This document shows positions 1 through 64,000 of a DNA stretch of 64,000 nt, piece by piece. A model generated the notes under the pieces. That model was given only the letters and a program-made list of their open reading frames with translations. It did no database searches and was not told the DNA's origin. Both the position numbers and the translations under genes were made by a program. Within the stretch, counting starts at the first letter, position 1, and each line of letters opens with the position of its first letter. The DNA comes from Halobacteriales archaeon YIM A00010 (GTDB lineage Archaea > Halobacteriota > Halobacteria > Halobacteriales > Haloarculaceae), in NCBI GenBank assembly GCA_025041175.1, contig JAKCFJ010000001.1, positions 868,001 to 932,000 of the forward strand, read 5' to 3'.

Positions 1-115
1 CCCGACCAATAAACTTCACCGACAAAGATGACTGTGACGTGACGAATGCACGCTCGTGAAATGGCAATCCACTTAGTCGGGCACGCTCTCGTCTGGATAT
101 GGGTGGGTAGTACGC

Positions 116-1450
116 ATGCGCGTGATCATCATCGGGGCGGGACAGGTCGGGTCCTCGATCGCGGCGAGCCTCGCCGATGCCCACGAGGTCATCGTCGTCG
201 ATACGGACCGTGAGCGGGTCGATTCGCTCACCTACTCGCTCGACGTGCTCGCCATCGAGGGGGACGGTACGTCGCTCTCGACGCTCCGAGAGGCCGATAT
301 CGAGACCGCAGACCTGTTCATTGCCAGCACTGACAACGACGAGACGAACATCGTGGCCTGTGCGACGGCGACGGCTGTGAGTGATCAGTTCACCATTGCT
401 CGAGTGAAACAAACGAACTACCTCGAAACGTGGAACCACACCGGCGGTGCGTTCGGCGTCGATTTTATGGTGTGTACCAACCTCCTGACTGCCGAGACGG
501 TCGTTCGCATCATTGGACTACCAGCCGCCCAGGATGTCGATGTCTTCGCCGACGGGCGGATATTCATGGCCGAGTTTCGCGTTCCGAACGGCAGCCCTGT
601 TGCCGGCCAAACCGTGGCATCGGCCGATAATTTCGTTGAGTTAACGTTTGCTGCCATTCTCCGCGATGGGTCCATCATCATTCCCGAGGGGGAGACGGTC
701 ATCGAGGCGGAGGACGATCTAGTCGTGATCGGAAGCTCCGAGAGCACACACGCGTTCGCCGGTGATCTCGCGCCCGGTCACACCGGGGATCGACAGGACA
801 TCGTCATCGTGGGGGGGAGCCAAATGGGGGTCCAAACCGCGCGGTTGCTCGAAGACCGCGGTCTCCGCCCCAGACTGATCGAACACGACCACGAACGGGC
901 ACGCGAGTTGGCCGAGGAGCTTGCTGGGACGACGGTGATGGAGAGCGATGCCACCGACCGGGAGTTTCTCGATCGAGAGCACGTCGGCGACGCTGACGTC
1001 GTGATCGCCGCGCTCGACTCCGATGAGAAGAACCTGCTCGCCTCGCTGTTGGCCGAACGGATCGGCGTCGACCGGACGATCGCGGTGGTCGAAACCACCG
1101 AATACACCGGGCTCTTCGAGGCGGTCGGCGTCGGTGCAGCGGTCAATCCACGCGATGCGACCGCCGAGGAGATCATCCGTTTTACCCACGACACTGACAC
1201 CGAGAAGGTGGCGCTCATCGAACACGGCCACGCGGAGGTGCTCGAGATCAAAGTTGACCCCGACAGCATCCTCGAAGGCCGACCGATCAGTGAATCGATG
1301 GCCGATCTCCCGGCCCAGGTTGTCGTCGGAGCGGTCACCCGGAACGGTTCGATCATCACGCCTCGTGGTGACACTGTCCTCGAAACCGGCGACCACGTGG
1401 TGTTGTTCGCCGAAACAGCCGTCATCGACACCGTCGCTCGGCTCGTATGA
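116..1450 (+). CDS. trkA: Trk potassium uptake regulatory subunit TrkA
   Basis: This is the cytoplasmic NAD-binding, gating subunit of a Trk K+ channel. The 444 residues form two RCK halves. The first starts with a Rossmann GxGxxG (GAGQVGSS, residues 6-13). The second starts with GGSQMGV near residue 235. Each is followed by a TrkA_C-like beta-rich domain, as is usual for two-domain TrkA. The stop overlaps the trkH start in an ATGA, so the pair is co-translated. K+ uptake is central to salt-in haloarchaea. The start is the ATG after a short AT-poor leader, and nothing else is recognised in bases 1-115. Confidence 0.95.
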   Translation: MRVIIIGAGQVGSSIAASLADAHEVIVVDTDRERVDSLTYSLDVLAIEGDGTSLSTLREADIETADLFIASTDNDETNIVACATATAVSDQFTIARVKQTNYLETWNHTGGAFGVDFMVCTNLLTAETVVRIIGLPAAQDVDVFADGRIFMAEFRVPNGSPVAGQTVASADNFVELTFAAILRDGSIIIPEGETVIEAEDDLVVIGSSESTHAFAGDLAPGHTGDRQDIVIVGGSQMGVQTARLLEDRGLRPRLIEHDHERARELAEELAGTTVMESDATDREFLDREHVGDADVVIAALDSDEKNLLASLLAERIGVDRTIAVVETTEYTGLFEAVGVGAAVNPRDATAEEIIRFTHDTDTEKVALIEHGHAEVLEIKVDPDSILEGRPISESMADLPAQVVVGAVTRNGSIITPRGDTVLETGDHVVLFAETAVIDTVARLV

Positions 1451-3018
1451 ACGGGAACTGGCTCTGGGACCGGGATCGGCTCCGCGTCGACTGGCGGGCG
1501 AGCGTCGGTCTCGTCGGGACGGTCGTCAAGTATCTCTCGGGTGCGTTTCTCGTCCCGCTTGCGGTCGCACTGTACTACGGCGAGGACGTACCCACCTTCG
1601 TCGTCTCCGCACTACTCGCCATCGTTGTGGGCGTCGCGCTCGAACGCGTCGATCCCGACCCGGACCTGGGCGCACGCGAAGGATTCTTGATGGTTGCGCT
1701 CACGTGGCTCGTCGTCGCGCTCGTCGGGATGATGCCGTATCTGATCGCGGGGGCTGTCGGCACCGAATCGGCGCTCGCACAGCCCGAAAACGCTCTGTTC
1801 GAGTCGATGAGCGGTTTTACCACCACTGGCGCGACCGTGATGGGGGAAATCTCCTTCGATCGCCACTCCCACGCGCTCTTGCTCTGGCGACAGCTCACCC
1901 AGTGGCTCGGCGGAATGGGGATCATCGTGCTCGCGGTCGCCATCCTCCCCGAACTGTCGGTCGGTGGCGCACAGCTGATGGACGCCGAAGCCCCCGGACC
2001 AGGCATTCAGAAACTCACCCCCCGAATCGCGGAAACCGCACGCGTGCTCTGGATCGCGTATCTCGGGTTCACCCTGCTCGAGATGGCGCTGCTGTACGGA
2101 CTCCACCTCGTCGGGCTCGCCCCGAACATGGGACTGTACAACGCCGTTGCCCACCCGCTCACGACGATGCCGACCGGGGGATTTTCGCCGGAGGCGCGAT
2201 CGATCGAGGCCTTTTCCGGTGCGGTCCAGTGGGTAATCATTCCGTTCATGGTCGCTGCGGGAACGAATTTCGCGCTGTTCTGGCACTGCGCCACCGGCGA
2301 CCCAAAACGGCTCCTCCGTGACACCGAGTTTCAGGCCTTTACCGGTATCATCGGGGTGCTCACCGCCGTCGTCGCGGGCCACCTATTTCTTGGTCTCGGT
2401 CTCCAAGCCATCCCTGCCGATCTTTCGCCGTTCGGCGGCGATATCGAGGGATCGATTCGACACGCGGCGTTTCAGGTCGTTTCCATCGTCACAACGACGG
2501 GATACGCCAACATGGACTTCAACACCTGGAGCGCCCCCACCAAGTACATTCTGCTGTTCGGGATGTTCGTCGGCGGCTCGGCGGGATCGACCGGTGGCGC
2601 GATCAAAATCGTCCGCTGGGTCGTCATCCTCAAATCACTCCGGCGGGAGCTGTTCACAACCATCCACCCCGAGGCGGTCTCACCGGTCCGGCTGGGTGGA
2701 CGCCCGCTCGAGGAACGCGCGATTCGAGGAATCTACGCGTTCACCCTGCTGTATCTCGTGTTCTTTTTCGTCAGCGTCGTTCTCGTGGTTGCGGACGCGT
2801 GGCGGGTCGGCCACTTCCTGAGCGCGTTCGAAGCCATGAGCGCGGTCGCTGCGACGCTCGGCAACGTCGGACCGGGGTTCGGCCAGCTCGGCCCGATGAA
2901 CAGCTACCTCGCGTTTCCCGCAACGTCGAAGCTGTTCATGGTGTTTCTGATGTGGATCGGCCGGCTCGAAATCCTTCCCGTGCTCGTTCTCCTCACACCG
3001 GCCTACTGGCGAACGTGA
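1447..3018 (+). CDS. trkH: Trk potassium transporter membrane subunit TrkH
   Basis: This is the pore-forming K+ translocating subunit of 523 residues, the usual length for TrkH/KtrB. It is strongly hydrophobic and has the four pseudo-repeated pore loops seen in the family: GFTTTGATV near residue 125, PTGGFS near 242, VTTTGYAN near 350 and LGNVGPGFG near 472. The start codon overlaps the trkA stop by 4 bases, giving a two-gene operon. It ends 3 bases before the convergent superoxide dismutase gene. Confidence 0.95.
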   Translation: MNGNWLWDRDRLRVDWRASVGLVGTVVKYLSGAFLVPLAVALYYGEDVPTFVVSALLAIVVGVALERVDPDPDLGAREGFLMVALTWLVVALVGMMPYLIAGAVGTESALAQPENALFESMSGFTTTGATVMGEISFDRHSHALLLWRQLTQWLGGMGIIVLAVAILPELSVGGAQLMDAEAPGPGIQKLTPRIAETARVLWIAYLGFTLLEMALLYGLHLVGLAPNMGLYNAVAHPLTTMPTGGFSPEARSIEAFSGAVQWVIIPFMVAAGTNFALFWHCATGDPKRLLRDTEFQAFTGIIGVLTAVVAGHLFLGLGLQAIPADLSPFGGDIEGSIRHAAFQVVSIVTTTGYANMDFNTWSAPTKYILLFGMFVGGSAGSTGGAIKIVRWVVILKSLRRELFTTIHPEAVSPVRLGGRPLEERAIRGIYAFTLLYLVFFFVSVVLVVADAWRVGHFLSAFEAMSAVAATLGNVGPGFGQLGPMNSYLAFPATSKLFMVFLMWIGRLEILPVLVLLTPAYWRT

Positions 3019-3021
3019 GCG

Positions 3022-3783
3022 TCACTCCAGGATGTCGGCTCCCGTCACGGCCTCGTACCGACTCCCCACGGCGTCCCAATCCACAACATCCCAAAACGCG
3101 TCCACGTACGCACCCCGGTCGTTCGTGTACTGGAGGTAGTAGGCGTGCTCCCACACGTCGAGCACGAGCAACGGCGTCGCTCCCTGCACCGCGAGATCGT
3201 TGTGGCTCTCCGCCTGGGTTACCAACAACCGGTCTGCTAGATGGTCGTACACGAGCAGGCCCCACCCGGAGCTTTCCACGTTCTTGGCAGCGGCACAGAA
3301 CTCGTCGACGGCCGCGTCCACGGAGCCGAAATCACGCGCCAGCGCGTCTGCAAGCGAACCCGAGGGACTGCCACCACCATCGGGGGACATGCTCGTCCAA
3401 AAGACCGTGTGCAAAATGTGGCCAGATAAATTGAATGACAGATCTCTTTTCACTGATTTGATGTTATCGAACTGGTCGTTCTGTCTCATTTCAGTTAGTT
3501 GATCGAGAGCATCGTTAGCGCCATCGACGTAGCCCTGGTGGTGTTCATCGTGGTGGAGCCGCATGATCTGCTCGTCGATGGCGGGTTCGAGTGCGTCGTA
3601 GGCGTAGGGAAGTGGTGGAAGCGCGTAGCCCCCGTCCCCGTCCGATGCCTCCGAGTGGGCTGCGAGCGCCTCCCCCATTCCAACCGCCGTAATTCCGGCC
3701 GTAGCGCCCAGTAGCTGCAACACCGTTCGTCGGGTCGTTCCTCCGTTGTCCGCCGATTGCGCGTCGTCCATCAGCTCGTCCAT
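3022..3783 (-). CDS. sod: Superoxide dismutase (Fe/Mn) with twin-arginine signal
   Basis: The enzyme converts superoxide to O2 and H2O2. The 253 residues carry the Fe/Mn SOD landmarks: a His-rich HHDEHHQGY segment, the SGHILHTVFW helix and the C-terminal metal-binding signature DVWEHAYY. The N terminus is about 45 residues longer than in cytoplasmic SODs. It contains TTRRTVLQLLGATAG (RR at residues 18-19), a Tat-type signal followed by a hydrophobic stretch ending in ALA. The protein is therefore predicted to be exported. Whether it is released or stays anchored is not clear from sequence. Confidence 0.93.
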   Translation of the reverse strand: MDELMDDAQSADNGGTTRRTVLQLLGATAGITAVGMGEALAAHSEASDGDGGYALPPLPYAYDALEPAIDEQIMRLHHDEHHQGYVDGANDALDQLTEMRQNDQFDNIKSVKRDLSFNLSGHILHTVFWTSMSPDGGGSPSGSLADALARDFGSVDAAVDEFCAAAKNVESSGWGLLVYDHLADRLLVTQAESHNDLAVQGATPLLVLDVWEHAYYLQYTNDRGAYVDAFWDVVDWDAVGSRYEAVTGADILE

Positions 3784-3890
3784 GGATCATTGGTCATCAC
3801 CATCTCATAAAAAAGGTGGCGTTGCACATCTACTTCTGTTACGTTTCCTCCAATAATAGTTATGGGTAGCTGGACGCGGTGAAAGACGGC

Positions 3891-4730
3891 TCACCCGAGA
3901 TCGGCGCGCTGGAACCGCCAGTAGCCCAGCAGGGGCGGGACGACGAGCCACGCCGCGAGGATCACCAGCATAAACCACCCCTCCAGATAGAACGGAGCGT
4001 TCGGATCGAGCCACTGGTTCTGTCCCGTCTGGCGGGCGACGGAGTCGGGAAACACCAGTTGCATCGAGTTCATGTACGCGCCGGTCGGGCTGAGCGACCA
4101 CACGAGATCCTTGGCGTTCTGGGAGACCGATGTTCCGAGCTCGCCGGCAACGAATTCGATGATGGTGTTCGGATTGATCGGAAAGGCGTTCCAGAACACG
4201 TTGAGGAAAAACCACGCACCGATGGCCCCACCCATCGCCCGAGATCGGGTGCTCGTGGCGGCAGAAAGGCCGACAGCGATGCTCACATAATCGAACGTAT
4301 ACAGCAGCGTCAGTCCGACGAAGGCGACGAAATCACCCACAACAACTTCCGGGTAGTAGTAGAGCGCCAGCGCCAGCCCGACCACGTAGGCGAACGCGAT
4401 CGCGCCCCCGACCACCACCGAGCGGGCGATGAGCTTTCCGACGACGATGTCCCGCCGGCTGTTCGGATACGACAACAGGAATTTGAGGTTGCCGCTCTGT
4501 CGCTCTCCGGCGATCGAGAGATACGCCGCCACGAGCGCAATCAGCGGCACGAGGAGGACAGCAATGGCAATCATCGACCACAGCGAGATGTACATGTCCG
4601 GATTACCCGTGCTGCCGGTTCCCCAGAAGAACAACACGGTGAAGGCGAGATACAGCAGCCCGATTCCCCGGAGAAGATTGGACCGCCGAACGTCCAGCAG
4701 ATCTTTGCGGACGACGCCAGCGAGGCTCAC
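3891..4730 (-). CDS. ABC-2 type exporter, permease subunit
   Basis: This is a 279-residue membrane protein. It starts with an amphipathic segment (VVRKDLLDVRRS) and has about six hydrophobic helices with a central SIAGERQSGNLKFLLSYP motif, typical of ABC-2/NosY-family permeases. Its start overlaps the stop of the upstream ATPase gene (ATGA), so the two form one operon. The substrate cannot be read from the sequence. The family includes drug, copper-maturation and lipid exporters. Confidence 0.88.
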   Translation of the reverse strand: MSLAGVVRKDLLDVRRSNLLRGIGLLYLAFTVLFFWGTGSTGNPDMYISLWSMIAIAVLLVPLIALVAAYLSIAGERQSGNLKFLLSYPNSRRDIVVGKLIARSVVVGGAIAFAYVVGLALALYYYPEVVVGDFVAFVGLTLLYTFDYVSIAVGLSAATSTRSRAMGGAIGAWFFLNVFWNAFPINPNTIIEFVAGELGTSVSQNAKDLVWSLSPTGAYMNSMQLVFPDSVARQTGQNQWLDPNAPFYLEGWFMLVILAAWLVVPPLLGYWRFQRADLG

Positions 4731-5674
4731 GCGATCACCTCCGGCGTTCGCTTCGTGTCACCCTCCTCTACCTCCTGTTCACCGTTGGTGTACTCGTTGA
4801 ACAGATCCTCGAGGGACGTCTCTTCTACGACGATCCCGGTGACCGTCGACCGCGTGTCGACGCGACGGATCACGCTCATTTTCGCTTCGGTCGTCGTACA
4901 GACAGCACGGATCTCGGTGCCGTCGATCGTGGTGTCAGTGACGCCGTCGAACTGCTGGAGTGACAGCTCTTCGGGCACCGATTCGACGGTGAGTTCGACC
5001 GTTCCGCCCGAACCGGCGTGCTCCCGGAGGTTGTCGATCGTGTCGAGCGCCACAAGCTCCCCCTCGTTCATGATGCCGACCCGGTCACACACGGCTTCGA
5101 CCTCCGAGAGGACGTGACTCGAGAAAAAGACGGTCGTGCCCGATTCGGCCTCCGCCTGGAGCAGTTCGCGGAACTCCTGGACGCCATTGGGGTCCAGTCC
5201 GGAGGTCGGCTCGTCGAGGATGATGAGATCGGGCGAACCGATCAACGCCATCCCCAGCGCGAGGCGCTGGGACATCCCTTTCGAGAACCCACCCACTGCC
5301 CGGTCCCCGTCGTCGCTCAATCCAACGCGGTCCAACACGGCGTCGGGATCGGCGGCGGCGTCTTTCATCCGAACGCACAGTTCGAGGTGCTCGCGGGCCG
5401 TGAGTCGTTTGTACAGCTCCAGCCCTTCCGGGAGCACCCCGACCCGCTGGCGGATCGCGTCGGTTTCCTCCTGCGCGTCGTAACCGAGCACGGTTGCCGA
5501 TCCCGACGTTGGACGGTGAAAATCCAACAGCATGTTGATCGTCGTCGATTTCCCGGCGCCGTTCGGCCCGAGAAACCCGAATATCTCTCCGTCTTCGATC
5601 TGGAGGTCTAATCCCTCGACCGCAGTGACGTCGTCGAAACGCTTGGTGAGGGCTGTAGTTTCAATGGCGACCAT
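4727..5674 (-). CDS. ABC-2 type exporter, ATP-binding subunit
   Basis: This ATPase drives the adjacent permease. It has a Walker A GPNGAGKST, a signature variant FSKGMSQRLALG and a Walker B/D-loop ILDEPTSGLDPNG. The roughly 100-residue C-terminal extension is typical of CcmA-like drug/NatA exporters. The ATG at 5674 (MVAIETTAL) is preferred to an in-frame TTG ten codons upstream because family members begin directly before ALTKRF. The start faces the long AT-rich gap, where its promoter must lie. Confidence 0.9.
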   Translation of the reverse strand: MVAIETTALTKRFDDVTAVEGLDLQIEDGEIFGFLGPNGAGKSTTINMLLDFHRPTSGSATVLGYDAQEETDAIRQRVGVLPEGLELYKRLTAREHLELCVRMKDAAADPDAVLDRVGLSDDGDRAVGGFSKGMSQRLALGMALIGSPDLIILDEPTSGLDPNGVQEFRELLQAEAESGTTVFFSSHVLSEVEAVCDRVGIMNEGELVALDTIDNLREHAGSGGTVELTVESVPEELSLQQFDGVTDTTIDGTEIRAVCTTTEAKMSVIRRVDTRSTVTGIVVEETSLEDLFNEYTNGEQEVEEGDTKRTPEVIA

Positions 5675-6620
5675 CTGTGATGTTCGAACGAGTCCCACAC
5701 CCAATAAATGTGGTGAAAACGATTCCGAGCGCTATCTGCGAGTGACACTCTGTCCGAAGGAGCACGTGTCATACATCCGTTGTAATAGACGAACACGGTT
5801 GTGAAGTAATTCGTGAGCTCTAGACGTTCGGAGAACAGTCATCCGCCTATTTCGAACGAACTGAATAAGCAAATATATGTGATATTGTTCTTCGAGATGA
5901 TCAAAATTATTTAGTTAATTATGTAATATCCAATCTATACTCCAAGCACGCGGAAGTAATACCAACAGTGAAAAAGAGCTGCTAGCGATGGATAGATGAG
6001 TATAACTCCAAATAGAGGCGTTTACGAGCGTAACGAATCAAATTGGTCGATCAGCACTGACGATCGACGCTGTATTCCCGTCCGTTACATACGGATGGCA
6101 ATGCAATGTAGCACAATAGTATTTAGATATTATATCATACTAATAGAATAACAATACACCAATATATAATTTACTTAGAAATAATAGTTATATTATGTGT
6201 AATGGACATACAAATACAGACGCAGGCGGGTCAGCGTTCGTTACAACGGTACGGCTGTAAGTGGTACAGCACAACGTTACGACGGTCCCACTGGTACCAA
6301 ATCGCTGGCAGGCTTCCGTATTCAACGCGTCGACCGACGTGGGTGATACGGGTAGAGATCCGAACGGAACTCGGCCACCAGTCGTTTCCGGAGGGGTGGC
6401 GATTAACCTTCTAGATTGCTGGTGTGTAGTGCCTTTCACTATTGTCGGAATACAATCGGAACCAGGGTAAAATCGCGTCTCCCACTACGATCGTTCCTCG
6501 CCGACGGGATCGGTGTTCAGAAATGGACACACCACCGTAGAACTGTGTTTCGGACGACCCAACACCGTTCGACGGAAACGCTGTTCTCGTTTCCGGAGAC
6601 GTAGAAGATGGTTCTGAGTG
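5675..6620. other. Long AT-rich intergenic gap, no gene recognised
   Basis: About 945 bases separate the ABC exporter from the sugar dehydrogenase gene. The part from 5870 to 6200 is very AT-rich, unlike the neighbouring genes. Several short open frames between 6190 and 6470 exist on both strands. None has a plausible start, haloarchaeal composition or a motif I know. One plus-strand frame around 6200-6470 is rich in T, V, N and G and could be a decayed surface-protein fragment, but this is weak. The exporter promoter should lie just above 5674. Confidence 0.5.
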
Positions 6621-7688
6621 TTACAGTTCGATCACGTCACCGGTTGCCGCGGACTCGTGGATCGCCTCAATGACGCGGAGATCCACGAGTCCGTGGCGGC
6701 CGTCGGGGTGGATATCGCCGTCGGTGAGCAGCCGGTCAGCGAAATAATCGAACAGTTCGGTCGTCTCCCGTTCGGCATCGAACGTTTCGTGGGTCACATC
6801 GACAGAGAGATCGTTTCGAGAGAGGTGCAGCCCACACTCGCCGTGGAAGGCGGGTCTGAGTTCGATCTGTCCCTCGGTTCCCGTGATCCTGAGACGTGTG
6901 TCCTCGTGCGCGTTCTGGCTCGCGGTCGAGACCATCTCACAGCCCTCGAAAGCGAGGAGCGAGGCGGCTCGTTCGTCGGGAACGCTGTCGAACGCGTCGT
7001 GTGTCGACGCCATTCGGGAGTGAACGGCAGTGGGGTCGCGGTTCAACAGAAACCGCGTGGTGTTGATCGAGTAGATCCCGAGATCCATCACCGACGTTCC
7101 GTACCCGGTTTGATCGGGATCGAGCCGCCACTGATCGGGATCCGGAATCATGTCCAACAGCGGCTGGCTGTTGTTCCCGTGGACCGAGACCGGCTCACCC
7201 AAAAATCCGTCCTCAATGAGTTCGCGCGCGCGTTGGACGGCGGGATCGGTGTGCATCCGGTAGCCGATCATCAGCTCGGTACCGGCGGTCTCACAGGCCT
7301 CGACCATCCGTTTGGCTCGCTCGACGGTGCTCTCCATGGGCTTTTCACAGAGCACGTCTTTCCCGTGTTCGGCGGCCGTTTCGACGTATTCGAGGTGGTG
7401 GGCGTTCGGCGTTCCGACGTACACAGCGTCGTACGCGTCGGTTGCGACGCCGTCGTGGAACTGCTCGTAGCTGATCCCTCGGTCGATGTCGTTCTCAGCG
7501 GCGATGCGCTCGGCTTTGTCGGTCGAACTGCTCACGAGAAGGGTCGCTTCACCGAGTTCGGAGGCACCGATCGCGGGCAGCGCGACGTCAACGGTCCACC
7601 ACCCTAGCCCCAACAGCGCGTATCGAACCGTTCCCTCCGTCGTCAACTGCCACTGACGTGCTTCGTAGCTATCGATCCAATCGATCAT
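6621..7688 (-). CDS. Gfo/Idh/MocA sugar dehydrogenase, D-xylose 1-dehydrogenase-like
   Basis: It is predicted to oxidise an aldose to the sugar lactone with NADP+. The 355 residues begin with a Rossmann region (LGLGWWTVDVALPAI), followed by the CEKPMEST motif of Gfo/Idh/MocA enzymes and the IGYRMHTDPAVQRA segment of the C-terminal sheet domain. The sequence resembles haloarchaeal NADP-dependent xylose dehydrogenases as I remember them. The sugar is not proven. The ATG at 7688 is chosen because the upstream extension lacks family character. It lies in a same-strand pair with the Zn-alcohol dehydrogenase, within a sugar-acid dehydratase locus. Confidence 0.82.
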   Translation of the reverse strand: MIDWIDSYEARQWQLTTEGTVRYALLGLGWWTVDVALPAIGASELGEATLLVSSSTDKAERIAAENDIDRGISYEQFHDGVATDAYDAVYVGTPNAHHLEYVETAAEHGKDVLCEKPMESTVERAKRMVEACETAGTELMIGYRMHTDPAVQRARELIEDGFLGEPVSVHGNNSQPLLDMIPDPDQWRLDPDQTGYGTSVMDLGIYSINTTRFLLNRDPTAVHSRMASTHDAFDSVPDERAASLLAFEGCEMVSTASQNAHEDTRLRITGTEGQIELRPAFHGECGLHLSRNDLSVDVTHETFDAERETTELFDYFADRLLTDGDIHPDGRHGLVDLRVIEAIHESAATGDVIEL

Positions 7689-7765
7689 TACCGTCCGGTA
7701 CGGAAACCAGCCACTAAAACACCGAGGCTTGCCGGATCCCGGGAGAGCCACCAGCGGTCGGAGCG

Positions 7766-8809
7766 TTACCCTTCGAGTTCGGCAATGTCGAACACCGGTT
7801 TACACGTTTCCCCGGAGAGAAACGCCTCGAACGCGTCGTTGGCGTCGAGCAACGAGAACCGATCGTCGACGAACGTGGCACAGTCTACGTCTCCGGATCC
7901 GATCAGCCGGAGCGCTCTCTCGAAGTCCTCGTACATCGACGCGTAGGAACACTGGAGATCGATCTCCGATCGGACCAGCGGCGAGTACGGCATCGTCGTT
8001 TCGCCGGTCTGTCCCACGAGGACGATCTGTCCGCCCTTTCGAACGGCGTCGACGGCCGACTGCAGCCCCGAGGGGTGTCCGGTCGTGTCGAACACGACAT
8101 CGAACCCGACCCCGTCCGTGAGTTCGTCGCGTCTGCTGTCGAGGTCCTCGGACCCGACGTTGATCGTCTCCAGACCCAGCCGTTCGGCGAGCGGCAGCCG
8201 GTACGTTTCGTCCTGCCCGACCCCGGAGACGACGACGGTTCCCCCCTGTGCGCGCGCCACCTGCGCGGTGAGCAGTCCGATCGGTCCCGGTCCCTCGACC
8301 AGCACCCGGTCGCCGGGTCCCACCCGGGAGTTCTCGATGACCGCACGAGTACCGATGCTCGTCGGCTCGACGGCCGCAGCGTGCATCGGATCGACGCTGT
8401 CCGGCACCGGGTGTAACGCCCGCTCGGGAACAGATATGTACCGCTCGTACGCCCCGTCGTGGTCGACGCCGGTGATTACCGCGTTCTGACAGACGTTCTC
8501 CTCACCGATCGAACACTGATAACACTCGCCACAGCCCCGGATGGGACGTTCGACCACGCGGTCGCCGATCGAGAACCCCGAAACCGCGTCTCCGGTTTCC
8601 ACGACCCGCCCGGTGTATTCGTGACCGATGACGGTCGGCAGCGCCATCCGCTCGAACGCCGATTCGAACTCGTAGATTCCGGCGTCGCTCCCACAGAGGC
8701 CGGCGTACTCGACTTCGATGAGTGCCTCGTCGGGCGCTGGGTCCGGTCGCTCCCGTTCGACGAGTTCCATCGCTCCGTGCGTACGGCTGACTTTCGCCAA
8801 TGCGCGCAT
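7766..8809 (-). CDS. Zinc-dependent alcohol/polyol dehydrogenase (MDR family)
   Basis: This is a medium-chain dehydrogenase of 347 residues. The catalytic zinc ligands appear in GLCGSD and GHEYTGRVVE. The structural zinc loop is GCGECYQCSIGEENVC, with four cysteines. The cofactor site follows at VEGPGPIGLLTAQ. This resembles sorbitol/threonine dehydrogenase-type enzymes. In this locus it may oxidise a sugar, sugar acid or keto-deoxy acid. A TATA-like CACTATAACC on the minus strand, about 30 bases before the ATG, suggests its own nearly leaderless promoter divergent from the SDR gene. Confidence 0.85.
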   Translation of the reverse strand: MRALAKVSRTHGAMELVERERPDPAPDEALIEVEYAGLCGSDAGIYEFESAFERMALPTVIGHEYTGRVVETGDAVSGFSIGDRVVERPIRGCGECYQCSIGEENVCQNAVITGVDHDGAYERYISVPERALHPVPDSVDPMHAAAVEPTSIGTRAVIENSRVGPGDRVLVEGPGPIGLLTAQVARAQGGTVVVSGVGQDETYRLPLAERLGLETINVGSEDLDSRRDELTDGVGFDVVFDTTGHPSGLQSAVDAVRKGGQIVLVGQTGETTMPYSPLVRSEIDLQCSYASMYEDFERALRLIGSGDVDCATFVDDRFSLLDANDAFEAFLSGETCKPVFDIAELEG

Positions 8810-8901
8810 AGGACAGTCGATACTGACAGCCCAGTGGTTATAGTGTTACGGATCCTGTCGGGCATCGAAACCGTAATACTGGCTCCGATCACACACCGCG
8901 T

Positions 8902-9675
8902 ATGGTTTCGTACGAACACACACCGGTGAGTGTCAGCGATCGGCGGGTGGTCGTCGTCGGTGGGACGAGCGGAATCGGGCAGGCGATCGCCCTCGGTTTT
9001 GCGAGCGAGGGAGCCGACGTGATAGCGACCAGTCGGAGCGAGGAGAAGGTCGACACCACGGCCACGGCGCTCGAAGAGCGCGGGGCGACCACTGCACGGG
9101 TTACGTGCGACGTGACCGAGCAAGCGACGCTCGAAGGCGTCCGAGAAACGGCCACCGAGGAACTCGGCGGGATCGACGTGGTCGTCGTCTCGCAGGGCGC
9201 GATCTCCCGACAGACGGTGCTCGGTATCGACGACGACGACTGGGACCGTGTCACCGATGTCGCGCTCGACGGCGTGTGGCGCGTCACGCAAACGTTCGCT
9301 CCTGTGGTGGAGGAGGGCGGTGCCATCGTCAACATCTCCTCCCTGACGGCCAGGCTCTCGATGGCCAACCTGCCGGCCTACTCGGCGGCCAAAGGCGGCG
9401 TCGAAGCGTTCACACGGGCCGCCGCCAAGGAGTTGGCCCCCGAGATCCGGGTCAACGCGATCGCGCCCGGCTTCGTCATCACGCCACAGAACGAGGAGAC
9501 GTACGCCGACGGAACCGAAAAGCGCGAGCGGATCGACCGACGAACGCCGCTCGATCGTGTCGCGGAGCGCGAGGAGATCGTCGGGGGGGCGGTCTTTCTC
9601 GCCAGTGATGCAGCGTCGTACATCACCGGCGAGGTGCTCACTATCGACGGTGGGTTCGCCACGAGCGCGCTGTAA
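8902..9675 (+). CDS. Short-chain dehydrogenase/reductase (SDR)
   Basis: This is a classical SDR of 257 residues, with a GGTSGIGQA cofactor motif near residue 20, NISS in the catalytic sheet, a YSAAKGG catalytic Y-x3-K and a C-terminal ITGEVLTIDGGF. The closest general types are gluconate 5-dehydrogenase, 3-oxoacyl-ACP reductase and the keto-deoxy-rhamnonate dehydrogenase. Placement in the sugar island favours a sugar or sugar-acid substrate. It is divergent from the Zn-ADH gene with a 92-base shared promoter region. Confidence 0.85.
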   Translation: MVSYEHTPVSVSDRRVVVVGGTSGIGQAIALGFASEGADVIATSRSEEKVDTTATALEERGATTARVTCDVTEQATLEGVRETATEELGGIDVVVVSQGAISRQTVLGIDDDDWDRVTDVALDGVWRVTQTFAPVVEEGGAIVNISSLTARLSMANLPAYSAAKGGVEAFTRAAAKELAPEIRVNAIAPGFVITPQNEETYADGTEKRERIDRRTPLDRVAEREEIVGGAVFLASDAASYITGEVLTIDGGFATSAL

Positions 9676-9698
9676 CTCCCGCGTCGGAGCGGCGTGGT

Positions 9699-10859
9699 TC
9701 AGATACGAACCGCCTGCCCCTCGTATTCGAGCTGTCGGTTGTGAAGCGCGTCACCGGACGCCGATTCGAACACGTGGACGGCTTCGGGCGGGATGTGAAC
9801 GGTCACGCTGGTGCCCGCATCGATCTGTCGCATACCGTCGACGATCGCCATGAGATCCTCCGTGGTGCTCGAAGAGTCGGGGAACTTGAGATGCACCACA
9901 TTCTCGTTGCCCATCGGCTCTACCACCGTCACGTTCATTTCGATCGTGTGGTCTTCTCGAACGGCGTCTTCCGAGCCGGCGTCGGATTCGAGGAGATCGA
10001 CGTCCTCCGGACGGATACCGAGCCGCAGTTCACTGCCCGGGGAAACCCCATCGAGGGCCTCCGTGATACGGGCGTCGAACGGGTAGGTCAGCTGCTCGGA
10101 GACGAACCCGTCGTCCTCGTAGGTCCCATCGAGGAAGTTCATCGATGGCTCGCCGATGAACTCCGCGACGAACACGTTGTTCGGCTCGTGGTACAGCTCC
10201 AGCGGTTCGCCGACCTGCTGGAGGATCCCGTCGTTCATCACCACCATCCGGTCGGACATCGTCATCGCTTCGGTCTGGTCGTGGGTGACGTACACGGTGG
10301 TGACGCCGAGTTGCTCTTGGAGCTGCTGGAGTTCCGTTCGCATCTGGGCGCGGAGCTTCGCGTCCAGATTCGACAACGGCTCGTCCATCAGGAACACCTC
10401 CGGATCGCGGACGATGGCCCGCCCGAGCGCAACTCGCTGCTGTTGGCCCCCGGATAGCTCCTCGGGACGACGGTCGAGCAGCTCGGAGATGTCGAGCAGC
10501 TCCGCGACCTCCTCGACCCGCTGTTCCCGTTCCTCGTCGGTGAAGCCGGGCTCTTCTTCCAACCCGAACTTCATGTTCCCACGAACCGTCATGTGGGGGT
10601 ACAGCGCGTAGTCCTGGAACACCATCGCAACGTCCCTGTTCTGGGGCGTGCGGTAGTTCATCAGCTGTTCTCCGAACCGTATCTCTCCGTCCGACGGCGT
10701 CTCCAGCCCGGCGATCATTCGCAGCGTGGTCGTCTTTCCACAGCCCGACGGTCCGACGAGAACGAGAAACTCCCCGTCCTCGATGTCGACGTTCACGTCG
10801 TCGACGGCGACGACATCGTCGAAGCGTTTCGTGAGGGTTTCGATCGTTATGTTGGCCAT
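9699..10859 (-). CDS. Sugar ABC importer ATPase (MalK/UgpC/MsmX type)
   Basis: The ATPase of a CUT1 sugar importer, with 386 residues. It has a Walker A GPSGCGKTTT near residue 38, a Q-loop in MVFQDYALYPHM, a signature LSGGQQQRVALGRA, a Walker B VFLMDEPLSNLDAKLR, and a C-terminal TOBE/OB regulatory domain from about residue 240. It ends the transcription unit binding protein - permease - permease - ATPase on the minus strand, although a 77-base gap before it could hold a second promoter. XacJ/XacK of the Haloferax pentose importer are plausible counterparts. Confidence 0.9.
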   Translation of the reverse strand: MANITIETLTKRFDDVVAVDDVNVDIEDGEFLVLVGPSGCGKTTTLRMIAGLETPSDGEIRFGEQLMNYRTPQNRDVAMVFQDYALYPHMTVRGNMKFGLEEEPGFTDEEREQRVEEVAELLDISELLDRRPEELSGGQQQRVALGRAIVRDPEVFLMDEPLSNLDAKLRAQMRTELQQLQEQLGVTTVYVTHDQTEAMTMSDRMVVMNDGILQQVGEPLELYHEPNNVFVAEFIGEPSMNFLDGTYEDDGFVSEQLTYPFDARITEALDGVSPGSELRLGIRPEDVDLLESDAGSEDAVREDHTIEMNVTVVEPMGNENVVHLKFPDSSSTTEDLMAIVDGMRQIDAGTSVTVHIPPEAVHVFESASGDALHNRQLEYEGQAVRI

Positions 10860-10936
10860 GTTTACTGTTTGTGTCGTGTGTTAGTGATGAGTATGTCGGT
10901 TAGCGGTGTATGCGTTGGGTGTGTCCGCGTGGACGG

Positions 10937-11863
10937 TTACGCGCCCCCCGTCTGGAGTCCTTTGGCGAACTGTTCGGAGAACGCGATGTACAGCAACAGC
11001 GTCGGGAGCGCGGCGAGAAACGCAGCGGCCATCCGGAGACCGTAATCGATACCGGAAATCGAGGCTCCGATGCCGGACAACACCAACGTCATGGTCGCTG
11101 CCGTCGAGTCTGCGTACTTGATGATCGTCAACGAGAACAGGAATTCGTTGTAGATCTGGGTGAACTGGTAGATGAACACCACTCCGAACATCGGTTTCGA
11201 CAGCGGAAGAACGATGTCGGTGTAGATCGACGTGAGGCTTTTCCCGTCGATCTTCGCGGCTTCGACGAACGACTGGGGCATGCTCTGGTAGTACCCCCGA
11301 AACAGGATCGTGACGATCGGAATCCCGTACGCGATGTGGGTGATGGTCAACGGAACCAACAGCATGTGCTCCGGTTCGACCAGCTTCAACCGCGCTACTG
11401 GCTCGAGCATCTGGGCCAGCGGGAAGACCTGGTACCAGAACTTATCGACCGGAATGATGACCGCCTGGTAGGGCACGAACACGCCGATGAGGAACAACAC
11501 GAGGATCCCGACCTGTCCCCGCCAGTCGACCATCGTGAGCCCGAAGGCGGCCATGCTCGCCAACACGATGGTGATGAGCGTGGCCGGAATGGCCATCACG
11601 AGCGAGTTGATGATACTGCTTTGTAACTGGCCGTAGGCGGTCCCGATGTTTTCGGCCGTCGCTCCATCAGTTCCTGGGGGGAGAAACGGCACCGTCTGGG
11701 CGATCGACGCATCGGTTTTGATCGCGGTCAGAATGCCCGCCTCCAGCGGCGCGAGGAAAAACGCGATGAACAGCGTCACCACGATGTAGATCCCGAGCCG
11801 CCGGTGGTCCATGCCGTTCACGATCCCCGCAACGTCGATGTCCGCAAGTGAATCTCGTGCCAT
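10937..11863 (-). CDS. Sugar ABC importer permease (MalG-like)
   Basis: A 308-residue inner-membrane subunit with six hydrophobic helices. The EAA loop is EAAKIDGKSLTSIYTDIVLPLSKP, which contacts the ATPase. An unusually long extracytoplasmic loop follows the first helix (about residues 40-95). The ATG at 11863 is chosen because it gives a standard MalG-like N terminus with MDHRRLGIYIVV. It starts 2 bases after the stop of the upstream permease, so the two are tightly coupled. Confidence 0.9.
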   Translation of the reverse strand: MARDSLADIDVAGIVNGMDHRRLGIYIVVTLFIAFFLAPLEAGILTAIKTDASIAQTVPFLPPGTDGATAENIGTAYGQLQSSIINSLVMAIPATLITIVLASMAAFGLTMVDWRGQVGILVLFLIGVFVPYQAVIIPVDKFWYQVFPLAQMLEPVARLKLVEPEHMLLVPLTITHIAYGIPIVTILFRGYYQSMPQSFVEAAKIDGKSLTSIYTDIVLPLSKPMFGVVFIYQFTQIYNEFLFSLTIIKYADSTAATMTLVLSGIGASISGIDYGLRMAAAFLAALPTLLLYIAFSEQFAKGLQTGGA

Positions 11864-11865
11864 AG

Positions 11866-12810
11866 TTATAGGCTCCCCTGTCTGTACTGGTAGTAGAGGT
11901 ACGGCGAGATGACGCCGAGCGCCATGATTAATAGCATGGTCGCAATCGCTGCCCCGTACGCCCATTGGACGTTGCTGAACGCCTCCCTCATCATCAGTGT
12001 CGCCAGAATGTCAGTTCCTTTCGGTGGCGTGTATCCGCCCGTCAACGCGTACAGGAAGGTGAACGCCTTCAGGGCGAACACCATCAGCACGACTGCCGCG
12101 CTCACTGAAGCCGCCTTGAGCTGCGGGATGATGACGCGCAGATAGATCCGGACCGTACTGGCACCGTCGATCTGTGCGGCCTCGAACTGCGATCCCGGGA
12201 TCGATTGCAGCCCGGCGAGATACACGATCATCGTGTAGCCGCTGAACTGCCAGATCAACGCGAGGACGATCGCACCGAGTGAATATGATGGGTCTCCGAG
12301 GAAGTCGATCGGACCGATCCCGAACAGCCCGAGAGTGACGTTGATGACCCCGGACTCGGCGTTGTACATCCATACCCACAGCTTCGCGGTCACGACGAAC
12401 GAAAGGCTCATCGGAAGTAGGTATATCATCTGCACCTGCTCTTTGAACCGAAACTGTCTGTCGAGTAGTATCGCGAGGAACAATCCGAGCACGAGGCTGA
12501 TCGACGTGAAGGCGACGAGCAAAACGAACGTGTTCAGGGCAGCCCGGTGAACGGCGGGCGCAGCCAGTGCCTGGCGGTACATCTCCAGATCCAGACTCGA
12601 CCAGTCGACCGCCCCGATCCCCGCTGTGTCCGTCAGCGAGATGGCGATGTTGTAGCCGATTCCACCGTAGACGGCGATCCCCATGATAACGAACGGGACA
12701 CCCCAGAACGGAAGCGAACGAACGAGATCCCCATTGAGGACGTATCGGAGCTTCGTCCGCCACCCGACGGTTTCTGCTACCGATTCCCCGGTTGATTCGT
12801 GTGTGGCCAT
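11866..12810 (-). CDS. Sugar ABC importer permease (MalF-like)
   Basis: The partner permease has 314 residues and six predicted membrane helices. Its EAA loop reads EAAQIDGASTVRIYLRVIIPQLK. The N terminus is cytoplasmic and polar before a first helix at about residues 35-58. It lies between the binding protein and the MalG-like permease in one operon. The pair defines a CUT1-type importer, used for di- and oligosaccharides and, in haloarchaea, also pentoses and glucose. Confidence 0.9.
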   Translation of the reverse strand: MATHESTGESVAETVGWRTKLRYVLNGDLVRSLPFWGVPFVIMGIAVYGGIGYNIAISLTDTAGIGAVDWSSLDLEMYRQALAAPAVHRAALNTFVLLVAFTSISLVLGLFLAILLDRQFRFKEQVQMIYLLPMSLSFVVTAKLWVWMYNAESGVINVTLGLFGIGPIDFLGDPSYSLGAIVLALIWQFSGYTMIVYLAGLQSIPGSQFEAAQIDGASTVRIYLRVIIPQLKAASVSAAVVLMVFALKAFTFLYALTGGYTPPKGTDILATLMMREAFSNVQWAYGAAIATMLLIMALGVISPYLYYQYRQGSL

Positions 12811-12849
12811 AGCAAGTCACCCGATTGTATAGATAATATCACTTCTGGC

Positions 12850-14157
12850 TCAGTTCGAGACCGCCGATTCGAGATCGCTCGCGGCTGCCTCCACGTTGTA
12901 GGGTCCCATGAAGTTCACCCGGATCGCCTCCTCGCAGGCGGTAAGTTGTTGCGGTGTGACCGCCAGCCCGTGGGCGAGTGTCGGGGGTAGCTCTTCGGCG
13001 GAGTGGAGATCGTCGTACATCAGCTGCAGGAACTCCGGCAGTTTGCTCGCATCCACGTCGTTTCGGATCGGAACGGACCCTTTCTTTTCGTTGAACGCGA
13101 TCTGGGCCTTCTTCGTTCCCACGAAGCGGAGCCACTGTTCGGTCAGATCCGGGGTGGGATTGTCGGCGGGTGCCAAAAACGAGTCGAGGTGGAAGAAGTA
13201 GATCCCTTCCGTTCCGGGGAAGGGAATCCAGTCCCAGTCCGTCTGATACTCGACCTGATCGCTATTCCGGTACGCGCCGTACAGCCAGTTACCCTGGTGA
13301 ACACAGCCGGCAGAGCCGTTAATGATCTTGTCGTTGGCCTCGGTCATACTCAGCGTCGAGGCGTCGCCGTTGATGTGGTTCTCGAGGATGGTTTTTGTCG
13401 CTTCGAGCGCCGATCGGAGGGCGTTCCCGTCAGGATTGCCCTCGATGAAGTTCGTGTACGCCTCCACGCCCGACTGACTCGTGAGAACCTGGACGAACAG
13501 CTGGAGGTTCGTCCACGGCCCACTCATCGCCTGGGTCATGGGCGCTGCGTCGGTGTTCTGATTGATCGTTTCGAACGCCGAGATCAGGGCATCGACGGAG
13601 TCCAACGAGTTGGGATCGACTCCGGCTTCCTCGAACACGTGAACGTTGTAAAAGAGGTTGTTCAGCCGGTGAGAACCGATCGGAACACCCGGCATCTTGT
13701 CGTTGAACCTGCACTGTTCGACCGTCGCGTCGTGGATCGTGTCTTTGAGCCCGGCCTCGTCCCAGACGGCTCCCTCGACGTCCATCAGGGAACCCTTGTA
13801 CCGTTCCAGGTGGTTTCCTGGCCAGTTCGCAAACGATCCCATCAGATCGTTATTCTGTAAACGATTCGCTATGACCGTATTCAACTCGGCGTTGGCGTCT
13901 CCCCCAGCGCCATTGAATTCAGATGATACGTCGGAGTGCTCATCTTCGAACGCCGCTTGTAAGGCTTCGAGAGCTGCTTTCCCGTCTCCCGAATTCCAGC
14001 CGTGGACGACTTCGAGGGTCTCGCCGCCTCCATCAGATCCACTTTCCTCGTCCAAACAGCCGGCGATCCCGGTCGTCCCGACGACGCCGAGGGCCGCAAG
14101 CGTTTTCAGATATCGGCGTCGGTCCCGATCGTCAACGTGATCAATGTTAGTAGACAT
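12850..14157 (-). CDS. Sugar-binding lipoprotein of ABC importer (Tat exported)
   Basis: The extracellular substrate-binding protein has 435 residues. The signal carries a twin-arginine motif (RDRRRYLKTLAALG) and a lipobox TGIAGC with the lipidated cysteine at position 34, followed by an acidic, Gly/Ser-rich linker typical of haloarchaeal Tat lipoproteins. The mature part is of the family 1 extracellular solute-binding type (LEVVHGWNSGDGKAALEAL start). It is the first gene of the importer operon. A dyad at 14225-14240 lies upstream. Confidence 0.92.
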   Translation of the reverse strand: MSTNIDHVDDRDRRRYLKTLAALGVVGTTGIAGCLDEESGSDGGGETLEVVHGWNSGDGKAALEALQAAFEDEHSDVSSEFNGAGGDANAELNTVIANRLQNNDLMGSFANWPGNHLERYKGSLMDVEGAVWDEAGLKDTIHDATVEQCRFNDKMPGVPIGSHRLNNLFYNVHVFEEAGVDPNSLDSVDALISAFETINQNTDAAPMTQAMSGPWTNLQLFVQVLTSQSGVEAYTNFIEGNPDGNALRSALEATKTILENHINGDASTLSMTEANDKIINGSAGCVHQGNWLYGAYRNSDQVEYQTDWDWIPFPGTEGIYFFHLDSFLAPADNPTPDLTEQWLRFVGTKKAQIAFNEKKGSVPIRNDVDASKLPEFLQLMYDDLHSAEELPPTLAHGLAVTPQQLTACEEAIRVNFMGPYNVEAAASDLESAVSN

Positions 14158-14659
14158 GGTACATCACTAAGTGACTGCCTACCGTCTCGTGTGGGTTGAT
14201 CACTATTAAACATTTTCCATAGTGGTGGAGTGTGCTCCACACGGTAACGTCGCTCACAGTTTCATCTTCGCGGAGTCTCTCATCCCGAAAATCAGTCTAT
14301 ATTCATATATATTATACAATAAATAATGAAGTAGATCGGATATGGCCAACAGGAGCAAGAGTGTTATGTTCTCACATTAATAAAATATATTCCATTATCG
14401 TCTAAATAGTAATCATTAGTGTACGGGGGAAGTGAGTGCTATTCCCTACGTTCTTTCCGAAGTGAGCCATGAAAATATCTCCAAAAGAGATCGTTATCTC
14501 CAGTATTATGGATTCATTTTCGTATATACCGTACATCATGTTCTTTTGAGGGGACTGTCGAATGGATCGAAAGCCAGGAAAAGAACCCGTTTGGTCGGTA
14601 TTGTGAGCCAATATCGATCAAACAGGAGTGAATCTCGTATCGAGTCCAACGCGATCACT
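14158..14659. other. AT-rich spacer upstream of the importer operon
   Basis: This stretch of about 500 bases lies between the binding-protein gene and a small repeat element. Bases 14280-14560 are very AT-rich. The importer promoter must lie here: a TTTAATAGTG-like TATA on the minus strand sits roughly 45 bases before the start codon. I see no convincing gene on either strand, since short open frames around 14400-14680 lack coding character. Confidence 0.5.
14225..14240. promoter_or_regulatory. Candidate operator dyad GTGGAG-TGTG-CTCCAC
   Basis: This is a perfect 6-bp inverted repeat with a 4-base spacer, about 70 bases upstream of the binding-protein start codon and above the presumed TATA box. 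The position fits an activator site. The IclR-family regulator at 17376 is the obvious local candidate to bind it. I did not find the same dyad before the other sugar genes, so the assignment is only a suggestion. Confidence 0.3.
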
Positions 14660-14756
14660 ACACTGTCGGACAGAGATGATTGACTATCGGATGCTTGTGC
14701 ACCGCCAGACAGCAGCTGGATTGTCCGGCTCGTGCCGTCCGTAGGTCCGACAGTAT
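14660..14756 (+). repeat. 97-bp terminal-inverted-repeat element, copy A
   Basis: One of four related short elements in the window. The left end reads ACTGTCGGAC and the right end GTCCGACAGT, inverted copies of each other. The core CGCCAGACAGCAG is shared exactly with copy C and nearly with copy B. It sits in the gap between the importer and the dehydratase gene. It has no coding capacity, which fits a MITE or a mobile small-RNA-like element. Confidence 0.75.
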
Positions 14757-14926
14757 ATACACCCGGACACGATTCATGTACCGATACGTCGCCTGATTGG
14801 CCGGGACCAATCCTGTTGTCCGGGATGCGGTCACCTGCGTGTTGCTCTATTCGTGTCCGGGTGTACAGTCTTCGTTTGGCAGAACGTTGCTCGGGACTGA
14901 TGGTCGTTCCACTGGTAGTCCGTGGA

Positions 14927-16159
14927 TCAGTCTTCGTCGAACATGGTCTCTCCGTCGGCAAGGTGGTCGGCGACGGCGTCAAGGTCGAGCGTCAGTCCGA
15001 GTCCTGGTCGTTCGGGCACGGGCATGTAGCCGTCCTGGATGAGGTCGTCTTCCTCGACCAGTTCCTCCCACCACCCGAGCTCGTAGGAGTGGTATTCGAG
15101 GGCCAGCGCGTTCGGGATCGCAGCGCCGACGTGCGCGGACGCCATCGTTCCGATCGGCGAGGAGACGTTGTGCATTGCGACGGGGACGTAGTAGAGATCG
15201 GCGAGCGTCGCAATCTTTCGAGTTTCCTGCATGCCACCGACTTTCGGAACGTCGGGCGCGATGATGTCGAGCGCTTGCTCCTCGATGAGGCGGCGCTGGC
15301 CGTGGGCCCGGTAGACGTTCTCACCGACGGCGATCGGCGTGCCAGTCGACTGGGTCACGGTTTGTTGGACATCGTGGTTCTCGGGCGGGACGGGATCCTC
15401 GAGCCACCACACGTCGTAGGCTTCGAGCGCTCGTGCGAGCCGCCTGGCGCTGCCCGCGGAAAACGCCCAGTGACAGTCAAACGCCACGTCGGCCCGGTCG
15501 CCCACGCGCTCGGTGACTCGCTCGACGATCTCGGCTTTGTGCTCGATCTCCGGCGTCCGGAGGTGGCGGTTCGCACGGTCTTTCTCGTGGCCAGAGGGCA
15601 CGTCCAGATCGAACTTCAGCGCGTCGTAGCCGAGTTCGTCGACCACCCGTTCGGCCTCGGCCGCACACGCGTCGGGATCGGCCTCCGCCTCGGTGTGACA
15701 GTCGCAGTACACCTGAATCGCGTCCCGATACTTCCCACCCAACAGCTGGTAGGCAGGGACCTCAAGGAGCTTCCCCGCAACGTCGTGGAGCGCGAGCTCG
15801 ATGCCGGAAATGGCAGCGATGTCTTTTCCGGCGATCGATCCTTCCCCCGACATCTTCTGTACCATGTGCTCGTACAGCCGATCGATGTCGAGGGGATTCT
15901 CACCGACGACGAAGGGTGTGAGCCGATCGATGATCTCCGGAAGCGCGCCGCCCCAGTACGCCTCGCCGTTCCCCACCACGCCGGCGTCGGTGTACACCCG
16001 GACGAGCGTCCACGGGTAGTTTCCGTCCACGATCACCGTCTGTACGTCGGTGATCTCCACGTCACGACGCCCTCGGTCTCGGGTCAACCCCATCGTCTCG
16101 GCCGAGAGATCACGCATCGTGTACTCCGCGTTCGGATCTCGCAACTGCGCGTAGTTCAT
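14927..16159 (-). CDS. Enolase-superfamily sugar-acid dehydratase (D-xylonate dehydratase-like)
   Basis: It should dehydrate an aldonic acid to the 2-keto-3-deoxy acid. The 410 residues contain the mandelate-racemase/enolase hallmarks: a KFDLDVP segment with a catalytic-type lysine, DCHW and WLEDPVPPEN as metal-ligand regions, and GENVYRAH. An N-terminal block (MRDLSAETMGLT) matches haloarchaeal xylonate/gluconate dehydratases as I recall them. The ATG at 16159 is chosen because a TATA box lies 24-33 bases above it, giving a leaderless mRNA. An alternative ATG at 16174 would be too close to that box. Confidence 0.85.
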   Translation of the reverse strand: MNYAQLRDPNAEYTMRDLSAETMGLTRDRGRRDVEITDVQTVIVDGNYPWTLVRVYTDAGVVGNGEAYWGGALPEIIDRLTPFVVGENPLDIDRLYEHMVQKMSGEGSIAGKDIAAISGIELALHDVAGKLLEVPAYQLLGGKYRDAIQVYCDCHTEAEADPDACAAEAERVVDELGYDALKFDLDVPSGHEKDRANRHLRTPEIEHKAEIVERVTERVGDRADVAFDCHWAFSAGSARRLARALEAYDVWWLEDPVPPENHDVQQTVTQSTGTPIAVGENVYRAHGQRRLIEEQALDIIAPDVPKVGGMQETRKIATLADLYYVPVAMHNVSSPIGTMASAHVGAAIPNALALEYHSYELGWWEELVEEDDLIQDGYMPVPERPGLGLTLDLDAVADHLADGETMFDED

Positions 16160-16182
16160 GCGTCGTCTGAACATCAACGGTC

Positions 16183-16192
16183 GGTATAAAAA
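16183..16192 (-). promoter_or_regulatory. TATA box of the sugar-acid dehydratase gene
   Basis: On the minus strand the sequence reads TTTTTATACC, centred about 28 bases before the ATG at 16159. That is the normal archaeal TATA distance to the transcription start. The mRNA is therefore probably leaderless, which also decides the start codon. Confidence 0.6.
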
Positions 16193-16340
16193 CGTTTTCG
16201 GGATGGAAGAACCATCAGTTGTGACGCTGTGATCGGCGTTCGATCGAGGTGGGCAGGGGAGTTCGTCGCCACGGCGACACCCGCGGCAGTAAACGCAGTG
16301 TACCATAACACATTTCGTTCGTTGGTCGCAGTGAATTAGC

Positions 16341-17204
16341 ATGCGGTACTACCAGCTGTCCGACCGAGACGACCGGATATTGGTTGTTGTCAATGATTCA
16401 CGCGCGTACGATCTGACGGCTGCGAAGCCGGAGTTCGACAGCTTCCGCTCACTCCTCGGAGCTGCTAGCGTCGCACAGTCGACCGTGGACGACGTTGCCC
16501 GCGATCACATCGATCCAGCACACGAGATCGACGCTGGACGCATCGGGACGGCGCCAGCCCGTCCCGTCGTTCCCGACGAAGTGTGGGCCGCGGGCGTGAC
16601 CTACCGAATCAGCGAGGAAGCCCGGGAAGCAGAAAGCGATACGCCCGAGATGTATCTCGACGTGTACGACGCTGACAGGCCCGAGATCTTTTTCAAAGCG
16701 ACGCCGAGCCGGACTGTCGGGCCGGACGAGGCGGTCGGCATCAGGGGCGATTCGACGTGGGACGTGCCGGAGCCGGAGCTAGGGATCGTGCTCTACGACG
16801 GAAGCGTTGTGGGATACACGATCGGCAACGACGTGAGCAGCCGATCGATCGAGGGGGAGAACCCGCTGTATCTCCCCCAAGCCAAGGTGTACGACAAGTG
16901 TTGTTCGATCGGTCCCTGTGTCAGAACTGATCTCGACGATCCCACGTCGCTCACGATGTCGATGTCCATCCACCGGGATGGGGCGTGTGTGTACGACGAG
17001 GCGACCTCCACCGGCGAGATGGTTCGGGGCTGTGGTGAGCTGGTCTCGTATCTCAATTCCCACAATGCTGTTCCCGAACTGGCAGTGCTCCTGACCGGAA
17101 CGTCGCTCGTCCCGGACGAGGGATTCACGTTGCAACGAAACGACCGGATCGACATCGACATCGAAGGGATCGGTGTCCTGACGAACACGGTCGTCACCGT
17201 CTGA
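16341..17204 (+). CDS. FAH-family 2-keto-3-deoxy sugar-acid dehydratase/hydrolase
   Basis: A fumarylacetoacetase-fold enzyme of 287 residues. The metal-binding core reads PEPELGIVLYDG, followed by GYTIGNDVSSRSIEGENP and the C-terminal LLTGTSLVPDEGFTL. It strongly resembles the 2-keto-3-deoxyxylonate dehydratase of haloarchaeal pentose oxidation, which makes alpha-ketoglutarate semialdehyde. A diketo-acid hydrolase role, as in haloarchaeal rhamnose breakdown, is the alternative. It is divergent from the dehydratase gene. Its stop codon is the exact left boundary of repeat copy B. Confidence 0.8.
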   Translation: MRYYQLSDRDDRILVVVNDSRAYDLTAAKPEFDSFRSLLGAASVAQSTVDDVARDHIDPAHEIDAGRIGTAPARPVVPDEVWAAGVTYRISEEAREAESDTPEMYLDVYDADRPEIFFKATPSRTVGPDEAVGIRGDSTWDVPEPELGIVLYDGSVVGYTIGNDVSSRSIEGENPLYLPQAKVYDKCCSIGPCVRTDLDDPTSLTMSMSIHRDGACVYDEATSTGEMVRGCGELVSYLNSHNAVPELAVLLTGTSLVPDEGFTLQRNDRIDIDIEGIGVLTNTVVTV

Positions 17205-17300
17205 TACTGTCGGACCTGCGGACGGCGTGCGACGGACTAGCCAGCTGCTGTCTGTCGATTCACTAGCAGCCGGCATGCAATCACCCCTCTCCGACAGTAT
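17204..17300 (-). repeat. 97-bp terminal-inverted-repeat element, copy B
   Basis: The ends are ATACTGTCGGA-type inverted repeats. Read on the minus strand it aligns along its length with copies A and C, including TGAATCGACAGACAGCAG. Its first base is the last base of the FAH gene stop codon. It fills most of the gap to the IclR gene but ends before the IclR TATA box. It could act as a transcript 3' end structure. Confidence 0.75.
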
Positions 17301-17346
17301 GAGTATCGGAACGGCCGCGGATAGAGCTGATTGAGATGGACGTGGA

Positions 17347-17354
17347 TTTATATT
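17347..17354 (+). promoter_or_regulatory. TATA box of the IclR regulator gene
   Basis: TTTATATT lies 22-29 bases before the ATG at 17376, implying a leaderless transcript. It supports that ATG over the in-frame ATG at 17331, which would place the TATA box inside the coding region. Confidence 0.55.
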
Positions 17355-17375
17355 TGTGGAGTAGATCAATCCAGC

Positions 17376-18131
17376 ATGGGAAAAAATTCGATCAAATCAA
17401 TCAAGACCACGTTCGAGATTGTGGGAACGATCCAGGCGCTCGGTGGAGCGACGCTGACCGAACTCGCCACGGCGCTGGATATCCCGACGAGCACGGCACA
17501 CAACTACCTGAAGACGCTCGAGGAGGAGGAATACGTCGTTTCCGAGGATGGAACCTACCACGTAGGGCTTCGGTTTCTCGAACACGGTGCGCACGCCCGG
17601 AGTCGCATGAAACTGTTCGACGTCGCCGTTCCGGAGGTGGATAAGCTCGCCGATGGAACCGGAGAGCTTGCGAATCTCCTTGTCGAGGAGCACGGACGGG
17701 GGATCTATCTCCACCGCGCCTACGGGGACGAGGCCGTGAAGGTCGAAGCCCACGTCGGGACGCGCGTGTATCTCCACAGCACCGCGCTCGGAAAGGCGAT
17801 CCTCGCTCACCTTCCCGAGGACCGGCGACGAGAGATCTTCGAGAAACAGGGCCTTCCCAAACGGACCGACGAGACGGTAACCGATCCCGACGAGCTGGCG
17901 GACCAGCTACAACGGATCCAAGACCGCGGGTACGCGTTCGATAACGGAGAACGGATCAAGGGGCTTCGGTGTGTGGCTGCGCCTGTGTTGAGCACGTCCG
18001 GGCGGGTGCTTGGCGCGGTCAGCGTCTCCGGACCCGCTAACCGCTTTCGGAAACAGAGGTTCCGGGAGGAACTGCCGACCAAGCTGCTAGAAGTGGTCAA
18101 CGTCATCGAGCTCAACATCACCCATTCGTAG
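17376..18131 (+). CDS. IclR-family transcription regulator of the sugar island
   Basis: This regulator has 251 residues. The N-terminal winged helix (TLTELATALDIPTSTAHNYLKTLEEEEYV) is followed by the IclR effector domain from about residue 75, including RVYLHSTALGKAILAHLP and the C-terminal GRVLGAVSVSGPANRF. Haloferax controls xylose and arabinose genes with an IclR protein (XacR). By position this is the likely counterpart, sensing a sugar or sugar acid and controlling the importer and catabolic genes. Confidence 0.88.
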   Translation: MGKNSIKSIKTTFEIVGTIQALGGATLTELATALDIPTSTAHNYLKTLEEEEYVVSEDGTYHVGLRFLEHGAHARSRMKLFDVAVPEVDKLADGTGELANLLVEEHGRGIYLHRAYGDEAVKVEAHVGTRVYLHSTALGKAILAHLPEDRRREIFEKQGLPKRTDETVTDPDELADQLQRIQDRGYAFDNGERIKGLRCVAAPVLSTSGRVLGAVSVSGPANRFRKQRFREELPTKLLEVVNVIELNITHS

Positions 18132-18537
18132 CCGGTCGCGCCATCGGATCGCGAGGGGTGAGGAAGAGCGCCGTCGTCGTTCCCAGCTGTGCTCTGTCGT
18201 GAGCACGGGCAGCGACCCGATACTCGTCGATCGCGGAGATGGACACCCAGACCGTCACACAACCCACCCATTCTATTTCATTCATTGTTCTGGTACTGGT
18301 GCCCGCTCCGTCATTGTTGGAATACTACTCTTCGTAGATCAATGAAAAATGGACATTAGTGGACAGAGCGTCCGGGTAGGAAGCGCAGTTCCCGAATTGT
18401 GGGAACGTCGTTTCGATCGTTTGAGACGCCTCGGGAATTACAGTAGTACTATTGTAATGAACACGCTGCCGGAGCGTCCGGTTGTTTTCGGGGAGCGTCG
18501 GATCTGGCCCCCCGAGGCGGATCCTTCCACGATCACG
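18132..18537. other. Intergenic region, no gene recognised
   Basis: This is about 400 bases between the convergent IclR and halocyanin genes. It has ordinary GC content with short AT tracts near 18270-18350. No start codon with a coding-like frame, repeat or RNA signature was found. It probably holds both transcript ends. Confidence 0.45.
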
Positions 18538-19155
18538 CTACCGGTTTCCTCCCTTCGTGTGGGGGCTTTCGCCGTATTTGAGCAGGTAGAAGACGAAAAC
18601 GAGCGAGGACGCCATCATCAACACGGCACCGATGCCGACGTAGTGGGGTTGGAGCGGTACGCCCAGATCCTCCGGATCGGATTCCTGTTGTGCAGCTTGC
18701 TCCCGTGGGACCGATCCGACGGCGACAGCCCCTTTCATGCCCTGGCTCTGGTGTGGTTCGCAGTAATAGTTAGTGATTCCATCTTCATCGAACGTCTGGG
18801 TGAATGTCGTCCCTGGCTCGGCGACCGGACTGCCACTGGTGAAACTGTCGTCGTCGGCCACGACGTTGTGTGCACCCCCCTCTCCGGTCCATTCCCATTC
18901 GACCGTCGTACCGGGATCGACGTGGATAGCCACGGGATCGAACGAGAGATTGTTGTTTGCTTGCCCCCCGACCTCGACCGTCGCTGTCCCTTGTCCCGTT
19001 AGATCGGTCGTCTCTTCGCCCCAGTAACCCACGTCGTCCAACCAACCGCCGTAATCGATCGAACCACCACCCTCCGCCTGTGCCGTTACCACCCCGCTGC
19101 AGGCCGCGCCACCGGCCGCACCCGCTACCCCACTAACGAACGACCGTCGAGACAT
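18538..19155 (-). CDS. Membrane-anchored halocyanin-like blue copper protein
   Basis: This is an electron carrier outside the membrane. The start MSRRSFVSG carries a Tat motif, and the signal region contains AACSG. The cupredoxin domain spans about residues 40-135 and ends in the type-1 copper site: His in GAHNVV, then Cys, His and Met in YYCEPHQSQGM. A C-terminal helix (GIGAVLMMASSLVFVFYLL) and a basic tail anchor it. Such proteins may pass electrons between a quinol oxidising complex and a terminal oxidase. No respiratory genes lie next to it. An in-frame ATG eight codons earlier is less likely. Confidence 0.88.
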   Translation of the reverse strand: MSRRSFVSGVAGAAGGAACSGVVTAQAEGGGSIDYGGWLDDVGYWGEETTDLTGQGTATVEVGGQANNNLSFDPVAIHVDPGTTVEWEWTGEGGAHNVVADDDSFTSGSPVAEPGTTFTQTFDEDGITNYYCEPHQSQGMKGAVAVGSVPREQAAQQESDPEDLGVPLQPHYVGIGAVLMMASSLVFVFYLLKYGESPHTKGGNR

Positions 19156-19711
19156 AGTGTGCTTGTTCTCCCCACCCATGAGTATAGTTCACATTCAGAC
19201 GTGAAGAATGCTGTGACGCGATTCGGGCAGCGGGAAATTCATAAATTATTGAACTTCATTGCAGGTCAAAGTATATAATATAATAACACTACACTATAAT
19301 TGGTGCCAGTATCTCCGAGAATCGGACGACCGCCATCCATACACCTTTGTCCGCCAGTGAAGACATCATCTCCGGCGCCTGTTGGTGTTCCTACGCCCCG
19401 GCTGAAAGCGCTAGTAATGGCCGTTCAAGCCGTCTACGGCGTTCGTAATTCCGGCCGTGCCACAGTACTTCCATTTCCACCACAGGCTCCGATTCGTTCA
19501 CACATTTTTCGCTGACACCACACTGTCACACGATCTCCAAGCGGTCAATCCAACAGGTCGGATGCCCCTACGAACAATACTGCTGAACGGCGATGACTGT
19601 ACACTTACTTCTATATCTCTGTTTCCGTTCTCGGTTCGCTCTGAACGCCGCGGGGCCGAGAACGATGTGGTCGTGGACCACCGACGGGTTCACGACATCC
19701 GGGACACGGAT
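19156..19711. other. Intergenic region, no gene recognised
   Basis: About 555 bases separate the halocyanin gene from the winged-helix regulator. Bases 19230-19300 are AT-rich and probably contain the halocyanin promoter. Short open frames between 19300 and 19700 show no coding character. I see no repeat related to those elsewhere in the window. Confidence 0.45.
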
Positions 19712-20230
19712 TCATTGATCGTACAGGCTTTCGAGGATTTCGGCGTCTGTACGGAATTTCAGAACGTTGTGAACCACCGAGTTTCGGATGTTTTGCACCG
19801 AATCGCCGTACTCCTTGTAGAAGTCGTGAATCCACTTCGATTCGGCGCGTCGGTTCGGGAACATCATGATCGACTTCCACTGGTATTCACCGTCCGAGAG
19901 GAACATGAACAGCGTGTTTGGAGAGCCACGAATGGCTTCGAGCGCGTCGCGCCACGTCTCATCGAAGTGTTCCGGGTTGAGTTTGAACTCGAACATACCG
20001 AACAGGAAATACGCGCCGTTGGGGATGATCGCCTCCCGAAACACGCCCTCCTCTCGCATTCCACGGATCGATTCGCTGACCGTCACGTGGGAGATATCGA
20101 TGTCGTATTCCCGATCGAGGATGTCCGCGAGTTCGCGCGAGGAGAGCTGTGGGTCCTGTGAAAGCTCACGGAGGATGTACACATCACGTTTCTTGAACTC
20201 CCAGTCCGGTGCGTCGTCTGGATCGGCCAT
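19712..20230 (-). CDS. Winged-helix transcription regulator (Lrp-like)
   Basis: This is a 172-residue protein. The N-terminal winged helix covers about residues 13-70 (RDVYILRELSQDPQLSSRELADIL, then HVTVSESIRGMREEGV). It is followed by a ligand or dimer domain of RAM/Lrp size (GAYFLFGMFEFKLN onward). The helix-turn-helix is clear but the effector is unknown. It stands alone with its own promoter in the 224-base gap above, where no other feature was seen. Confidence 0.75.
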   Translation of the reverse strand: MADPDDAPDWEFKKRDVYILRELSQDPQLSSRELADILDREYDIDISHVTVSESIRGMREEGVFREAIIPNGAYFLFGMFEFKLNPEHFDETWRDALEAIRGSPNTLFMFLSDGEYQWKSIMMFPNRRAESKWIHDFYKEYGDSVQNIRNSVVHNVLKFRTDAEILESLYDQ

Positions 20231-20454
20231 GCAGTACTTATCATGGTCGTGCTACCTGCGTGTTTCGGTGGGCGCGCCTCGACGACGATGTCCAAAACGG
20301 TTCGACACCGAAAAATGGGGGCGAGACGCCAGAGAGAGCACGGACAGCAGACGATACACCAGCCGTATGCCATCGACTGAACTTGTTGTCTCGGATTCGC
20401 TGCCCGTATCTAACTGGTACAATCTATATAATAAGCTTTGTGGATGCCGGATCG

Positions 20455-21480
20455 TTATCGATCAGATTCGGCGTTCGTATCGTCCGCGAGTGATACGACC
20501 AGTTCGACGTCTTGCTGTTCGAATCGCGTTCCGAACGGTTCGGACCGCTCGCGCATCCGCTCGTGGATCCAGTCCGCCGCTCCGTTGGACGCCGTGTGGA
20601 CTGCACGCTCGCGGATTTCTGTCGGTAGGAGCCGTAGCTCGACCGGCGTTCCGTCCCGTTCGACACGGAGTTCGAACAGGAACCCGCGATCGTTTCGAAG
20701 GGTTTCGTCGACCGCGTAATCGTCGATGAAATCTCCGGTGTCGTACAGGATCGGACGGCCCTCGTGTACATCGACGCCGTGAACGACGTGAGCGCTGTGT
20801 CCGTGGACGATCCCGACGCCCTGCTCGATCAGCCAGCGGCCGACGTCCCGAAACGCCGACGTCGGTTCCGTAACCATGTTCGGACCCCAGTGGAGCGACG
20901 CGACGATGAGATCCGGATCGGTTTCGCGCGCCGCATCGAGCGCACGAGCGAGCATCCGTCGACTTTCGTCGTCGTCGAGATCGAACGTCACGCGAGCAAC
21001 ACCGGGCGAATCGGGACCGGCGGCGTACTCGGGGGCGTTGTCGGTGAACGCGAGGAGAGCGATCTCCATTCCATCGATAGACACTCGTGCCGGCTCGTGG
21101 GCAGTCGCTTCGGTCCGGCCCGCGCCGGCGTGGGCGATGGCTGCCCCGTCGAGCCAATCGAGCGTGTCACACAACGCTTCGACCTCGTAATCCAGCACGT
21201 GGTTGTTGGCGAGCGATACCCAGTCGACGCCCGCCCGTTCGAGTGCCGGCACAGCCCAGCGCGGATCCGCGCGAAAATGAAACGGACGGTGGGTCCGACG
21301 CCACGGGCGGCCGTTCCTCGAGAGACAGCATTCGAGGTTGATGAACAGCCCATCGAGCGACCGCAACCGGCCGAGGAGATCGCCCCACACTGCGTCGACG
21401 GAACGCGAGCGCTGTCGTCGGTCGACCAGCCGTCCCAGCATGACGTCGCCCGTGAACCCGAGTCGAACGGTCGAGGCCAT
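20455..21480 (-). CDS. CapA-family metallophosphatase-like protein
   Basis: This 341-residue protein of the CapA/PgsA (poly-gamma-glutamate synthesis) family has a calcineurin-like metal site: GDVMLGR at the N terminus, NLECC, SLANNHVLDYE, ASLHWGPN and HGHSAHVVHG. There is no signal peptide or membrane helix, so it should be cytoplasmic, unlike bacterial CapA. No polyglutamate synthase genes are adjacent. A role in making capsule polymer is therefore doubtful, and a general metal-dependent hydrolase is possible. Confidence 0.85.
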   Translation of the reverse strand: MASTVRLGFTGDVMLGRLVDRRQRSRSVDAVWGDLLGRLRSLDGLFINLECCLSRNGRPWRRTHRPFHFRADPRWAVPALERAGVDWVSLANNHVLDYEVEALCDTLDWLDGAAIAHAGAGRTEATAHEPARVSIDGMEIALLAFTDNAPEYAAGPDSPGVARVTFDLDDDESRRMLARALDAARETDPDLIVASLHWGPNMVTEPTSAFRDVGRWLIEQGVGIVHGHSAHVVHGVDVHEGRPILYDTGDFIDDYAVDETLRNDRGFLFELRVERDGTPVELRLLPTEIRERAVHTASNGAADWIHERMRERSEPFGTRFEQQDVELVVSLADDTNAESDR

Positions 21481-21585
21481 GGCTGTAGTTGTCTCTTGTT
21501 ACACCTAACGGTTTTCGTGGGGCGGGAAAGATGGAGCCCCTCGGAGGGGGTTTTTCACCGTGGCGACCCACGGTGAGGGTGCACA

Positions 21586-22041
21586 ATGAGCGAACTCAAA
21601 CTCACGAGTCCGGCGTTTGCCGACGGTGAACCGATTCCAGAGGAGTATGGCTACACCGAGCAAAACGTCAACCCACCGCTGTCGATCGCCGGCGTCCCCA
21701 CCGAAAGCGAATCGCTGGCGCTCATCGTCGACGATCCGGACGCGAAAGAGCCAGCGGGAAAGATCTGGGACCACTGGGTGGTGTGGAACATCGATCCCGA
21801 CCGGACCGAGATCCCATCGGCGTGGGCGCCGGCCGATGCGGTCGAGGGCACGAACGATTACGGCGAGGTCGGCTACGGCGGTCCCAACCCACCGGATCGA
21901 CGTCACACCTACCAGTTCGAACTCTACGCGCTCGACAGCCGCTTGGATCTCCAGCCCGAGTCCACGAAAGCGGCGCTCGAGGACGCGATGGAAGACCACG
22001 TCATCGCACAAACGACGCTCACGGGAACCGCAACCCCGTGA
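21586..22041 (+). CDS. YbhB/YbcL (PEBP / Raf kinase inhibitor-like) protein
   Basis: A 151-residue protein of the phosphatidylethanolamine-binding protein family. The signature region reads LALIVDDPDAKEPAGKIWDHWVVWNIDP. GYGGPNPPDRRHTYQFELYALD is the second conserved ligand-pocket block. The bacterial and archaeal members have no firmly known role. It is a single gene. Confidence 0.9.
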   Translation: MSELKLTSPAFADGEPIPEEYGYTEQNVNPPLSIAGVPTESESLALIVDDPDAKEPAGKIWDHWVVWNIDPDRTEIPSAWAPADAVEGTNDYGEVGYGGPNPPDRRHTYQFELYALDSRLDLQPESTKAALEDAMEDHVIAQTTLTGTATP

Positions 22042-22139
22042 TTGCGTCGTCTCGCCGTATCAGTCGGAAAGCGAGCGGTGTGGGTCGACGACACACACAA
22101 TTAAATCCATAGCGGGAGAACCGGCGGCGACGGCAAACA

Positions 22140-23516
22140 ATGCGCTTGCTTCAGATGGCGGTTCCCCCCGAGAAACACGAGACCGTCGTAGAGTTGCTGG
22201 AAGACCGCGGAGTCGATTACGCGATAACCGACGAAACGTCCGAACGCAACACTGCGATGATCGTGTCCGTACCGCTTGCGACCGGCGAGGTCGAGGAATT
22301 TCTCGATTCGCTCCGCAAGATCGGCATCGAGCGGGGCGGGTACGCGATCATTACTGACGTCGAAGCGATCCTTGCCGATGGCGAGGTGGAGACGGAAACG
22401 GACGAACAGAAGAGCATGGAATCGCCGCTCGAGCTCTTCACGAGCAATCGAATCTCCAGGGAGGAACTGCAAGACGAAGTGACGGAAATGGCAGCGATGA
22501 CGCCGAGTTACGTGTTTTTCACCGTCGTGAGCGCCATCGTCGCTTGTGCGGGGTTGCTCACCAACAGCGCCGCCGTCGTCGTGGGGAGCATGGTCATCGC
22601 GCCGCTTCTCGGTCCGGCCGTCGGCGCGAGCGTCGGAAGCATCGTCAACGACGAGGAACTGTTCCGAACGAGTGTTCTCGCTCAGTGTCTCGGTCTCGTC
22701 CTTGCAGTCCTCAGCGCGACCGTTTTCGCGTACTTCGTCAAGCTCACGATCATGCCGACTGTGGATCTCAAAACGCTTGATGAGGTGATTTCCCGCGTCA
22801 ATCCTGGCGCGTTGTCTCTCATCGTTGCGCTGGGCTCCGGTGCGGCCGGGGCGTTCTCGGTCAGTGCCGGGGCGAGCGCGCCGTTGGTGGGTGTTATGAT
22901 CGCGGCGGCCTTGATCCCGCCCGCGGCGGCGGTCGGTCTCTCCATCGCCTACTGGTCCCCCGTCATTCTTGTCAGCGTTGCCGTGCTCTTGCTCGTGAAC
23001 GTTCTGTCGATCAATTTCGCGAGCCTCGGTGTGCTCTGGATGCGAGGATACCGACCCACCCACTGGTCCGAACAGCAAATCGCAAAACGAACGACCCTGA
23101 AACGGCTCGGAACCCTGTTCGTTGGACTCCTCGTCGTGTCCGGGTTCCTCGTAACGACGTCGATCAACCTGAACCAAAACGCTCAGTTCAAAGAAACGGT
23201 CGACGATATCGCTGCCGAAAGCGATGCCCGAGTACTGGCTGTCAACATCTCCTACGAGATACGGCCGTTCGCCCGGCACCCGACGTCTGTCACTGTCCGA
23301 GCGGAGACCGATTCGGATCGGACGGCCGATCGACTCAGATGGCAGATCAAAAACAGGACGGGGACCGATGTCTCCGTCGTTGTCATCCAGGAGTCCCTCC
23401 AAACGTCAACGCCAAACAACACGTCAACCCAGTCATTCCGTGCAAACGGGTCGAAGGAGGTCACGAACCGGCTGGTACCGGGCAAACGACCATCGATTGC
23501 TACCGGAAGATATTGA
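22140..23516 (+). CDS. DUF389 / TIGR00341 membrane protein
   Basis: This is a 458-residue protein. The N-terminal 85 residues form a soluble, ferredoxin-like region (MRLLQMAVPPEKHETVVELL). It is followed by six or so membrane helices with SAAVVVGSMVIAPLLGPAVG and AALIPPAAAVGLS, the marks of the DUF389 family. A soluble C-terminal domain from about residue 335 is basic and Ser/Thr-rich at its end. The function is unknown. Transport or stress sensing has been suggested for the family. Confidence 0.85.
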   Translation: MRLLQMAVPPEKHETVVELLEDRGVDYAITDETSERNTAMIVSVPLATGEVEEFLDSLRKIGIERGGYAIITDVEAILADGEVETETDEQKSMESPLELFTSNRISREELQDEVTEMAAMTPSYVFFTVVSAIVACAGLLTNSAAVVVGSMVIAPLLGPAVGASVGSIVNDEELFRTSVLAQCLGLVLAVLSATVFAYFVKLTIMPTVDLKTLDEVISRVNPGALSLIVALGSGAAGAFSVSAGASAPLVGVMIAAALIPPAAAVGLSIAYWSPVILVSVAVLLLVNVLSINFASLGVLWMRGYRPTHWSEQQIAKRTTLKRLGTLFVGLLVVSGFLVTTSINLNQNAQFKETVDDIAAESDARVLAVNISYEIRPFARHPTSVTVRAETDSDRTADRLRWQIKNRTGTDVSVVVIQESLQTSTPNNTSTQSFRANGSKEVTNRLVPGKRPSIATGRY

Positions 23517-23648
23517 GCCACGAAATAGTTTTATTTAACTTCGTTATAGTAATATTTATATGCTAGTCAATGATTTACTACCACATTGTGACTCGGAGCG
23601 TTTCCCGGGACCTGAAACGAAGCGGGTTCTCGACAGCGAGTGATCGGC

Positions 23649-24626
23649 ATGAGTGATACAATGACGACAGCGAGCGATCGGCAGGACGAGCGGACCGATT
23701 CCACGTCGGTGACACAGTCATCGGAGCTGGAGTGTCCGGAGTGTGGCTGTTCGGCCGTGTATCGCAACCACGAGCGTGGAGAACGGTGCTGTGATCACTG
23801 CGGACTCGTGATCGAGGGATCCATGCTCGACACCGGTCCGGAGTGGCGGGCCTTCGATGCGTCGGAGCGAGAGGAAAAATCTCGCGTCGGCGCGCCGGTG
23901 ACGCGGACGCTACACGACAAGGGGTTAACGACGGCCATCAGTTGGCAGGATCGGGATGGAAACGGTCGGGCACTCTCCTCGAAGCGACGCGAACAGATGC
24001 GCCGCCTTCGCACGTGGCACGAGCGCGCTCGCACGGCGAACAACAAGGAGCGGAACCTCCAGTTCGCGCTCTCGGAGATCGATCGCATGGCCAGCGCGCT
24101 CGGCGTTCCCCAGTCGATACGCGAGATCGCGTCGGTGCTCTACCGGCGTGCCTTGGACGAGGATCTCATTCGTGGGCGGTCGATCGAGGGGATCGCCACT
24201 GCCACGCTCTACGCCGCCTGTCGACAGGAGGGGCTACCGCGCAGTCTGGACGAACTAACGGAGGTGTCGCGCGTCGATCGGTCGGAGATCGCCCGGACGT
24301 ACCGTTACGTCGCCCGCGAACTCTCGCTCGCGTTGGAGCCAGCCGACCCGCGACAGTACATTCCCCGATTCTGTTCGGCGCTCGATCTGTCGGGGACCGT
24401 CCAATCGAAAGCGATGGAGATCTGTAGCATCACCGCAGAAGAAGGGCTGTTGTCCGGCAAATCACCGACGGGCTACGCAGCAGCGGCCATCTACTCCGCA
24501 GCACGCCTCTGTGGCTCCGAAACGACCCAGAGCGACATCGCAAGCGTGGCGCAAGTGACCGAGGTCACGATCCGGAAACGATACCACGAACAGCTCGACG
24601 CAGCCGGACTCACTATTGAAGGCTAG
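23649..24626 (+). CDS. tfb: Transcription initiation factor IIB (TFB)
   Basis: TFB bridges TBP and RNA polymerase at archaeal promoters. The roughly 325 residues show a zinc ribbon (CPECGCSAVYRN...CCDHCGLVIEG, residues about 29-57). A B-reader region includes GPEWRAFDASE and the SRVGAPVTRTLHDKGL linker. Two cyclin-like repeats follow (about 125-215 and 220-325). Haloarchaea carry several TFBs with different roles. The start may be 23649 or 23661, since both ATGs are in frame. Confidence 0.95.
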   Translation: MSDTMTTASDRQDERTDSTSVTQSSELECPECGCSAVYRNHERGERCCDHCGLVIEGSMLDTGPEWRAFDASEREEKSRVGAPVTRTLHDKGLTTAISWQDRDGNGRALSSKRREQMRRLRTWHERARTANNKERNLQFALSEIDRMASALGVPQSIREIASVLYRRALDEDLIRGRSIEGIATATLYAACRQEGLPRSLDELTEVSRVDRSEIARTYRYVARELSLALEPADPRQYIPRFCSALDLSGTVQSKAMEICSITAEEGLLSGKSPTGYAAAAIYSAARLCGSETTQSDIASVAQVTEVTIRKRYHEQLDAAGLTIEG

Positions 24627-24940
24627 TCGACCAGCTGAACTGACGACGCGGCTGTACTGAACGCTCCTAACTGCTGTGCTGAGCGTACCGAAAATGAAAA
24701 CAGGTGTACGAACCTGCCCGAACCGCTGACCATGAAAAACGCAGGAATGCCTGATGAGTAGACACGCGGACTGTCAGTACAGACTGTACAGCCCGCGGCC
24801 GTGGTTCATCCGTTGTACCCTGGAATCGTCCTCCCGGTGCGCTCGTGCGCCACAATTTCATTCACCCACCACACCACTAAAAAAGTTTCCCAAAATGAGT
24901 AATAATTTACCTTAGCAGCGGTGAGATGACGTTGGTTCTA
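24627..24940. other. Intergenic region, no gene recognised
   Basis: About 310 bases lie between convergent genes. It contains a few imperfect palindromes, such as CTGTCAGTACAG followed by CTGTACAG near 24773-24794, which could be transcript-end structures. I looked for C/D-box and structured RNA signatures and found none that hold up. The last 60 bases are AT-rich. Confidence 0.4.
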
Positions 24941-25819
24941 TTAGTTCGTCGTGCGCTCGGATCCGGATGGAAGGTGGGACTCGAGCGCGTCGGTGACCTG
25001 ATCGATCGATTCGATCCGGCCGGTATCACAGCGTATCGCCGGTCGCCACCACGGTGTAGTGTGGACGACGAGCGCGTCGTCCGTGTGGGTGAAGCCCTCG
25101 AACGCCGACCACGGCCGGAGCCGGCGGAAGATCCCGTGCTCGACGGTGATTCCGGCGTCCGACACCCGGATCGTTCGTCCGTTGGGCTTTCCGATGCTCG
25201 TTGCCAATGCTACCGTGAAGGCCGTCTGTCCGAGGACGAATCCCCATTCGTAGCCGAGGAGTTCCTCGGCAACGATCCCGGCCGGGATACACAGGAATCC
25301 GACGACGAGGATCGCGCTCACGACCCGGCGTCGACGCTGTGGGAACCACGCGTCCCACTGTGCGAGATCGGTCGCGTCCGAGAGGCGCGCGTTCGCGTGG
25401 CGAGTCCGGCTCATCCCCGTGAGGAGCAGTCCGAGAAACAGCCCGGAAATCATTCCCAACAGCGACCAGCCCACAACCGAGTCGACCGACCACGGCGCGA
25501 TTCCGGCTTCGGCTCCCCCGATCAGGAGACCGAACCACACGATAGGAACGACTGCAAGCAGCCACGCGAAGCGGTGCCGACCGATCACGACCGCGAACCC
25601 AGGGGTGCGGGCGGTAGCGCTCCCCACGACGGCCGTCACGAGCGTGATCGTGGCGAACCCGCCGAAGGTGAGTAGCGCGGTGTTCCCGATGGCTGTCGTC
25701 AGCGCGATGATCCCGAGCGGTGCGAGGATGGCACACCCGTACAGCCCAACGACCAGCGCGTAGATGGGATTGGGGCGAGGACTGCGTTGGAAATCCCGTG
25801 TCGTCGTTGAAGACGCCAT
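24941..25819 (-). CDS. Haloarchaeal membrane protein with C-terminal PH-like domain
   Basis: This is a 292-residue protein of unknown function. About six hydrophobic helices occupy residues 15-205. The remaining 85 residues are soluble and look like a bacterial PH-type domain (RVSDAGITVEHGIFRRLRPWSAFEGF). The ATG at 25819 (MASSTTTRD) is preferred over one five codons upstream. It is divergent from the MazG-like gene with about 98 bases between them. Confidence 0.65.
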   Translation of the reverse strand: MASSTTTRDFQRSPRPNPIYALVVGLYGCAILAPLGIIALTTAIGNTALLTFGGFATITLVTAVVGSATARTPGFAVVIGRHRFAWLLAVVPIVWFGLLIGGAEAGIAPWSVDSVVGWSLLGMISGLFLGLLLTGMSRTRHANARLSDATDLAQWDAWFPQRRRRVVSAILVVGFLCIPAGIVAEELLGYEWGFVLGQTAFTVALATSIGKPNGRTIRVSDAGITVEHGIFRRLRPWSAFEGFTHTDDALVVHTTPWWRPAIRCDTGRIESIDQVTDALESHLPSGSERTTN

Positions 25820-25917
25820 ATCACAACTATTCATTTGGAAGTGAAAAGTTTTCTGTGGCTGAGTGGTTCGGAGAGAAACACTAGTGTTAACCGGCCGACG
25901 GTGAAACGGAACACGGA

Positions 25918-26223
25918 ATGAATCGACAACAGCGACGGGTCGCGTCGTTCATCGAGCAACACGGTCTCCACGCCCCACCCGAGTATCGGCTGTTGGATCT
26001 CGTCTCGGAGGTGGGTGAGCTGGCCAAGGACGCGAACGCCTCGACGGGGTATGGGAACGCTGCTGAGGATCTCACACTCAGCGAAGACGAGGTTGGCGAC
26101 GCGCTGTTCGCGCTGCTCGCGCTCGCCGAAAGACAAGGAATCGACGCGGACGAAGCGCTACAGACATCCCTGGAAAAGTACGAGAACCGGCTAGCTGACG
26201 CGGACACGCCGTCGTCGGAGTAG
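25918..26223 (+). CDS. MazG-like nucleotide pyrophosphohydrolase family protein
   Basis: A small all-alpha protein of 101 residues. The segment LLDLVSEVGELAKDAN followed by SEDEVGDALFALLALAERQGID matches the EExxE...ExxD metal-binding arrangement of MazG/dUTPase-like hydrolases. It may clear non-canonical or excess NTPs. Its stop lies 1 base from the convergent cobB gene. Confidence 0.75.
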   Translation: MNRQQRRVASFIEQHGLHAPPEYRLLDLVSEVGELAKDANASTGYGNAAEDLTLSEDEVGDALFALLALAERQGIDADEALQTSLEKYENRLADADTPSSE

Positions 26224-26224
26224 C

Positions 26225-27523
26225 TCACAACCGGTCTACGAACGCGTCGAACGCCCCGCTTTCGGGGTGAACGTGGCAGTACGTGCCCAGCGTGTCGTAC
26301 TCCATCAGCCCTTCCCGCCCGTCGTCGATGCCGTCGCCGCGCTCGACGTCGAAGGCAAAGCGGGCGTCGGGATCGACGTCGGCGCTGGAGTAATGGAACT
26401 CGTGGCCGCGTACCGTCTCGCCCGCGCTGGCGGTGTGCGCGTCGGTTCGGGCGCGGAGTTCGACGTGATCGAGCGCCTGGTACCGGTCGTGCATCCGTAC
26501 GCGGGCCGGCAGGACGCCGGCCATCTCGTGGGTCTCCCCGTCGGTAGTGGTCAGCGTTTCCGACAGGGCGATCAGCCCGCCACACTCCCCGAACACCGCC
26601 AATCCGTCGCTCGCTCGCTCGCGGAGCTGACCCATTGCAGCGCTGTTCGCCAACGATTCGGCGTGCAGTTCCGGATAGCCCCCCGGAAGATAGACGCCGT
26701 CACAGTCGGGCAGGTCATCCCCCTCGACCGGCGCGAACGTGCACACGTCGGCGCGCGCACGCAGGCGCTCGATCGTCGCCGGATAGCAGAACCGAAACGC
26801 CTCGTCCCGCGCAACGGCGATCCGTTTGTTCCGCGGAGAACGCTCCGCCACCGGGGCGGGTTCGGGTGGTGGGCGCGCAACGTCCCGAAGCACATCGATC
26901 CGGAGGTGTTCGCTGGCCGTGTCGAGCACCGCCGGAGAGAGGGGTGCTTCATCGCCCATATGCAGTCCGAGGTGGCGGTCGGGGATCACCAGCTCGTCGC
27001 GGGGTGGAATCCGTCCGCAGTACGTGATCCCATCAGGGAGCGCCTCGCGGATCCCGCGCTCGTGGCGACCGCCGTGAGCGCGCTGAGCGATCACCCCGGT
27101 AACGTCGATGTCACGGTCCGCGTTGGACGCGTACTGCTGGAAACCCAGCGCCGTGGCCGCGACGCTCTCCATTCCCGCCTTCGCATCGACGACGAGCACG
27201 ACCGGCAGATCGAGCGCTTCGGCGACCATAGCGGTGCTCGACGCGTCCCCGTCGTACAGCCCCATCACGCCCTCGACGACACAGAGATCGCCCTCGCCCC
27301 GGTGGTAGTTCCGCCGGATTCCAGGCTCGCCCTGGAGCCACCGGTCGAGCGTCCGCGAGCGCCGGCCAACGACGCGCTCGTGGTGGCTCGGATCGATGAA
27401 ATCCGGGCCGGCTTTCGCGGGTTGGACCGACGCGCCCGCGGTCTCGAGCGCGTGGATCACACCGAGCGTGGCGACGGTCTTCCCGACGCCCGAGCGCGTT
27501 CCGGCGATGACGACGCCGTTCAT
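26225..27523 (-). CDS. cbiA: Cobyrinic acid a,c-diamide synthase CbiA/CobB
   Basis: It amidates the a- and c-side chains of cobyrinate using glutamine and ATP. The 432 residues start with a DTBS-like P-loop ([14 protein letters not shown]). The C-terminal class I glutaminase domain has its nucleophile cysteine in [14 protein letters not shown] and a histidine in HEFHYS. It overlaps the stop of the upstream cobT-like gene by 4 bases, making a two-gene operon. Confidence 0.93.
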
Positions 27524-28518
27524 TCGTCGTCCTGTTCGAGGAGTCGCTCGTACACCTCGATGATCCGATCGCGCACGGTCGCCATCGGGACGTCATTCTG
27601 GTCGGCCAACGCCAGCGCGCCGCCCATTCCGACGCCCTCTTTGGCCTCTCCGGCGATGTAGGTGTCCATCACCGGATGGTCTCGCTGGTCGAACCCCGGA
27701 TCGGTGACCGTCACGTCCACCGAGAGATCGGCCGCCAGCTCCTCGATGGCTGCGGACTCGTCTTCGGCGATGAAGATGGTCGTGGCGATCGAAAGCGGGG
27801 CGTCCACCCCGGCGTGGCGAACGATCGCCGCCGCCGCAGCCATCTGTGTGCCGCCGGCGAGCGTCACGTCGGTTCCGGATTCGGTGGCTCCCACAGCGAG
27901 CCCCCCAATGGAGGCCAACACCGGATCCCCAATGCACCGGAGCGTCGCAGCCGGATCATTGGCGGTGTCGCCGGCGGACAGACCACTCGAATCGAGCGCC
28001 GCCTCGATCACGCCTTCCTTGAGCTTCATGGGGTTTTCCGGCAACGAGGAAGACACCGTCTGACGCTCCCCGAGCGCCGTGAGCACGCCCAACGCGGTCG
28101 TCGTTCCGCCCGGAATAGTCTCACCGATGATAATCTTCTCTTCCGGCATCTGTCGACCGAGTCCCCGGGCCGTTTCGAACGCTGCGGATGCGGCCGGCAC
28201 GGGCGTGGTTTCCCGAACGTCCTGACCCGGATCCACGCCGATCGACACCGTGGGCGCGCTCGTCGGACGCGCGAGACCGGCGTCGACAGCGATCCGTTCG
28301 AACCCGATCAGCTCGTGCACTGCGCGCGTAACCACCGCGGGCGTCGGACACCCCGTCGGACTGACCGGGACCACCGGCGCTCTCACGGGCTGCCCGTACG
28401 TGACGATCTCGAGGTCGGCGCTCGGTGTGTGGACCATCATCGCTGGCGTGGCACCCGCGGCACTGATCCCATCGACCCGGGCCGTCTCCGTGTTTCCCCC
28501 CACGAAAACGAACTTCAT
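27520..28518 (-). CDS. cobT: Archaeal CobT-like nicotinate-nucleotide-dimethylbenzimidazole phosphoribosyltransferase homolog
   Basis: A 332-residue protein of the archaeal CobT (TIGR00303/UPF0284) group. It activates the lower-ligand base for the nucleotide loop. Conserved stretches are [20 protein letters not shown] at the start, [19 protein letters not shown] and [14 protein letters not shown]. The glycine-rich GGTT segment is typical of the phosphate site. It is the first gene of the cobT-cbiA operon. The lower ligand used by this organism is unknown. Confidence 0.88.
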
Positions 28519-28807
28519 CGGTCAACCGATCCCACCACACACAGCGGCCGTTCGATACTGAAACTATGTCGGTTCATACTCGTCAATAACACCAATACAG
28601 TATTATTGGAACAATTCCACATTAATTCCCCGGTGGAGAGCGCGAGCCAACGGCGAGATCCACACGAGTCGATCCGTAATATACACACCTATAAATAAAA
28701 ATTTTGATCTATATATAACCAAAACTTATTTATCAACCCGCACCAATCATCAAACCAAGCCTATTTGGGCTAGATAAGGTATACTTGTATTACCACCGAA
28801 TCCATCA
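28519..28807. other. AT-rich divergent promoter region between cobT and the cbiX-like gene
   Basis: This is about 290 bases, very AT-rich from 28670 on. It contains CCAATACAGTATTATTGG (28592-28609), a dyad 76 bases before cobT, and ATACTTGTAT at 28781-28790 just before the cbiX-like gene. No gene was found. I could not recognise a cobalamin riboswitch here. Confidence 0.5.
28781..28790. promoter_or_regulatory. ATAC-N2-GTAT motif upstream of cbiX-like gene
   Basis: ATACTTGTAT lies 17 bases before the ATG at 28808. The inverted arms ATAC/GTAT also occur before chlID/cobN (36116-36125) and, with one mismatch, cbtB (38243-38252). It may be an operator shared by the cobalamin genes, or a TATA element. 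Confidence 0.4.
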
Positions 28808-29578
28808 ATGTCATCCGAAACGCTCCTACTCATCGGCCGTGGTACGGCGCACGCTCGGGAGGTGTTCGAAACGCACGCGGACCGTCTCGCGCGGCGTGGC
28901 GTCGTCGAGGAGGCGTACACTGCGACCTACGAGAGCGAGCCGGTTCGTGAGCTCCGCCGTCGGTTGCGGGAGATTCCGGGCGACCGCGTGTACGCGGTGC
29001 CGATGTGTGTCGCCCACACGTTCGATACGGTCCGGGATCTTCCGGCGGCGCTTTCGTTTGTTTCTGGAGCAGTTCAGTACTGCGAGCCGCCGGGTCGGAG
29101 CCCGGCCGTCACTGACGTGATCGTTCGTCGCGCCACGGAGCGGTTGGGAGCCGACGCCGACGCGTCGCTGGTGCTCGTGGGGTTCGGGAGCAGTTCGAAG
29201 CCCTACCACCGCCAGACGGCCGAGTACCACGCGGCGCGGCTCAGGGATGGAACGGGATACGGCGAGGTCCGCACGTGTTATCTGGTGCAGGATCCGGCGG
29301 TCGAGTGCGTCAGGTACGAACTCTCGAACGAGCGAGCGGTCGCGGTGCCGCTGTTTCTGACCCGGTGTGAGGCGACCGAGCGGCGGATTCCCCAGCAGTT
29401 GGGGCGGGACGGAATCGAGTACGCCGATCCGTTCGGGACCCATCCCAGGATCACGGACGCGATTCACGCGGAACTCGAAAAACAGCGGGCGTTGGCGGAC
29501 GACGAGTCGTCCGCGTTCGAAGCCCGGTTGACCGCTACTCAGCGTCCCGTTGCGGCCGACGGGGAAGGACTGGACTGA
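28808..29578 (+). CDS. cbiX: CbiX-like sirohydrochlorin cobaltochelatase family protein
   Basis: It is predicted to insert Co2+ into sirohydrochlorin, or to act as a related chelatase. The 256 residues form two half-domains. The N-terminal half begins LLLIGRGTAHAREVFE with a His at the metal-site position, and the second has LVLVGFGSSSKPYHRQ. Unlike the other cbiX in the window it lacks the ferredoxin tail, and the usual GHGS becomes GRGT. It could therefore be a divergent paralog. It stands alone downstream of the ATAC-N2-GTAT motif. Confidence 0.75.
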   Translation: MSSETLLLIGRGTAHAREVFETHADRLARRGVVEEAYTATYESEPVRELRRRLREIPGDRVYAVPMCVAHTFDTVRDLPAALSFVSGAVQYCEPPGRSPAVTDVIVRRATERLGADADASLVLVGFGSSSKPYHRQTAEYHAARLRDGTGYGEVRTCYLVQDPAVECVRYELSNERAVAVPLFLTRCEATERRIPQQLGRDGIEYADPFGTHPRITDAIHAELEKQRALADDESSAFEARLTATQRPVAADGEGLD

Positions 29579-29729
29579 TGTGATAATCTCGTGTGCTATT
29601 GAGGTCGTGAGACCGTATCCGTGCCGGAATGACTGGCTGTGAACTGCCTCGTACCGCTGTCGAATTGGATTGGCCTATTCGCCGTGCCAAACAATAAATA
29701 TCACTCGCAGCAATTGGTAAGATAGCCTC

Positions 29730-30407
29730 ATGTTCGTGCCAACCGCCGCCACTCCCCCCATCACGACGATTATCGACGACGAACGTCAGGCGCTTCGGGA
29801 CTATCTCGGGAACTGTGTTGAAAACGAACTCTTCAACGATCTCCAACCCTTGTTATTTGTGCTCGTGTTGTCGGGAGACAAACCTGCGATGGCGTTCGAT
29901 CCCCGTGACGAAGAGTTTCCAGATTATCCGTTCGCAGCTCGAAAAGGGTTCCGAGAACTGTGTGAGACTTTCGACCTTGCGCTCGAAACCAGGCTGGGGA
30001 CGCCATTCTGGGTCGTCGCCCCTGTCCATGGACGGCTTGATCTCTTGCCAACGAGCAACCGCTCAAAGCGGACAAAAGCATGGGAGCGCAGGCTGGGCGT
30101 TGTGTTTGGCTATCCTCCTGATGCGGTCGAATCATTCATCAATCGAGATGAAGATTGGATGGATGCGCGCGAGCGCGTGCGAGACGGACGGTTCTCAGCC
30201 GAGGAAATGAGGGATGTTGGACTTCTCGGCTACCGATGCGAAAACACTCAACAGGGATATGAAAAAGCAATCCTCGACGGCAGACATATCTACCGTCGTC
30301 TTACCAGTCTGGCCGAAGAATGGAACCTCCCTGAACTAAAAACACTCGTCAAGGGGCACCGTGACTATTTACTCAACCGAATTGAGCATGAAAAAGTCGT
30401 CCCTTGA
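29730..30407 (+). CDS. Hypothetical haloarchaeal protein
   Basis: This is a 225-residue protein that I do not recognise. It is soluble, with a hydrophobic N-terminal segment (LQPLLFVLVLSGDKPAMAF), a GTPFWVVAPVHGRLDLLPTSN stretch and an alpha-helical, charged C-terminal half. Its base composition is less GC-rich than the neighbouring cobalamin genes, and a low-GC small gene follows it, which suggests recent acquisition. It separates two cobalamin transcription units. Confidence 0.6.
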   Translation: MFVPTAATPPITTIIDDERQALRDYLGNCVENELFNDLQPLLFVLVLSGDKPAMAFDPRDEEFPDYPFAARKGFRELCETFDLALETRLGTPFWVVAPVHGRLDLLPTSNRSKRTKAWERRLGVVFGYPPDAVESFINRDEDWMDARERVRDGRFSAEEMRDVGLLGYRCENTQQGYEKAILDGRHIYRRLTSLAEEWNLPELKTLVKGHRDYLLNRIEHEKVVP

Positions 30408-30524
30408 TCAGCCGAACATCTGGCAGCCAGCGCACTTTGTGTTCCCGTTTTTCGTCTCCTTGGGGTCAAATTCGTTACCACATTCAGTACAGATAACTTT
30501 CTTTCCCGTATTATAATATATCAT
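30408..30524 (-). CDS. 38-residue zinc-ribbon microprotein
   Basis: A very short frame translating to a protein with CTECG near the start and CAGC near the end, two Cys-x2-Cys pairs separated by about 15 residues (MIYYNTGKK start, QMFG end). This is a minimal zinc ribbon, like the many small zinc-finger proteins known in haloarchaea. It faces the hypothetical gene at 29730 and their stop codons are directly adjacent. The leader is AT-rich. The lower GC again marks this pair as different from the cobalamin genes. Confidence 0.55.
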   Translation of the reverse strand: MIYYNTGKKVICTECGNEFDPKETKNGNTKCAGCQMFG

Positions 30525-30611
30525 AACTCTTTATGATAATAATATTGTGAATATCCATCTATGGTAAAGTCAAGTATCCGTCGAAGCCCAGGAGCGAGAA
30601 ACCGGATGGAC

Positions 30612-30776
30612 CTATTCGTCTTTCAGCACGCTAAACCGGTCGCAGGATAGGATATCGTTCTCAGGAAGATCGTCGGGGACAGCCAAGTCGTCGCGGTGAC
30701 CGGACCAGCCGACATCCGGTTTCCCAACGCGCTCGGCAATGAGCACGATCCCGCCGCATGGATAATGGTTATCGAA
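30612..30776 (-). pseudogene. Coding-like frame continuing after the cbiE stop
   Basis: Directly after the cbiE TAG, the same frame stays open for 54 codons with haloarchaeal codon usage. It contains CGGIVLIAERVGKPDVGW and ends SVLKDE. There is no ATG. A GTG at 30746 would give 44 residues. It may be a small gene with a GTG start, the tail of a gene whose front was lost, or a read-through extension of CbiE. I recognise no family. Confidence 0.35.
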
Positions 30777-31553
30777 CTACCCCCCAGCCCGCACGGCAAG
30801 CACCGAAAGGTCCGAAAACGGCGTGGAATCAGCGTCCGAACCGCCCGCGTGGGCCGCGAGTTCGCCCAGCGTCGTCCGCGTGATCGTTTCGTCGTCGTGT
30901 GTGAGCCGTTCGAGCACGATCGCGGTGAGCGATTCCGGTGCGCCCGCTTCGAGGAGCATCGCGGCAACGTCGCCGGGCATCCAGTCGTAGGGACGGGGGA
31001 GCACGAGCAGGTGACGGGTTCCGGCCTGCTCGCGCAGTCGGTTCAGGTCCGGAGCGATGTCCCCGCTTTTGTGGAGCGTGACGAACGTCGTTTCCTCCAT
31101 TGGGGTTCGGGCGCGGCTGGCGGCCACCTGCACCGAGGAAATCCCCGGAACGATCCGGACTCCACGGTCGACGACGGCCTGGACCTTCCCAACGAACTGG
31201 TAGCCCGAGTGGTTGGGATCGCCCATCAACACGGCGGTTCCGGCGGCACCGTCGGCCACGCGTTCGGCGAACAGACCGAGTGTTTCGGCTTCGTCCGCGT
31301 AGCTGCAGGCCAACAGCTCCGTGTCCGTGCTCGTGCGGTCGCGGACGAAGCCGATCACCGTCTCGAAGCCGACGACGACATCGGCCTCGTTGATCGCGCG
31401 CTCGCCGCGCGGAGTGAGATACTCCGGCTTACCCGGCCCGATGCCGACGGCATACACTGGGGGTGTGGACTCATTGGAACGGTCCGCTTCCGGGGTTGCA
31501 GCAGCAATCCTCGCCGGATCGGGACCCGAATCGAGATCGTACTCCTCGGTCAT
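30777..31553 (-). CDS. cbiE: Precorrin-7 (C5)-methyltransferase CbiE
   Basis: A SAM-dependent methylase of the corrin ring at C5. The 258 residues start with an acidic, poorly conserved segment and then VYAVGIGPGKPEYLTPRG, the tetrapyrrole methylase glycine motif. They continue with GDPNHSGYQFVG and VVPGISSVQVAASR, both family signatures. It overlaps the cbiC stop by 4 bases and is the third gene of cobN-cbiC-cbiE. Confidence 0.9.
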   Translation of the reverse strand: MTEEYDLDSGPDPARIAAATPEADRSNESTPPVYAVGIGPGKPEYLTPRGERAINEADVVVGFETVIGFVRDRTSTDTELLACSYADEAETLGLFAERVADGAAGTAVLMGDPNHSGYQFVGKVQAVVDRGVRIVPGISSVQVAASRARTPMEETTFVTLHKSGDIAPDLNRLREQAGTRHLLVLPRPYDWMPGDVAAMLLEAGAPESLTAIVLERLTHDDETITRTTLGELAAHAGGSDADSTPFSDLSVLAVRAGG

Positions 31554-32239
31554 GGTTCGTCCGTGGAGAGAGCCACAGCGTCGTCTCGGGCGTCGCTTGC
31601 GACGTGGATCAGCTCGTTTGTCAGCGCCGCCGCCAGCCCGCTCCCCCCGCGCCGGCCGACGTTGGTGACGACGGGGACGGCGTACTCGGCTGTGACCGTC
31701 CGGATGCGTTTTCGGCTCGTTTCGGCCTTGACGAACCCGACGGGCGTGGCGATCACGACGGCGGGCCGGGTGCCGTTCTCGATGCAGTCAGCGAGCGCGA
31801 GCGCCGCTGTCGGCGCGTTTCCGACCACGGCGATCGCTCCCTCGTAGACGCCCTCCCGGTCGAGTTCGAGCACGGACGCGGCCGTGCGGGTCATGCCGGT
31901 TCGCTCGGCCAACTCCGTGCCGTTGCCGATCGCCTTGCGAACCGGGCAGGAATGACCACGGCCGGTGATGCCCGCCTTGGCCATCGTGATGTCCGTGACG
32001 ATCGGGCGCTCTTCGAGCACCGCCCGTGCGCCGGCACGCACGGGTGCGCCGTCGAACCGAAGCAGGTGCTGGAACTCCGGATCGCCGGTCGCGTGGACCG
32101 CCTTCTGTCGCATGCGGTCAGTGAGCGTCTCGTCGGGCACGAGTTCCCGAACCCGGTCCATGCTGTTTTCGGCGATCTCCATCGCGGACTCGGTGGTGGC
32201 TCCGAGATCGGCGTACGCCTCGCGCTCCTCAGTCGTCAT
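31550..32239 (-). CDS. cbiC: Precorrin-8X methylmutase CbiC
   Basis: It moves a methyl group from C11 to C12 in the corrin ring. The 229 residues include VHATGDPEFQHLLRF with the family histidine, VRAGARAVLEERPIVTDITMAKAGI, and VIATPVGFVKAETSR. The ATG at 32239 overlaps the end of cobN by 11 bases, indicating translational coupling. Confidence 0.93.
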   Translation of the reverse strand: MTTEEREAYADLGATTESAMEIAENSMDRVRELVPDETLTDRMRQKAVHATGDPEFQHLLRFDGAPVRAGARAVLEERPIVTDITMAKAGITGRGHSCPVRKAIGNGTELAERTGMTRTAASVLELDREGVYEGAIAVVGNAPTAALALADCIENGTRPAVVIATPVGFVKAETSRKRIRTVTAEYAVPVVTNVGRRGGSGLAAALTNELIHVASDARDDAVALSTDEP

Positions 32240-35200
32240 CGCCGGCCACCCCCGTCGAAGCGCGGGCTTCGAGGTCGCCGTCGACTTCCAGATTAATGTC
32301 CCGTATCCGGTCTTCCATCGCGTCATCGGCGTTCCAGAGCCCACGATCGATCGCCTCCAACAGCGTGTCGGTGATGCTCTCTAGGGCCCACGGGTTCACC
32401 TCGCGCAGCCATTCCTGACGATCCTCATCGAGCGCGTACGCCTCGGCCACGTCGGTCCAGAGCGTCTCACTCACGACATCCGTAGTGGCGTCCCAGCCGA
32501 GCACGACATCGACCGTCGTGGACAGATCGCCCGCGCCTTTGTAGCCGTGTTCGCTCATGCTGTCGAGCCAGTCGGGGTTGAGCACCCGCGCGCGCATCGC
32601 CTTGCGCACCTTCTCCTCGTTGGTGTACACCGACACGTTGTCGGGATCGGACGAATCGCCCACGTAGGACGCCGGTTCTTCGCCCGCGATCTCGGAGACA
32701 GCGGTAATGAACCCGCCGTGGAAGGCATACCAATCGGAACTGTCGAACTCGTCCTGTTCGGCGGTATCCTCGATCTTCACGGTGGCTTCGACGGTTCCGA
32801 GCCGGCGCTCGAACGCGTCGTGGGCCTCGGTGACGCGTCCGCGCTGTTCGAGCGCGTAGCCGCCCCACTGCACGTACACGTCGGCCAGATCCGCGCGGTC
32901 GTCCCAGTTGCCTTCGTCGACGGCCTTGTTCGTTCCCGCGCCGTAGCCACCGGGGCGCGTGGTGAACACGCGGTGGGTGGTGGTGGGATCCTCCACGCCC
33001 TGCTCCCGGAGGCGCTCGGTTTCCTGCTCCACGTGTTTTTTGACGTAGTTCATCCCGTGTGGTTCGTCCAGCTCGACCACCGCCTCGACCGCGCTGTGGA
33101 TGACGCTCGCGGCCTGTGGGAACGCGTCCCGGAACAGCCCTGACACGCGGGTGGTCACGTCGATGCGCGGGCGGTCCAGCTCCGAAAGCGGGATCGGGTG
33201 CACGCCGTCGATCCGCCCGGCGTCGGTCCACTCGGGTTCGACGCCCATCAGCGCGAGCACCTGCGCGATCGTCTCGCCGCGCGTCCGAACCGTCGGGGTT
33301 CCCCACGCGACGACGCCGATCTCCTCGGGATACTCGCCCGCCTCGGAACGGTGGCGCTCGAGGACCCCTTCGGCCACTTCTTTGCCGACCTGCCACGCGC
33401 TTTTCGCTGGTATCTTCCGTGGATCGATCGTGTAGAAGTTCCGGGCCGTCGGGAGCAGATCGACGCCCCCGCGGGTCGGCGCGCCGCTCCCGCCCGGCGG
33501 GACGTACTCGCCGGCGAGGGCGTCGGCCGTCCGCGGAATCTCCGTGCTGGCCTCCCGAACGCGCGGTGTGGCTTCCTCACAGATGAACGACAGCGCTGCC
33601 CGGAGATCGTCGTGTGCGCCAGGGACCGCGCGGCCGTCGCCCAGCGGTTCGATGTCGACCACGAGGAGGTTCATCGTTAGCTCGTCCGGACCGGCGTCGG
33701 CCTCGGCTGCCGGAACGTCGAAACCGTGATCGGCCAGCGTTTCTACGAGTTTGATGCTCGTCTCGTACACCGCGTCGGCGGCCTCGGCGTAGGTCATCCC
33801 GAGCGCCTCGTCGTACGCGCCGGGGTCGTCGAGCATCCGCTCGTAGTCGACGCCGAGCACGCCCGCCACGCTCTCCCGAAGGCTCGGCGCGCCAGGGTTC
33901 TCGAGCCGGGTGAGCGCGACCAGATACTCGGTGAGCCGCTCGCCGTCGGGCGGCTCGCCCATCGTGTGCAGCCCCATCCGGATCTGGGTGGTTTTCACGT
34001 CGGTGAGATACTCGTGTACCCGCTCGACGAGTTCGTCGATCGTCACAGTGTCTCCCGCAACCGCACCCTCTGCGAGCGTCGATCCGGCTGCCTCGGGACC
34101 GCGGACCTCTGCCGTCTCGTCTATCTCGCCAGCAACACCGAGTTCGACCGCGAGATCCAGCTCGTCCACTTTCTCGCGGATGAGTGTAGCGAGCTGTTCG
34201 CCGTCGTCAGTGCGGGCGTCGGTCATGCCTGCCTCCCGATACCGGTTTGCGAGCTCTTCCAGCTCGGCCAGCTCGTCGTACGTGCCAGCGGCGCGCATAA
34301 CCGGCGTCAGATAGTCCACGATGGCCGCGTACGACCGGCGCTTTGCCTGCGTTCCCTCGCCGGGATTGTTGATGATGTAGGGATAGACGTTCGGGAGATC
34401 ACCGATCAGCTGGTCGGGAGCGCTCTCGCCGTTCAGTCCGACCGTCTTGCCCGGGAGCCATTCTAGGCTTCCGTGGGTGCCGAGGTGAACCACGGCGTCG
34501 GCCTCGAACGCGTTCCGGAGCCACCCGTAAAAGGCAACGTAGTCGTGTGGTGGCTCGAGATCAGAATCGTGGTACACCTTCGAGGGATCCATGCCGAACC
34601 CGCGGGGGGGCTGGACGGTGACGAGCACGTTTCCGAACTCGACGCCCGGAACCGCGAACGCCCGGTCGGGCACCGGACCCCACTCCTCGGTGACGTTCGA
34701 CCGAAACCGTTCGTCCATCGCGTCGAACCACGCGTCGTACTGTTCGGGAGAGACGACATCCACGCTCAGCTCGCGCACGTCTTCGGGTGCGACCCACCGG
34801 TCGTCGAGCGTGAGCTGTTCGGTCAGCTCCTCTACGAGCGTTTGCCCGCTGTCGGGGCGCGCTCCGCCGAGATCGTACCCACGAGCCGCCAGCTCGTCGA
34901 GCAGATTGACGGTGCTTTCGGGGCTGTCGAGCCCGAACGCGGTGCCGATGCCGTCGTCGCTAGGCGGGTAGTTGTGCAAGACGACGGCGACCCGCTTGTC
35001 TTCCGATGGTGTATGCCGTAACGCCGCCCAGTTGACCGCGAGCCGCGCGGCGTGCTCCACCCGATCCTCGATCGGGAAGTGCTGTTTGGGCGCGCTCCCA
35101 ATGCCGGCCGTATCGTCCGTTCGCTCCTTGCCGCTGATGGGGTGGGTGATGACGTTGCCGTCGAACTCCGGGAGCGCGACCGACAGGGCGAGCTCGAACC

Positions 35201-36089
35201 CCATCACGCCCGTGTCGCTCGCTTCGTACCGGGAGCGCGAGCGCATCGTCGTGATCGTCTGGACGACCGGCACACCCAACCGGTCGAGAAACACCTCGCT
35301 TGCGCCCTCGTCGCTCGCGCTCCGGCCCCGCTCGTCCATCGACAGCGAGAACATGAACGACGACACCACGCAATCCACGATCGGCTCGCCCGCGTCGTCG
35401 GTGAGCCACGCGTCGGTCACCCATTCGGCGTCCTGTTGCTCATCACCCTCGGTCGCCGGATTACAGAAAATCGGGAGCGCGTCCGCTCCCTGTGCCTCGA
35501 TGGCACGCACCTGTGCGTCCACGTACCGGGTGTTCTCGTGGGTCCAGTGGGACTCGTAGAACCAGACCGCGATCGTCGGTCGGTCCGGGGAGAACGTCGC
35601 CACTAGCTCCTCGTACGATGCGCCCGGGTGATCGGGGTGGTAGACGCCCTCCGTAGGAAGCGCCACCGGATCGTCGTACGCCAGATCCACCCCGGCGTAC
35701 TCGTTGGCCAGAAACCGCACGCAGCTGGCGACGTTGCTCGTCCCACCCTTCTCCAGATACGCGTACACCCGGTCGCGGACGGCCCCGTCGGCGCTCGTGT
35801 CCTCGAACGCGTAGGCGTCACCGGTCGATTTGACGACGACCGGAACGCCTGCTTCCCCCAGCCGACCGATCGCGTGGTCGTAGCCCGGCATGCTCTCTTC
35901 GGCTCCGTGAAGCCAGAACACTGCCGCTGCCGCGTCCGTCAACGCGTCCACGAACGCGTCGATCTCCGATTCGTCTTCGAGGTCGCTCTCGGAGCGAACG
36001 ACCAGATCGACGCCCGAAACCTGATCCGCAGCCCGTTGAATCGCGCCCAGCTCGTTCTCCGTCGCCGTGTATAAACCGATCGTTGGCAT
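32229..36089 (-). CDS. cobN: Cobaltochelatase large subunit CobN (magnesium chelatase H-type)
   Basis: The large, metal- and corrin-binding subunit has 1286 residues, the expected length. CobN/ChlH blocks are visible, for example VWFYESHWTHENTRYVD, VVLHNYPPSDDGIGTAFGLD, FGMDPSKVYHDSDLEPPHDY, VHLGTHGSLEWLPGK and GYGAGTNKAVDEGNWD. The ATG at 36089 is preceded by GGAGGT, one of the few strong Shine-Dalgarno sites here. The open frame continues upstream but is only the antisense of chlID. It is divergent from chlID, its likely partner, with a 34-base spacer. Confidence 0.95.
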   Translation of the reverse strand: MPTIGLYTATENELGAIQRAADQVSGVDLVVRSESDLEDESEIDAFVDALTDAAAAVFWLHGAEESMPGYDHAIGRLGEAGVPVVVKSTGDAYAFEDTSADGAVRDRVYAYLEKGGTSNVASCVRFLANEYAGVDLAYDDPVALPTEGVYHPDHPGASYEELVATFSPDRPTIAVWFYESHWTHENTRYVDAQVRAIEAQGADALPIFCNPATEGDEQQDAEWVTDAWLTDDAGEPIVDCVVSSFMFSLSMDERGRSASDEGASEVFLDRLGVPVVQTITTMRSRSRYEASDTGVMGFELALSVALPEFDGNVITHPISGKERTDDTAGIGSAPKQHFPIEDRVEHAARLAVNWAALRHTPSEDKRVAVVLHNYPPSDDGIGTAFGLDSPESTVNLLDELAARGYDLGGARPDSGQTLVEELTEQLTLDDRWVAPEDVRELSVDVVSPEQYDAWFDAMDERFRSNVTEEWGPVPDRAFAVPGVEFGNVLVTVQPPRGFGMDPSKVYHDSDLEPPHDYVAFYGWLRNAFEADAVVHLGTHGSLEWLPGKTVGLNGESAPDQLIGDLPNVYPYIINNPGEGTQAKRRSYAAIVDYLTPVMRAAGTYDELAELEELANRYREAGMTDARTDDGEQLATLIREKVDELDLAVELGVAGEIDETAEVRGPEAAGSTLAEGAVAGDTVTIDELVERVHEYLTDVKTTQIRMGLHTMGEPPDGERLTEYLVALTRLENPGAPSLRESVAGVLGVDYERMLDDPGAYDEALGMTYAEAADAVYETSIKLVETLADHGFDVPAAEADAGPDELTMNLLVVDIEPLGDGRAVPGAHDDLRAALSFICEEATPRVREASTEIPRTADALAGEYVPPGGSGAPTRGGVDLLPTARNFYTIDPRKIPAKSAWQVGKEVAEGVLERHRSEAGEYPEEIGVVAWGTPTVRTRGETIAQVLALMGVEPEWTDAGRIDGVHPIPLSELDRPRIDVTTRVSGLFRDAFPQAASVIHSAVEAVVELDEPHGMNYVKKHVEQETERLREQGVEDPTTTHRVFTTRPGGYGAGTNKAVDEGNWDDRADLADVYVQWGGYALEQRGRVTEAHDAFERRLGTVEATVKIEDTAEQDEFDSSDWYAFHGGFITAVSEIAGEEPASYVGDSSDPDNVSVYTNEEKVRKAMRARVLNPDWLDSMSEHGYKGAGDLSTTVDVVLGWDATTDVVSETLWTDVAEAYALDEDRQEWLREVNPWALESITDTLLEAIDRGLWNADDAMEDRIRDINLEVDGDLEARASTGVAGDDD

Positions 36090-36100
36090 AACGTTGTTAA

Positions 36101-36106
36101 ACCTCC
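36101..36106 (-). promoter_or_regulatory. Strong ribosome binding site of cobN
   Basis: On the minus strand AAAAGGAGGT ends 11 bases before the cobN ATG at 36089. Most genes in this window show no such site, so it is unusual. It fixes the start codon and implies a leadered transcript. Confidence 0.6.
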
Positions 36107-36115
36107 TTTTCACTA

Positions 36116-36125
36116 ATACAAGTAT
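36116..36125. promoter_or_regulatory. ATAC-N2-GTAT motif between cobN and chlID
   Basis: ATACAAGTAT lies in the 34-base divergent spacer, overlapping the proposed chlID start codon and 27 bases from the cobN start. Its placement could let one factor control both genes. See the matching sites before the cbiX-like gene and cbtB. Confidence 0.4.
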
Positions 36126-38208
36126 GATTGACTTAGGGACGGACAAAAAAGCTTTGCACAGGGAAAGCGCGGTGTCGTTCACCGAGATCGTCGGCCAGGC
36201 GGAGCTGAAAGAGGCGTTGCTCGCTGTCGGGGCGAACGACGAGTTGGACGGCCTGTTGATTCGCGGGGAGAAGGGGACGGGGAAATCCACGTCGGTGCGG
36301 GCGCTGTCGGAGCTGCTTCCCCCGCAAACGGTGATCGCGGGCTGTCCGTACGGCTGTCCACCGGACGCGCCCGAGCGACAGTGTGAGGCGTGTCGCGGGC
36401 GGACCGATCCGGAGACGGACGAGCGCTCAGTGCCGCTCGTGACGCTTCCGTTGGGTGCCACCCGCGAACGCGTGGTGGGCACGCTGTCGGTGGCGGATGC
36501 ATTGAGTGGGGAATACGAGTTCGATTCCGGGCTGCTCGCCCGCGCGAACCGCGGCATCCTCTACATCGACGAGGTGAACCTCCTCGACGATCACCTCGTG
36601 GACGTGTTGCTCGACGCCGCCGCCAGCGGGATCAACCGGGTCGAGCGAGACGGCGTGAGCGTCGTCCATCCAGCGGCGTTCACGCTTGTCGGGACGATGA
36701 ACCCCGAAGAGGGCGATCTCCGACCGCAGTTACGCGATCGGTTCGCGCTCCAGGCGACGGTGACGGCGTGTGAGGATCTCGACCAGCGGGTCACGATCAT
36801 CAACCGGGCGATCGGCCAAGCCGAGAACGATCGAGGGTCGAGCACCGACAGCGCGCAAGCAGTTCGTGACCGAATACGTCGCGCTCGCGCTCGCCTCGAA
36901 GGCGTGTCGCTGCCGAGGACGGTCACCGAGGAAATCGCGGAGTGCTGTCGCGAGTCGGGTGTCGAGGGTCACCGGGGGGACATCGCCACGGCGCGGGCCG
37001 CGATGACGTTCGCCGCGCTCGACGACCGGTCGACGGTGACCGAGTCGGACGTTCGCCGCGCGGCCGCGCTCGCTCTTCCCCATCGGTTGCAGTCGCGTCC
37101 GTTCGAGGACGCTCCGGACGCCGGAGATCTCCTCGAAGAACAGTTCGACGGTGGGAACGAAGAACAAGACGGCGAGTCGGCTGAGGTGGGGGATGAGCCA
37201 GCCGATGCCGACGGATCCGACACCGATGCCGATGGATCGACGGAATCCGATCCAGACGACGCGGGCGATCCGCCGTCCACACCGCCCGAAGAGAGCTCCT
37301 CGGACGATGGGGACACCGACTTGGATCACACGGGCAGCGGCGGTTCCGACCCCGGCGAAGCCGGGGTGTCCACGGACACGCGCGAGGACGAGGAGGACAG
37401 CGAGGACGCGCCCCTCGTCCCGGGCCAGGCCCGGGACGACATCGGTGTTGCAAGCGCCCCCGATCCCTCTCCCGACGCGTCCGACGCGGTCGAAGGAGCG
37501 TTGTCGGGGACCCGATCACGAACCGCTCCTCGTGTGGAGACGGAAGGGAGCCGTGTCCGGACCCAACGGGCAGCCACGAACGAACACCGGCTCGACGCCG
37601 CGGCATCCGTTCGGGCCGCAGCCACGCGTGGCTCCGAGTCGGTCGAATCGCGGGATCTGCGCCACTCGATCCGTCGGGGTGAGACCGGCGCGCTGGTGGT
37701 GTTCGTCGTCGACGCCAGCGCGTCGATGCGGCCCGCAATGCGCGCGGCGAAGGGTACTGTGCTCGAACTCCTGAAGGACGCCTACCAACACCGTGACGAA
37801 GTCGCGTTCGTCACCGTCGCGGGCGAGGGGGCCGACGTGTTGCTCCCACCCACCGACAGCGTCGCGCTCGCCGCTCGTCATCTCAAGGAGTTGCCCACCG
37901 GCGACCGGACGCCGCTGCCCGACGGACTCCGAACCGCGAGCGAACTGCTCGAACGCGCCGAGCCGGCTGTGGGTCTCGCCGTGGTGGTCACCGACGGCAA
38001 AGCGAACGTCGCGGACGGAAGTCCTGTGGGTGAAACCCGCGATGCCGCCGCCCGGCTCGCCGACACCGCTGCGCACACGCTCGTCGTCGACGCCGGGGAC
38101 GATCCCGGACTCACCGACACCATCGCCGGCGTGACCGACGGCGAACACGTCCCGCTCGAGGCGCTTTCTGCCGAGCGCGTCGACGCGTCGGTCCCACTCA
38201 CGAAGTGA
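36124..38208 (+). CDS. ChlI/ChlD fusion subunit of cobaltochelatase (AAA+ and VWA)
   Basis: This is the ATPase motor for CobN, with 694 residues. The AAA+ part covers about 1-335, with Walker A RGEKGTGKST near residue 50 and Walker B GILYIDEVNLL. A low-complexity acidic linker rich in D, S, E, G and P spans about 340-480. The VWA domain has a MIDAS DASASM motif near residue 530. It thus combines CobS- and CobT-like (ChlI/ChlD) roles. The ATG at 36124 is adopted. A GTG at codon 17 is possible because the ATAC-N2-GTAT motif overlaps the ATG. Confidence 0.92.
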   Translation: MIDLGTDKKALHRESAVSFTEIVGQAELKEALLAVGANDELDGLLIRGEKGTGKSTSVRALSELLPPQTVIAGCPYGCPPDAPERQCEACRGRTDPETDERSVPLVTLPLGATRERVVGTLSVADALSGEYEFDSGLLARANRGILYIDEVNLLDDHLVDVLLDAAASGINRVERDGVSVVHPAAFTLVGTMNPEEGDLRPQLRDRFALQATVTACEDLDQRVTIINRAIGQAENDRGSSTDSAQAVRDRIRRARARLEGVSLPRTVTEEIAECCRESGVEGHRGDIATARAAMTFAALDDRSTVTESDVRRAAALALPHRLQSRPFEDAPDAGDLLEEQFDGGNEEQDGESAEVGDEPADADGSDTDADGSTESDPDDAGDPPSTPPEESSSDDGDTDLDHTGSGGSDPGEAGVSTDTREDEEDSEDAPLVPGQARDDIGVASAPDPSPDASDAVEGALSGTRSRTAPRVETEGSRVRTQRAATNEHRLDAAASVRAAATRGSESVESRDLRHSIRRGETGALVVFVVDASASMRPAMRAAKGTVLELLKDAYQHRDEVAFVTVAGEGADVLLPPTDSVALAARHLKELPTGDRTPLPDGLRTASELLERAEPAVGLAVVVTDGKANVADGSPVGETRDAAARLADTAAHTLVVDAGDDPGLTDTIAGVTDGEHVPLEALSAERVDASVPLTK

Positions 38209-38242
38209 CTCGCTCGAAAGATTTACAACCTAGCTTGATATT

Positions 38243-38252
38243 GTACAAGTAT
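38243..38252. promoter_or_regulatory. ATAC-N2-GTAT-like motif upstream of cbtB
   Basis: GTACAAGTAT, one mismatch from the motif at 36116, is located 8 bases before the cbtB ATG. Its closeness to the start suggests either an operator overlapping the transcription start or a coincidental AT-rich match. Confidence 0.35.
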
Positions 38253-38260
38253 AGTTTGTT

Positions 38261-38446
38261 ATGACGGCCACCGACACCGTTCACGGACGGATCGAACGCG
38301 CTCGGATCGAACTCACACCGACGCAGTTGGCGCTGGGGCTGGCGTTGGTCGTTGCGCTGGGGTTCGTACTGTTGTTCGTTCAGGAACCGATGGTGCACGA
38401 TTCGATGCACAACTTCCGACACGCGGTCGGGGTCACCTGCCACTGA
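38261..38446 (+). CDS. cbtB: Cobalt transporter subunit CbtB
   Basis: This 61-residue membrane protein has one helix (LALGLALVVALGFVLLF) followed by a histidine-rich tail, MVHDSMHNFRHAVGVTCH. This single-helix plus His-tail layout defines CbtB, which works with CbtA in B12-regulated cobalt uptake. It is 5 bases from cbtA. Confidence 0.92.
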   Translation: MTATDTVHGRIERARIELTPTQLALGLALVVALGFVLLFVQEPMVHDSMHNFRHAVGVTCH

Positions 38447-38451
38447 GTGCG

Positions 38452-39186
38452 ATGTTCGTCGAGTACGTTACCCGCGGAGCGAAGGCGGGGCTGGTGGGAG
38501 GCGTAGCGTTCGGTCTGTTCATCGCGCTGGTCGGGAATCCGCTCATCGGGTACGCGGAGACGTTCGAACACAGCCACGAGGCCCCGGCGGTTTCGGGAAC
38601 CGTCACCGCGGTGGTCAGCGTCGCGGGCGGCGTTCTGCTGGGGGTGTTGCTCGGGGCGGTGGTGTTCGGCGCCGCGTATTATTTCCTGGAGCCGGTGCTG
38701 GCGGGCTGGGGATCTGTGGACGCGAAAAGCTACGTGCTCGGCGGTGCCGGCTTCATCACGGTGTCGGGTGCGCCGTGGGTGGTGTTTCCGCCCCAGCCGC
38801 CTGGTGTGGAGCAGTCGCTCCCGGTCGACGTTCGGATCGCGTGGTACGCCCTCATGATGGGCGTCGGTGCGCTGGCGTGTGGGCTGGCCGGGTACGTGTA
38901 CCGACAGCTCCGGCGTCGGTTCGACGATCGGGGGTGGGTGGTGGCGGCGCTCGGGGCGATCGCGTCGCTCGGAGTGATTCCCATGGTCGGGGTGGTCGCG
39001 CCGGCGAATTCGGTCACTGGCCCCCTTCCAACCGAATTGGTACCGGTGATCCAGGCGGTCACGGCGGTGGGGCAGATCGGGTTCTGGTTCGTTCTGGCAA
39101 CCGCCCACGCGTGGCTGGTTCGACGGGAGGAACCGGTTTCGGGTCCGAGCGACCCCATCGACGCGTCGATGGCCACCGACTCATGA
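38452..39186 (+). CDS. cbtA: Cobalt transporter subunit CbtA
   Basis: A 244-residue membrane protein with about six helices. It opens with FVEYVTRGAKAGLVGGVAFGLFIALVGNPL and has the HSHEAPAV loop and GAPWVVFPPQPPGVEQSLP between helices, both CbtA-like. It imports cobalt for the corrin enzymes encoded around it. Its stop overlaps the ferredoxin start (ATGA). Confidence 0.92.
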   Translation: MFVEYVTRGAKAGLVGGVAFGLFIALVGNPLIGYAETFEHSHEAPAVSGTVTAVVSVAGGVLLGVLLGAVVFGAAYYFLEPVLAGWGSVDAKSYVLGGAGFITVSGAPWVVFPPQPPGVEQSLPVDVRIAWYALMMGVGALACGLAGYVYRQLRRRFDDRGWVVAALGAIASLGVIPMVGVVAPANSVTGPLPTELVPVIQAVTAVGQIGFWFVLATAHAWLVRREEPVSGPSDPIDASMATDS

Positions 39187-39527
39187 ACGACCGGACGGAG
39201 GACGTTCGAGCGAACGGCTTCACCGATCACGTGCTGGTCTGTACGAACGACCGGGACTCCGAGTACGCCTGTTGTGCGGACGCCGGCGCGAGCGAGGTGT
39301 ACGAAGCGGTCAAAGAGTGGTTGCGCGAGCGCGGCGTGTTCTGGTCGCGCGTCCACGTCGCACGAACCAGCTGTCTCGGCCTGTGTAGTGAAGATGGCGC
39401 GGCGATCGTGATCCACCCGCGCAACCGGTGGTACTCGGACGTTCGACCGGAGGACGTGCCCGACCTACTCCGGGGAGAGTTCGGATCAGACGCGTCGCGG
39501 CTGGGGATTGAACCGGTGGAGTTGTAA
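39183..39527 (+). CDS. Thioredoxin-fold [2Fe-2S] ferredoxin
   Basis: A 114-residue protein. Cysteines occur in VLVCTNDRDSEYACC near the N terminus and TSCLGLCSEDGAAIV in the middle, the pattern of shethna-type thioredoxin-like ferredoxins. The last residues are GIEPVEL. It is translationally coupled to cbtA. The same domain is fused to the CbiX at 43662, so a redox step, perhaps cobalt or ring reduction, is probably served here. Confidence 0.85.
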   Translation: MNDRTEDVRANGFTDHVLVCTNDRDSEYACCADAGASEVYEAVKEWLRERGVFWSRVHVARTSCLGLCSEDGAAIVIHPRNRWYSDVRPEDVPDLLRGEFGSDASRLGIEPVEL

Positions 39528-39563
39528 TTCACCCAATCACTTATACGAGCTCAAGGAGAAAAC

Positions 39564-39639
39564 CCACGGCTTCTGGCGAAGCCGAAAGCTTCTGGCTGAT
39601 CAGCAAGAACGCGCTGCGTTCTTGCCACTTTAGCCGTGG
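39564..39639. repeat. Nested hairpins inside a CCACGGCT/AGCCGTGG stem
   Basis: An outer 8-bp stem, CCACGGCT (39564-39571) and AGCCGTGG (39632-39639), encloses two inner hairpins. One is GCAAGAACGC-GCT-GCGTTCTTGC (39603-39625) with a 3-base loop. The other is CGGCTTC-TGGC-GAAGCCG (39568-39585). Both resemble the units at 63.1 and 63.6-64.0 kb. The outer stem resembles the subterminal hairpin of IS200/IS605-type ends, so this may be a solitary IS end that received hairpin units. That last point is inference. The rest of the 39528-39760 gap shows no gene. Confidence 0.5.
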
Positions 39640-39760
39640 AATGAATCCATTGCATGTCGAACCAAATGAAAGGCGTTTGTACTGTATGATGATTGCTATA
39701 AAAACCCCCGCATCGATACGGGGATAGCGTCTTCGACACCCAACGCAAACACCGACGTGG

Positions 39761-40366
39761 ATGATCTCGCCGAACGTCACGGAGGTAGTATTCCTCATCG
39801 GACTGGTCGCGGCCGCCGGTGTGTGCGGCTTGTTGCTCGTGACGCTCACGACCGACCGCCAGCTGTGGCCGCCCGGCGAGAAGACGCGCGTGTACTACCT
39901 CCATTGGACGCTCGTCTGGCTCTTCAACGGATCGTTGCTAATCGTCGCCGTTCTGGACTGGAACGCGTGGCTGTTGCCCCGCCCAGGAACACTGGTCGCG
40001 GGCGTGGTGCTCGCCGTCGTCGGCACGGTGATCTTCCTCCGGAGCGCGAGCGTGATGCAATCCGACGAAACCATGGGCGTGACCGGGGAGCTGTACACCG
40101 ACGGACCGTACGCGTACAGCAGAAACCCCCAGTACGTGGGGATGATCGTCGGAATCGTTGGATTCGCGTTGTTCGTCAATTCGGTGTGGTTCGCCATGCT
40201 CGCGGCGGCGCACGTCGGCTGGGTGTTGCTGTTGCCCCGCGCCGAAGAGCCGCACTTGCGCGAGGAATACGGCGGGGCGTACGAGCAGTATACGGAGACC
40301 GTTCCCCGATTCGTCGGTGTTCACACCGCTCGCGTGGTGGTAGCCGGACGATCGGCCAGAGATTGA
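39761..40366 (+). CDS. Isoprenylcysteine methyltransferase-like membrane protein
   Basis: This is a 201-residue integral membrane protein of the ICMT/PEMT fold. Four to five helices are followed by the SAM-binding signature LYTDGPYAYSRNPQYVGMIVG and the terminal EEPHLREEYGGAYEQYTETVPRF. Members methylate lipid- or isoprenoid-like substrates. The substrate is unknown here. It belongs to the insert that separates the two cobalamin halves. Confidence 0.85.
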   Translation: MISPNVTEVVFLIGLVAAAGVCGLLLVTLTTDRQLWPPGEKTRVYYLHWTLVWLFNGSLLIVAVLDWNAWLLPRPGTLVAGVVLAVVGTVIFLRSASVMQSDETMGVTGELYTDGPYAYSRNPQYVGMIVGIVGFALFVNSVWFAMLAAAHVGWVLLLPRAEEPHLREEYGGAYEQYTETVPRFVGVHTARVVVAGRSARD

Positions 40367-40578
40367 GACCTCGGCAACACCGTGATCGGACCGGAGTCAC
40401 ACTGGGGACGCTGTTCCCTGAAGCGAGACCCAGATGACCCATTGTCGATTAGACTGACAACGAAATGCGATAGAGACTGTTTCCCACGAACGTCCATAAT
40501 ACTACAACGGGTATGGATAGAAACTGTTTAAATCGAGTAACAAAAGGTTATAATGGAATCAATACCCTATATCGTTGT

Positions 40579-40995
40579 ATGGGGGCAAACGATCCTGGGC
40601 GGCCGAACGGCACACGCAACAACAGGGGACAGTACACCGAGGAAATCAGCCCCCAAGATGTCCTTTCGGTGTTTGTCGACCGGTCGGATCCGTCGGAGCC
40701 GTTAGCGGCGAGCGAGGTGGCAGAGGCGCTGGGCTGTAATCGGAAGACTGCGTACACGAAGTTGCGCGAACTCGCCGAGGAGGGAGCGCTCGGTAGTAAG
40801 AAGTTCGGCGCGCGTGCTCGCGCCTGGTGGCGACCAGCGGATGACTCACGCGCGCCAACGCCTGGTACGTCGTGGATCGAGAGTGATGATCCATTTTTCA
40901 GTGCCAAGCCAGTTGCGGGTGAGCCGCTCGCCGAGAACGAGACGATAGACGACGTGCTGTATGGGTCGGTCGAGGACGAGGCAACCGATGAGTGA
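40579..40995 (+). CDS. HTH antitoxin-like protein paired with PIN toxin
   Basis: A 138-residue protein. The middle part is a winged helix (LAASEVAEALGCNRKTAYTKLRELAEEGAL). It is followed by an acidic tail that may block the toxin (DDVLYGSVEDEATDE). It overlaps the PIN gene by 8 bases, the usual toxin-antitoxin arrangement. The ATG at 40579 is preferred, since the frame also runs upstream through AT-rich sequence without coding character. Confidence 0.7.
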   Translation: MGANDPGRPNGTRNNRGQYTEEISPQDVLSVFVDRSDPSEPLAASEVAEALGCNRKTAYTKLRELAEEGALGSKKFGARARAWWRPADDSRAPTPGTSWIESDDPFFSAKPVAGEPLAENETIDDVLYGSVEDEATDE

Positions 40996-41452
40996 TGAGA
41001 TCTCAGGATGGAAACCGTTGTTCGTGGATACGGGAGCGTTGTTCGCGTACTACAATGCGAACGAGGGGCACCGTCATACGCGTGCTCGCGCGGTGTTCGA
41101 GGCGATTCAGACGGGAGATCTCGCCTATCGGCCACTGCTGACGAGTCGATTTGTGCTTGCCGAACTATCGACGCTGTTGGTCCGGAAGGTCGACCACGCC
41201 ACTGCCATGCGTGCTCTCGGTCATATCCGCACATCGCCAGCGTTCACGATCTGTGTGCCCAACGAGGAAGAGTTCGCGTCGACGTGTGATCAGTTCGAAC
41301 AGTACGACGACCAACGGATCTCGTTCGTGGATCATTCCAGCGCGGTGCTGGCCCACAAGCACGATGCCACGCACGTGTTCGCGTTCGATAACGATTTTGC
41401 GACGCTCGGATTCACTCGTGTCCCAGTTGATACTGATGACGCTATCGAATAG
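40988..41452 (+). CDS. vapC: PIN-domain ribonuclease toxin (VapC-like)
   Basis: A 154-residue PIN domain with the acidic metal-binding residues in place: FVDTGALFAYYN at the N terminus, VLAELSTLL in the middle, and SFVDHSSAVLA with FAFDNDFATLGF at the C terminus. VapC proteins cleave RNA when freed from the partner. It is coupled to the HTH protein upstream. Confidence 0.85.
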   Translation: MSDEISGWKPLFVDTGALFAYYNANEGHRHTRARAVFEAIQTGDLAYRPLLTSRFVLAELSTLLVRKVDHATAMRALGHIRTSPAFTICVPNEEEFASTCDQFEQYDDQRISFVDHSSAVLAHKHDATHVFAFDNDFATLGFTRVPVDTDDAIE

Positions 41453-41524
41453 AGACGCCGGATTCGGTCGAGAAGTACCAAATGATATCGGTATCCCGCC
41501 CATCCGGTATGAGCAGGTAGAAGC

Positions 41525-42043
41525 ATGTCGGATGAACCCGCCGGTACGGTCGCGCTCGCGGACACCGTCTCCGATCTGATGTACGGGATCGCCGGGTGGA
41601 TGCTGGTCGGTCTTGGGGTGCTCGGAATCGTTTCGGTAGTCGGAACAGCGATGGGAGATCCGACCAACAGTGATGTTATAGCCATCCCGATTTTGCTGTT
41701 GTTCTCTCTCCTTTCGATCACGTTCGGCGTGTTCGTCAACCCCCCGTTCCGTCGTCGTCTGAACCGACGACAGACTATCACACGATTTGGCCGTGTGCGG
41801 AGCGTCGATCGGCGGGTGTTGCACGCAGTTGAAGGCCGGTCGGAGCCGTGTGTCGAGTGTAGTACACGGATGACCGAGGGGATGATTCGACGGTATCGTG
41901 AGGAGTTCGTCGTCGCTGGCGTTCCGGTGTACACGCTTTCGGAGGGAAAAAATCACTACTGTCCGGACTGTGCCCTGTCGGATTCTGCTCACAACGCGGA
42001 TCAGCAGTCACGGGCGGCAGAACCGGCGACCGAACGCTCCTGA
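41525..42043 (+). CDS. Membrane protein with C-terminal zinc-ribbon-like cysteines
   Basis: This is a 172-residue protein of unknown function. Two membrane helices lie at about residues 20-45 and 55-75. The soluble part has CVECSTRM and CPDCAL, two Cys-x2-Cys pairs about 40 residues apart, with YREEFVVAGVPVYTLSEGKNHY between them. This looks like a haloarchaeal family with a membrane anchor and a zinc site. It ends the insert, convergent with the beta-propeller gene. Confidence 0.65.
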   Translation: MSDEPAGTVALADTVSDLMYGIAGWMLVGLGVLGIVSVVGTAMGDPTNSDVIAIPILLLFSLLSITFGVFVNPPFRRRLNRRQTITRFGRVRSVDRRVLHAVEGRSEPCVECSTRMTEGMIRRYREEFVVAGVPVYTLSEGKNHYCPDCALSDSAHNADQQSRAAEPATERS

Positions 42044-42065
42044 GCCTCGAAACGGGCACCCGTTG

Positions 42066-43295
42066 CTACCGGCTCGGAGCACCGACGATCAGCCGATACG
42101 CGCCGCGCCGTCGGCCTTCATCGTGATACACCACGGGTTCCTCGATGGCGGCGACCGTCTCGCCGTCGAGCGCGACAGCGGAGACGATCCCCGCCGTTCG
42201 GTGGCCGCTGTCTCTCCCGGTTTCCACGTCGAACAGACGAACCCCGTGAACACCGGGATCGCGGGTTCGGAACTGCTGTGCGCTCGGGACCGCCACCCTG
42301 TCGGCTGCAGTGGCGAGTTCGTTCGTGAATCCACCCACGGACGCCGACCACTCACGGGTTCCCTCGTGAGAGACACCGAACGCCGTGTGTTCGTCGGGGT
42401 GGAGCGACGCCGTTTCCCGTCCTTCTTCGGGGTAGGTGTTGCCCGTGACGAACACCACGCCGTCGTCGGACGCGTGAACGTGGTTCGGGTACGCGTACAC
42501 CGTCTCATCGTCGATCTCTGTGGGTGTGGCGAGATCGACGCGCCAGTCGGTGCCGTCGGGTCCGACCCGGTAGCCCCGGTGGTCGGCGTGGCTCGTAACC
42601 ACAACACCGGTATCGAGCAGCGACGCGTCGCCCACTCGTCGCTGACCGTCCCCCGGCGGGTCCCACCGGTACCGGTTCGCTCCGTTTTCGGCGTCGAGCA
42701 CGACCAGCCCGTGGTGGTGCTCGCCGGGACACCGGTTGTACGCGAGGGCAACCCGATCTCCACGAACGTCTACACAGATGGGAGAGGCGTCGGTTTCGTG
42801 GGTCCACGCGACGGTGCCGTCGGCATCGAACGCGTAGACAGTGCTCGAAAACGACCGCCGGTCACCGTCGCGCTCGTAGCGCCGAGCCGCGGCGTACACG
42901 CGGGTTCTGTCGTCGTCGACCGCGAGATCCACGACGCATGGCAGAAAAAACCGCGTGGACTGTTGTGGCTCGCCCACGTCGGTGGCCGTCGCGTACCGCC
43001 AGCGGCAGGTTCCTGAATCCAGATCGTACACACCGATTCCGCCATCGGGACCGCGCTCACCGGCGACGACGCTGTCCCCGACCGGGACCACCGACACGAC
43101 TGCCGCCTCGGCGTCCGTCCCGGCGCGCCAGCGTTCGTCGAGCGTTCTCCGGTCGTAGGCGATCACAGCGCCCCCAGCAGTTCCGACCACGACGCATCCC
43201 TCGGTCAGGGCGACGGCCGAGCGCCGTCCCGTGTGCCGCGACCGCGCGGGGTCGATATCGCCATCGATTCCAACGGTTCGCCACGCGTCACTCAT
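42066..43295 (-). CDS. PQQ-like beta-propeller protein at the end of the cobalamin operon
   Basis: A 409-residue protein built of repeated blades such as GTAGGAVIAYDRRTLDERWRAG, GGIGVYDLDSGTCRWRY and VYAFDADGTVAWTH, the outer-strand pattern of PQQ/WD40-like propellers. There is no signal peptide or lipobox, so it should be cytoplasmic. Its start overlaps the DUF3209 stop by 8 bases, so it is part of the cobalamin operon. A scaffolding or binding role is possible but unknown. Confidence 0.75.
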   Translation of the reverse strand: MSDAWRTVGIDGDIDPARSRHTGRRSAVALTEGCVVVGTAGGAVIAYDRRTLDERWRAGTDAEAAVVSVVPVGDSVVAGERGPDGGIGVYDLDSGTCRWRYATATDVGEPQQSTRFFLPCVVDLAVDDDRTRVYAAARRYERDGDRRSFSSTVYAFDADGTVAWTHETDASPICVDVRGDRVALAYNRCPGEHHHGLVVLDAENGANRYRWDPPGDGQRRVGDASLLDTGVVVTSHADHRGYRVGPDGTDWRVDLATPTEIDDETVYAYPNHVHASDDGVVFVTGNTYPEEGRETASLHPDEHTAFGVSHEGTREWSASVGGFTNELATAADRVAVPSAQQFRTRDPGVHGVRLFDVETGRDSGHRTAGIVSAVALDGETVAAIEEPVVYHDEGRRRGAYRLIVGAPSR

Positions 43296-43659
43296 CGGCC
43301 GGGAAGGCTTCGTGCAGGAGATCGTGTGCCTCACCCAGCCCGTCGAGCACGCTCTCGCCGTGATCGGTCACGCGGCCGATCGCCCGTTCGGCGTCACGAA
43401 CGGCCACTAGCCGGCCCCGAAGGTAGCCGTAGGCGGGATCACCGGCGTCGGTGGCAGCAATTTCGCTCTCCAGATCGACGAGCGCCGAATCGAGGTGTCG
43501 CTCGATCTCCGCGAGGCTTTCGGCGTGGACGAGCGCCCCGATAGGGCCGTCCATGCGGCCCTCGAGCTCGCGCTCGGCGTGTTGGCGCGCGCGCTCGTCT
43601 TCGGTTCCCAGCACGTTCATCAGTCCGAGTCGTAGCGCTTCGATTTCGTAACAGCTCAT
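43288..43659 (-). CDS. DUF3209 family protein
   Basis: A small helical protein of 123 residues (MSCYEIEALRLGLMNVLG start, LGEAHDLLHEAFPADE end), rich in E, R and H. The family is found with cobalamin genes in haloarchaea. Its biochemical role is not established. The start lies 2 bases after the cbiX/ferredoxin stop, in the same operon. Confidence 0.8.
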   Translation of the reverse strand: MSCYEIEALRLGLMNVLGTEDERARQHAERELEGRMDGPIGALVHAESLAEIERHLDSALVDLESEIAATDAGDPAYGYLRGRLVAVRDAERAIGRVTDHGESVLDGLGEAHDLLHEAFPADE

Positions 43660-43661
43660 GA

Positions 43662-44885
43662 TCAGAGGGTTTGGTCGACGATCTCCGAAACGATGCGGTC
43701 CCTGTCGAGGTGGGACGAAACGATGCGTTCGGCGTCCGCTTCATCGACATCCCCGTACCAGACGCCGTCCGGGGAGACAGCCACCATCGGACCCTCCCCA
43801 CAGCGACCGAGACACGACGAGCGCGTGATCCGCGCGTCACACTCCTCGGAATCGCGGGCGTGCTGGCGCAAGCGCTCGAGGACAGCAGGAGCACCGTCGG
43901 CGGCGCACGTCTGGTTCGTGCAGACAGCGACGTGTTTCTCGGGGGCGTCGTGGGCGTGTGGCTGCTCATCGACACTCTCGCGGTCGGCGTGGTCGGCCTG
44001 GTGTGTGAGCGCTCGGAGCATCGCTCGCGCGCCGCCGACGTCCTCGGTGTAGCCGTCGAGTTCGACCTTGTACTTGCACGTGTCACAGGACATCCGGACG
44101 CTGTCGGTGCGCGCCTCCTGCCAGCGGTCGCCGAGAACGTCCAGCAGGCGCGAATCCGTTCCCAACGGGTCGCCCGTGCCGACGGTGACGTACGGATACT
44201 CCTCGTCGAAGCCGGCCGTTCGGTCTCGAACCCGTTGGGTGAGCACGCCATCACCGAGCATGTACGGAAGCACGACGACGCCATCCGGGCGGTGTTTCGC
44301 CGTCGCGTGGAGCGCGTCGGTGAGGCGCGGCTCGGTAACCCCGATGTAACAGGTCTCGACGCGATCGAACGCGCGCCCCTCGTACAGGAGGCGGGCCAGC
44401 TTGTGCGCGTCGCCGTTCGCGTCCGGATCGCTCGAACCGCGCGCACAGAGGACGACGGCGACAGCATCGGTGTCGCGATCGACACCGATGTTCGTCTCGA
44501 CGGCCCTCGCTCGCTCGTCGAGCAGATCGACGATGGCCGGGTGGATGCCGAGGTGGCGGCCGTTGTGGATGGTCACGTCGGGATACTCGGTGCGGGCCTG
44601 TTCGATCGCAAGCGGCACGTCGGCTTTGACGTGGCTCGCGGCGAACAGAGAGAGCTGTACCACCGTAATACGCGACACCGCCGGGGCAAGCCCCGCGATC
44701 GCGTCGGCGATGGACGGCTCCGCGAGTTCGAGAAACCCGGCGTCGACCGGAACGTCGAGCCGTTGTTCCAACCCATCCGCGAGGGTTCGGACCTGCTCGT
44801 TCGACGTTTCGCGGCGCGAGCCGTGGCCGATCAACAACACGGCCTCATCCGCGAGCGCGTCCGTTGGTGTGTTCGTCCGCATCAT
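43662..44885 (-). CDS. cbiX: CbiX cobaltochelatase fused to a [2Fe-2S] ferredoxin domain
   Basis: This 407-residue protein is a fusion. The N-terminal part (about 1-270) is a double CbiX, with VLLIGHGSRRETSNEQ at its metal site and VVLCARGSSDPDANGD in the second half, then RMSCDTCKYKVELDGY. A His/Asp-rich linker follows (about 290-315). The C-terminal thioredoxin-like ferredoxin domain has CTNQTCAADG and SSCLGRCGEGP. Sirohydrochlorin cobalt insertion is thus joined to an iron-sulfur electron carrier. The ferredoxin domain resembles the separate protein at 39183. Confidence 0.9.
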   Translation of the reverse strand: MMRTNTPTDALADEAVLLIGHGSRRETSNEQVRTLADGLEQRLDVPVDAGFLELAEPSIADAIAGLAPAVSRITVVQLSLFAASHVKADVPLAIEQARTEYPDVTIHNGRHLGIHPAIVDLLDERARAVETNIGVDRDTDAVAVVLCARGSSDPDANGDAHKLARLLYEGRAFDRVETCYIGVTEPRLTDALHATAKHRPDGVVVLPYMLGDGVLTQRVRDRTAGFDEEYPYVTVGTGDPLGTDSRLLDVLGDRWQEARTDSVRMSCDTCKYKVELDGYTEDVGGARAMLRALTHQADHADRESVDEQPHAHDAPEKHVAVCTNQTCAADGAPAVLERLRQHARDSEECDARITRSSCLGRCGEGPMVAVSPDGVWYGDVDEADAERIVSSHLDRDRIVSEIVDQTL

Positions 44886-45619
44886 TCTCCCGAGAACGAA
44901 AGGGATCCAACGGCACCACCGGTTGCGCGTTCGACGCTCCGGCGGAGCTTCCGGCGTCTATCGGCCGCGTACAGCCCCGACGCGTCGCTTTCGTCGTACA
45001 CCCACCGAGCGAATGTTGCGGGATCGGCGTCGTCCCCGAGTCCGAACCAGTACCCGCCCGAGGAACTGTCCGAAAGCCCATCGGTGGGTATCGATGGATC
45101 ACTCCGATCGAGCAGCGAGCGAAGCATTTCGAGCAGTTGGCGCTCCTCGTGAACGAACGAGACGCCGACCGACGCCGACGACTCCCGAAAGCAGATCGTC
45201 CCACACGCTTCGAGCAACCCCCGGACCAGCTGCTGTCGGTGCTCGTCAAAGCGATCGAACCGGAGTTCACCGCGAGAATCGGTCGCCACCGAGATCCCCA
45301 GCGCGTCGGTGGTGCGCTCGGCGAACGACGGCGGGATTCGAATCCGGAGCTCGTACGCTTCCTCGTGGCGGATGACGGAGGCGTCGTGGGCTGACTGGCG
45401 GGCTGTGACCCTGTGATCGGCCCGATCTCCGCCGGCATCGATACCGGCAATCGCGGCCAGCGCGTCGACCGCCGTTTCGTCCCCCGCGCGCACGGTCACG
45501 TGCTCGGCTGTTAGCTCCCCGTCGCCAGCCACGCGGCCCCAGAAGTACGCCGTTTCCGGCGTGGGCGCGAGGAGATCGTCCGTCCGCGGCGTCCCGTCGT
45601 TCGAGTCCGCATCACGCAT
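44882..45619 (-). CDS. LAGLIDADG-fold-like protein in the cobalamin operon
   Basis: A 245-residue protein annotated elsewhere, if at all, only as a cobalamin operon protein. I see two LAGLIDADG-type helices: AYFWGRVAGDGEL at residues 24-36 and QLVRGLLEACGTICF near 140. They are followed by a WVYDESDASGLYAADRRRKL segment near 210, like the DA-x-YL-x-RK tail of such proteins. The second motif has ACG instead of ADG, losing one catalytic acid. A nucleic-acid-binding, non-cutting regulator is therefore possible. It overlaps neighbours on both sides. Confidence 0.6.
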   Translation of the reverse strand: MRDADSNDGTPRTDDLLAPTPETAYFWGRVAGDGELTAEHVTVRAGDETAVDALAAIAGIDAGGDRADHRVTARQSAHDASVIRHEEAYELRIRIPPSFAERTTDALGISVATDSRGELRFDRFDEHRQQLVRGLLEACGTICFRESSASVGVSFVHEERQLLEMLRSLLDRSDPSIPTDGLSDSSSGGYWFGLGDDADPATFARWVYDESDASGLYAADRRRKLRRSVERATGGAVGSLSFSGE

Positions 45620-45863
45620 CGTCGATCACCGTCACGTCGATGGCGTCGACCGGACACGCGCGGGCGGCGAGCTGCGCGTCCTCGAGACGACCGTCGTCGA
45701 ACCGTGCGACCGTCTCCTCGGCGTCCTCGAATCCGTGTGACTCTGGTTCGTCGATCGTCGCCAGCCCGTCCGTGGCTTCCACGAACCGGTCGTCGCGGAC
45801 GAGACACGCAAAGACGCCCTCGCAAGCGGTCCGGTCGATCCGAACGCGGTACTCAGTACTCAT
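45612..45863 (-). CDS. Small mono-cluster ferredoxin
   Basis: An 83-residue protein starting VRIDRTACEGVFACLVRDDRF and ending AARACPVDAIDVTVID. Cysteines at CEGVFAC and CPVDAI fit a single [3Fe-4S] or [4Fe-4S] cluster ferredoxin of the type that reduces P450s or serves ring-modifying enzymes. The start overlaps the cbiH stop, and its own stop overlaps the next start. A role in ring contraction or reduction is suggested by position only. Confidence 0.8.
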   Translation of the reverse strand: MSTEYRVRIDRTACEGVFACLVRDDRFVEATDGLATIDEPESHGFEDAEETVARFDDGRLEDAQLAARACPVDAIDVTVIDDA

Positions 45864-46767
45864 ATTTTGATTCGTAACCCCGGGGTGTCACCATGCGGCC
45901 GTCCCAGACGTACGTCTCCTCGTTGCCGACGATGATGGTCGTGGTCATGTCGATGAGATCCGTTTCGCCCAGTTCCGATAGTGCTTCAAGCTCGACGATC
46001 TCGGTCCGTTCGTCCTCGCGGCCCGCCCCGTGGACGATCCCCACTGGCGTCTCCGGCCCGCGGTGTTCGGTGAGGATCTCACAGCACGTCCGGAAGTTCT
46101 CCCGGCGTTTGCGGCTCCACGGGTTGTAGATGGTGATGGTGAAGCCCTCGGCTGCGACGGCGTGAAGCCGCGATTCGATCGTTTCCATCGGTGTGAGGTG
46201 ATCCGACAACGAGATGCTGACGCTGTCGTTCACCAGCGGCGCACCGACCCGCGCGCCACAGGACTGGGCCGCGGGCACGCCCGGAACGACCTCGAACTCG
46301 ACCATGCTGGCGGTCGCGTCCTTCGATTCGAGGATCTCGAGCGCCAAGCCCGCGAGCGCGTACACGTTCGGGTCGCCGCTCCCGATGATGGCGACGTCGT
46401 TGCCCGCGAGCGCTCGATCGACCGCCTCCTCCGTGCGCGAAACCTCCCCACACATCGGCGTGTCGTACAGCTCGTCGGCCGCCTCCGTGATCTCGTCGGG
46501 TAGGAGGTCGATGTACGTCGTGTATCCGACGATGTGCTCGGCGTCCAATAGGGCACGACGGGCGCGCCCGGTCATCCCCTCCGGATGTCCGGGTCCCAGC
46601 CCGACCGCGAGCAACCGGCCGGGATCGGCGTCGAACGCCTCCACGGCCGATCCAACCCGCTCGTCGGTGGTCTCGCGCTTCGAGCGGCCACAGGTCGAAT
46701 TCGATTCCGATTTCGAACTGCCACACGTTCGTTCTGTGCTCGCTTCGGTGCTGTTGTCGCTGCTCAT
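45853..46767 (-). CDS. cbiH: Precorrin-3B C17-methyltransferase CbiH (first paralog)
   Basis: A 304-residue tetrapyrrole methylase. A Ser/Thr/Cys-rich N-terminal extension of about 45 residues precedes the SAM motif LLAVGLGPGHPEGMT. The signature blocks are GSGDPNVYALAGLALEI and FEVVPGVPAAQSCGARVGAP. The enzyme methylates C17 with ring contraction. Two CbiH-like genes stand in tandem 5 bases apart, so one may have a separate task. Confidence 0.9.
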   Translation of the reverse strand: MSSDNSTEASTERTCGSSKSESNSTCGRSKRETTDERVGSAVEAFDADPGRLLAVGLGPGHPEGMTGRARRALLDAEHIVGYTTYIDLLPDEITEAADELYDTPMCGEVSRTEEAVDRALAGNDVAIIGSGDPNVYALAGLALEILESKDATASMVEFEVVPGVPAAQSCGARVGAPLVNDSVSISLSDHLTPMETIESRLHAVAAEGFTITIYNPWSRKRRENFRTCCEILTEHRGPETPVGIVHGAGREDERTEIVELEALSELGETDLIDMTTTIIVGNEETYVWDGRMVTPRGYESKYEY

Positions 46768-46772
46768 AGTTG

Positions 46773-47651
46773 TTAGAACTCCTCGACGTCACGCCCGCCG
46801 CGCGGGGTGACGAGGTGTCTCCGGTGGTCGTTCTCCCAAACTGTCGTTTCGTGGGTGCCGACAAGGATCGAGGTTCCCATGCCCCCGACCTCCTCGTCGT
46901 GGTCGGTCGCCGCTCCGAGCGTCGTGATGGTGTGGGTTTCACCGTCCAGATTCCGCCCGGCGTCGGCGCGGCCAGCGTCGTTGAAGATGCCGACCGGAAC
47001 GTGGTCGGCGCGCTCTTCCCGGACGATCTCGATCGCGCGCTGGTAGTTCCGCCAGCAGTTGTACAGGACGATGACGAACCCGCTGATTGCGGCGGCTCGG
47101 AGTTTTTCCTCGATCTCCTCCCAGCCGCGCCACTTGTCCGACAGCGACACGGTACAGAAGTCGTTGCTGAGCGGCGCGCCCAGGTTCGCAGCCCCGCCGA
47201 GCGCCGCCGTCACGCCCGGAACCACGGTGATCGGAACGTCGTACGCGCTCTCTTCCTCGGCCATCAGATAGATGAGGTCGCTTTTTCCGTACACGTTCGG
47301 ATCGCCGCCCGACACGTGGGCCACAGTCTGTCCGTCGCGCACCCGATCGAACGCCTCCCGCGCGAGTTCGACCTGCCGGCCCATCGAGGAGCGGACGATC
47401 GTCTGGCGCGTGCCGTCGGGCCGAACGACGACCGTCTCCTCGTCCGAGCGATCGATTGCTGCATCTTCCGGTGGGAGCGTTCTATCCTCTCGGAGGAACG
47501 CCTGGTAGAGGTTCGAGGCGATGACGCAGTCGGCACTCGAAATCACGTCCCTCGCGCGTTGGGTCATCGTGTCGGGTAATCCCGGTCCGATACCGACGAC
47601 GTACAGTCTGCCCCGGCTCGCTCGCGGTGGCTCGGATTCGGATTCAGCCAT
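46773..47651 (-). CDS. cbiH: CbiH-like tetrapyrrole methylase (second paralog)
   Basis: A 292-residue methylase with LYVVGIGPGLPDTMTQRA, SGGDPNVYGKSDLIYLMAEE and ITVVPGVTAALGGAANLGAP. It is clearly related to the next gene but diverged, for example GGDP versus GSGDP. It might cover C17 methylation with cobalt-specific ring contraction while its neighbour covers another step. The sequence does not decide. The start lies 3 bases after the cbiG stop. Confidence 0.88.
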   Translation of the reverse strand: MAESESEPPRASRGRLYVVGIGPGLPDTMTQRARDVISSADCVIASNLYQAFLREDRTLPPEDAAIDRSDEETVVVRPDGTRQTIVRSSMGRQVELAREAFDRVRDGQTVAHVSGGDPNVYGKSDLIYLMAEEESAYDVPITVVPGVTAALGGAANLGAPLSNDFCTVSLSDKWRGWEEIEEKLRAAAISGFVIVLYNCWRNYQRAIEIVREERADHVPVGIFNDAGRADAGRNLDGETHTITTLGAATDHDEEVGGMGTSILVGTHETTVWENDHRRHLVTPRGGRDVEEF

Positions 47652-47654
47652 GGA

Positions 47655-48626
47655 TTACTCACCCACCGCGACCGTCACCGCGTCTCCGAAGCGTTCTTTC
47701 TTCCGCAGAAGCTCGTGGTTGCGCCCGCCGGCGATGGCTGACGCCTCCGCGATGCCGGGCCACCCGATGAGTTCCTTCGATCGTGACGGACTCGGGCCTT
47801 CAAAGTCCGCGAGCGTTTCCTTCTCGAACAGCACGACACCGGCGTCGATCTCCCGAGCTGCCTCGTACAGCCCGGTCTCGTTCTCCTTGCGCGCGCCGGT
47901 GGCGACGAATTCCACGCTCTCGAAGCCCAGATCCAGCTCTGACAACGCGGTCTCCCACGCGGTGAGCACCCGCTCTTTTCGCACCCCCGAAACGGTGCCA
48001 GTGCCGAGCACCACGCTATCCTCGTTGCGTTTGAGAACGGTCACGTCGTCGTCGACGAGGACGGCGCGCGGGCCGTCGAGTCGGGCGACCGGCCCGAGTT
48101 CGTCGTTCAGCACTGCGAGATTCGTCGCAACCGTCGAATCCCCGTTGACAACGTGGGCGTCCAGGGCTTTGGCCTTGCTCTCGACGCCCTGCTTGCCGGC
48201 CGCCTCGCTCGCGGTGGTCATCGCGGGCACCGCACCCAACTGTGACAGATCGTGGGCGACCTGGTTCGCGCCGTGGTGGCCGCCCGTGAGCGGGATCGCC
48301 CACGTGAACTGCTCGTCGACGACCACGATGGCCGGATCGTCCCACTTGTCCTCAAGCAACGGCGCGGATTTGCGCAGCGCGATGCCCGAAGCCATCAGCC
48401 CGACGAAACAGTCGTATTCGCCCCACTGCTCGGCAAACACGTCCCCGTGGTACTCGATGATGTCCACCCGGTCGTAGCCGCCTTCGATCTCCGCCTCGAT
48501 CGTGCGGGCGGTGTCGAGCTTGCGCTCGAAGCTGATGATGGCGATCTCCTCGGCCACCTCGCCGTCCGAATCCGGCGTCGAACAGTGGCTTTCCTCCGAT
48601 TCCGTGTCCGTATCGTTTGCACACAT
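47655..48626 (-). CDS. cbiG: Cobalt-precorrin-5A hydrolase CbiG
   Basis: It opens the delta-lactone of cobalt-precorrin-5A, releasing acetaldehyde. The 323 residues comprise an acidic N-terminal tail, a CbiG N-domain (FVGLMASGIALRKSAPLLEDKWDDPAIVVVDE, GGHHGANQVAHDLS) and a C-terminal CbiG domain (GTVSGVRKERVLTAWETALSE, EFVATGARKENETGL, FGDAVTVAVGE). It lies between cbiF and the CbiH pair. Confidence 0.92.
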   Translation of the reverse strand: MCANDTDTESEESHCSTPDSDGEVAEEIAIISFERKLDTARTIEAEIEGGYDRVDIIEYHGDVFAEQWGEYDCFVGLMASGIALRKSAPLLEDKWDDPAIVVVDEQFTWAIPLTGGHHGANQVAHDLSQLGAVPAMTTASEAAGKQGVESKAKALDAHVVNGDSTVATNLAVLNDELGPVARLDGPRAVLVDDDVTVLKRNEDSVVLGTGTVSGVRKERVLTAWETALSELDLGFESVEFVATGARKENETGLYEAAREIDAGVVLFEKETLADFEGPSPSRSKELIGWPGIAEASAIAGGRNHELLRKKERFGDAVTVAVGE

Positions 48627-48643
48627 ATTTTATTTCTTAAGTA

Positions 48644-49504
48644 TTAATCGCCAGTCTCGCCTTCGGTCGCGGTGCGATTCGTCCAGTCGCCGTAGAGGTA
48701 CGAGCGTTCGTACCCCGCTTTTCGCGCCGCGTCGCCGATGATGACGAGCGCGGAGGCGCGGTAGCCGGCCGCTTCGACGAGCTCCCCGATGGTGGCGATA
48801 GTCCCCTCGATGACATCTTCGTCGGGCCAGGACGCGTGATAGACAACCGCAACCGGCGTTTCCGGGTCGTGACCGTCCTCGAGGAGCCGTTCCATCGTCT
48901 CCTCGATCGCGTGCGTTCCGAGGTAGATGCAGGTCGTCACGTCACCCATCCCGACGAACTCGCCGATGTGGTCGTCAGCCGGATCGAGCGTCTTCCCCTG
49001 CGGTCGGGTGAACGCAACGTGATTCGCCACGCCGTTCAGCGTGAGCTGGGTCCGGAGGCTTGCACTGGCCGCAAACGCGGCCGTCACACCCGGCACGAGG
49101 TACGTCGGGATTCCCTCGTGTTCGAGCGCGTCCATCTGTTCGAGCGCCGCTCCGTACACGGCAGGATCTCCGCTGTGGAGCCGGACGACCGATCGGCCCG
49201 CCTCGTAGGCCTCACACATCAGCGGCACGAGCTCCTCCAGATCCTTGCCGATGCTCGAGACCTGCTCGGCGTCCGCACAGTAGGCCTCGAGGAGATCGCT
49301 GTTGACCAGCGATCCCGCGTGCACCACGAGATCGGCGGCTTCGACCAGCTCTTTTCCCGTGACCGTGAGCAGCCCGGGATCGCCCGGTCCGGCCCCGATG
49401 AACGGGATCCCCTTCTGTGGCTCGCCGGCGGTTCGCTCGTGGATCCGCGGGTCGCGCTCGCTCGTGGTGGTCTCCGCATCGATGGCTGTTTGTGGGTCAG
49501 TCAT
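48644..49504 (-). CDS. cbiF: Precorrin-4 C11-methyltransferase CbiF
   Basis: A SAM-dependent methylase of 286 residues. The blocks are GIPFIGAGPGDPGLLTVTGKEL, VVRLHSGDPAVYGAALEQMDAL and YLVPGVTAAFAASASLRTQLT, then EGTIATIGELVEAAGYRASALV, all typical of CbiF/CobM. The ATG at 49504 overlaps the cbiL stop; a GTG one codon earlier is less likely. Confidence 0.93.
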   Translation of the reverse strand: MTDPQTAIDAETTTSERDPRIHERTAGEPQKGIPFIGAGPGDPGLLTVTGKELVEAADLVVHAGSLVNSDLLEAYCADAEQVSSIGKDLEELVPLMCEAYEAGRSVVRLHSGDPAVYGAALEQMDALEHEGIPTYLVPGVTAAFAASASLRTQLTLNGVANHVAFTRPQGKTLDPADDHIGEFVGMGDVTTCIYLGTHAIEETMERLLEDGHDPETPVAVVYHASWPDEDVIEGTIATIGELVEAAGYRASALVIIGDAARKAGYERSYLYGDWTNRTATEGETGD

Positions 49505-50223
49505 CACGAGCCCCCCACTCCGACACTGTCGGGTGTGTTGGCGTTTTCGAACGCCGCAGTTGCTGGTTCGTCGTCGAGACCGCGTTTTTCGGCGTACGCG
49601 AGCGTGTAGTAATCCCGGTCGGCGACCGCCTCCGGATCGCCGGTGACGACGGTTTCACCGGTCTCCATGAACAGCCGACGGCCGTACACCACGTCGTATC
49701 CGGCCTCGGTGAGCCCCTCGTGGGTCGCCGGCGCGTCGGTGACCTTGAACAGGATCATCCGGTCGGGACCCGTGGGTGACACCCCACGGGCGGCCTCTCG
49801 CAACGCGAGGCTCGAACCGGCGGTGATCTCGACGCCGAGCGCGGTCGTAAACGCCGTAACGGCGCTCACGCCGGGGACGATCTCGATGTCGACCGAATGG
49901 AACGCCCCGAGCGTCCGCCGGAGGTGGCCGAACGTCGAGTACACGTTCGGATCGCCCAGCGTCACGAACGCTACATCACCTTCGCGCGCACGCGGTGCAA
50001 TCTCTTCGGCGGCCGCCTTCCACGCTGCCCGGAGCTCGTCCTCGTCGCGGGTCATCGGGAACGAAAGGTCCGAGATCCGCTCTTCGGGCGCGTGTTCGGT
50101 AGCGACCGATCGGGAGAGCCGACCTGGCGTGTACACCACGTCGGCCCGCTGTAGCACCCGCTGCCCGCGCACGGTCACCAGATCCGCGCTGCCCGGTCCC
50201 AGCCCGATGCCATACAGCGTCAT
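49504..50223 (-). CDS. cbiL: Precorrin-2 C20-methyltransferase CbiL
   Basis: A 239-residue methylase with YGIGLGPGSADLVTVRGQRVLQ, VAFVTLGDPNVYSTFGHLRRTL and EIVPGVSAVTAFTTALGVEI. The LGDPxxYST form of the motif is the CbiL/CobI mark. It acts just after cobalt insertion in the anaerobic route. It overlaps cbiT upstream and cbiF downstream by a few bases. Confidence 0.93.
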   Translation of the reverse strand: MTLYGIGLGPGSADLVTVRGQRVLQRADVVYTPGRLSRSVATEHAPEERISDLSFPMTRDEDELRAAWKAAAEEIAPRAREGDVAFVTLGDPNVYSTFGHLRRTLGAFHSVDIEIVPGVSAVTAFTTALGVEITAGSSLALREAARGVSPTGPDRMILFKVTDAPATHEGLTEAGYDVVYGRRLFMETGETVVTGDPEAVADRDYYTLAYAEKRGLDDEPATAAFENANTPDSVGVGGS

Positions 50224-50786
50224 CGGTCTCCTCCGACCTCCGTGACACCAGCGCCGCCGACCACCATGTACACCGGGTTGTCCGAGTCGAAGCTCGTCGC
50301 CCCGGCCAGCTCGTAGCCGTGGCTCACCTGGAACTGGACGATCTCCTCCAACAGTCCCCGCCCACGGAACGCTTCGGTGGCCTCGCCAGCAACCTCCAAA
50401 CGGGAAACGTTCATCACGATCCGATCGATCCCCGTCTCGACCGCGTGATCGAGCACCGACTCGTAGTTTCGGCTCCCGCCGATGAACAACGCGTCACCGT
50501 CCCGTGGCAACCCCGCCGGCGCTTCCGCCTCCCGGAGTGTAACGTCCCCAGCCACGTCGTTTGCGGCCAAATTCTTCCGCGTCACCGCCAACCGTTCTGG
50601 CTTCCGTTCGAACACAGTGACCCGCCCGGCGCGGCGTGCCGCCTCGATGGTGACGGCTCCGGTACACGATCCGACCTCCACGAAGTGGTCGGCCGCCCCG
50701 AGATCGAGTTTACCCAAAAGCACGGCCCGAACCTCCGATTTGGTTGGTCCCGCCTTCGCGTCGTGTGGAAGCGATACACGCGACAT
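50220..50786 (-). CDS. cbiT: Cobalt-precorrin-6B C15-methyltransferase/decarboxylase CbiT
   Basis: A 188-residue Rossmann methyltransferase. It starts GPTKSEVRAVLLGKLDL, then the SAM motif FVEVGSCTGAVTIEAARR, then RDGDALFIGGSRNYESVL, as in CbiT/CobL C-terminal domains. It is the first gene of the roughly 8.7 kb cobalamin operon, and the promoter must lie in the 147-base gap shared with the MarR-type regulator. Confidence 0.9.
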   Translation of the reverse strand: MSRVSLPHDAKAGPTKSEVRAVLLGKLDLGAADHFVEVGSCTGAVTIEAARRAGRVTVFERKPERLAVTRKNLAANDVAGDVTLREAEAPAGLPRDGDALFIGGSRNYESVLDHAVETGIDRIVMNVSRLEVAGEATEAFRGRGLLEEIVQFQVSHGYELAGATSFDSDNPVYMVVGGAGVTEVGGDR

Positions 50787-50933
50787 TACTGTCTACAACT
50801 CACGTAGTACGTAAAACAATTTTGGTTGCAATAACTCAAATAAGATTGGGCAAGTGAGCGGAGTAGGTGGCTGAGAGCAAATTCACCGGTGTTAAAGCAA
50901 AAATACTTGAGCTATCGGTGCTGAGACCCAGTA

Positions 50934-51749
50934 ATGCCGAAGGACGTGGTGGGGACGGATGATTCCGGCGTTCTCCGGAGCAAACGGAACGCCACACGGT
51001 ATCAGATCCTGGTGCAGATCGCGGAGCGCCAGCCGGCAGTGAGCCAACAGGAGATCGCGGACGCGATCGGGATCACGGCCCAGGCCGTGAGCGATTATCT
51101 TCGGGATCTGATCGAGCAGGGGTACGTCGACAAGCAGGGCCGTGGCCGGTACGAGGTCACAAAGGAGGGCGTCGATTGGCTCATCTCCCAGACCGACGAG
51201 CTGCGCGGGTTCGTCCAGCACGTCGCGGAGGACGTCATCGGGCAGGTCGACATCGAAACCGCGCTTGCAACGACGGAGATCAGCGAGGGCGACACCGTTA
51301 CGCTCACGATGCAGGAGGGTGTGCTGCGCGCGATGTCGGGGAGCGTTGGGGGTGCAACCGCGGTTGCAGTGACGAACGCCCAACCGGAACAGGACGTTGG
51401 CGTCACGAACTTCGAGGGGGTCGTCGAGTACGATCTCGGATCGGTGACGATCGTGTCGGTGCCGACGGTGCAAAACGGAGGGAGTGTAGTGGTAGACACG
51501 GACGAGATCGCTCCCCTCGTCGATGCCCACGATCTGGTCGCCACGGCTGGCACCGAAGCGCTCGCCACGGCCAACCGTGCCGGCATCGACCCGGATATCC
51601 GGTTTGGAACCGAAACGGCCGTGGAGGAGGCCGCAACGAAAGGCCAGTCCGTGCTGTTGCTCGCGGCGACCGACGAACTGTCGACACACACGGACCGGCT
51701 CCGGGAGGCGAACATCGGCTACGAAGTGATGGATCTCCGTGAGGAGTGA
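50934..51749 (+). CDS. MarR-type winged-helix regulator divergent from cbiT
   Basis: This is a 271-residue protein. An N-terminal winged helix occupies about residues 20-85 (ILVQIAERQPAVSQQEIADAIGITAQAVSDYLRDLIEQGYV). It is followed by a roughly 180-residue effector domain (EGDTVTLTMQEGVLRAMSGSVGG onward) of unknown ligand. An AAAATACTTGAG element lies about 30 bases before the ATG, so it is probably leaderless. Its position facing the main cobalamin operon makes it a candidate regulator of corrin synthesis. Confidence 0.75.
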   Translation: MPKDVVGTDDSGVLRSKRNATRYQILVQIAERQPAVSQQEIADAIGITAQAVSDYLRDLIEQGYVDKQGRGRYEVTKEGVDWLISQTDELRGFVQHVAEDVIGQVDIETALATTEISEGDTVTLTMQEGVLRAMSGSVGGATAVAVTNAQPEQDVGVTNFEGVVEYDLGSVTIVSVPTVQNGGSVVVDTDEIAPLVDAHDLVATAGTEALATANRAGIDPDIRFGTETAVEEAATKGQSVLLLAATDELSTHTDRLREANIGYEVMDLREE

Positions 51750-51830
51750 TCGGTTCTTTGCGTTCACCGCCGTTAGGTTCTCTGTTCTTCTACCCAACGT
51801 ACAAAGTACAATAGGGCCGAAATATACAGA

Positions 51831-53138
51831 ATGGCAGACGAGAAGATCGGCCTTGTGGAGACGGTGTCGATGGCCGTTGGAGGAATGGTCGGCGGGGGGA
51901 TCTTCGCGGCGCTCGGCATCGTTGCGGTGGCTGCGAACACGCTTGCGTGGCTCGCGTTCGTCGTGGCCGGCGTGATCGCCCTCTGTAGTGGGTACTCGTT
52001 CATCCGATTGAACCGCCTGATCGACGGGCACGGCGGCCCGATGACCTACGTCAATCGGCTCACGGGCCGGACAACGCTGGCGGGGATGATCGGTTGGACG
52101 TCCATCATCGGCTACGTCGGAACGATGGCGCTGTACGCGTTCGCGTTCGGTGGCTATTTTAGTTCCTTGTTCGGTATCACCACGTGGTCGGGAATCCCGA
52201 TCCGTGTCGTGGTCACCCTGGTCGTGGTCGCGGTGTTCGTCGGGTTGAACACGGCGGGTGCCCACACCACCGGTCGGCTCGAGGACGTGCTCGTCGGGCT
52301 GAAGCTCCTCGTGTTGTTCGTGTTCGGCGTCGCCGGCGTCTATTACGCGCAGTCCCACGGCCAGTTGACGACGGGCTTTGGGCATCTCGGGATCGGCCCA
52401 GTGATCGGGGCCGGTGTCGCGTTCGTCGCTTTCGAGGGGTGGGAGCTGTTGTTCTACGACCAGGACAGCATCCGGAATCCCGAGCGAACCGTCCCCAAGG
52501 GCGTTTACATCTCGATCGCCGCCGCAACGGTGCTGTACGTGCTCGTCGCGGTCGTGACCACAAATCTCCTGTCCGCAACGGTGATCGAACGCCAGGCCGA
52601 CACGGCGCTCGCCATCGCTGCCGAGCCGTTTTTCGGCGTGACGGGGTTTGTGGTGATTTCACTCGCAGCGCTGTTTTCGACTGCTAGCGCGCTCAATGCC
52701 ACGCTCTTCAGTGCCGCGCGGCTCTCGAAGATGATGGTGATGGATGATTTTTTACCGAACAGGCTGGTGAGCGTCGACGACGGCGAACCAACGCGCCCGT
52801 TGCTCGTTCTGGGCGTGCTCACGGCCGCGTTGGCCAGCCTCGGCTCATTGAACGCGATCAGCTCCTTCGCGTCGCTGTCGTTCATCACGATCTTCGGGGC
52901 GGTCAGCGCGCTCGCGGTGACACAGCGCGATTCACTGGTAACCACGCTCATCCCAACGATCGGGGCTGTGGGGACGGCGGCGGCCGCCATCGCCCTACTG
53001 TATCACCTGTTCACCAGCGAGTTTCCAACGTTCGTGGTGGTGGTGCTGCTCGTGATCGGCGTGGTCGCCGCCGAACTGCTCTACTTCGAGCGCGACCTGA
53101 TCGAAGCGGAGGCAGAGGATATCGAAGAGGAGGTATGA
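51831..53138 (+). CDS. APC-family amino acid permease
   Basis: A 435-residue transporter with about 12 helices. The first helix carries the APC glycine motif (VSMAVGGMVGGGIFAALGIVAV). FVAFEGWELLFYDQDSIRNPERTVPKG is the helix 6 to loop consensus. The soluble C terminus is short and acidic. It probably imports an amino acid or amine. There is no partner gene next to it. Confidence 0.88.
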   Translation: MADEKIGLVETVSMAVGGMVGGGIFAALGIVAVAANTLAWLAFVVAGVIALCSGYSFIRLNRLIDGHGGPMTYVNRLTGRTTLAGMIGWTSIIGYVGTMALYAFAFGGYFSSLFGITTWSGIPIRVVVTLVVVAVFVGLNTAGAHTTGRLEDVLVGLKLLVLFVFGVAGVYYAQSHGQLTTGFGHLGIGPVIGAGVAFVAFEGWELLFYDQDSIRNPERTVPKGVYISIAAATVLYVLVAVVTTNLLSATVIERQADTALAIAAEPFFGVTGFVVISLAALFSTASALNATLFSAARLSKMMVMDDFLPNRLVSVDDGEPTRPLLVLGVLTAALASLGSLNAISSFASLSFITIFGAVSALAVTQRDSLVTTLIPTIGAVGTAAAAIALLYHLFTSEFPTFVVVVLLVIGVVAAELLYFERDLIEAEAEDIEEEV

Positions 53139-53141
53139 TCG

Positions 53142-53942
53142 TCACGCTTCTGCCGTCCGGTCTACGGTCCGATCAAGGAACTCCTTCACCTCAGTTGTAA
53201 CGCGGTCGGGGGCTTCCGCCGGTCCGATGTGGCTGAGATTCTCGAATTCGGTGAGCCGACTGTCCGGGAGGGCATCGTGGACCGCGCGGACACTGTCTCG
53301 GAGGTGCGACGGGCCGTCGGTCCCGGTCAGTAGGAGGGCTGGCGCGTCAACATCGAGCGTGTCGGGGAACGTGTGCTGTTCGATTGCGCGGTCCATTCGG
53401 AGCGTGTTCTCTACGTGTTCGACACACGCGGGCCACGGCGGCCAGTTCTCAAGCCACTCCTCGTAGTTGGTGATCTCGCCGCCATGAATGACCTCGCGGA
53501 AATGGAGTTTCATCGCCTCACGGCGCTCTCCATCATCGAGCTTCGCCGCCATCGTGGCCGCGAGGTCGGCCTGGTTTCTGTACTCGCCGACGAGATACGA
53601 CGGCTCGTAAGCGATAACCGCCTCGACAGCTTCGGTCCGCGCGGTCTCGATCGCCTGCAGACCGCCAAAGGAGTGTCCAAAGAGGACCGGAGATCCGTCG
53701 ACCGCGTCGATGACTGCACGGACATCAGCAATCTCCCGACCGATGCTGTACTCGTCGTTATCGCCGCTGTCTCCACGTCCTCGCCGGTCGGGAACGACAA
53801 CTGTGTACTCTCCGGAGAACCTGGGAACGACCGGCTGCCAGTAGTCCCGAGTCGAGCCACCGTGGAGAAGGATTACCGGCGGTCCCGCTCCGTGTCGTTC
53901 GTACGCGATACTGGTTCCGTCGGCTGCTGTGACTGTCTGCAT
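53142..53942 (-). CDS. Alpha/beta hydrolase
   Basis: A 266-residue alpha/beta-fold hydrolase. It has an oxyanion HGGSTRDYW block, a nucleophile elbow FGHSFGGLQA (Ser), an acid in LLTGTDGPSHL and the histidine in LSHIGPAEAPDR. The ATG at 53942 (MQTVTAADGTSIAYERHG) is chosen because the longer frame upstream runs into the inverted repeat of element D. It is convergent with the permease gene, 3 bases away. The substrate is unknown. Confidence 0.85.
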   Translation of the reverse strand: MQTVTAADGTSIAYERHGAGPPVILLHGGSTRDYWQPVVPRFSGEYTVVVPDRRGRGDSGDNDEYSIGREIADVRAVIDAVDGSPVLFGHSFGGLQAIETARTEAVEAVIAYEPSYLVGEYRNQADLAATMAAKLDDGERREAMKLHFREVIHGGEITNYEEWLENWPPWPACVEHVENTLRMDRAIEQHTFPDTLDVDAPALLLTGTDGPSHLRDSVRAVHDALPDSRLTEFENLSHIGPAEAPDRVTTEVKEFLDRTVDRTAEA

Positions 53943-54002
53943 CGGCAGATTACGCTCCGGGGACGATTCGGTTACGCCTGTCTCGAAATCGTGCGGCCAT
54001 TT

Positions 54003-54102
54003 ATACTGTCGGTCAGACACCCAGTGCCCATCGATGCGACCTGTTCGACCGCAATCTAGCGATTCGTTGGGTCGGTACTCGACGACGTCTGACCGACAGT
54101 AT
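54003..54102 (-). repeat. 100-bp terminal-inverted-repeat element, copy D
   Basis: It begins ATACTGTCGGTCAGAC and ends GTCTGACCGACAGTAT, a perfect 16-bp inverted repeat. The interior differs from copies A-C. Read on the minus strand it has CGAATCGCTAGATTGC at nearly the same offset as the conserved core in the others. It shares its last two bases with copy C, so the two abut. It lies about 60 bases above the hydrolase start. Confidence 0.75.
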
Positions 54103-54200
54103 ACTGTCGGACAGAGGTAATTGAATATCAGATGCTGGTGAATCGCCAGACAGCAGATTGATATTCCGTCTGATCCTTACGTGGCTCTGTCCGACAGTAT
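54101..54200 (+). repeat. 100-bp terminal-inverted-repeat element, copy C
   Basis: Perfect 16-bp ends, ATACTGTCGGACAGAG and CTCTGTCCGACAGTAT. The core GGTGAATCGCCAGACAGCAG lies within a possible inner hairpin (GCTGG...CCAGACAGC). It is the best preserved copy of the family and directly abuts copy D. The short rest of the gap to the HTH-10 gene holds nothing else. Confidence 0.8.
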
Positions 54201-54229
54201 CCCCCTGATCAGGCAACCAGTGATGACAC

Positions 54230-54913
54230 TCAGGGCAACGGTGCCCACGTTGAGGCGACAGTCGTCTCGATGAGGTGTGTTTGGGCGCGCCGGAGTCGTT
54301 CAGAGAGCGAGGAGGGGGCGATGTCAAGCTCGCCAGCGATATCGGAGAGCGATGCTGTCCGCGGGATGTCGAAATAGCCCATCTCGTAGGCGATCCGGAG
54401 CGCCTCGCGCTGGGGATCGGTGAGTCCGTCCCCCGGTGGTTCTGGCTCGCCGTCACGTGTGAGTCGCCGGAGCGAAAACTCGCCGTTGCGCTGCCAGAAC
54501 GTGCGAAACGCGTCGAACGTCGCCCGGTCTGCGAACCAGCCCGACTGGATCCAGCCGGTTCGTGTGACACGGATCCGCTCGATGATCGCCTCGGCGGTGG
54601 CGAGCGAACGGAGATCAGAGAGTGATTCGATATGGCTTCCGAGTCGCTCTTTCTCCCCGACGGCTGGCAGAATCTGGTACCGGCACGTCTCGCCTGCCTC
54701 TCCGACTAGCGTGTACTCCGCTACGAACGATGCCGCCTCCAACGCCCGCTCGACTGACGCGTCCGAACCGTGGATCACATCGACAATGAACGGTGGGCGA
54801 TCGCCGTGGTTGTACTGGATGGCAACCTCCAGCGTTGCCCCTGGCACAGCCGTTGCAACCTCGGTGAACGGCAGGGCTTTGCAGGTGATTTCGTATTCTG
54901 CGACAAGGCCCAT
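54230..54913 (-). CDS. HTH-10 (bacterio-opsin activator-like) transcription regulator
   Basis: A 227-residue haloarchaeal regulator. The N-terminal part (about 1-150) is the sensory BAT-like domain (GLVAEYEITCKALPFTEVA start, FADRATFDAFRTFWQRNGEFSL end). The C-terminal HTH-10 reads LTDPQREALRIAYEMGYFDIPR with SLSDIAGELDIAPSSLSERLRRA. The ATG at 54913 is chosen because the frame above it is antisense to the LLM gene. It is divergent from that gene by 120 bases. Confidence 0.88.
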   Translation of the reverse strand: MGLVAEYEITCKALPFTEVATAVPGATLEVAIQYNHGDRPPFIVDVIHGSDASVERALEAASFVAEYTLVGEAGETCRYQILPAVGEKERLGSHIESLSDLRSLATAEAIIERIRVTRTGWIQSGWFADRATFDAFRTFWQRNGEFSLRRLTRDGEPEPPGDGLTDPQREALRIAYEMGYFDIPRTASLSDIAGELDIAPSSLSERLRRAQTHLIETTVASTWAPLP

Positions 54914-55033
54914 GGCGTCTATTCTCGCCGCCACTAATGGATGTATTGATGAAAAGAAACGACGCGCCAACAGTTCCCGCGAAACCCAACGCTCGACAGT
55001 GGGTTTGATTCGTCTCGGCATCACACACGGGGT

Positions 55034-56044
55034 ATGGAGATCGGAACTGGACTGTTCACCTGTCAGCGCCGACCCGACGACGACCGATCGATGAGCGAGA
55101 TCTACGAGGAGATGCTGGAACTCGGCCGAGCGATCGACGACGCCGGCGTGGCGAGCACGTGGGTGTCCGAACACCACTTCGAGCCGGACGGCTACCTTTC
55201 GGCGACGATGCCCGCGTTGTCCGCCCTCGCCGCGGTCACGGAGGAGGTGGAGATCGGCTCGTGCGTCGCGCTCGCGCCGTTGTACGACCCCGTTCGGCTC
55301 GCCGAGGACGCAACAGCGGTCGATCTGCTCGCAGACGGCCGGCTCACGCTCGGGTTGGCGATCGGATCGAACCCCCACGAGTTCGAGGCGTTCGGCGTGC
55401 CCTCCGAGGAGCGCGTCGACCGGCTGACCGACGGGATGAACGTACTGCGCGGGGCGTGGTCGGACGGTCCGATCGGCCACGACTCGGCGTTTCACGACGT
55501 TGGGCCCGACGTGACCGTCACGCCAAAGCCATCCCAGGAGATCCCGATCATGTTGGGCGGCGGATCCAAACCCGCCGTGCGCAGGGCGGCCCGGATCGGT
55601 GACGCGTGGTGTGCGCCCTCCGCACTCTCGGTCGAGCAGGTACAAACGCGGGTCGAGGACATCCGACGGGTTCGAAGGGAGGAAGGGATCGACGGCGAGT
55701 TCACGATCTACGTGCTCCAACACGGCTTCGTCGGCCGGGCCGACGACAAGGAGGCGGCGTGGGAACGGATGAAAGACGGCTACCTCTACCTCCACCGACG
55801 GTACGCCGAGATCTTCTCGGGAGAGCCAGTGTCACAGCTCCCGGCCGAACGGCGCGCGGAGCTGAAAGACCAGGCCATCTACGGCACGCCCGAACAGGTG
55901 ATCGAAGATCTCGAACGATACAGAACAGCGCTCGGTGACGACGTCCATTTCATCCTTCGCACGTACCACCCCGGCATCGGTACCGACGCCATGCGCGCGT
56001 GCATCGAGCGCCTCGGCCAGCACGTTGTCCCCCACTTCGCGTGA
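55034..56044 (+). CDS. LLM-class flavin/F420-dependent oxidoreductase
   Basis: A 336-residue luciferase-like monooxygenase fold. Visible blocks are VASTWVSEHHFEPDGYLSATMP, VALAPLYDPVRLAEDATAVDLLADGRLTLGLA and PIMLGGGSKPAVRRAARIGDAWC. The enzyme uses reduced FMN or F420. Its substrate cannot be named. It starts close to a divergent HTH-10 regulator that could control it. Confidence 0.88.
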   Translation: MEIGTGLFTCQRRPDDDRSMSEIYEEMLELGRAIDDAGVASTWVSEHHFEPDGYLSATMPALSALAAVTEEVEIGSCVALAPLYDPVRLAEDATAVDLLADGRLTLGLAIGSNPHEFEAFGVPSEERVDRLTDGMNVLRGAWSDGPIGHDSAFHDVGPDVTVTPKPSQEIPIMLGGGSKPAVRRAARIGDAWCAPSALSVEQVQTRVEDIRRVRREEGIDGEFTIYVLQHGFVGRADDKEAAWERMKDGYLYLHRRYAEIFSGEPVSQLPAERRAELKDQAIYGTPEQVIEDLERYRTALGDDVHFILRTYHPGIGTDAMRACIERLGQHVVPHFA

Positions 56045-56118
56045 ATCCCGCCGCTACCCCGATGACCTGATCAAGGATCACATATATATACTTTGACGTG
56101 TGAATGTGAAAAGAGACC

Positions 56119-57501
56119 ATGGTGTTCGCTAACCCACTGATTCCGTTCGTGGTCGGCGTGATCGCGGTCGTATTCTTGCTTGTGTACCTCAAGCTCCCGG
56201 CGTTCGTGGGATTGATCATCGCAGCGATGGCGATCGGTGCCACAACGGCAGAGATACCGTTCGGCGAGGTACCGGCGGAGATCGCACAGTCGTTCGGGGA
56301 CGTGATGGTTTCGATCGGGATTCCGATCCTGATGGCGGCGATCATCGGGAAGACGTTGATGGACAGCGGGGCGGCCGAGCGGATCGTCCGCGGCTTCCTC
56401 TCGATCACCGGGGATAAAAACTCGGAGTTCGCGCTGATGGGGTCGAGCTACGTTCTCTCGATCCCGGTGTTTTTCGACAACGTGTTCTACTTGCTCGCCC
56501 CTCTGGGCCGGTCGATGAAGGCCAGAACAGGGGTGAAGTTCTCGCTGTACATCTCGGTGCTCGCTGCGGGAGCGCTGGCGACGCATATGCTCGTTCCGCC
56601 GACACCGGGTCCCTTAGCGATGGCCGCGGAGTTGAACGTGGATCTTGGAATAGCGATCGTCGTCGGGGCGGTCGTCGCGCTCCCGACGTCGCTACTGGGA
56701 GGGATCGTCTACGGACGGTTTCTCCACTCTCGTGAGGATTTCCCGCTTCGGGAAGCGATGGGGAACGATCCCGAAGAGCTAAAGGAGAAGTCAGAAACAC
56801 CCATCGAGGAGCTGCCGGGGCTGTTCGAGTCGTCGCTGCCGATCGCCGTTCCGGTCGTTCTGATCGCGTCGAACACGATCGGTGATATCGCAGCGGAAAC
56901 CGGCTACGTCGCTGCGGAGGGAGCCATCGTCGTCGCCACTTCGTTCATCGGAGATCCGAACTTCGCGCTCACCGCCGCGGCAATGCTGTCAGCGTACACG
57001 TTCTTCCGTATGGAGATGGACGGCGACAAGGAACTGTTCAGCAACGAGCTGACCGAGGCGATCAAAAGCGGCGGAAACATCATCGCAATCACCGCCGCCG
57101 GCGGGACCTTCGGCGCGATGCTCGCGGCGGCCGGGGTCGGTGAGTACATCGCAAACGGGCTTCAGGAGCTCGGCCTGGGGTTGCTCGTTGCGGGGTGGCT
57201 GATCGCTGCCGTCATCCGCGTCGCCCAGGGGTCGGGGACCGTCGCCATCCTCACCGGTGCCGCGATCATGGCGCCGCTGGCGGGCGACTTCGCCGCCGAT
57301 CCCGTCTGGCTGATGATGGCGATCGGTTTTGGTGGTATGATCGCCCCGTGGTACAACGACAGCGGGTTCTGGATCATCAGCGAGGTCGCCGGCATCACCC
57401 AGCTCGAGACGTTCAAGACCTACTCCGCAGTCGCAACGATCATGTCCGTCAGCGGGCTGATCACGGTCTTCGTTCTCCAGCTCGTGATCCCGTCGCTCTG
57501 A
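56119..57501 (+). CDS. gntP: GntP-family gluconate/sugar-acid permease
   Basis: A 460-residue transporter with about 12 helices. Family blocks include FGDVMVSIGIPILMAAIIGKTLMDSGAAERIV, PVFFDNVFYLLAPLG, THMLVPPTPGPLAMAAEL and AGGTFGAMLAAAGVG. GntP members import gluconate and C4 sugar acids with H+. The neighbouring LarA-like, PdxA and DUF1537 genes point to a C4 sugar acid such as threonate or erythronate. Confidence 0.9.
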   Translation: MVFANPLIPFVVGVIAVVFLLVYLKLPAFVGLIIAAMAIGATTAEIPFGEVPAEIAQSFGDVMVSIGIPILMAAIIGKTLMDSGAAERIVRGFLSITGDKNSEFALMGSSYVLSIPVFFDNVFYLLAPLGRSMKARTGVKFSLYISVLAAGALATHMLVPPTPGPLAMAAELNVDLGIAIVVGAVVALPTSLLGGIVYGRFLHSREDFPLREAMGNDPEELKEKSETPIEELPGLFESSLPIAVPVVLIASNTIGDIAAETGYVAAEGAIVVATSFIGDPNFALTAAAMLSAYTFFRMEMDGDKELFSNELTEAIKSGGNIIAITAAGGTFGAMLAAAGVGEYIANGLQELGLGLLVAGWLIAAVIRVAQGSGTVAILTGAAIMAPLAGDFAADPVWLMMAIGFGGMIAPWYNDSGFWIISEVAGITQLETFKTYSAVATIMSVSGLITVFVLQLVIPSL

Positions 57502-57528
57502 CCGCGCCTGATCCTTGGTTTTCGGGGA

Positions 57529-58842
57529 TCACCTACCGTACGGAGCAGCTGGGAGCCGTCCGTTCTCCAGCTCTAGGGGCTCCAGCGGTCCGACGGTTAC
57601 GTCGGTTCGGCCGTCGAGTTCGCGGGCGACTGGTTCGGAGACGACGAGCTCGTCCGGATCAAGCGTGTTGTGGATGCGGGCGACGCGTAGCTCCGAGAGG
57701 TCCTCCAGACCGACCGTCGACGGGATGATCGTCAGCGCAGTCTCGTCGTCGGGGACGACAAACGGGATCTTCGAGCGTTCGGGTTCACCGCTTGTGGCGA
57801 TATTGATATAGGTGTCCTCGAAGTCAACCGTCTCGATCAGATCCCGGTGAACAAAGTCCGCTAGCCCCATCCCGAGGGCGTTCCCGTGAGAGGGATCGGT
57901 CAGCGACCGGGCGTACACCCGCGTGATTCGGGGCGACTCGGGTTCTGCTTCGCCGTGGAACCGGTAGCGACCGAGCACGTTCGTGTCCATGCCCGTTCCC
58001 GAGATCTCCTTGCCGATCTCATCGACGATCAGACAGTCCAGATTCGCTACGGGAAGCACTGGCAGTTCCTCGTAGGCCCTCTCCAACAGCTCGGGCTCGC
58101 GGTCTGGGATCGCGTCCGCGGGAATTCCTTCGATTACGGTTGCCTGCTCTTTGGCGTCTTCGATCAGCGCGATGCCGCCGATGACCGGCGTCTCATCGAT
58201 GATGATCCCCGCCCGGTCCGCGATCACTTCCGCGAAGTCGCCTGCAAGCCCGGCGTTGTGCAGCGACTCCGCACCACGGTGTTTCCCGAGACCGATCACT
58301 GCCATCTTACACAGCCCACTCTCGACGGGGCCTGAAAAGTCGGTGTGGGGCTTGACGCGGTTTGCGAGCACGATCGCGTCCGCAGCGAGGGCGTCCTCGG
58401 CGACGTAAACGTCCCGGCCCATCGCGTCCTGTCCGACGACCGAGACCGTCATCGAGGACCGGATTTCACAGCCCACCGACTCCTCGGTGATCTCGAGGGA
58501 TGTGAGCATCTCGCGCTGTCCCTCGGCTGTCGCGCCGCCGTGGCTCCCCATCGCGGGTAGGACGAACGGCTCTAGCCCGCGGTCCTGCAGCTCGGTGACT
58601 ACGGCCGCGACCACAGCGGGCATGTCGTGGATTCCGCGGCTGCCGGCGGTGATCGCAACCGACGCACCCGGTGGCAGCTCCGCGAGCGGGAAATCGTCGA
58701 CTGCCGCGCGAGCGGCCGCCGCAACGTCGTCGATCGGGTCGAGATCGGGATGCCAGCGGGCGACTGCGAAACGGGGATAATCGTCGACGGACACGTTGTT
58801 GGCGGTGCGCAGCGCTTCGGCCTCGGGAAACTCGACCGTCAT
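57529..58842 (-). CDS. LarA-like (nickel-pincer racemase family) protein
   Basis: A 437-residue protein of the LarA/DUF2088 group. Blocks seen are GASVAITAGSRGIHDMPAVV, FVLPAMGSHGGATAEGQREML, ANRVKPHTDFSGPVESGLCKMAVIGLGKHRGAESLHN and LDCLIVDEIGKEISGTGMDTN. Relatives racemise or epimerise 2-hydroxy acids with a nickel cofactor, and some occur with sugar-acid genes as here. The ATG at 58842 is preferred; it overlaps the end of the pdxA fragment. Confidence 0.8.
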   Translation of the reverse strand: MTVEFPEAEALRTANNVSVDDYPRFAVARWHPDLDPIDDVAAAARAAVDDFPLAELPPGASVAITAGSRGIHDMPAVVAAVVTELQDRGLEPFVLPAMGSHGGATAEGQREMLTSLEITEESVGCEIRSSMTVSVVGQDAMGRDVYVAEDALAADAIVLANRVKPHTDFSGPVESGLCKMAVIGLGKHRGAESLHNAGLAGDFAEVIADRAGIIIDETPVIGGIALIEDAKEQATVIEGIPADAIPDREPELLERAYEELPVLPVANLDCLIVDEIGKEISGTGMDTNVLGRYRFHGEAEPESPRITRVYARSLTDPSHGNALGMGLADFVHRDLIETVDFEDTYINIATSGEPERSKIPFVVPDDETALTIIPSTVGLEDLSELRVARIHNTLDPDELVVSEPVARELDGRTDVTVGPLEPLELENGRLPAAPYGR

Positions 58843-59153
58843 CGTTCCACCGTTGCCATCTCGGGGGCGGCCTCGACGATCCCTCGTTCCAGGGCGGCGG
58901 TATCGACGTTGTCTAGATTGAGAACATCGATCGTGTCGGGGTCGGTCGTCCCGCTCACCGGATTGTCGACCGTCCGTACATCGAGATCGAGAGCACACAC
59001 GTCGACACCAGTGCGCACGACATCGGCGTCTCCGATCACGACCGTGTTCGCGTGCGCGACGCTCTCGTGGTGGCCCTTGACGATTACCTCTGGCCCGATG
59101 CCGGCCGGGTCTCCCATCGTGAGCCCGACCAAGGGACGATTCGCGTCGTTCAT
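58839..59153 (-). pseudogene. pdxA: Truncated PdxA-like 4-hydroxythreonine-4-phosphate dehydrogenase
   Basis: Only 104 residues remain of a family that usually has about 330. The N-terminal half-domain start is intact (VGLTMGDPAGIGPEVIVKG). The frame then reaches LNLDNVDTAALERGIVEAAPE and ends MATVER. The metal-binding histidines and the C-terminal substrate region are missing. PdxA2 oxidises 4-phospho-threonate or -erythronate after DUF1537 kinase action, so the pathway is broken here. Confidence 0.75.
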
Positions 59154-59458
59154 ACCTCCCGTAAACGATCTAAACAGTTAACCACTGTCTCGGTGCCGCC
59201 GAACGCCCCTGCTTTCGTGATCAGGGCTGTGCCTGCCACAGTTCCGCCCTCGATCGTGGCCAGCGGGATTCCGGCCTCGACAACGGCCGCTGCGATCGCC
59301 GCCAGCGTTTCCGTGATCCGCTCACGGGTCTTACGGGACGACAGGCCGATCGCAATGCCGGCACTGAGCGCGCGGTCGACAGCCTCCCGACCGCCGCGGT
59401 TACGACCGCCTGTTCCTCGCTGTCGATCGCCTTCGGCAACGACCTGCCCCTGTCGCAT
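59150..59458 (-). pseudogene. Remnant of DUF1537 four-carbon acid sugar kinase
   Basis: A 102-residue frame. It resembles the C-terminal end of DUF1537 kinases: RERITETLAAIAAAVVEAGIPLATIEGGTVAG corresponds to the helix and GGETAG nucleotide motif, and ALITKAGAFGGTETVVNCLDRL to the terminal K-x-G-x-F-G motif. The two are joined with a deletion between them. The N-terminal sugar-binding domain is absent. It overlaps the pdxA fragment start by 4 bases, so the old operon order is kept. Confidence 0.6.
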
Positions 59459-59521
59459 GGCCCGATCTGAGCGATACGTGAATATAAACGCAGTGGCGCG
59501 AGCCGCCGGAGCGTCCCCGTT

Positions 59522-59905
59522 TCATCCCGTCTTGTACACACCGCGCGCGTCCGCGAGGTGAGTGTCATCGTCCGCAAACACGTCGACATCCACCACCCCG
59601 ACGTCGCTTCCACAGCGGACGACATCGGCTTCCGCGTACAGGTCGCCGGTGCCGGCGCTCAGATAGTCGATCCGCATGTCGATCGTCGGAACGGGCTGGT
59701 CGACGATCGACACGAGCGCGGCACCCCCAACCGTGTCGGCGAGCGTGAACGTCACCCCGCCATGGGCCATGACCCGGTCCGTGTTCCACGACAGCTCCTC
59801 GCGCATCTCGATCCACCCCTCGGCGTGGCCGTCGTCGGCTTCGGTCACTTCGACGCCGAGAAGATCCGCAAACGGCATCTCCTCGAAAAACGATTCGATC
59901 TCCAT
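59522..59905 (-). CDS. PaaI-type hotdog thioesterase
   Basis: A 127-residue hotdog-fold protein: DLLGVEVTEADDGHAEGWIEM, then NTDRVMAHGGVTFTLADTVGGAALVS, which is the PaaI HGG and catalytic helix pattern, then DMRIDYLSAGTGDLYAEADVV. It probably hydrolyses a CoA thioester. The frame is open far upstream, but the ATG at 59905 gives the family length. Confidence 0.88.
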   Translation of the reverse strand: MEIESFFEEMPFADLLGVEVTEADDGHAEGWIEMREELSWNTDRVMAHGGVTFTLADTVGGAALVSIVDQPVPTIDMRIDYLSAGTGDLYAEADVVRCGSDVGVVDVDVFADDDTHLADARGVYKTG

Positions 59906-59957
59906 ACACACTGGTTCACTGACCGACACAATAAAAGCGGGGTGGTGGTTTCGGCCC

Positions 59958-60875
59958 TCACCGACCGGTGAGATCGGCAGCCAGAACGAAATCCGGATGG
60001 TCGCTGACCGCAGCGCGAAGCCACGCCGCGTCCGAGACGTATCTGGGCGTCTCCGGGATGAGAACCCGCGTTTGATCCGCCCCGGCGACCCCCGCGTCGG
60101 CTTTGATCGCGTCGAACAGCGTCTGCGCGGCGGGTGCGTCGTCCCACGCGCCGACGCCGTATTCGGCGACGGACTCCGTCTCTCCCGCGTCGGTTTCCGT
60201 GGTCCGAACGCCGGTCCGGTAGGCCATGGCACACGCGCCGTCGTCGATCACTGCAAAGACGGCGGTTTCCTCGGCCGCGCGTTCGAGATCCGCCTTCGTG
60301 AGCTCGGACAGCGCCCACGACTCGGTGCGATCGAGCGCCAATCCAGACAGTTGCTCGCGCGCGGAGCTGTCCACCCAGTAGCGCCACGCCACGGCGGGAT
60401 CACTCGAAACGTGCTCCGTCTCGTCCGCCGGCTCGGACGCCGGTTCCGGCTGTGCCCACCTGAACTCGGTGACCGGGTCGAAGCCGGCCGTCCGTGAGCC
60501 GCCCAGCCCGGCAACGTTCCACGAGAACACCATGTTCCGGCAGACGGTCGCGCCCCGATCGCTCGCCCACTCGAACAGTGCGCCGTTGAGATCGGTGCTG
60601 ATCCCTTCGCCCCGAAACGCGGGGTTGACGCGCATCCCCTGTGCCCACGCCTCGTGTGAAGAGAGCATGACGGCCTGACAGATGCCAGCTATCTCTTCGC
60701 CAGCGTCGGCGACGAGCGTCCGTTTTCGGTCCTGATCGTCCTCGATCCAGTCGTGATAGACCTGGGGGAGGTAATCCGATCCCTCCCGGTCGGGCCACGT
60801 GTTCCGGGTGAACGCCGCGACCGACTCGTAGTCGTCGGGCCGGGCCGGCCTGATGGCGAGTTGGGTCACGTCCAT
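59958..60875 (-). CDS. GNAT-family N-acetyltransferase
   Basis: A 305-residue protein. An N-terminal GNAT domain covers about 1-150 (AIRPARPDDYESVAAFTRNTWPD; acetyl-CoA loop in GMRVNPAFRGEGISTDLNGALF). It is followed by a second, GNAT-like half to the C terminus (AVFAVIDDGACAMAYRTGVRT). The acceptor is unknown. Its start overlaps the gatD stop by 10 bases, and the two are co-transcribed. Confidence 0.82.
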   Translation of the reverse strand: MDVTQLAIRPARPDDYESVAAFTRNTWPDREGSDYLPQVYHDWIEDDQDRKRTLVADAGEEIAGICQAVMLSSHEAWAQGMRVNPAFRGEGISTDLNGALFEWASDRGATVCRNMVFSWNVAGLGGSRTAGFDPVTEFRWAQPEPASEPADETEHVSSDPAVAWRYWVDSSAREQLSGLALDRTESWALSELTKADLERAAEETAVFAVIDDGACAMAYRTGVRTTETDAGETESVAEYGVGAWDDAPAAQTLFDAIKADAGVAGADQTRVLIPETPRYVSDAAWLRAAVSDHPDFVLAADLTGR

Positions 60876-62107
60876 GGCACCGATCGTTCGGTCAGCTCGC
60901 CCGCGATCGGGGTTTCCATCGATTCGCGGACCGAGGATCGGTTCGCCAGCGCCCACATCAGTTTCACCATCGCGGTCCCGGGGAGGGTGTTTTCACCCTC
61001 AATCACGCCCGCATCGAGCAGATCTCGCCCCGTGTCGTACACGCGATCACAGATCCGTCCGTCGAGACACTGGCTCGTCATCACGACCGTGGTTCCGTCC
61101 TCTATCAGTTCCTCAACGGGGCCGATGAGATCCGTCCGAACGTGTCCGAGACCCGTCCCTTCGATGACGACCCCTGCCGTCCCCTCACAGACATCGAGAA
61201 ACGCCTCGTCCATGCCGGGGGTGACTTTGAGGAGTTCCACGTCGGTTTCGAGCGCCGGGGCGATGTCGAGCGTGGTTTCGCCCCGCTTTCCGTGCTCGCG
61301 CTGGAACGACACCGTCTCGGTGTCGTAGTCGACCGAACCCAGGGGTTCGTTGCCGACCGTCTCGAAGGCGTTCCGTCGCGAGGTGTGATTCTTCCGGACG
61401 CGGGTTCCCCGGTGGAGCGCACACCGCGCGTCGTTCTCACTCTCGTGCATACACACCAGCACCTCTGCACAGTCGGATTTGGCCGCTTCGACCGCACAGA
61501 CGGCGTTCATCACGTTGTCACTCGACGGACGATCGGCCGAGCGCTGGCTTCCCGTAAAAACGATCGGAACGGGCGTATCGAGCATGAACGCGAGCGCGGA
61601 GGCCGTGTACTGCATCGTATCCGTGCCGTGCATGACGACCACCCCGTCCGCGCCGGCGTCGATCTCCTCGTACACCGCCCGCGCAAGATCCTGCCACACC
61701 TCGGGGGTCATGTTCTCGCTCAGAATGTTCGTGACGACCCGCCCGCGGTAGTTGGCCCGGCCGGCGAGATCCGGCACCGCGCGCAATACGTCCTCGGCGT
61801 CGAACTGGGACGTGACCGCGCCGGTTCGGTAGTCCACGGTGGAGGCAATCGTCCCGCCCGTCGAGATCAGAGAGATTGTCGGAAGCTCGGGATCGGTTTC
61901 CACGACCGAATCGCTCTCACTCGTTCCGGTATCGATGTCGTACACGTCCGATTCGAGCAGTTCGAGCCGACTCCCTTCGCGTTCGATGCCGACGTTGTAC
62001 CCGCCGTCGAGCTTCACGACGACCGTCTGTTCCGTCGATGAAGGGAGACGGACGCCCTCGTACGCCACGTCACCGCGCTCGACGCGAATGCGATCCCCAG
62101 TGTCCAT
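60866..62107 (-). CDS. gatD: Glu-tRNA(Gln) amidotransferase subunit D
   Basis: This is the archaeal asparaginase-like subunit that releases ammonia from glutamine for GatE. The 413 residues have an N-terminal beta domain (about 1-75, GDRIRVERGDVAYEGVRLPSS) and then the asparaginase core with the catalytic threonine in SLISTGGTIAST. VVMHGTDTMQYTASALAFML carries the second Thr-Asp pair, and the core ends in LGHVRTDL. No gatE is in view. It is followed upstream by the hairpin-rich region. Confidence 0.92.
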   Translation of the reverse strand: MDTGDRIRVERGDVAYEGVRLPSSTEQTVVVKLDGGYNVGIEREGSRLELLESDVYDIDTGTSESDSVVETDPELPTISLISTGGTIASTVDYRTGAVTSQFDAEDVLRAVPDLAGRANYRGRVVTNILSENMTPEVWQDLARAVYEEIDAGADGVVVMHGTDTMQYTASALAFMLDTPVPIVFTGSQRSADRPSSDNVMNAVCAVEAAKSDCAEVLVCMHESENDARCALHRGTRVRKNHTSRRNAFETVGNEPLGSVDYDTETVSFQREHGKRGETTLDIAPALETDVELLKVTPGMDEAFLDVCEGTAGVVIEGTGLGHVRTDLIGPVEELIEDGTTVVMTSQCLDGRICDRVYDTGRDLLDAGVIEGENTLPGTAMVKLMWALANRSSVRESMETPIAGELTERSVPWT

Positions 62108-62797
62108 GTCGGATCTACCAAGAGGAGATACTTCAACTCCACCTTTTTTCCGCTCGGGTGAGCAAGTTCACCCTCGCCTGGCGAGTCGGTCGCTCACTGC
62201 GTTCGCGCTACGACTCGCTGGTTCCCACTCGCTGCGCTCGCGGGAACGCAAAAAACGTGGGCGAAAAAAGACCGCTCGCTTGCGCTCGCGGTGAGTGTAC
62301 TCACGGTACCGCCACCGCTACCGCCTCCGCCACCGCTCGCCCCGCTACCGCATATGGAGCAAAGCCGCTGTCAGAGAGTGACCCGCTCGCAGGACAGCAT
62401 GCTCACGCCGACTACACCGCACAGCTTCGACGGATTGACTGGCCGCTGTTCCACGTGGAAAAATTCACTCACCACAGCGCTGCGGTGCGGGTCCGTTCGG
62501 ATTGCTTCGACACTGGTAGCAGTGACGTGATCGCTAGACAGAAATCCACCGTTACCGGTACAATCCTGGCCAGCAACGCCCTATTCCGGCGGATCGCTGG
62601 CACCCTCTGAGCAATCGCTGGTAGAGCGAGTTGTTAGTACGATACAACATTATCCGTTCCATCAGTACCTTTATGTGTGATGGGGAAAGGAACGATAGAT
62701 GAGGACGCCAGTGCGCCCGAAGGCGTGCGCGTTCGTGTTGAACGCGCCGGGTGTTAGGGCACCCGACGCTGGGGTTCTCATACCGCAAGCAGAACCC
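62108..62797. other. Left flank of the hairpin-rich element, with left inverted-repeat arm
   Basis: Bases 62150-62340 are low-complexity GC-rich sequence with short palindromes, including GGTGAgcaagtTCACC. The arm 62207-62318 recurs in inverted, interrupted form at 63571-64000. After it, a frame ending at 62610 has coding-like composition (RRIDWPLFHVEKFTHHSAAV) but no start, and may be a gene remnant. A TATA-like CTTTATG near 62672 and a CGGGTG-ttaggg-CACCCG hairpin near 62750 precede the small genes. Confidence 0.5.
62207..62318 (+). repeat. Left arm of the long inverted repeat
   Basis: Shared blocks, in order, are GCTACGACTCGCT, GGTTCCCACTCG, CGCTCGCGGGAACGCAAAAAA and AAAAAAGaCCGCTCGCT, then CGGTGAGtGTACTC. 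The same blocks are found in the same order on the minus strand from 64000 down to 63571, where hairpins are inserted between them. The left arm lacks those hairpins. Confidence 0.7.
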
Positions 62798-62944
62798 ATG
62801 ACAGGGAACGCATCAGAGACATGTAACGATGTCGCATCGTGCCAAAATGATGAACAGCGCACGCGCTGCCCAGTGTGCGGCCGACCGGTTCGTACGCGCC
62901 TCGACCACCGGATGGGGTGTCCGTTGGGGCGGTGGTGGCGGTGA
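62798..62944 (+). CDS. 48-residue Cys-rich small protein
   Basis: A short gene between the inverted repeats: MTGNASETCND start, CPVCGRPVRTRLDH in the middle and GCPLGRWWR at the end. The CPxCG motif is characteristic of haloarchaeal zinc-finger microproteins. It overlaps the next frame by 4 bases (GTGA), implying coupling. Whether it is expressed or is part of a mobile unit is unknown. Confidence 0.45.
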   Translation: MTGNASETCNDVASCQNDEQRTRCPVCGRPVRTRLDHRMGCPLGRWWR

Positions 62945-63549
62945 CGCTGCCGTTGTTCCAGTTCCGGAATCGGCGCGGCGAGGTCGTGAACCTCTCGGCC
63001 GTCGAGGATCGGGACGTGATTACGAAGGCGGAGCTGTACCACAGCATCGACGTTGGCGAGGGTCTATGGTGTCGCCGAGCGAAGCTCGGCTGCTAACCAG
63101 AAATCTTCGATTTCTGGTGATGTCGGCCCTGCCAGTCCACGGGTTGCGCGCACGCCACGCAGATCGAGCAGATACTGGCGACGGCGGGGCTTGGCACGCC
63201 CCGAACGGGCGGCTACGACGAGCTGCCGGGCATCGCGCGGTTCACGCGCTACTGCGCCACCGGTGAGATGATCGTGGCCTGTTGATTCGATAACGGCGCG
63301 CGGGTGCGCTTTCACGAGCAGCGCGATGGCACGGTGGTCCAGTCTGTGTTCGTCTCCGAGGACGCACGCGAACCGGCCGAGATGACCGAGAAACCCGACG
63401 CCGACACGGCCCCGTCGTGTCTGGTCGCAACGCTGGCGAGCTACTGCCAGTACCGCCAGCGCGGCGATCTCGATGGTTTGCGTCAGAGCTATCCTGGCCT
63501 GGCGCGCGTCGTCGGAGAGGCTGACGCTGCACCCACCACCGACGACTGA
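62941..63549 (+). pseudogene. Interrupted 203-codon gene with a hairpin insertion
   Basis: One reading frame is open from a GTG at 62941 (VTLPLFQFRNRRGEVVNLSA...) to a TGA at 63547-63549, except for three stops. Two of them (63094-63096, 63118-63120) lie within a hairpin pair at 63074-63118, and one more is at 63283-63285. The downstream parts (QIEQILATAGLGTPRTGG; RVRFHEQRDGTVVQSVF) stay in the same frame. This suggests a gene of about 185 codons interrupted by a roughly 51-bp unit, later gaining a nonsense mutation. The last 81 codons could be read alone from a GTG at 63304. I recognise no family. Confidence 0.5.
63070..63125 (+). repeat. Hairpin pair unit inside the broken gene
   Basis: Two perfect hairpins, GCCGAGC-GAA-GCTCGGC (63074-63090) and ACCAGAAATC-TTC-GATTTCTGGT (63096-63118). 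The fixed boxes TGTCGCC, GGCTGCTAACCAGAA and TTCTGGTGATGTCG flank and link them. The same boxes, inverted, lie at 63927-63988 with different stem sequences. Confidence 0.75.
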
Positions 63550-63570
63550 CGAACCACAGCAGCGAGCGGA

Positions 63571-64000
63571 GCGGTGGCGGGGCGGTCGCGGTACGCGAGT
63601 ACGCTCACCGCGAGCGGAGCGAGCGGCCTTTTTTGGTCCTCTCAGATGGACTCCGTCCATCTGGGAGCCTGCAAGAGCTTCGCTCTTGCAATGCAGATTT
63701 TTTGCGTTCCCGCGAGCGAAGTCGTTCGAAACGGCGAAGCCGTTTCGTGATCTCGCAAGAGCGACGCTCTTGCGGACCTCGCGGAGGTCCCCTCCGCTCA
63801 GTGACGAAAATCTTCGATTTTCGGACCACGAGTGGGAACCAGAGAGGCGCGACGCGACTCAAGCAGCGAGACGCAAAGCGTCTCGGGCAGTCGGGCTTCG
63901 CCCGACGACAGCCGGCCGTAGGCCGGCGACATCACCAGAACGCTTCGCGTTCTGGTTAGCAGCCAGAAGCCGAAGGCTTCTGGCGACAGCGAGTCGTAGC
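63571..64000 (-). repeat. Right arm of the inverted repeat carrying a hairpin array
   Basis: Eleven perfect inverted repeats with 3-base loops lie at 63643-63663, 63671-63689, 63727-63747, 63754-63774, 63774-63790, 63805-63823, 63867-63885, 63890-63906, 63911-63927, 63935-63955 and 63962-63984. Stems are 7-10 bp and all differ in sequence. Loops are TTC or GAA in six cases, otherwise TCC, GAC, GCG, AAA or GTA. Blocks homologous to the left arm are interspersed. Long open frames crossing this region are by-products of the palindromes. The element continues beyond the window. Confidence 0.75.

Follow-up and report, generated by a model that had tools for sequence, protein, structure and literature searches.

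This study describes P0001, a protein of 245 residues encoded in a haloarchaeal cobalt-early cobalamin operon, which has a LAGLIDADG fold that is well supported by its predicted structure, has its second catalytic acid replaced throughout its family and is encoded at a constant place directly before the cobaltochelatase gene cbiX. The gene is already known, and what is new is that it is a domesticated, non-cutting LAGLIDADG protein fixed in a metabolic operon. All coordinates are positions in the window, the whole stretch of 64,000 nt that was analysed (contig JAKCFJ010000001.1, 868,001–932,000). The operon has the order cbiT, cbiL, cbiF, cbiG, cbiH1, cbiH2, ferredoxin, P0001, cbiX, DUF3209 and PQQ-like protein, in which the cbi names were assigned from the order annotated in a relative and from the available part of PMC8305020; CobN, a chelatase ATPase and CbtA are found further along the same cluster.

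50220–50786, minus strand: cbiT (methyltransferase), named by order
49504–50223, minus strand: cbiL (TP_methylase), named by order
48644–49507, minus strand: cbiF (TP_methylase), named by order
47655–48626, minus strand: cbiG (PF11760, PF01890)
46773–47651, minus strand: cbiH1 (TP_methylase), named by order
45853–46767, minus strand: cbiH2 (TP_methylase), named by order
45612–45863, minus strand: Fer4_15 ferredoxin gene, upstream partner of P0001 (PF13459)
44882–45619, minus strand: P0001, very probably catalytically dead protein with a predicted two-motif LAGLIDADG fold
43662–44885, minus strand: cbiX cobaltochelatase with a C-terminal 2Fe–2S domain, downstream partner of P0001 (PF01903, PF01257)
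43288–43659, minus strand: DUF3209 protein, add-on set (PF11483)
42066–43334, minus strand: PQQ-like β-propeller protein, add-on set (PF13360; 60 of 80 loci)
38452–39186, plus strand: CbtA, probable cobalt transporter subunit (PF09490)
32229–36557, minus strand: CobN (PF02514)

The cob cluster also contains an HTH_20-like ORF that overlaps a PIN-domain ORF (40513–41452, plus strand), possibly a toxin–antitoxin pair, as well as a further, distant CbiX paralogue (28808–29578, plus strand) and an ORF with a weak match to DBI_PRT (CobT-like; 27520–28518, minus strand; E 2.5e-5), which adjoins a CbiA/GATase_3 ORF.

The P0001 ORF begins with an ATG at 45619 and its stop codon ends at 44882. It shares 8 nt with the ferredoxin ORF and 4 nt with the CbiX ORF, it directly precedes cbiX in all of the 80 loci compared, and the 4 nt overlap of its stop with the cbiX start recurs in 63 of 79 loci, in keeping with the preliminary description, which had taken it for a regular operon member overlapping both neighbours and not for an intron or intein. 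The ferredoxin gene accompanies P0001 in 78 of the 80 loci and DUF3209 does so in 77. The dN/dS values of P0001 against two relatives are about 0.25 (0.216/0.876) and about 0.31 (0.201/0.658); judged from these sequence comparisons, P0001 is under purifying selection, and its ORF is far more than a chance reading frame, since relatives are widespread, the dN/dS values are low and the 4 nt overlap is recurrent. The gene is present as a single copy in its genome, where two weak extra matches, L026 (E 0.005) and L027 (E 0.11), coincide with ORFs for unrelated proteins and were set aside as chance. In seven genomes with long open frames, P0001 proved not to be fused to CbiX or to the ferredoxin, the extra length being unconserved read-through.

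Of 59 related genomes, 25 have a relative of P0001; across the class the number is 175 of 341, and a draw of 294 genomes from the phylum gave 24 matches, all within one order. CbiG_N is found in 180 of the 341 genomes, and the two occurrences are closely coupled: P0001 is present in 173 of the 180 genomes with cbiG versus two of the 161 without it. The conservation in haloarchaeal operons that the preliminary description had left to be checked is thus confirmed. The seven genomes with cbiG and without P0001 are G043, G045, G060, G093, G294, G340 and G341, and the two with the reverse combination are G339, in which P0001 is in two pieces, and G361, in which it lies at a contig edge. G339 also has neither CbiG nor DUF3209, possibly as the remnant of a lost operon. 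One plasmid record of Haloarcula rara (NZ_CP119786.1; L100 and L103) carries two copies of the P0001–cbiX end of the cluster.

The distribution of DUF3209 (177 of 341 genomes) is nearly the same as that of P0001: when two weak matches are left out of the comparison (G294, 6.8e-4; G279, 6.3e-6), 174 genomes share both, DUF3209 stands alone in G093 and P0001 stands alone in G339. The DUF3209 model is all-helical and matches TTHB059 from Thermus thermophilus (Foldseek E 1.2e-4; Z 13.4 over 114 residues), and Cys3, Glu7, His27, Glu31, His55, Glu64, His112 and His116 are invariant among 40 sequences; model and sequence together suggest a helical protein that binds metal. No paper joining DUF3209 with cobalamin was found in the open-access collection searched. 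In the B12 operon of Leptospira interrogans, a 2Fe–2S CbiX adjoins DUF3209, and a DUF3209 match is also present in Thermus composti; P0001 matches in the annotated-record collection that includes Leptospira comprise eight records, all haloarchaeal. Since the 2Fe–2S CbiX and DUF3209 extend beyond the haloarchaea and the P0001 matches are haloarchaeal only, P0001 appears to have been added, in haloarchaea, to a more widespread set of add-ons.

The preliminary description had read a LAGLIDADG-like fold from AYFWGRVAGDGEL, QLVRGLLEACGTICF and WVYDESDASGLYAADRRRKL, all of which are found in the P0001 translation. Searches of Pfam and NCBIfam with the P0001 sequence alone gave no useful match, including none to PF14528 (LAGLIDADG_3), and a PDB sequence search with P0001 or its profile gave only weak matches of unrelated kinds. 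PF14528 is nevertheless matched by 11 of 25 aligned relatives (E ≤ 10; best E 2.7e-5), and the P0001 profile aligns with one made from 15 LAGLIDADG domains of haloarchaea with a probability of 94–96% over 158–164 columns; the reversed profile reaches 0.1%, and none of 30 column shuffles exceeds 0.6%. An AlphaFold model built from an alignment of 63 sequences (pLDDT 87.2, pTM 0.86) places both LAGLIDADG helices where the two domains meet, with an α–β saddle domain after each, and ends in a helix at residues 219–232 and a short tail. In a Foldseek search of the PDB with this model, all 24 matches with E ≤ 0.001 are LAGLIDADG proteins, including the TliVMA intein, I-DmoI, the bI3 maturase and I-Tsp061I, followed by WhiA at 3e-3. 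VIA-align superimposes the model on the TliVMA intein with Z 13.6 (170 residues, 3.1 Å), on I-Tsp061I with Z 13.5 (181 residues, 3.1 Å) and on WhiA with Z 12.8 (183 residues, 4.1 Å), and among the matches listed 50 of 50 are LAGLIDADG-fold proteins. We looked in the predicted structure for a missing two-helix core or a match to an alternative family, and found neither. The parts of P0001 that concern the former active site are the following.

45521–45559, minus strand: first LAGLIDADG helix in the model, residues 21–33, the last being Asp33 at the first catalytic acid position
45386–45388, minus strand: codon of invariant His78, in the hairpin loop AHD
45206–45256, minus strand: second LAGLIDADG helix in the model, residues 122–138
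45203–45205, minus strand: codon of Cys139, at the second catalytic acid position
45191–45193, minus strand: codon of invariant Cys143

Residue counts were made on 93 distinct sequences, after removal of 13 identical ones from 106, and three of these do not cover the N-terminus. At the second catalytic acid position (139), 92 of the 93 have Cys and one has Ala, so that none is acidic, whereas all 15 haloarchaeal LAGLIDADG reference domains have Asp or Glu at both catalytic positions; the loss of the second acid that had been proposed for this single gene therefore holds for the whole family. Of the 90 sequences that extend to the first position, 59 carry Asp or Glu there. Because the second acid is replaced in every member and the first is often lost, nuclease activity of P0001 is very unlikely. 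His78, Glu137 and Cys143 are kept in all 93 sequences and, together with the near-invariant Cys139, could be metal ligands; among the basic residues, Arg133, Arg221 and Lys224 are invariant and Arg84 is mostly kept. The domestication that had been suggested is supported by the fold, the fixed operon place and the occurrence across the class.

Focusing on the cbi operons without P0001, six of the seven genomes have a CbiX that lacks the 2Fe–2S domain and carries a His-rich tail. This form lies inside the operon in L146, L147, L148, L154 and L155, and in G340 (L203) it lies beside cbiC and a TP_methylase gene. The seventh genome, G093 (L149, 10703–12888), has tandem CbiX genes, the first of which is His-rich and occupies the P0001 slot and the other of which has the 2Fe–2S domain, and it keeps the ferredoxin, DUF3209 and PQQ-like genes. 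In the P0001-bearing loci, CbiX reaches the 2Fe–2S domain in 77 of 79, one of the 80 having been left out as it gave no CbiX ORF match; the exceptions are L120, on a short contig, and L097, where P0001 occurs alongside a His-rich CbiX without the 2Fe–2S domain. The His-rich CbiX thus resembles P0001 in the slot that it fills in G093 and in being the CbiX form of the six other genomes; their folds are unrelated, and any likeness would be one of role only. In a midpoint-rooted tree of five Cbi proteins, L146, L147, L148, L154 and L155 form one group (support 0.977), L156 (G340) is basal in the other group and L149 is nested within that other group. Repeated joint loss of P0001 and origin of the His-rich CbiX was considered and rejected, since the tree reduces the pattern to a single deep split plus one basal case and one replacement; because the P0001-less operons fall mostly into one deep group, the pattern reflects few independent events.

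The most diverged P0001, that of G044, lies between two Cation_efflux transporters and beside a rhodanese gene, and the cbi operon and cbiX of this genome are on other contigs. The same genome has 14 LAGLIDADG_3 matches, and an ORF about 3 kb from the relocated P0001 (L150, 10362–12443) looks, by eye, like an intein-split dCTP deaminase-type gene.

G043, G045 and G060 are the three genomes, of 28 tested, that lack the heme–copper oxidase PF00115, and their cbi operons are all without the add-on module. All 17 tested genomes that carry P0001 have this oxidase, as do the four remaining P0001-less ones; Fisher's test of oxidase against P0001 over 24 cbiG-bearing genomes gives 0.017, a value that ignores relatedness. 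An anaerobic, sulfur-respiring haloarchaeon, Halodesulfurarchaeum formicicum HSR6, is described in the available part of PMC5437934. The add-on set, consisting of the ferredoxin, the CbiX 2Fe–2S domain, DUF3209, the PQQ-like protein and P0001, may be linked to oxygen.

The explanation that we prefer, although we give it somewhat less than an even chance, is that P0001 is a domesticated LAGLIDADG protein which acts as a dedicated CbiX accessory for cobalt insertion in the cobalt-early pathway. Cobalt handling for CbiX is suggested by the constant pairing of P0001 with cbiX, by the occupation of its slot in G093 by a His-rich CbiX, by the efflux context in G044 and by the Cys and His residues at and near the old metal site. 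The ancestor would have been a LAGLIDADG protein with two motifs, of the kind found in archaeal introns or inteins, which lost DNA cleavage and became fixed in the haloarchaeal cobalt-early B12 operon. Its old active-site groove may bind Co2+ or else sirohydrochlorin, either cobalt-free or cobalt-loaded, through Cys139, Cys143 and possibly His78 and Glu137, and the protein, perhaps in contact with CbiX, would then support cobalt insertion as part of an add-on set that is missing from the deep group of cbi operons, including those of the three oxidase-less genomes tested. Several observations stand against this explanation: L097 combines P0001 with a His-rich CbiX without the 2Fe–2S domain, one member has Ala139, the oxidase is present in four P0001-less genomes and G044 is a single case. 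A more specific version, which we regard as rather doubtful, is that the endonuclease metal site has been rebuilt, with Cys in place of an Mg2+-holding acid, and that P0001 carries cobalt or cobalt-sirohydrochlorin for CbiX within an add-on set through which aerobic haloarchaea can use the cobalt-early pathway despite its oxygen sensitivity; if true, P0001 would be a LAGLIDADG protein without any nucleic-acid role.

P0001 might instead regulate the cob operon by binding DNA or RNA, as the preliminary description had suggested, using a non-cutting LAGLIDADG saddle as in WhiA. The fold, the superposition on WhiA and the conserved basic residues noted above are all compatible with this, and Rfam and tRNA scans of the whole window gave no match, and hence no Rfam riboswitch, which leaves room for some other regulation. 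However, the gene lies inside the operon and is coupled to cbiX instead of forming a separate regulator gene, a copy of CbiX occupies its slot in G093 and the model lacks the extra domain of the WhiA type. As a weak sign in the same direction, its mean net charge per 100 residues is −8.0, more negative than the −4.9 of the 15 haloarchaeal LAGLIDADG domains. The context and the conserved Cys and His residues point to metal-related or CbiX-related work over promoter binding, and we consider a regulator unlikely, though still a serious alternative.

Equally unlikely is a redox helper, in which Cys139 and Cys143, together with the ferredoxin and the 2Fe–2S domain of CbiX, would pass electrons to an oxygen-sensitive cobalt intermediate or protect it. 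P0001 does travel with the ferredoxin, the 2Fe–2S CbiX and DUF3209, is absent from the three oxidase-less genomes and has two near-invariant cysteines, but it has no cofactor fold, and the Ala139 member, the retention of P0001 in L097 and the four oxidase-bearing genomes without P0001 count against this role as well.

A role as a gap-filling pathway enzyme, either a CbiD-type methyltransferase or a CbiJ-type reductase, is decidedly improbable. The LAGLIDADG fold is not known to have a SAM or NAD site, and neither PF01888 (CbiD) nor PF02571 (CbiJ) has a match in P0001 or in 25 members of its family. The available part of PMC8305020 treats four unassigned cluster genes, including HVO_B0055, the P0001 orthologue of Haloferax volcanii, as candidates for the CbiD and CbiJ gaps, and CbiD and CbiJ were indeed found in none of 80 haloarchaeal genomes, 38 of which have CbiG, so that the gap in the haloarchaeal pathway is general. 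However, four of the 80 (G043, G045, G060 and G093) have a cbi operon without P0001, CbiD or CbiJ; P0001 is therefore not the general answer to this gap, and it would serve something else, most likely cobalt insertion. That P0001 is still a homing endonuclease, or a passing remnant of one, is hardly credible: the fold alone favours it, against the replaced second acid in all 93 sequences, the constant and non-mobile place in all 80 loci, the purifying selection, the single copy in the genome and the lack of a viral relative, none of 14 viral stretches that matched a pattern having been confirmed.

The orthologue HVO_B0055 belongs to a model strain. It is identified by operon position and is given as 'function unassigned' in the available part of PMC8305020, and neither there nor in the annotated records is the family assigned a fold or a function; it and its orthologues lie, like P0001, between the ferredoxin gene and cbiX, and the annotated records, which are named 'cobalamin biosynthesis protein' or 'hypothetical protein', are alike by sequence too. 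P0001 also bears on the question of the two missing B12 steps raised in that part of PMC8305020. No paper joining LAGLIDADG with cobalamin biosynthesis was found in the open-access collection searched.

In comparison with known systems, P0001 shares the whole two-domain fold of I-DmoI, I-Tsp061I and the TliVMA intein (Z 13.2–13.6 over 156–181 residues), whereas it differs from them in the loss of the second catalytic acid, in the frequent loss of the first and in being a free-standing operon gene outside any intron or intein. Known LAGLIDADG proteins cut DNA, serve as RNA maturases or, in the case of WhiA with its additional C-terminal helix–turn–helix domain, act as a transcription factor. 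P0001 resembles WhiA (DUF199) as a domesticated, non-cutting form of the fold, but its model shows no further domain beyond the LAGLIDADG fold and its gene lies inside a metabolic operon. Whichever mechanism applies, a dead LAGLIDADG protein that has become fixed in a vitamin operon, in roughly half of the haloarchaea sampled, would represent a new destination for this fold.

Follow-up and report, generated by a model that had tools for sequence, protein, structure and literature searches.

The hairpin array at the right end of the window (the whole 64-kb stretch of DNA analysed here, C1:868001-932000 of the genome) is very probably a nest of small mobile elements, selfish coding palindromes of haloarchaea that insert 3' of C/GAC. 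Each element comprises two perfect mini-hairpins with stems of 7-10 bp and 3-nt loops, for the most part C-GNA-G when read on one of the strands; the hairpins are connected by a short invariant linker, and the element ends in GAC. Insertion takes place just 3' of C and preferably of GAC. GAC is an aspartate codon and abundant in acidic proteomes. As this target is carried by Asp codons and by the right end of the element itself, and as C ends the stretch of linker in which nesting is seen, elements stack in tandem, nest within one another and land in genes. A length of 45 bp corresponds to 15 codons, stop-free after GAC, so that insertion after an Asp codon would add a hydrophilic 15-residue peptide without closing the reading frame; selection presumably purges insertions that arrive in other phases. 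The elements are likely to be selfish rather than useful to their hosts.

Eleven perfect hairpins, each with a 3-nt loop and a stem of 7-10 bp, lie at window positions 63643-63984 when the two that overlap at 63774 and 63781 are scored as one. For the window as a whole, an order-3 Markov model predicts 8.25 such hairpins in 64 kb, or approximately 0.04 per 342 bases, and the observed density in this 342-base array is approximately 250 times that expectation. This confirms the first-pass annotation of the region, which had counted the same eleven hairpins and assigned eight of the eleven loops to GNA/TNC. The array runs past the end of the window, to at least C1:932052.

Related structures are dispersed through the genome. 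When the array region was compared by BLAST with the genome that contains it (G000, 5.97 Mb), 59 partial matches were obtained on several contigs, in a mosaic where hairpin pairs recur in varied order, orientation and combination. The linkers are constant (tagca/tgcta, rgca/tgcy, gacatc/gatgtc and gacag/ctgtc), and the tips of the hairpins that they join vary with full compensation. The earlier view that shape is conserved and stem sequence varies is supported by this pattern; the accompanying claim that the stems are mutually unrelated is not, given that outer stems and linkers are constant by family and only tips and loops vary. In the 2.05 Mb of chromosome C1 from which chain statistics were drawn, 72 chains with a total of 188 hairpins were found, against a single chain in the shuffled chromosome, a comparison that the annotation had proposed. 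A C-G closing pair is present in 178 of the 188 chain hairpins, GNA/TNC loops account for 76% of chain hairpins versus 24% of isolated ones, and GNA and TNC are nearly equally frequent among C-closed chain hairpins (66 and 69 respectively). The C(GNA)G cores noticed in the array are hence strongly enriched in chains generally. C(GNA)G minihairpins are described as exceptionally stable in DNA in PMC6479982 (citing Yoshizawa et al. 1997), and the elements are therefore likely to be folded as DNA at some stage. Double hairpins are also inserted in the tails of IS605-type tnpB elements, in the part expected to encode the TnpB guide RNA (L066, L067, L068, L070, L072 and L077), and adjoin or edge Y1 tnpA loci (L010 and L011).

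The array itself resolves into six two-hairpin modules, all on the plus strand, within an intergenic, terminator-like host element (E0). Its eleven perfect hairpins represent five intact pairs and one half of a sixth, and there are eleven rather than twelve because the hairpin at 63844-63860 has decayed. The left part of E0 (63595-63642; gtgagtacgctcaccgcgagcg...cggcCTTTTTTggtcctct) is a terminator-like imperfect palindrome that follows a member of a gene family of approximately 30 copies, and the same sequence lies downstream of most paralogues; E0 copies without filling are found at C1:2495142 and C1:2618870. Module C (63643-63690; CAGATGGAC tcc GTCCATCTG ggagcc TGCAAGAGC ttc GCTCTTGCA) recurs as an identical pair at C1:2495186 and C1:2618913 and inverted at C1:682444. 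The two hairpins of module D, at 63717-63747 (cgaagtcgtt CGAAACGGC gaa GCCGTTTCG) and 63802-63830 (tga CGAAAATC ttc GATTTTCG gaccacg), are separated by module N (63752-63801; CGCAAGAGC gac GCTCTTGCG / GCGGAGG tcc CCTCCGC), which splits the D linker as tgat-tga; at C1:2025775 and C1:2326329, module D is uninterrupted and its linker reads tgatga. An outer A-type 45-mer is represented by two halves, at 63841-63864 (the decayed hairpin GAGGCGC gac GCGACTC with linker AAGC) and 63910-63930 (AGCCGGCC gta GGCCGGCGAC), that when rejoined give exactly the 45 bp of the A consensus. Its linker is occupied by an inner A-type 45-mer (63865-63909; AGCGAGACGCaaaGCGTCTCGGGCAGTCGGGCttcGCCCGACGAC), which matches covariance model R1 with 63.4 bits. 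A B-type element of 57 bp follows (63931-63987; ATC ACCAGAACGC ttc GCGTTCTGGT TAGCA GCCAGAAGCC gaa GGCTTCTGGC GAC), after which E0 resumes (63988-64000; cgagtcgtagc...) and extends past the window edge as far as GGGTGGCC gaa GGCCACCC gagcggaaaaaaaggtgg. Intact copies of E0 and D elsewhere in the genome serve, on sequence comparison, as empty sites for the array. What the first-pass annotation had taken for a single array acting locally (as a landing site, in replication or recombination, or as structured RNA) is thus better described as a nest of independently inserted, dispersed elements of 45-57 bp; its other points, namely a haloarchaeal structure of conserved shape with C(GNA)G cores and relatives in other genomes, were sustained. 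Sequence inspection revealed a second E0 in the opposite orientation, without module pairs, at 62140-62312 on the minus strand. The gene family upstream of the array is chromosomal: besides window positions 62680-63560, it is found at about 30 other sites on C1, with 75-85% identity and a conserved upstream region of its own; its members encode a small Cys-rich ORF (RCPVCGRPVRTRLDHRMGC) and an ORF of approximately 185 aa without a Pfam match, and are mostly followed by the E0 terminator-like element.

The main module has a fixed length of 45 bp. The 37 copies first aligned are gap-free and their stem pairs covary, in a set biased by the requirement for perfect stems at selection. A less biased set of 67 distinct elements from named genomes, retrieved with a search pattern that left six pairs free or half-free, shows Watson-Crick matches at the free pairs in 63-67 of 67 elements, compared with an expected 28-36 for all but one of the six pairs. 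Of 85 copies, 84 have C as the last base of the left flank, and in 40 the flank reads GAC; the 3' end of the element is GAC, which formed part of the search pattern. This right-end GAC is seen together with left flanks TTC, ATC, AAC or GAC, and GAT/GAT pairs also occur; left and right flanks share 1-4 bases, and there may be a very short target duplication. Eleven of the 85 named copies, in addition to the copy in the window, have another 45-mer as host and lie in its linker. When preceded by a GAC codon, the element reads, without a stop, as (S/R)ExxxxSSxRTQSGD. Tandem growth, nesting in linkers and the reading frame therefore follow from the C/GAC target and the element's own GAC end.

Mobility is evident from filled and empty sites, both paralogous and orthologous. 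The window copy of the gene family is broken by a 51-bp B-type element (63071-63121, minus strand), which lies antisense and introduces an in-frame TAA. Among 12 aligned paralogues this element is filled in four and empty in eight, and TGTCG flanks it on both sides. One of its hairpin loops is GAA in three paralogues and TTC in one (L053 versus L054), hence hairpin tips can flip. In the same genome, elements lie in frame within ten conserved genes: those for PEP carboxylase, PEP synthase, V-ATPase subunit I, an enolase-superfamily protein, a P-type ATPase, a methyltransferase, an amine-oxidase-like protein, CbiZ, GH3 and radical SAM proteins. The PEP carboxylase gene accommodates a seven-hairpin array with its reading frame intact (948 aa), and six congeners lack the array. 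Inserts in host genes measure 15 codons or multiples thereof, and the extra stretch in PEP synthase is 17 residues long. All of these genes except CbiZ were compared with congeners, and the inserts are absent at the same sites save for that in the radical SAM gene, which two congeners share and which lies in another frame than the other verified gene inserts. Its stems are broken by point changes in these congeners, and old copies thus decay. Such filled and empty sites mark the two-hairpin modules, at the level of sequence, as short mobile elements. At the 45-mer site of V-ATPase subunit I, two congeners (G004 and G005; L195 and L196) carry other low-complexity residues, for example GVPRDTSSEEQNAASGRTSSG, which are possibly older, decayed elements. 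The matches of two further congener genomes (G002 and G003) have identical coordinates and equal scores, and the two seem to share a single chromosome assembly.

Copies within genes, including essential ones, are likewise found in other genomes. Of the frame-0 ORFs from named genomes, all 20 tested match Pfam, often across the element; a Pfam domain over the element was found in none of the ten long ORFs tested in other frames. This frame bias, tested on ORFs only, may be due in part to how common GAC codons are. Frame-0 hosts include beta-CASP nuclease, PolX, mercuric reductase, aconitase, Hsp70, adenylosuccinate synthetase (PurA), Lhr helicase, ribosomal protein L2 (uL2) and M20 peptidase, and the named hosts carry an extra 15-residue SExxxxSGSRTQSGD-like peptide. 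Halomicrobium katesii uL2 aligns end to end with the crystal-structure chain from Haloarcula marismortui (1s72_A) and has exactly 15 extra residues, segqspsgsrtqsgd (SEGQSPSGSRTQSGD). In Natrinema zhouii merA, RefSeq annotates one CDS across the element. The second loop (H2) in long frame-0 ORFs is most frequently GCA (CAG, Gln); GTA, which places a TAG stop in frame, occurs in eight copies without a long frame-0 ORF, where it is among the commonest, and is absent from the loops listed for long frame-0 ORFs.

Elements of this type are distributed throughout the order. R1 matches 309 of 392 genomes and 79 of 95 genera, with a copy number per genome that is in many cases a lower bound. A scan of related genomes had also been suggested with the first description of the array, and similar structures are indeed present in them; in a phylum-wide sample, none of approximately 164 genomes outside the order matched. 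Among the named matches listed, all are Halobacteria save one metagenome-assembled genome labelled just Euryarchaeota. The nearest plasmid matches to the array are in Halocatena and Natronococcus, so that the host is probably a near relative of Halocatena. Phages and viral contigs gave no matches. No description of such elements was found in open-licence papers on haloarchaea, though an earlier one is possible.

By analogy with REPINs and IS200/IS605 elements, the mobilizing enzyme would recognize a folded single strand. No autonomous partner of the elements was found. A resident Y1 transposase (TnpA/RAYT) was considered as the driver and is not supported, there being no positive relation to copy number in genus g20; among the 32 genomes sampled from this genus, eight without Y1 have at least 8-17 copies each, whereas a single copy is present in each of two genomes that have 2 and 6 Y1 genes. 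A fuller reading can be offered tentatively, as somewhat short of an even chance: that these are codon-phased selfish DNAs of Halobacteriales, whose GAC target, 45-bp length and stop-free frame would allow them to invade essential genes unbroken, and which would be moved as folded single-stranded DNA by an enzyme other than Y1/RAYT.

It is unlikely that the elements are terminal-only IS200/IS605 remnants or PATEs on which TnpA acts in trans, with one hairpin from the left and the other from the right end of an IS605-type transposon. Double hairpins do adjoin the 3' end of tnpB in several copies, four Y1 TnpA genes are present in this genome, and Haloquadratum has 52-bp terminal-only PATEs lacking target duplication (PMC3119063). 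However, double hairpins are present in some IS605 tails and absent from others, IS605 itself terminates on the right in a longer hairpin of another kind, and Y1-free genomes are rich in the elements. Comparison of IS605 copies shows the double hairpins, first taken for right ends, to be insertions, such that IS605 elements are targets, not source. Slightly less probable is that the coding copies are useful protein modules, disordered hydrophilic linkers under selection, rather than selfish DNA. In this genome, several genes contain members of a coding-adapted subfamily, SEEQRSSxNRTQSGD, and the PolX, beta-CASP nuclease and DUF302 sites carry inserts in several genera; against this, close orthologues lack the inserts, the host proteins are unrelated, and the composition of the peptide is dictated by the DNA palindrome.

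It is improbable that the array serves locally as a structured RNA or a protein-binding site, for instance as terminator, mRNA stabilizer or landing site. E0 has T-runs and comes after a gene, and folding is far better than in shuffled sequences both for RNA (63600-64000; z -8.6) and for the DNA single strand (63841-63988; z -9.7), but modules occur in both orientations in genic and intergenic DNA, vary in number among paralogous sites and decay when old. No Rfam covariance model matches the array, the sole hit being sub-threshold and outside it. It is equally hard to credit that the hairpins spread without transposition, by replication slippage, palindrome template switching and gene conversion. 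Perfect compensation and the GAA/TTC loop flips are as this process predicts, and it may polish or flip the tips; yet it leaves unexplained a defined unit of 45 or 51 bp with constant ends at unrelated sites beside C/GAC.

By analogy, the family may be regarded as an archaeal variant of coding palindromic elements, probably working like Rickettsia palindromic elements (RPEs; reviewed in PMC10969869) and intragenic REPs. Two of the RPEs, RPE-4 and RPE-6, are CGTC-tagged REPs (Di Nocera et al. 2013, PMC3733652). RPEs and CGTC-REPs are likewise short, high-copy palindromes found in frame in many unrelated or housekeeping genes, where they add a short peptide; they also form intergenic arrays, and CGTC elements are without a known transposase. 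CGTC-REPs are tagged by an unpaired CGTC (or TGTC/CCTC) at one end of the stem; one orientation of the haloarchaeal elements begins with NGTC before the stem, with N being various. In-frame intragenic copies are common to both. Nevertheless, CGTC-REPs have loops of 4-5 nt, stems of 8-9 bp with A-T in the first two pairs and a CCA tail, whereas the haloarchaeal elements have 3-nt loops, 7-10 bp stems with G-C or mixed first pairs and a TGC/TGCC tail; on loop length, stem pattern and tail, they fall outside the CGTC-REP superfamily. They further differ from RPEs in being archaeal, with two different tandem mini-hairpins, a constant linker, a fixed length of 45 bp, insertion after GAC and nesting in linkers. 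GTAG-tagged REPs and REPINs, associated with RAYT, similarly consist of paired hairpins and are dispersed and non-autonomous, with ssDNA recognition plausible in both cases. Unlike these, the haloarchaeal units are of fixed length and frame-adapted to genes; their consensus contains no GTAG, they have no linked Y1/RAYT gene, and many Y1-free genomes carry them.

The SMRs and PATEs of Haloquadratum walsbyi, as presented in the sections of PMC3119063 drawn on here, are also haloarchaeal, small and transposase-free, with no clear target duplication, and SMRs target IS605 and PATEs much as the double hairpins enter IS605-type and other elements. In the same sections, however, SMRs measure approximately 80-110 bp and have inverted repeats at their termini, IS605 ends are a feature of PATEs, and in-frame coding inserts are not described. 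The hairpins of the present elements are not IS605 ends, as the inserts lie inside IS605 tails. Nor do they resemble classical MITEs, which have the terminal inverted repeats of a DDE transposon and a defined target duplication: their own ends (AGM...GAC) are not inverted repeats, and no constant duplication is seen. Mitochondrial double-hairpin elements of sponges (PMC2800124), fungi and algae are likewise tandem hairpins that invade genic and intergenic DNA. In sponges, the stems are conserved and the loops vary (PMC2800124), in contrast to the covarying haloarchaeal stems; the mitochondrial elements are not frame-adapted and belong to another genome with other sequences.

Most coding palindromic elements known so far come from Rickettsia and certain bacteria rich in REPs; the archaeal family is independent and order-wide. 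The origin of CGTC-type elements, which have no linked transposase, is an open question that the archaeal family makes testable in culturable haloarchaea. Many lineage-specific 15-residue insertions in haloarchaeal proteins would be explained as former mobile DNA. In DNA polymerase X, the inserts of several genera occupy almost the same loop, at two positions that differ slightly (L325, L294, L266, L236 and L244), a pattern that suggests repeated insertion into one tolerant loop.
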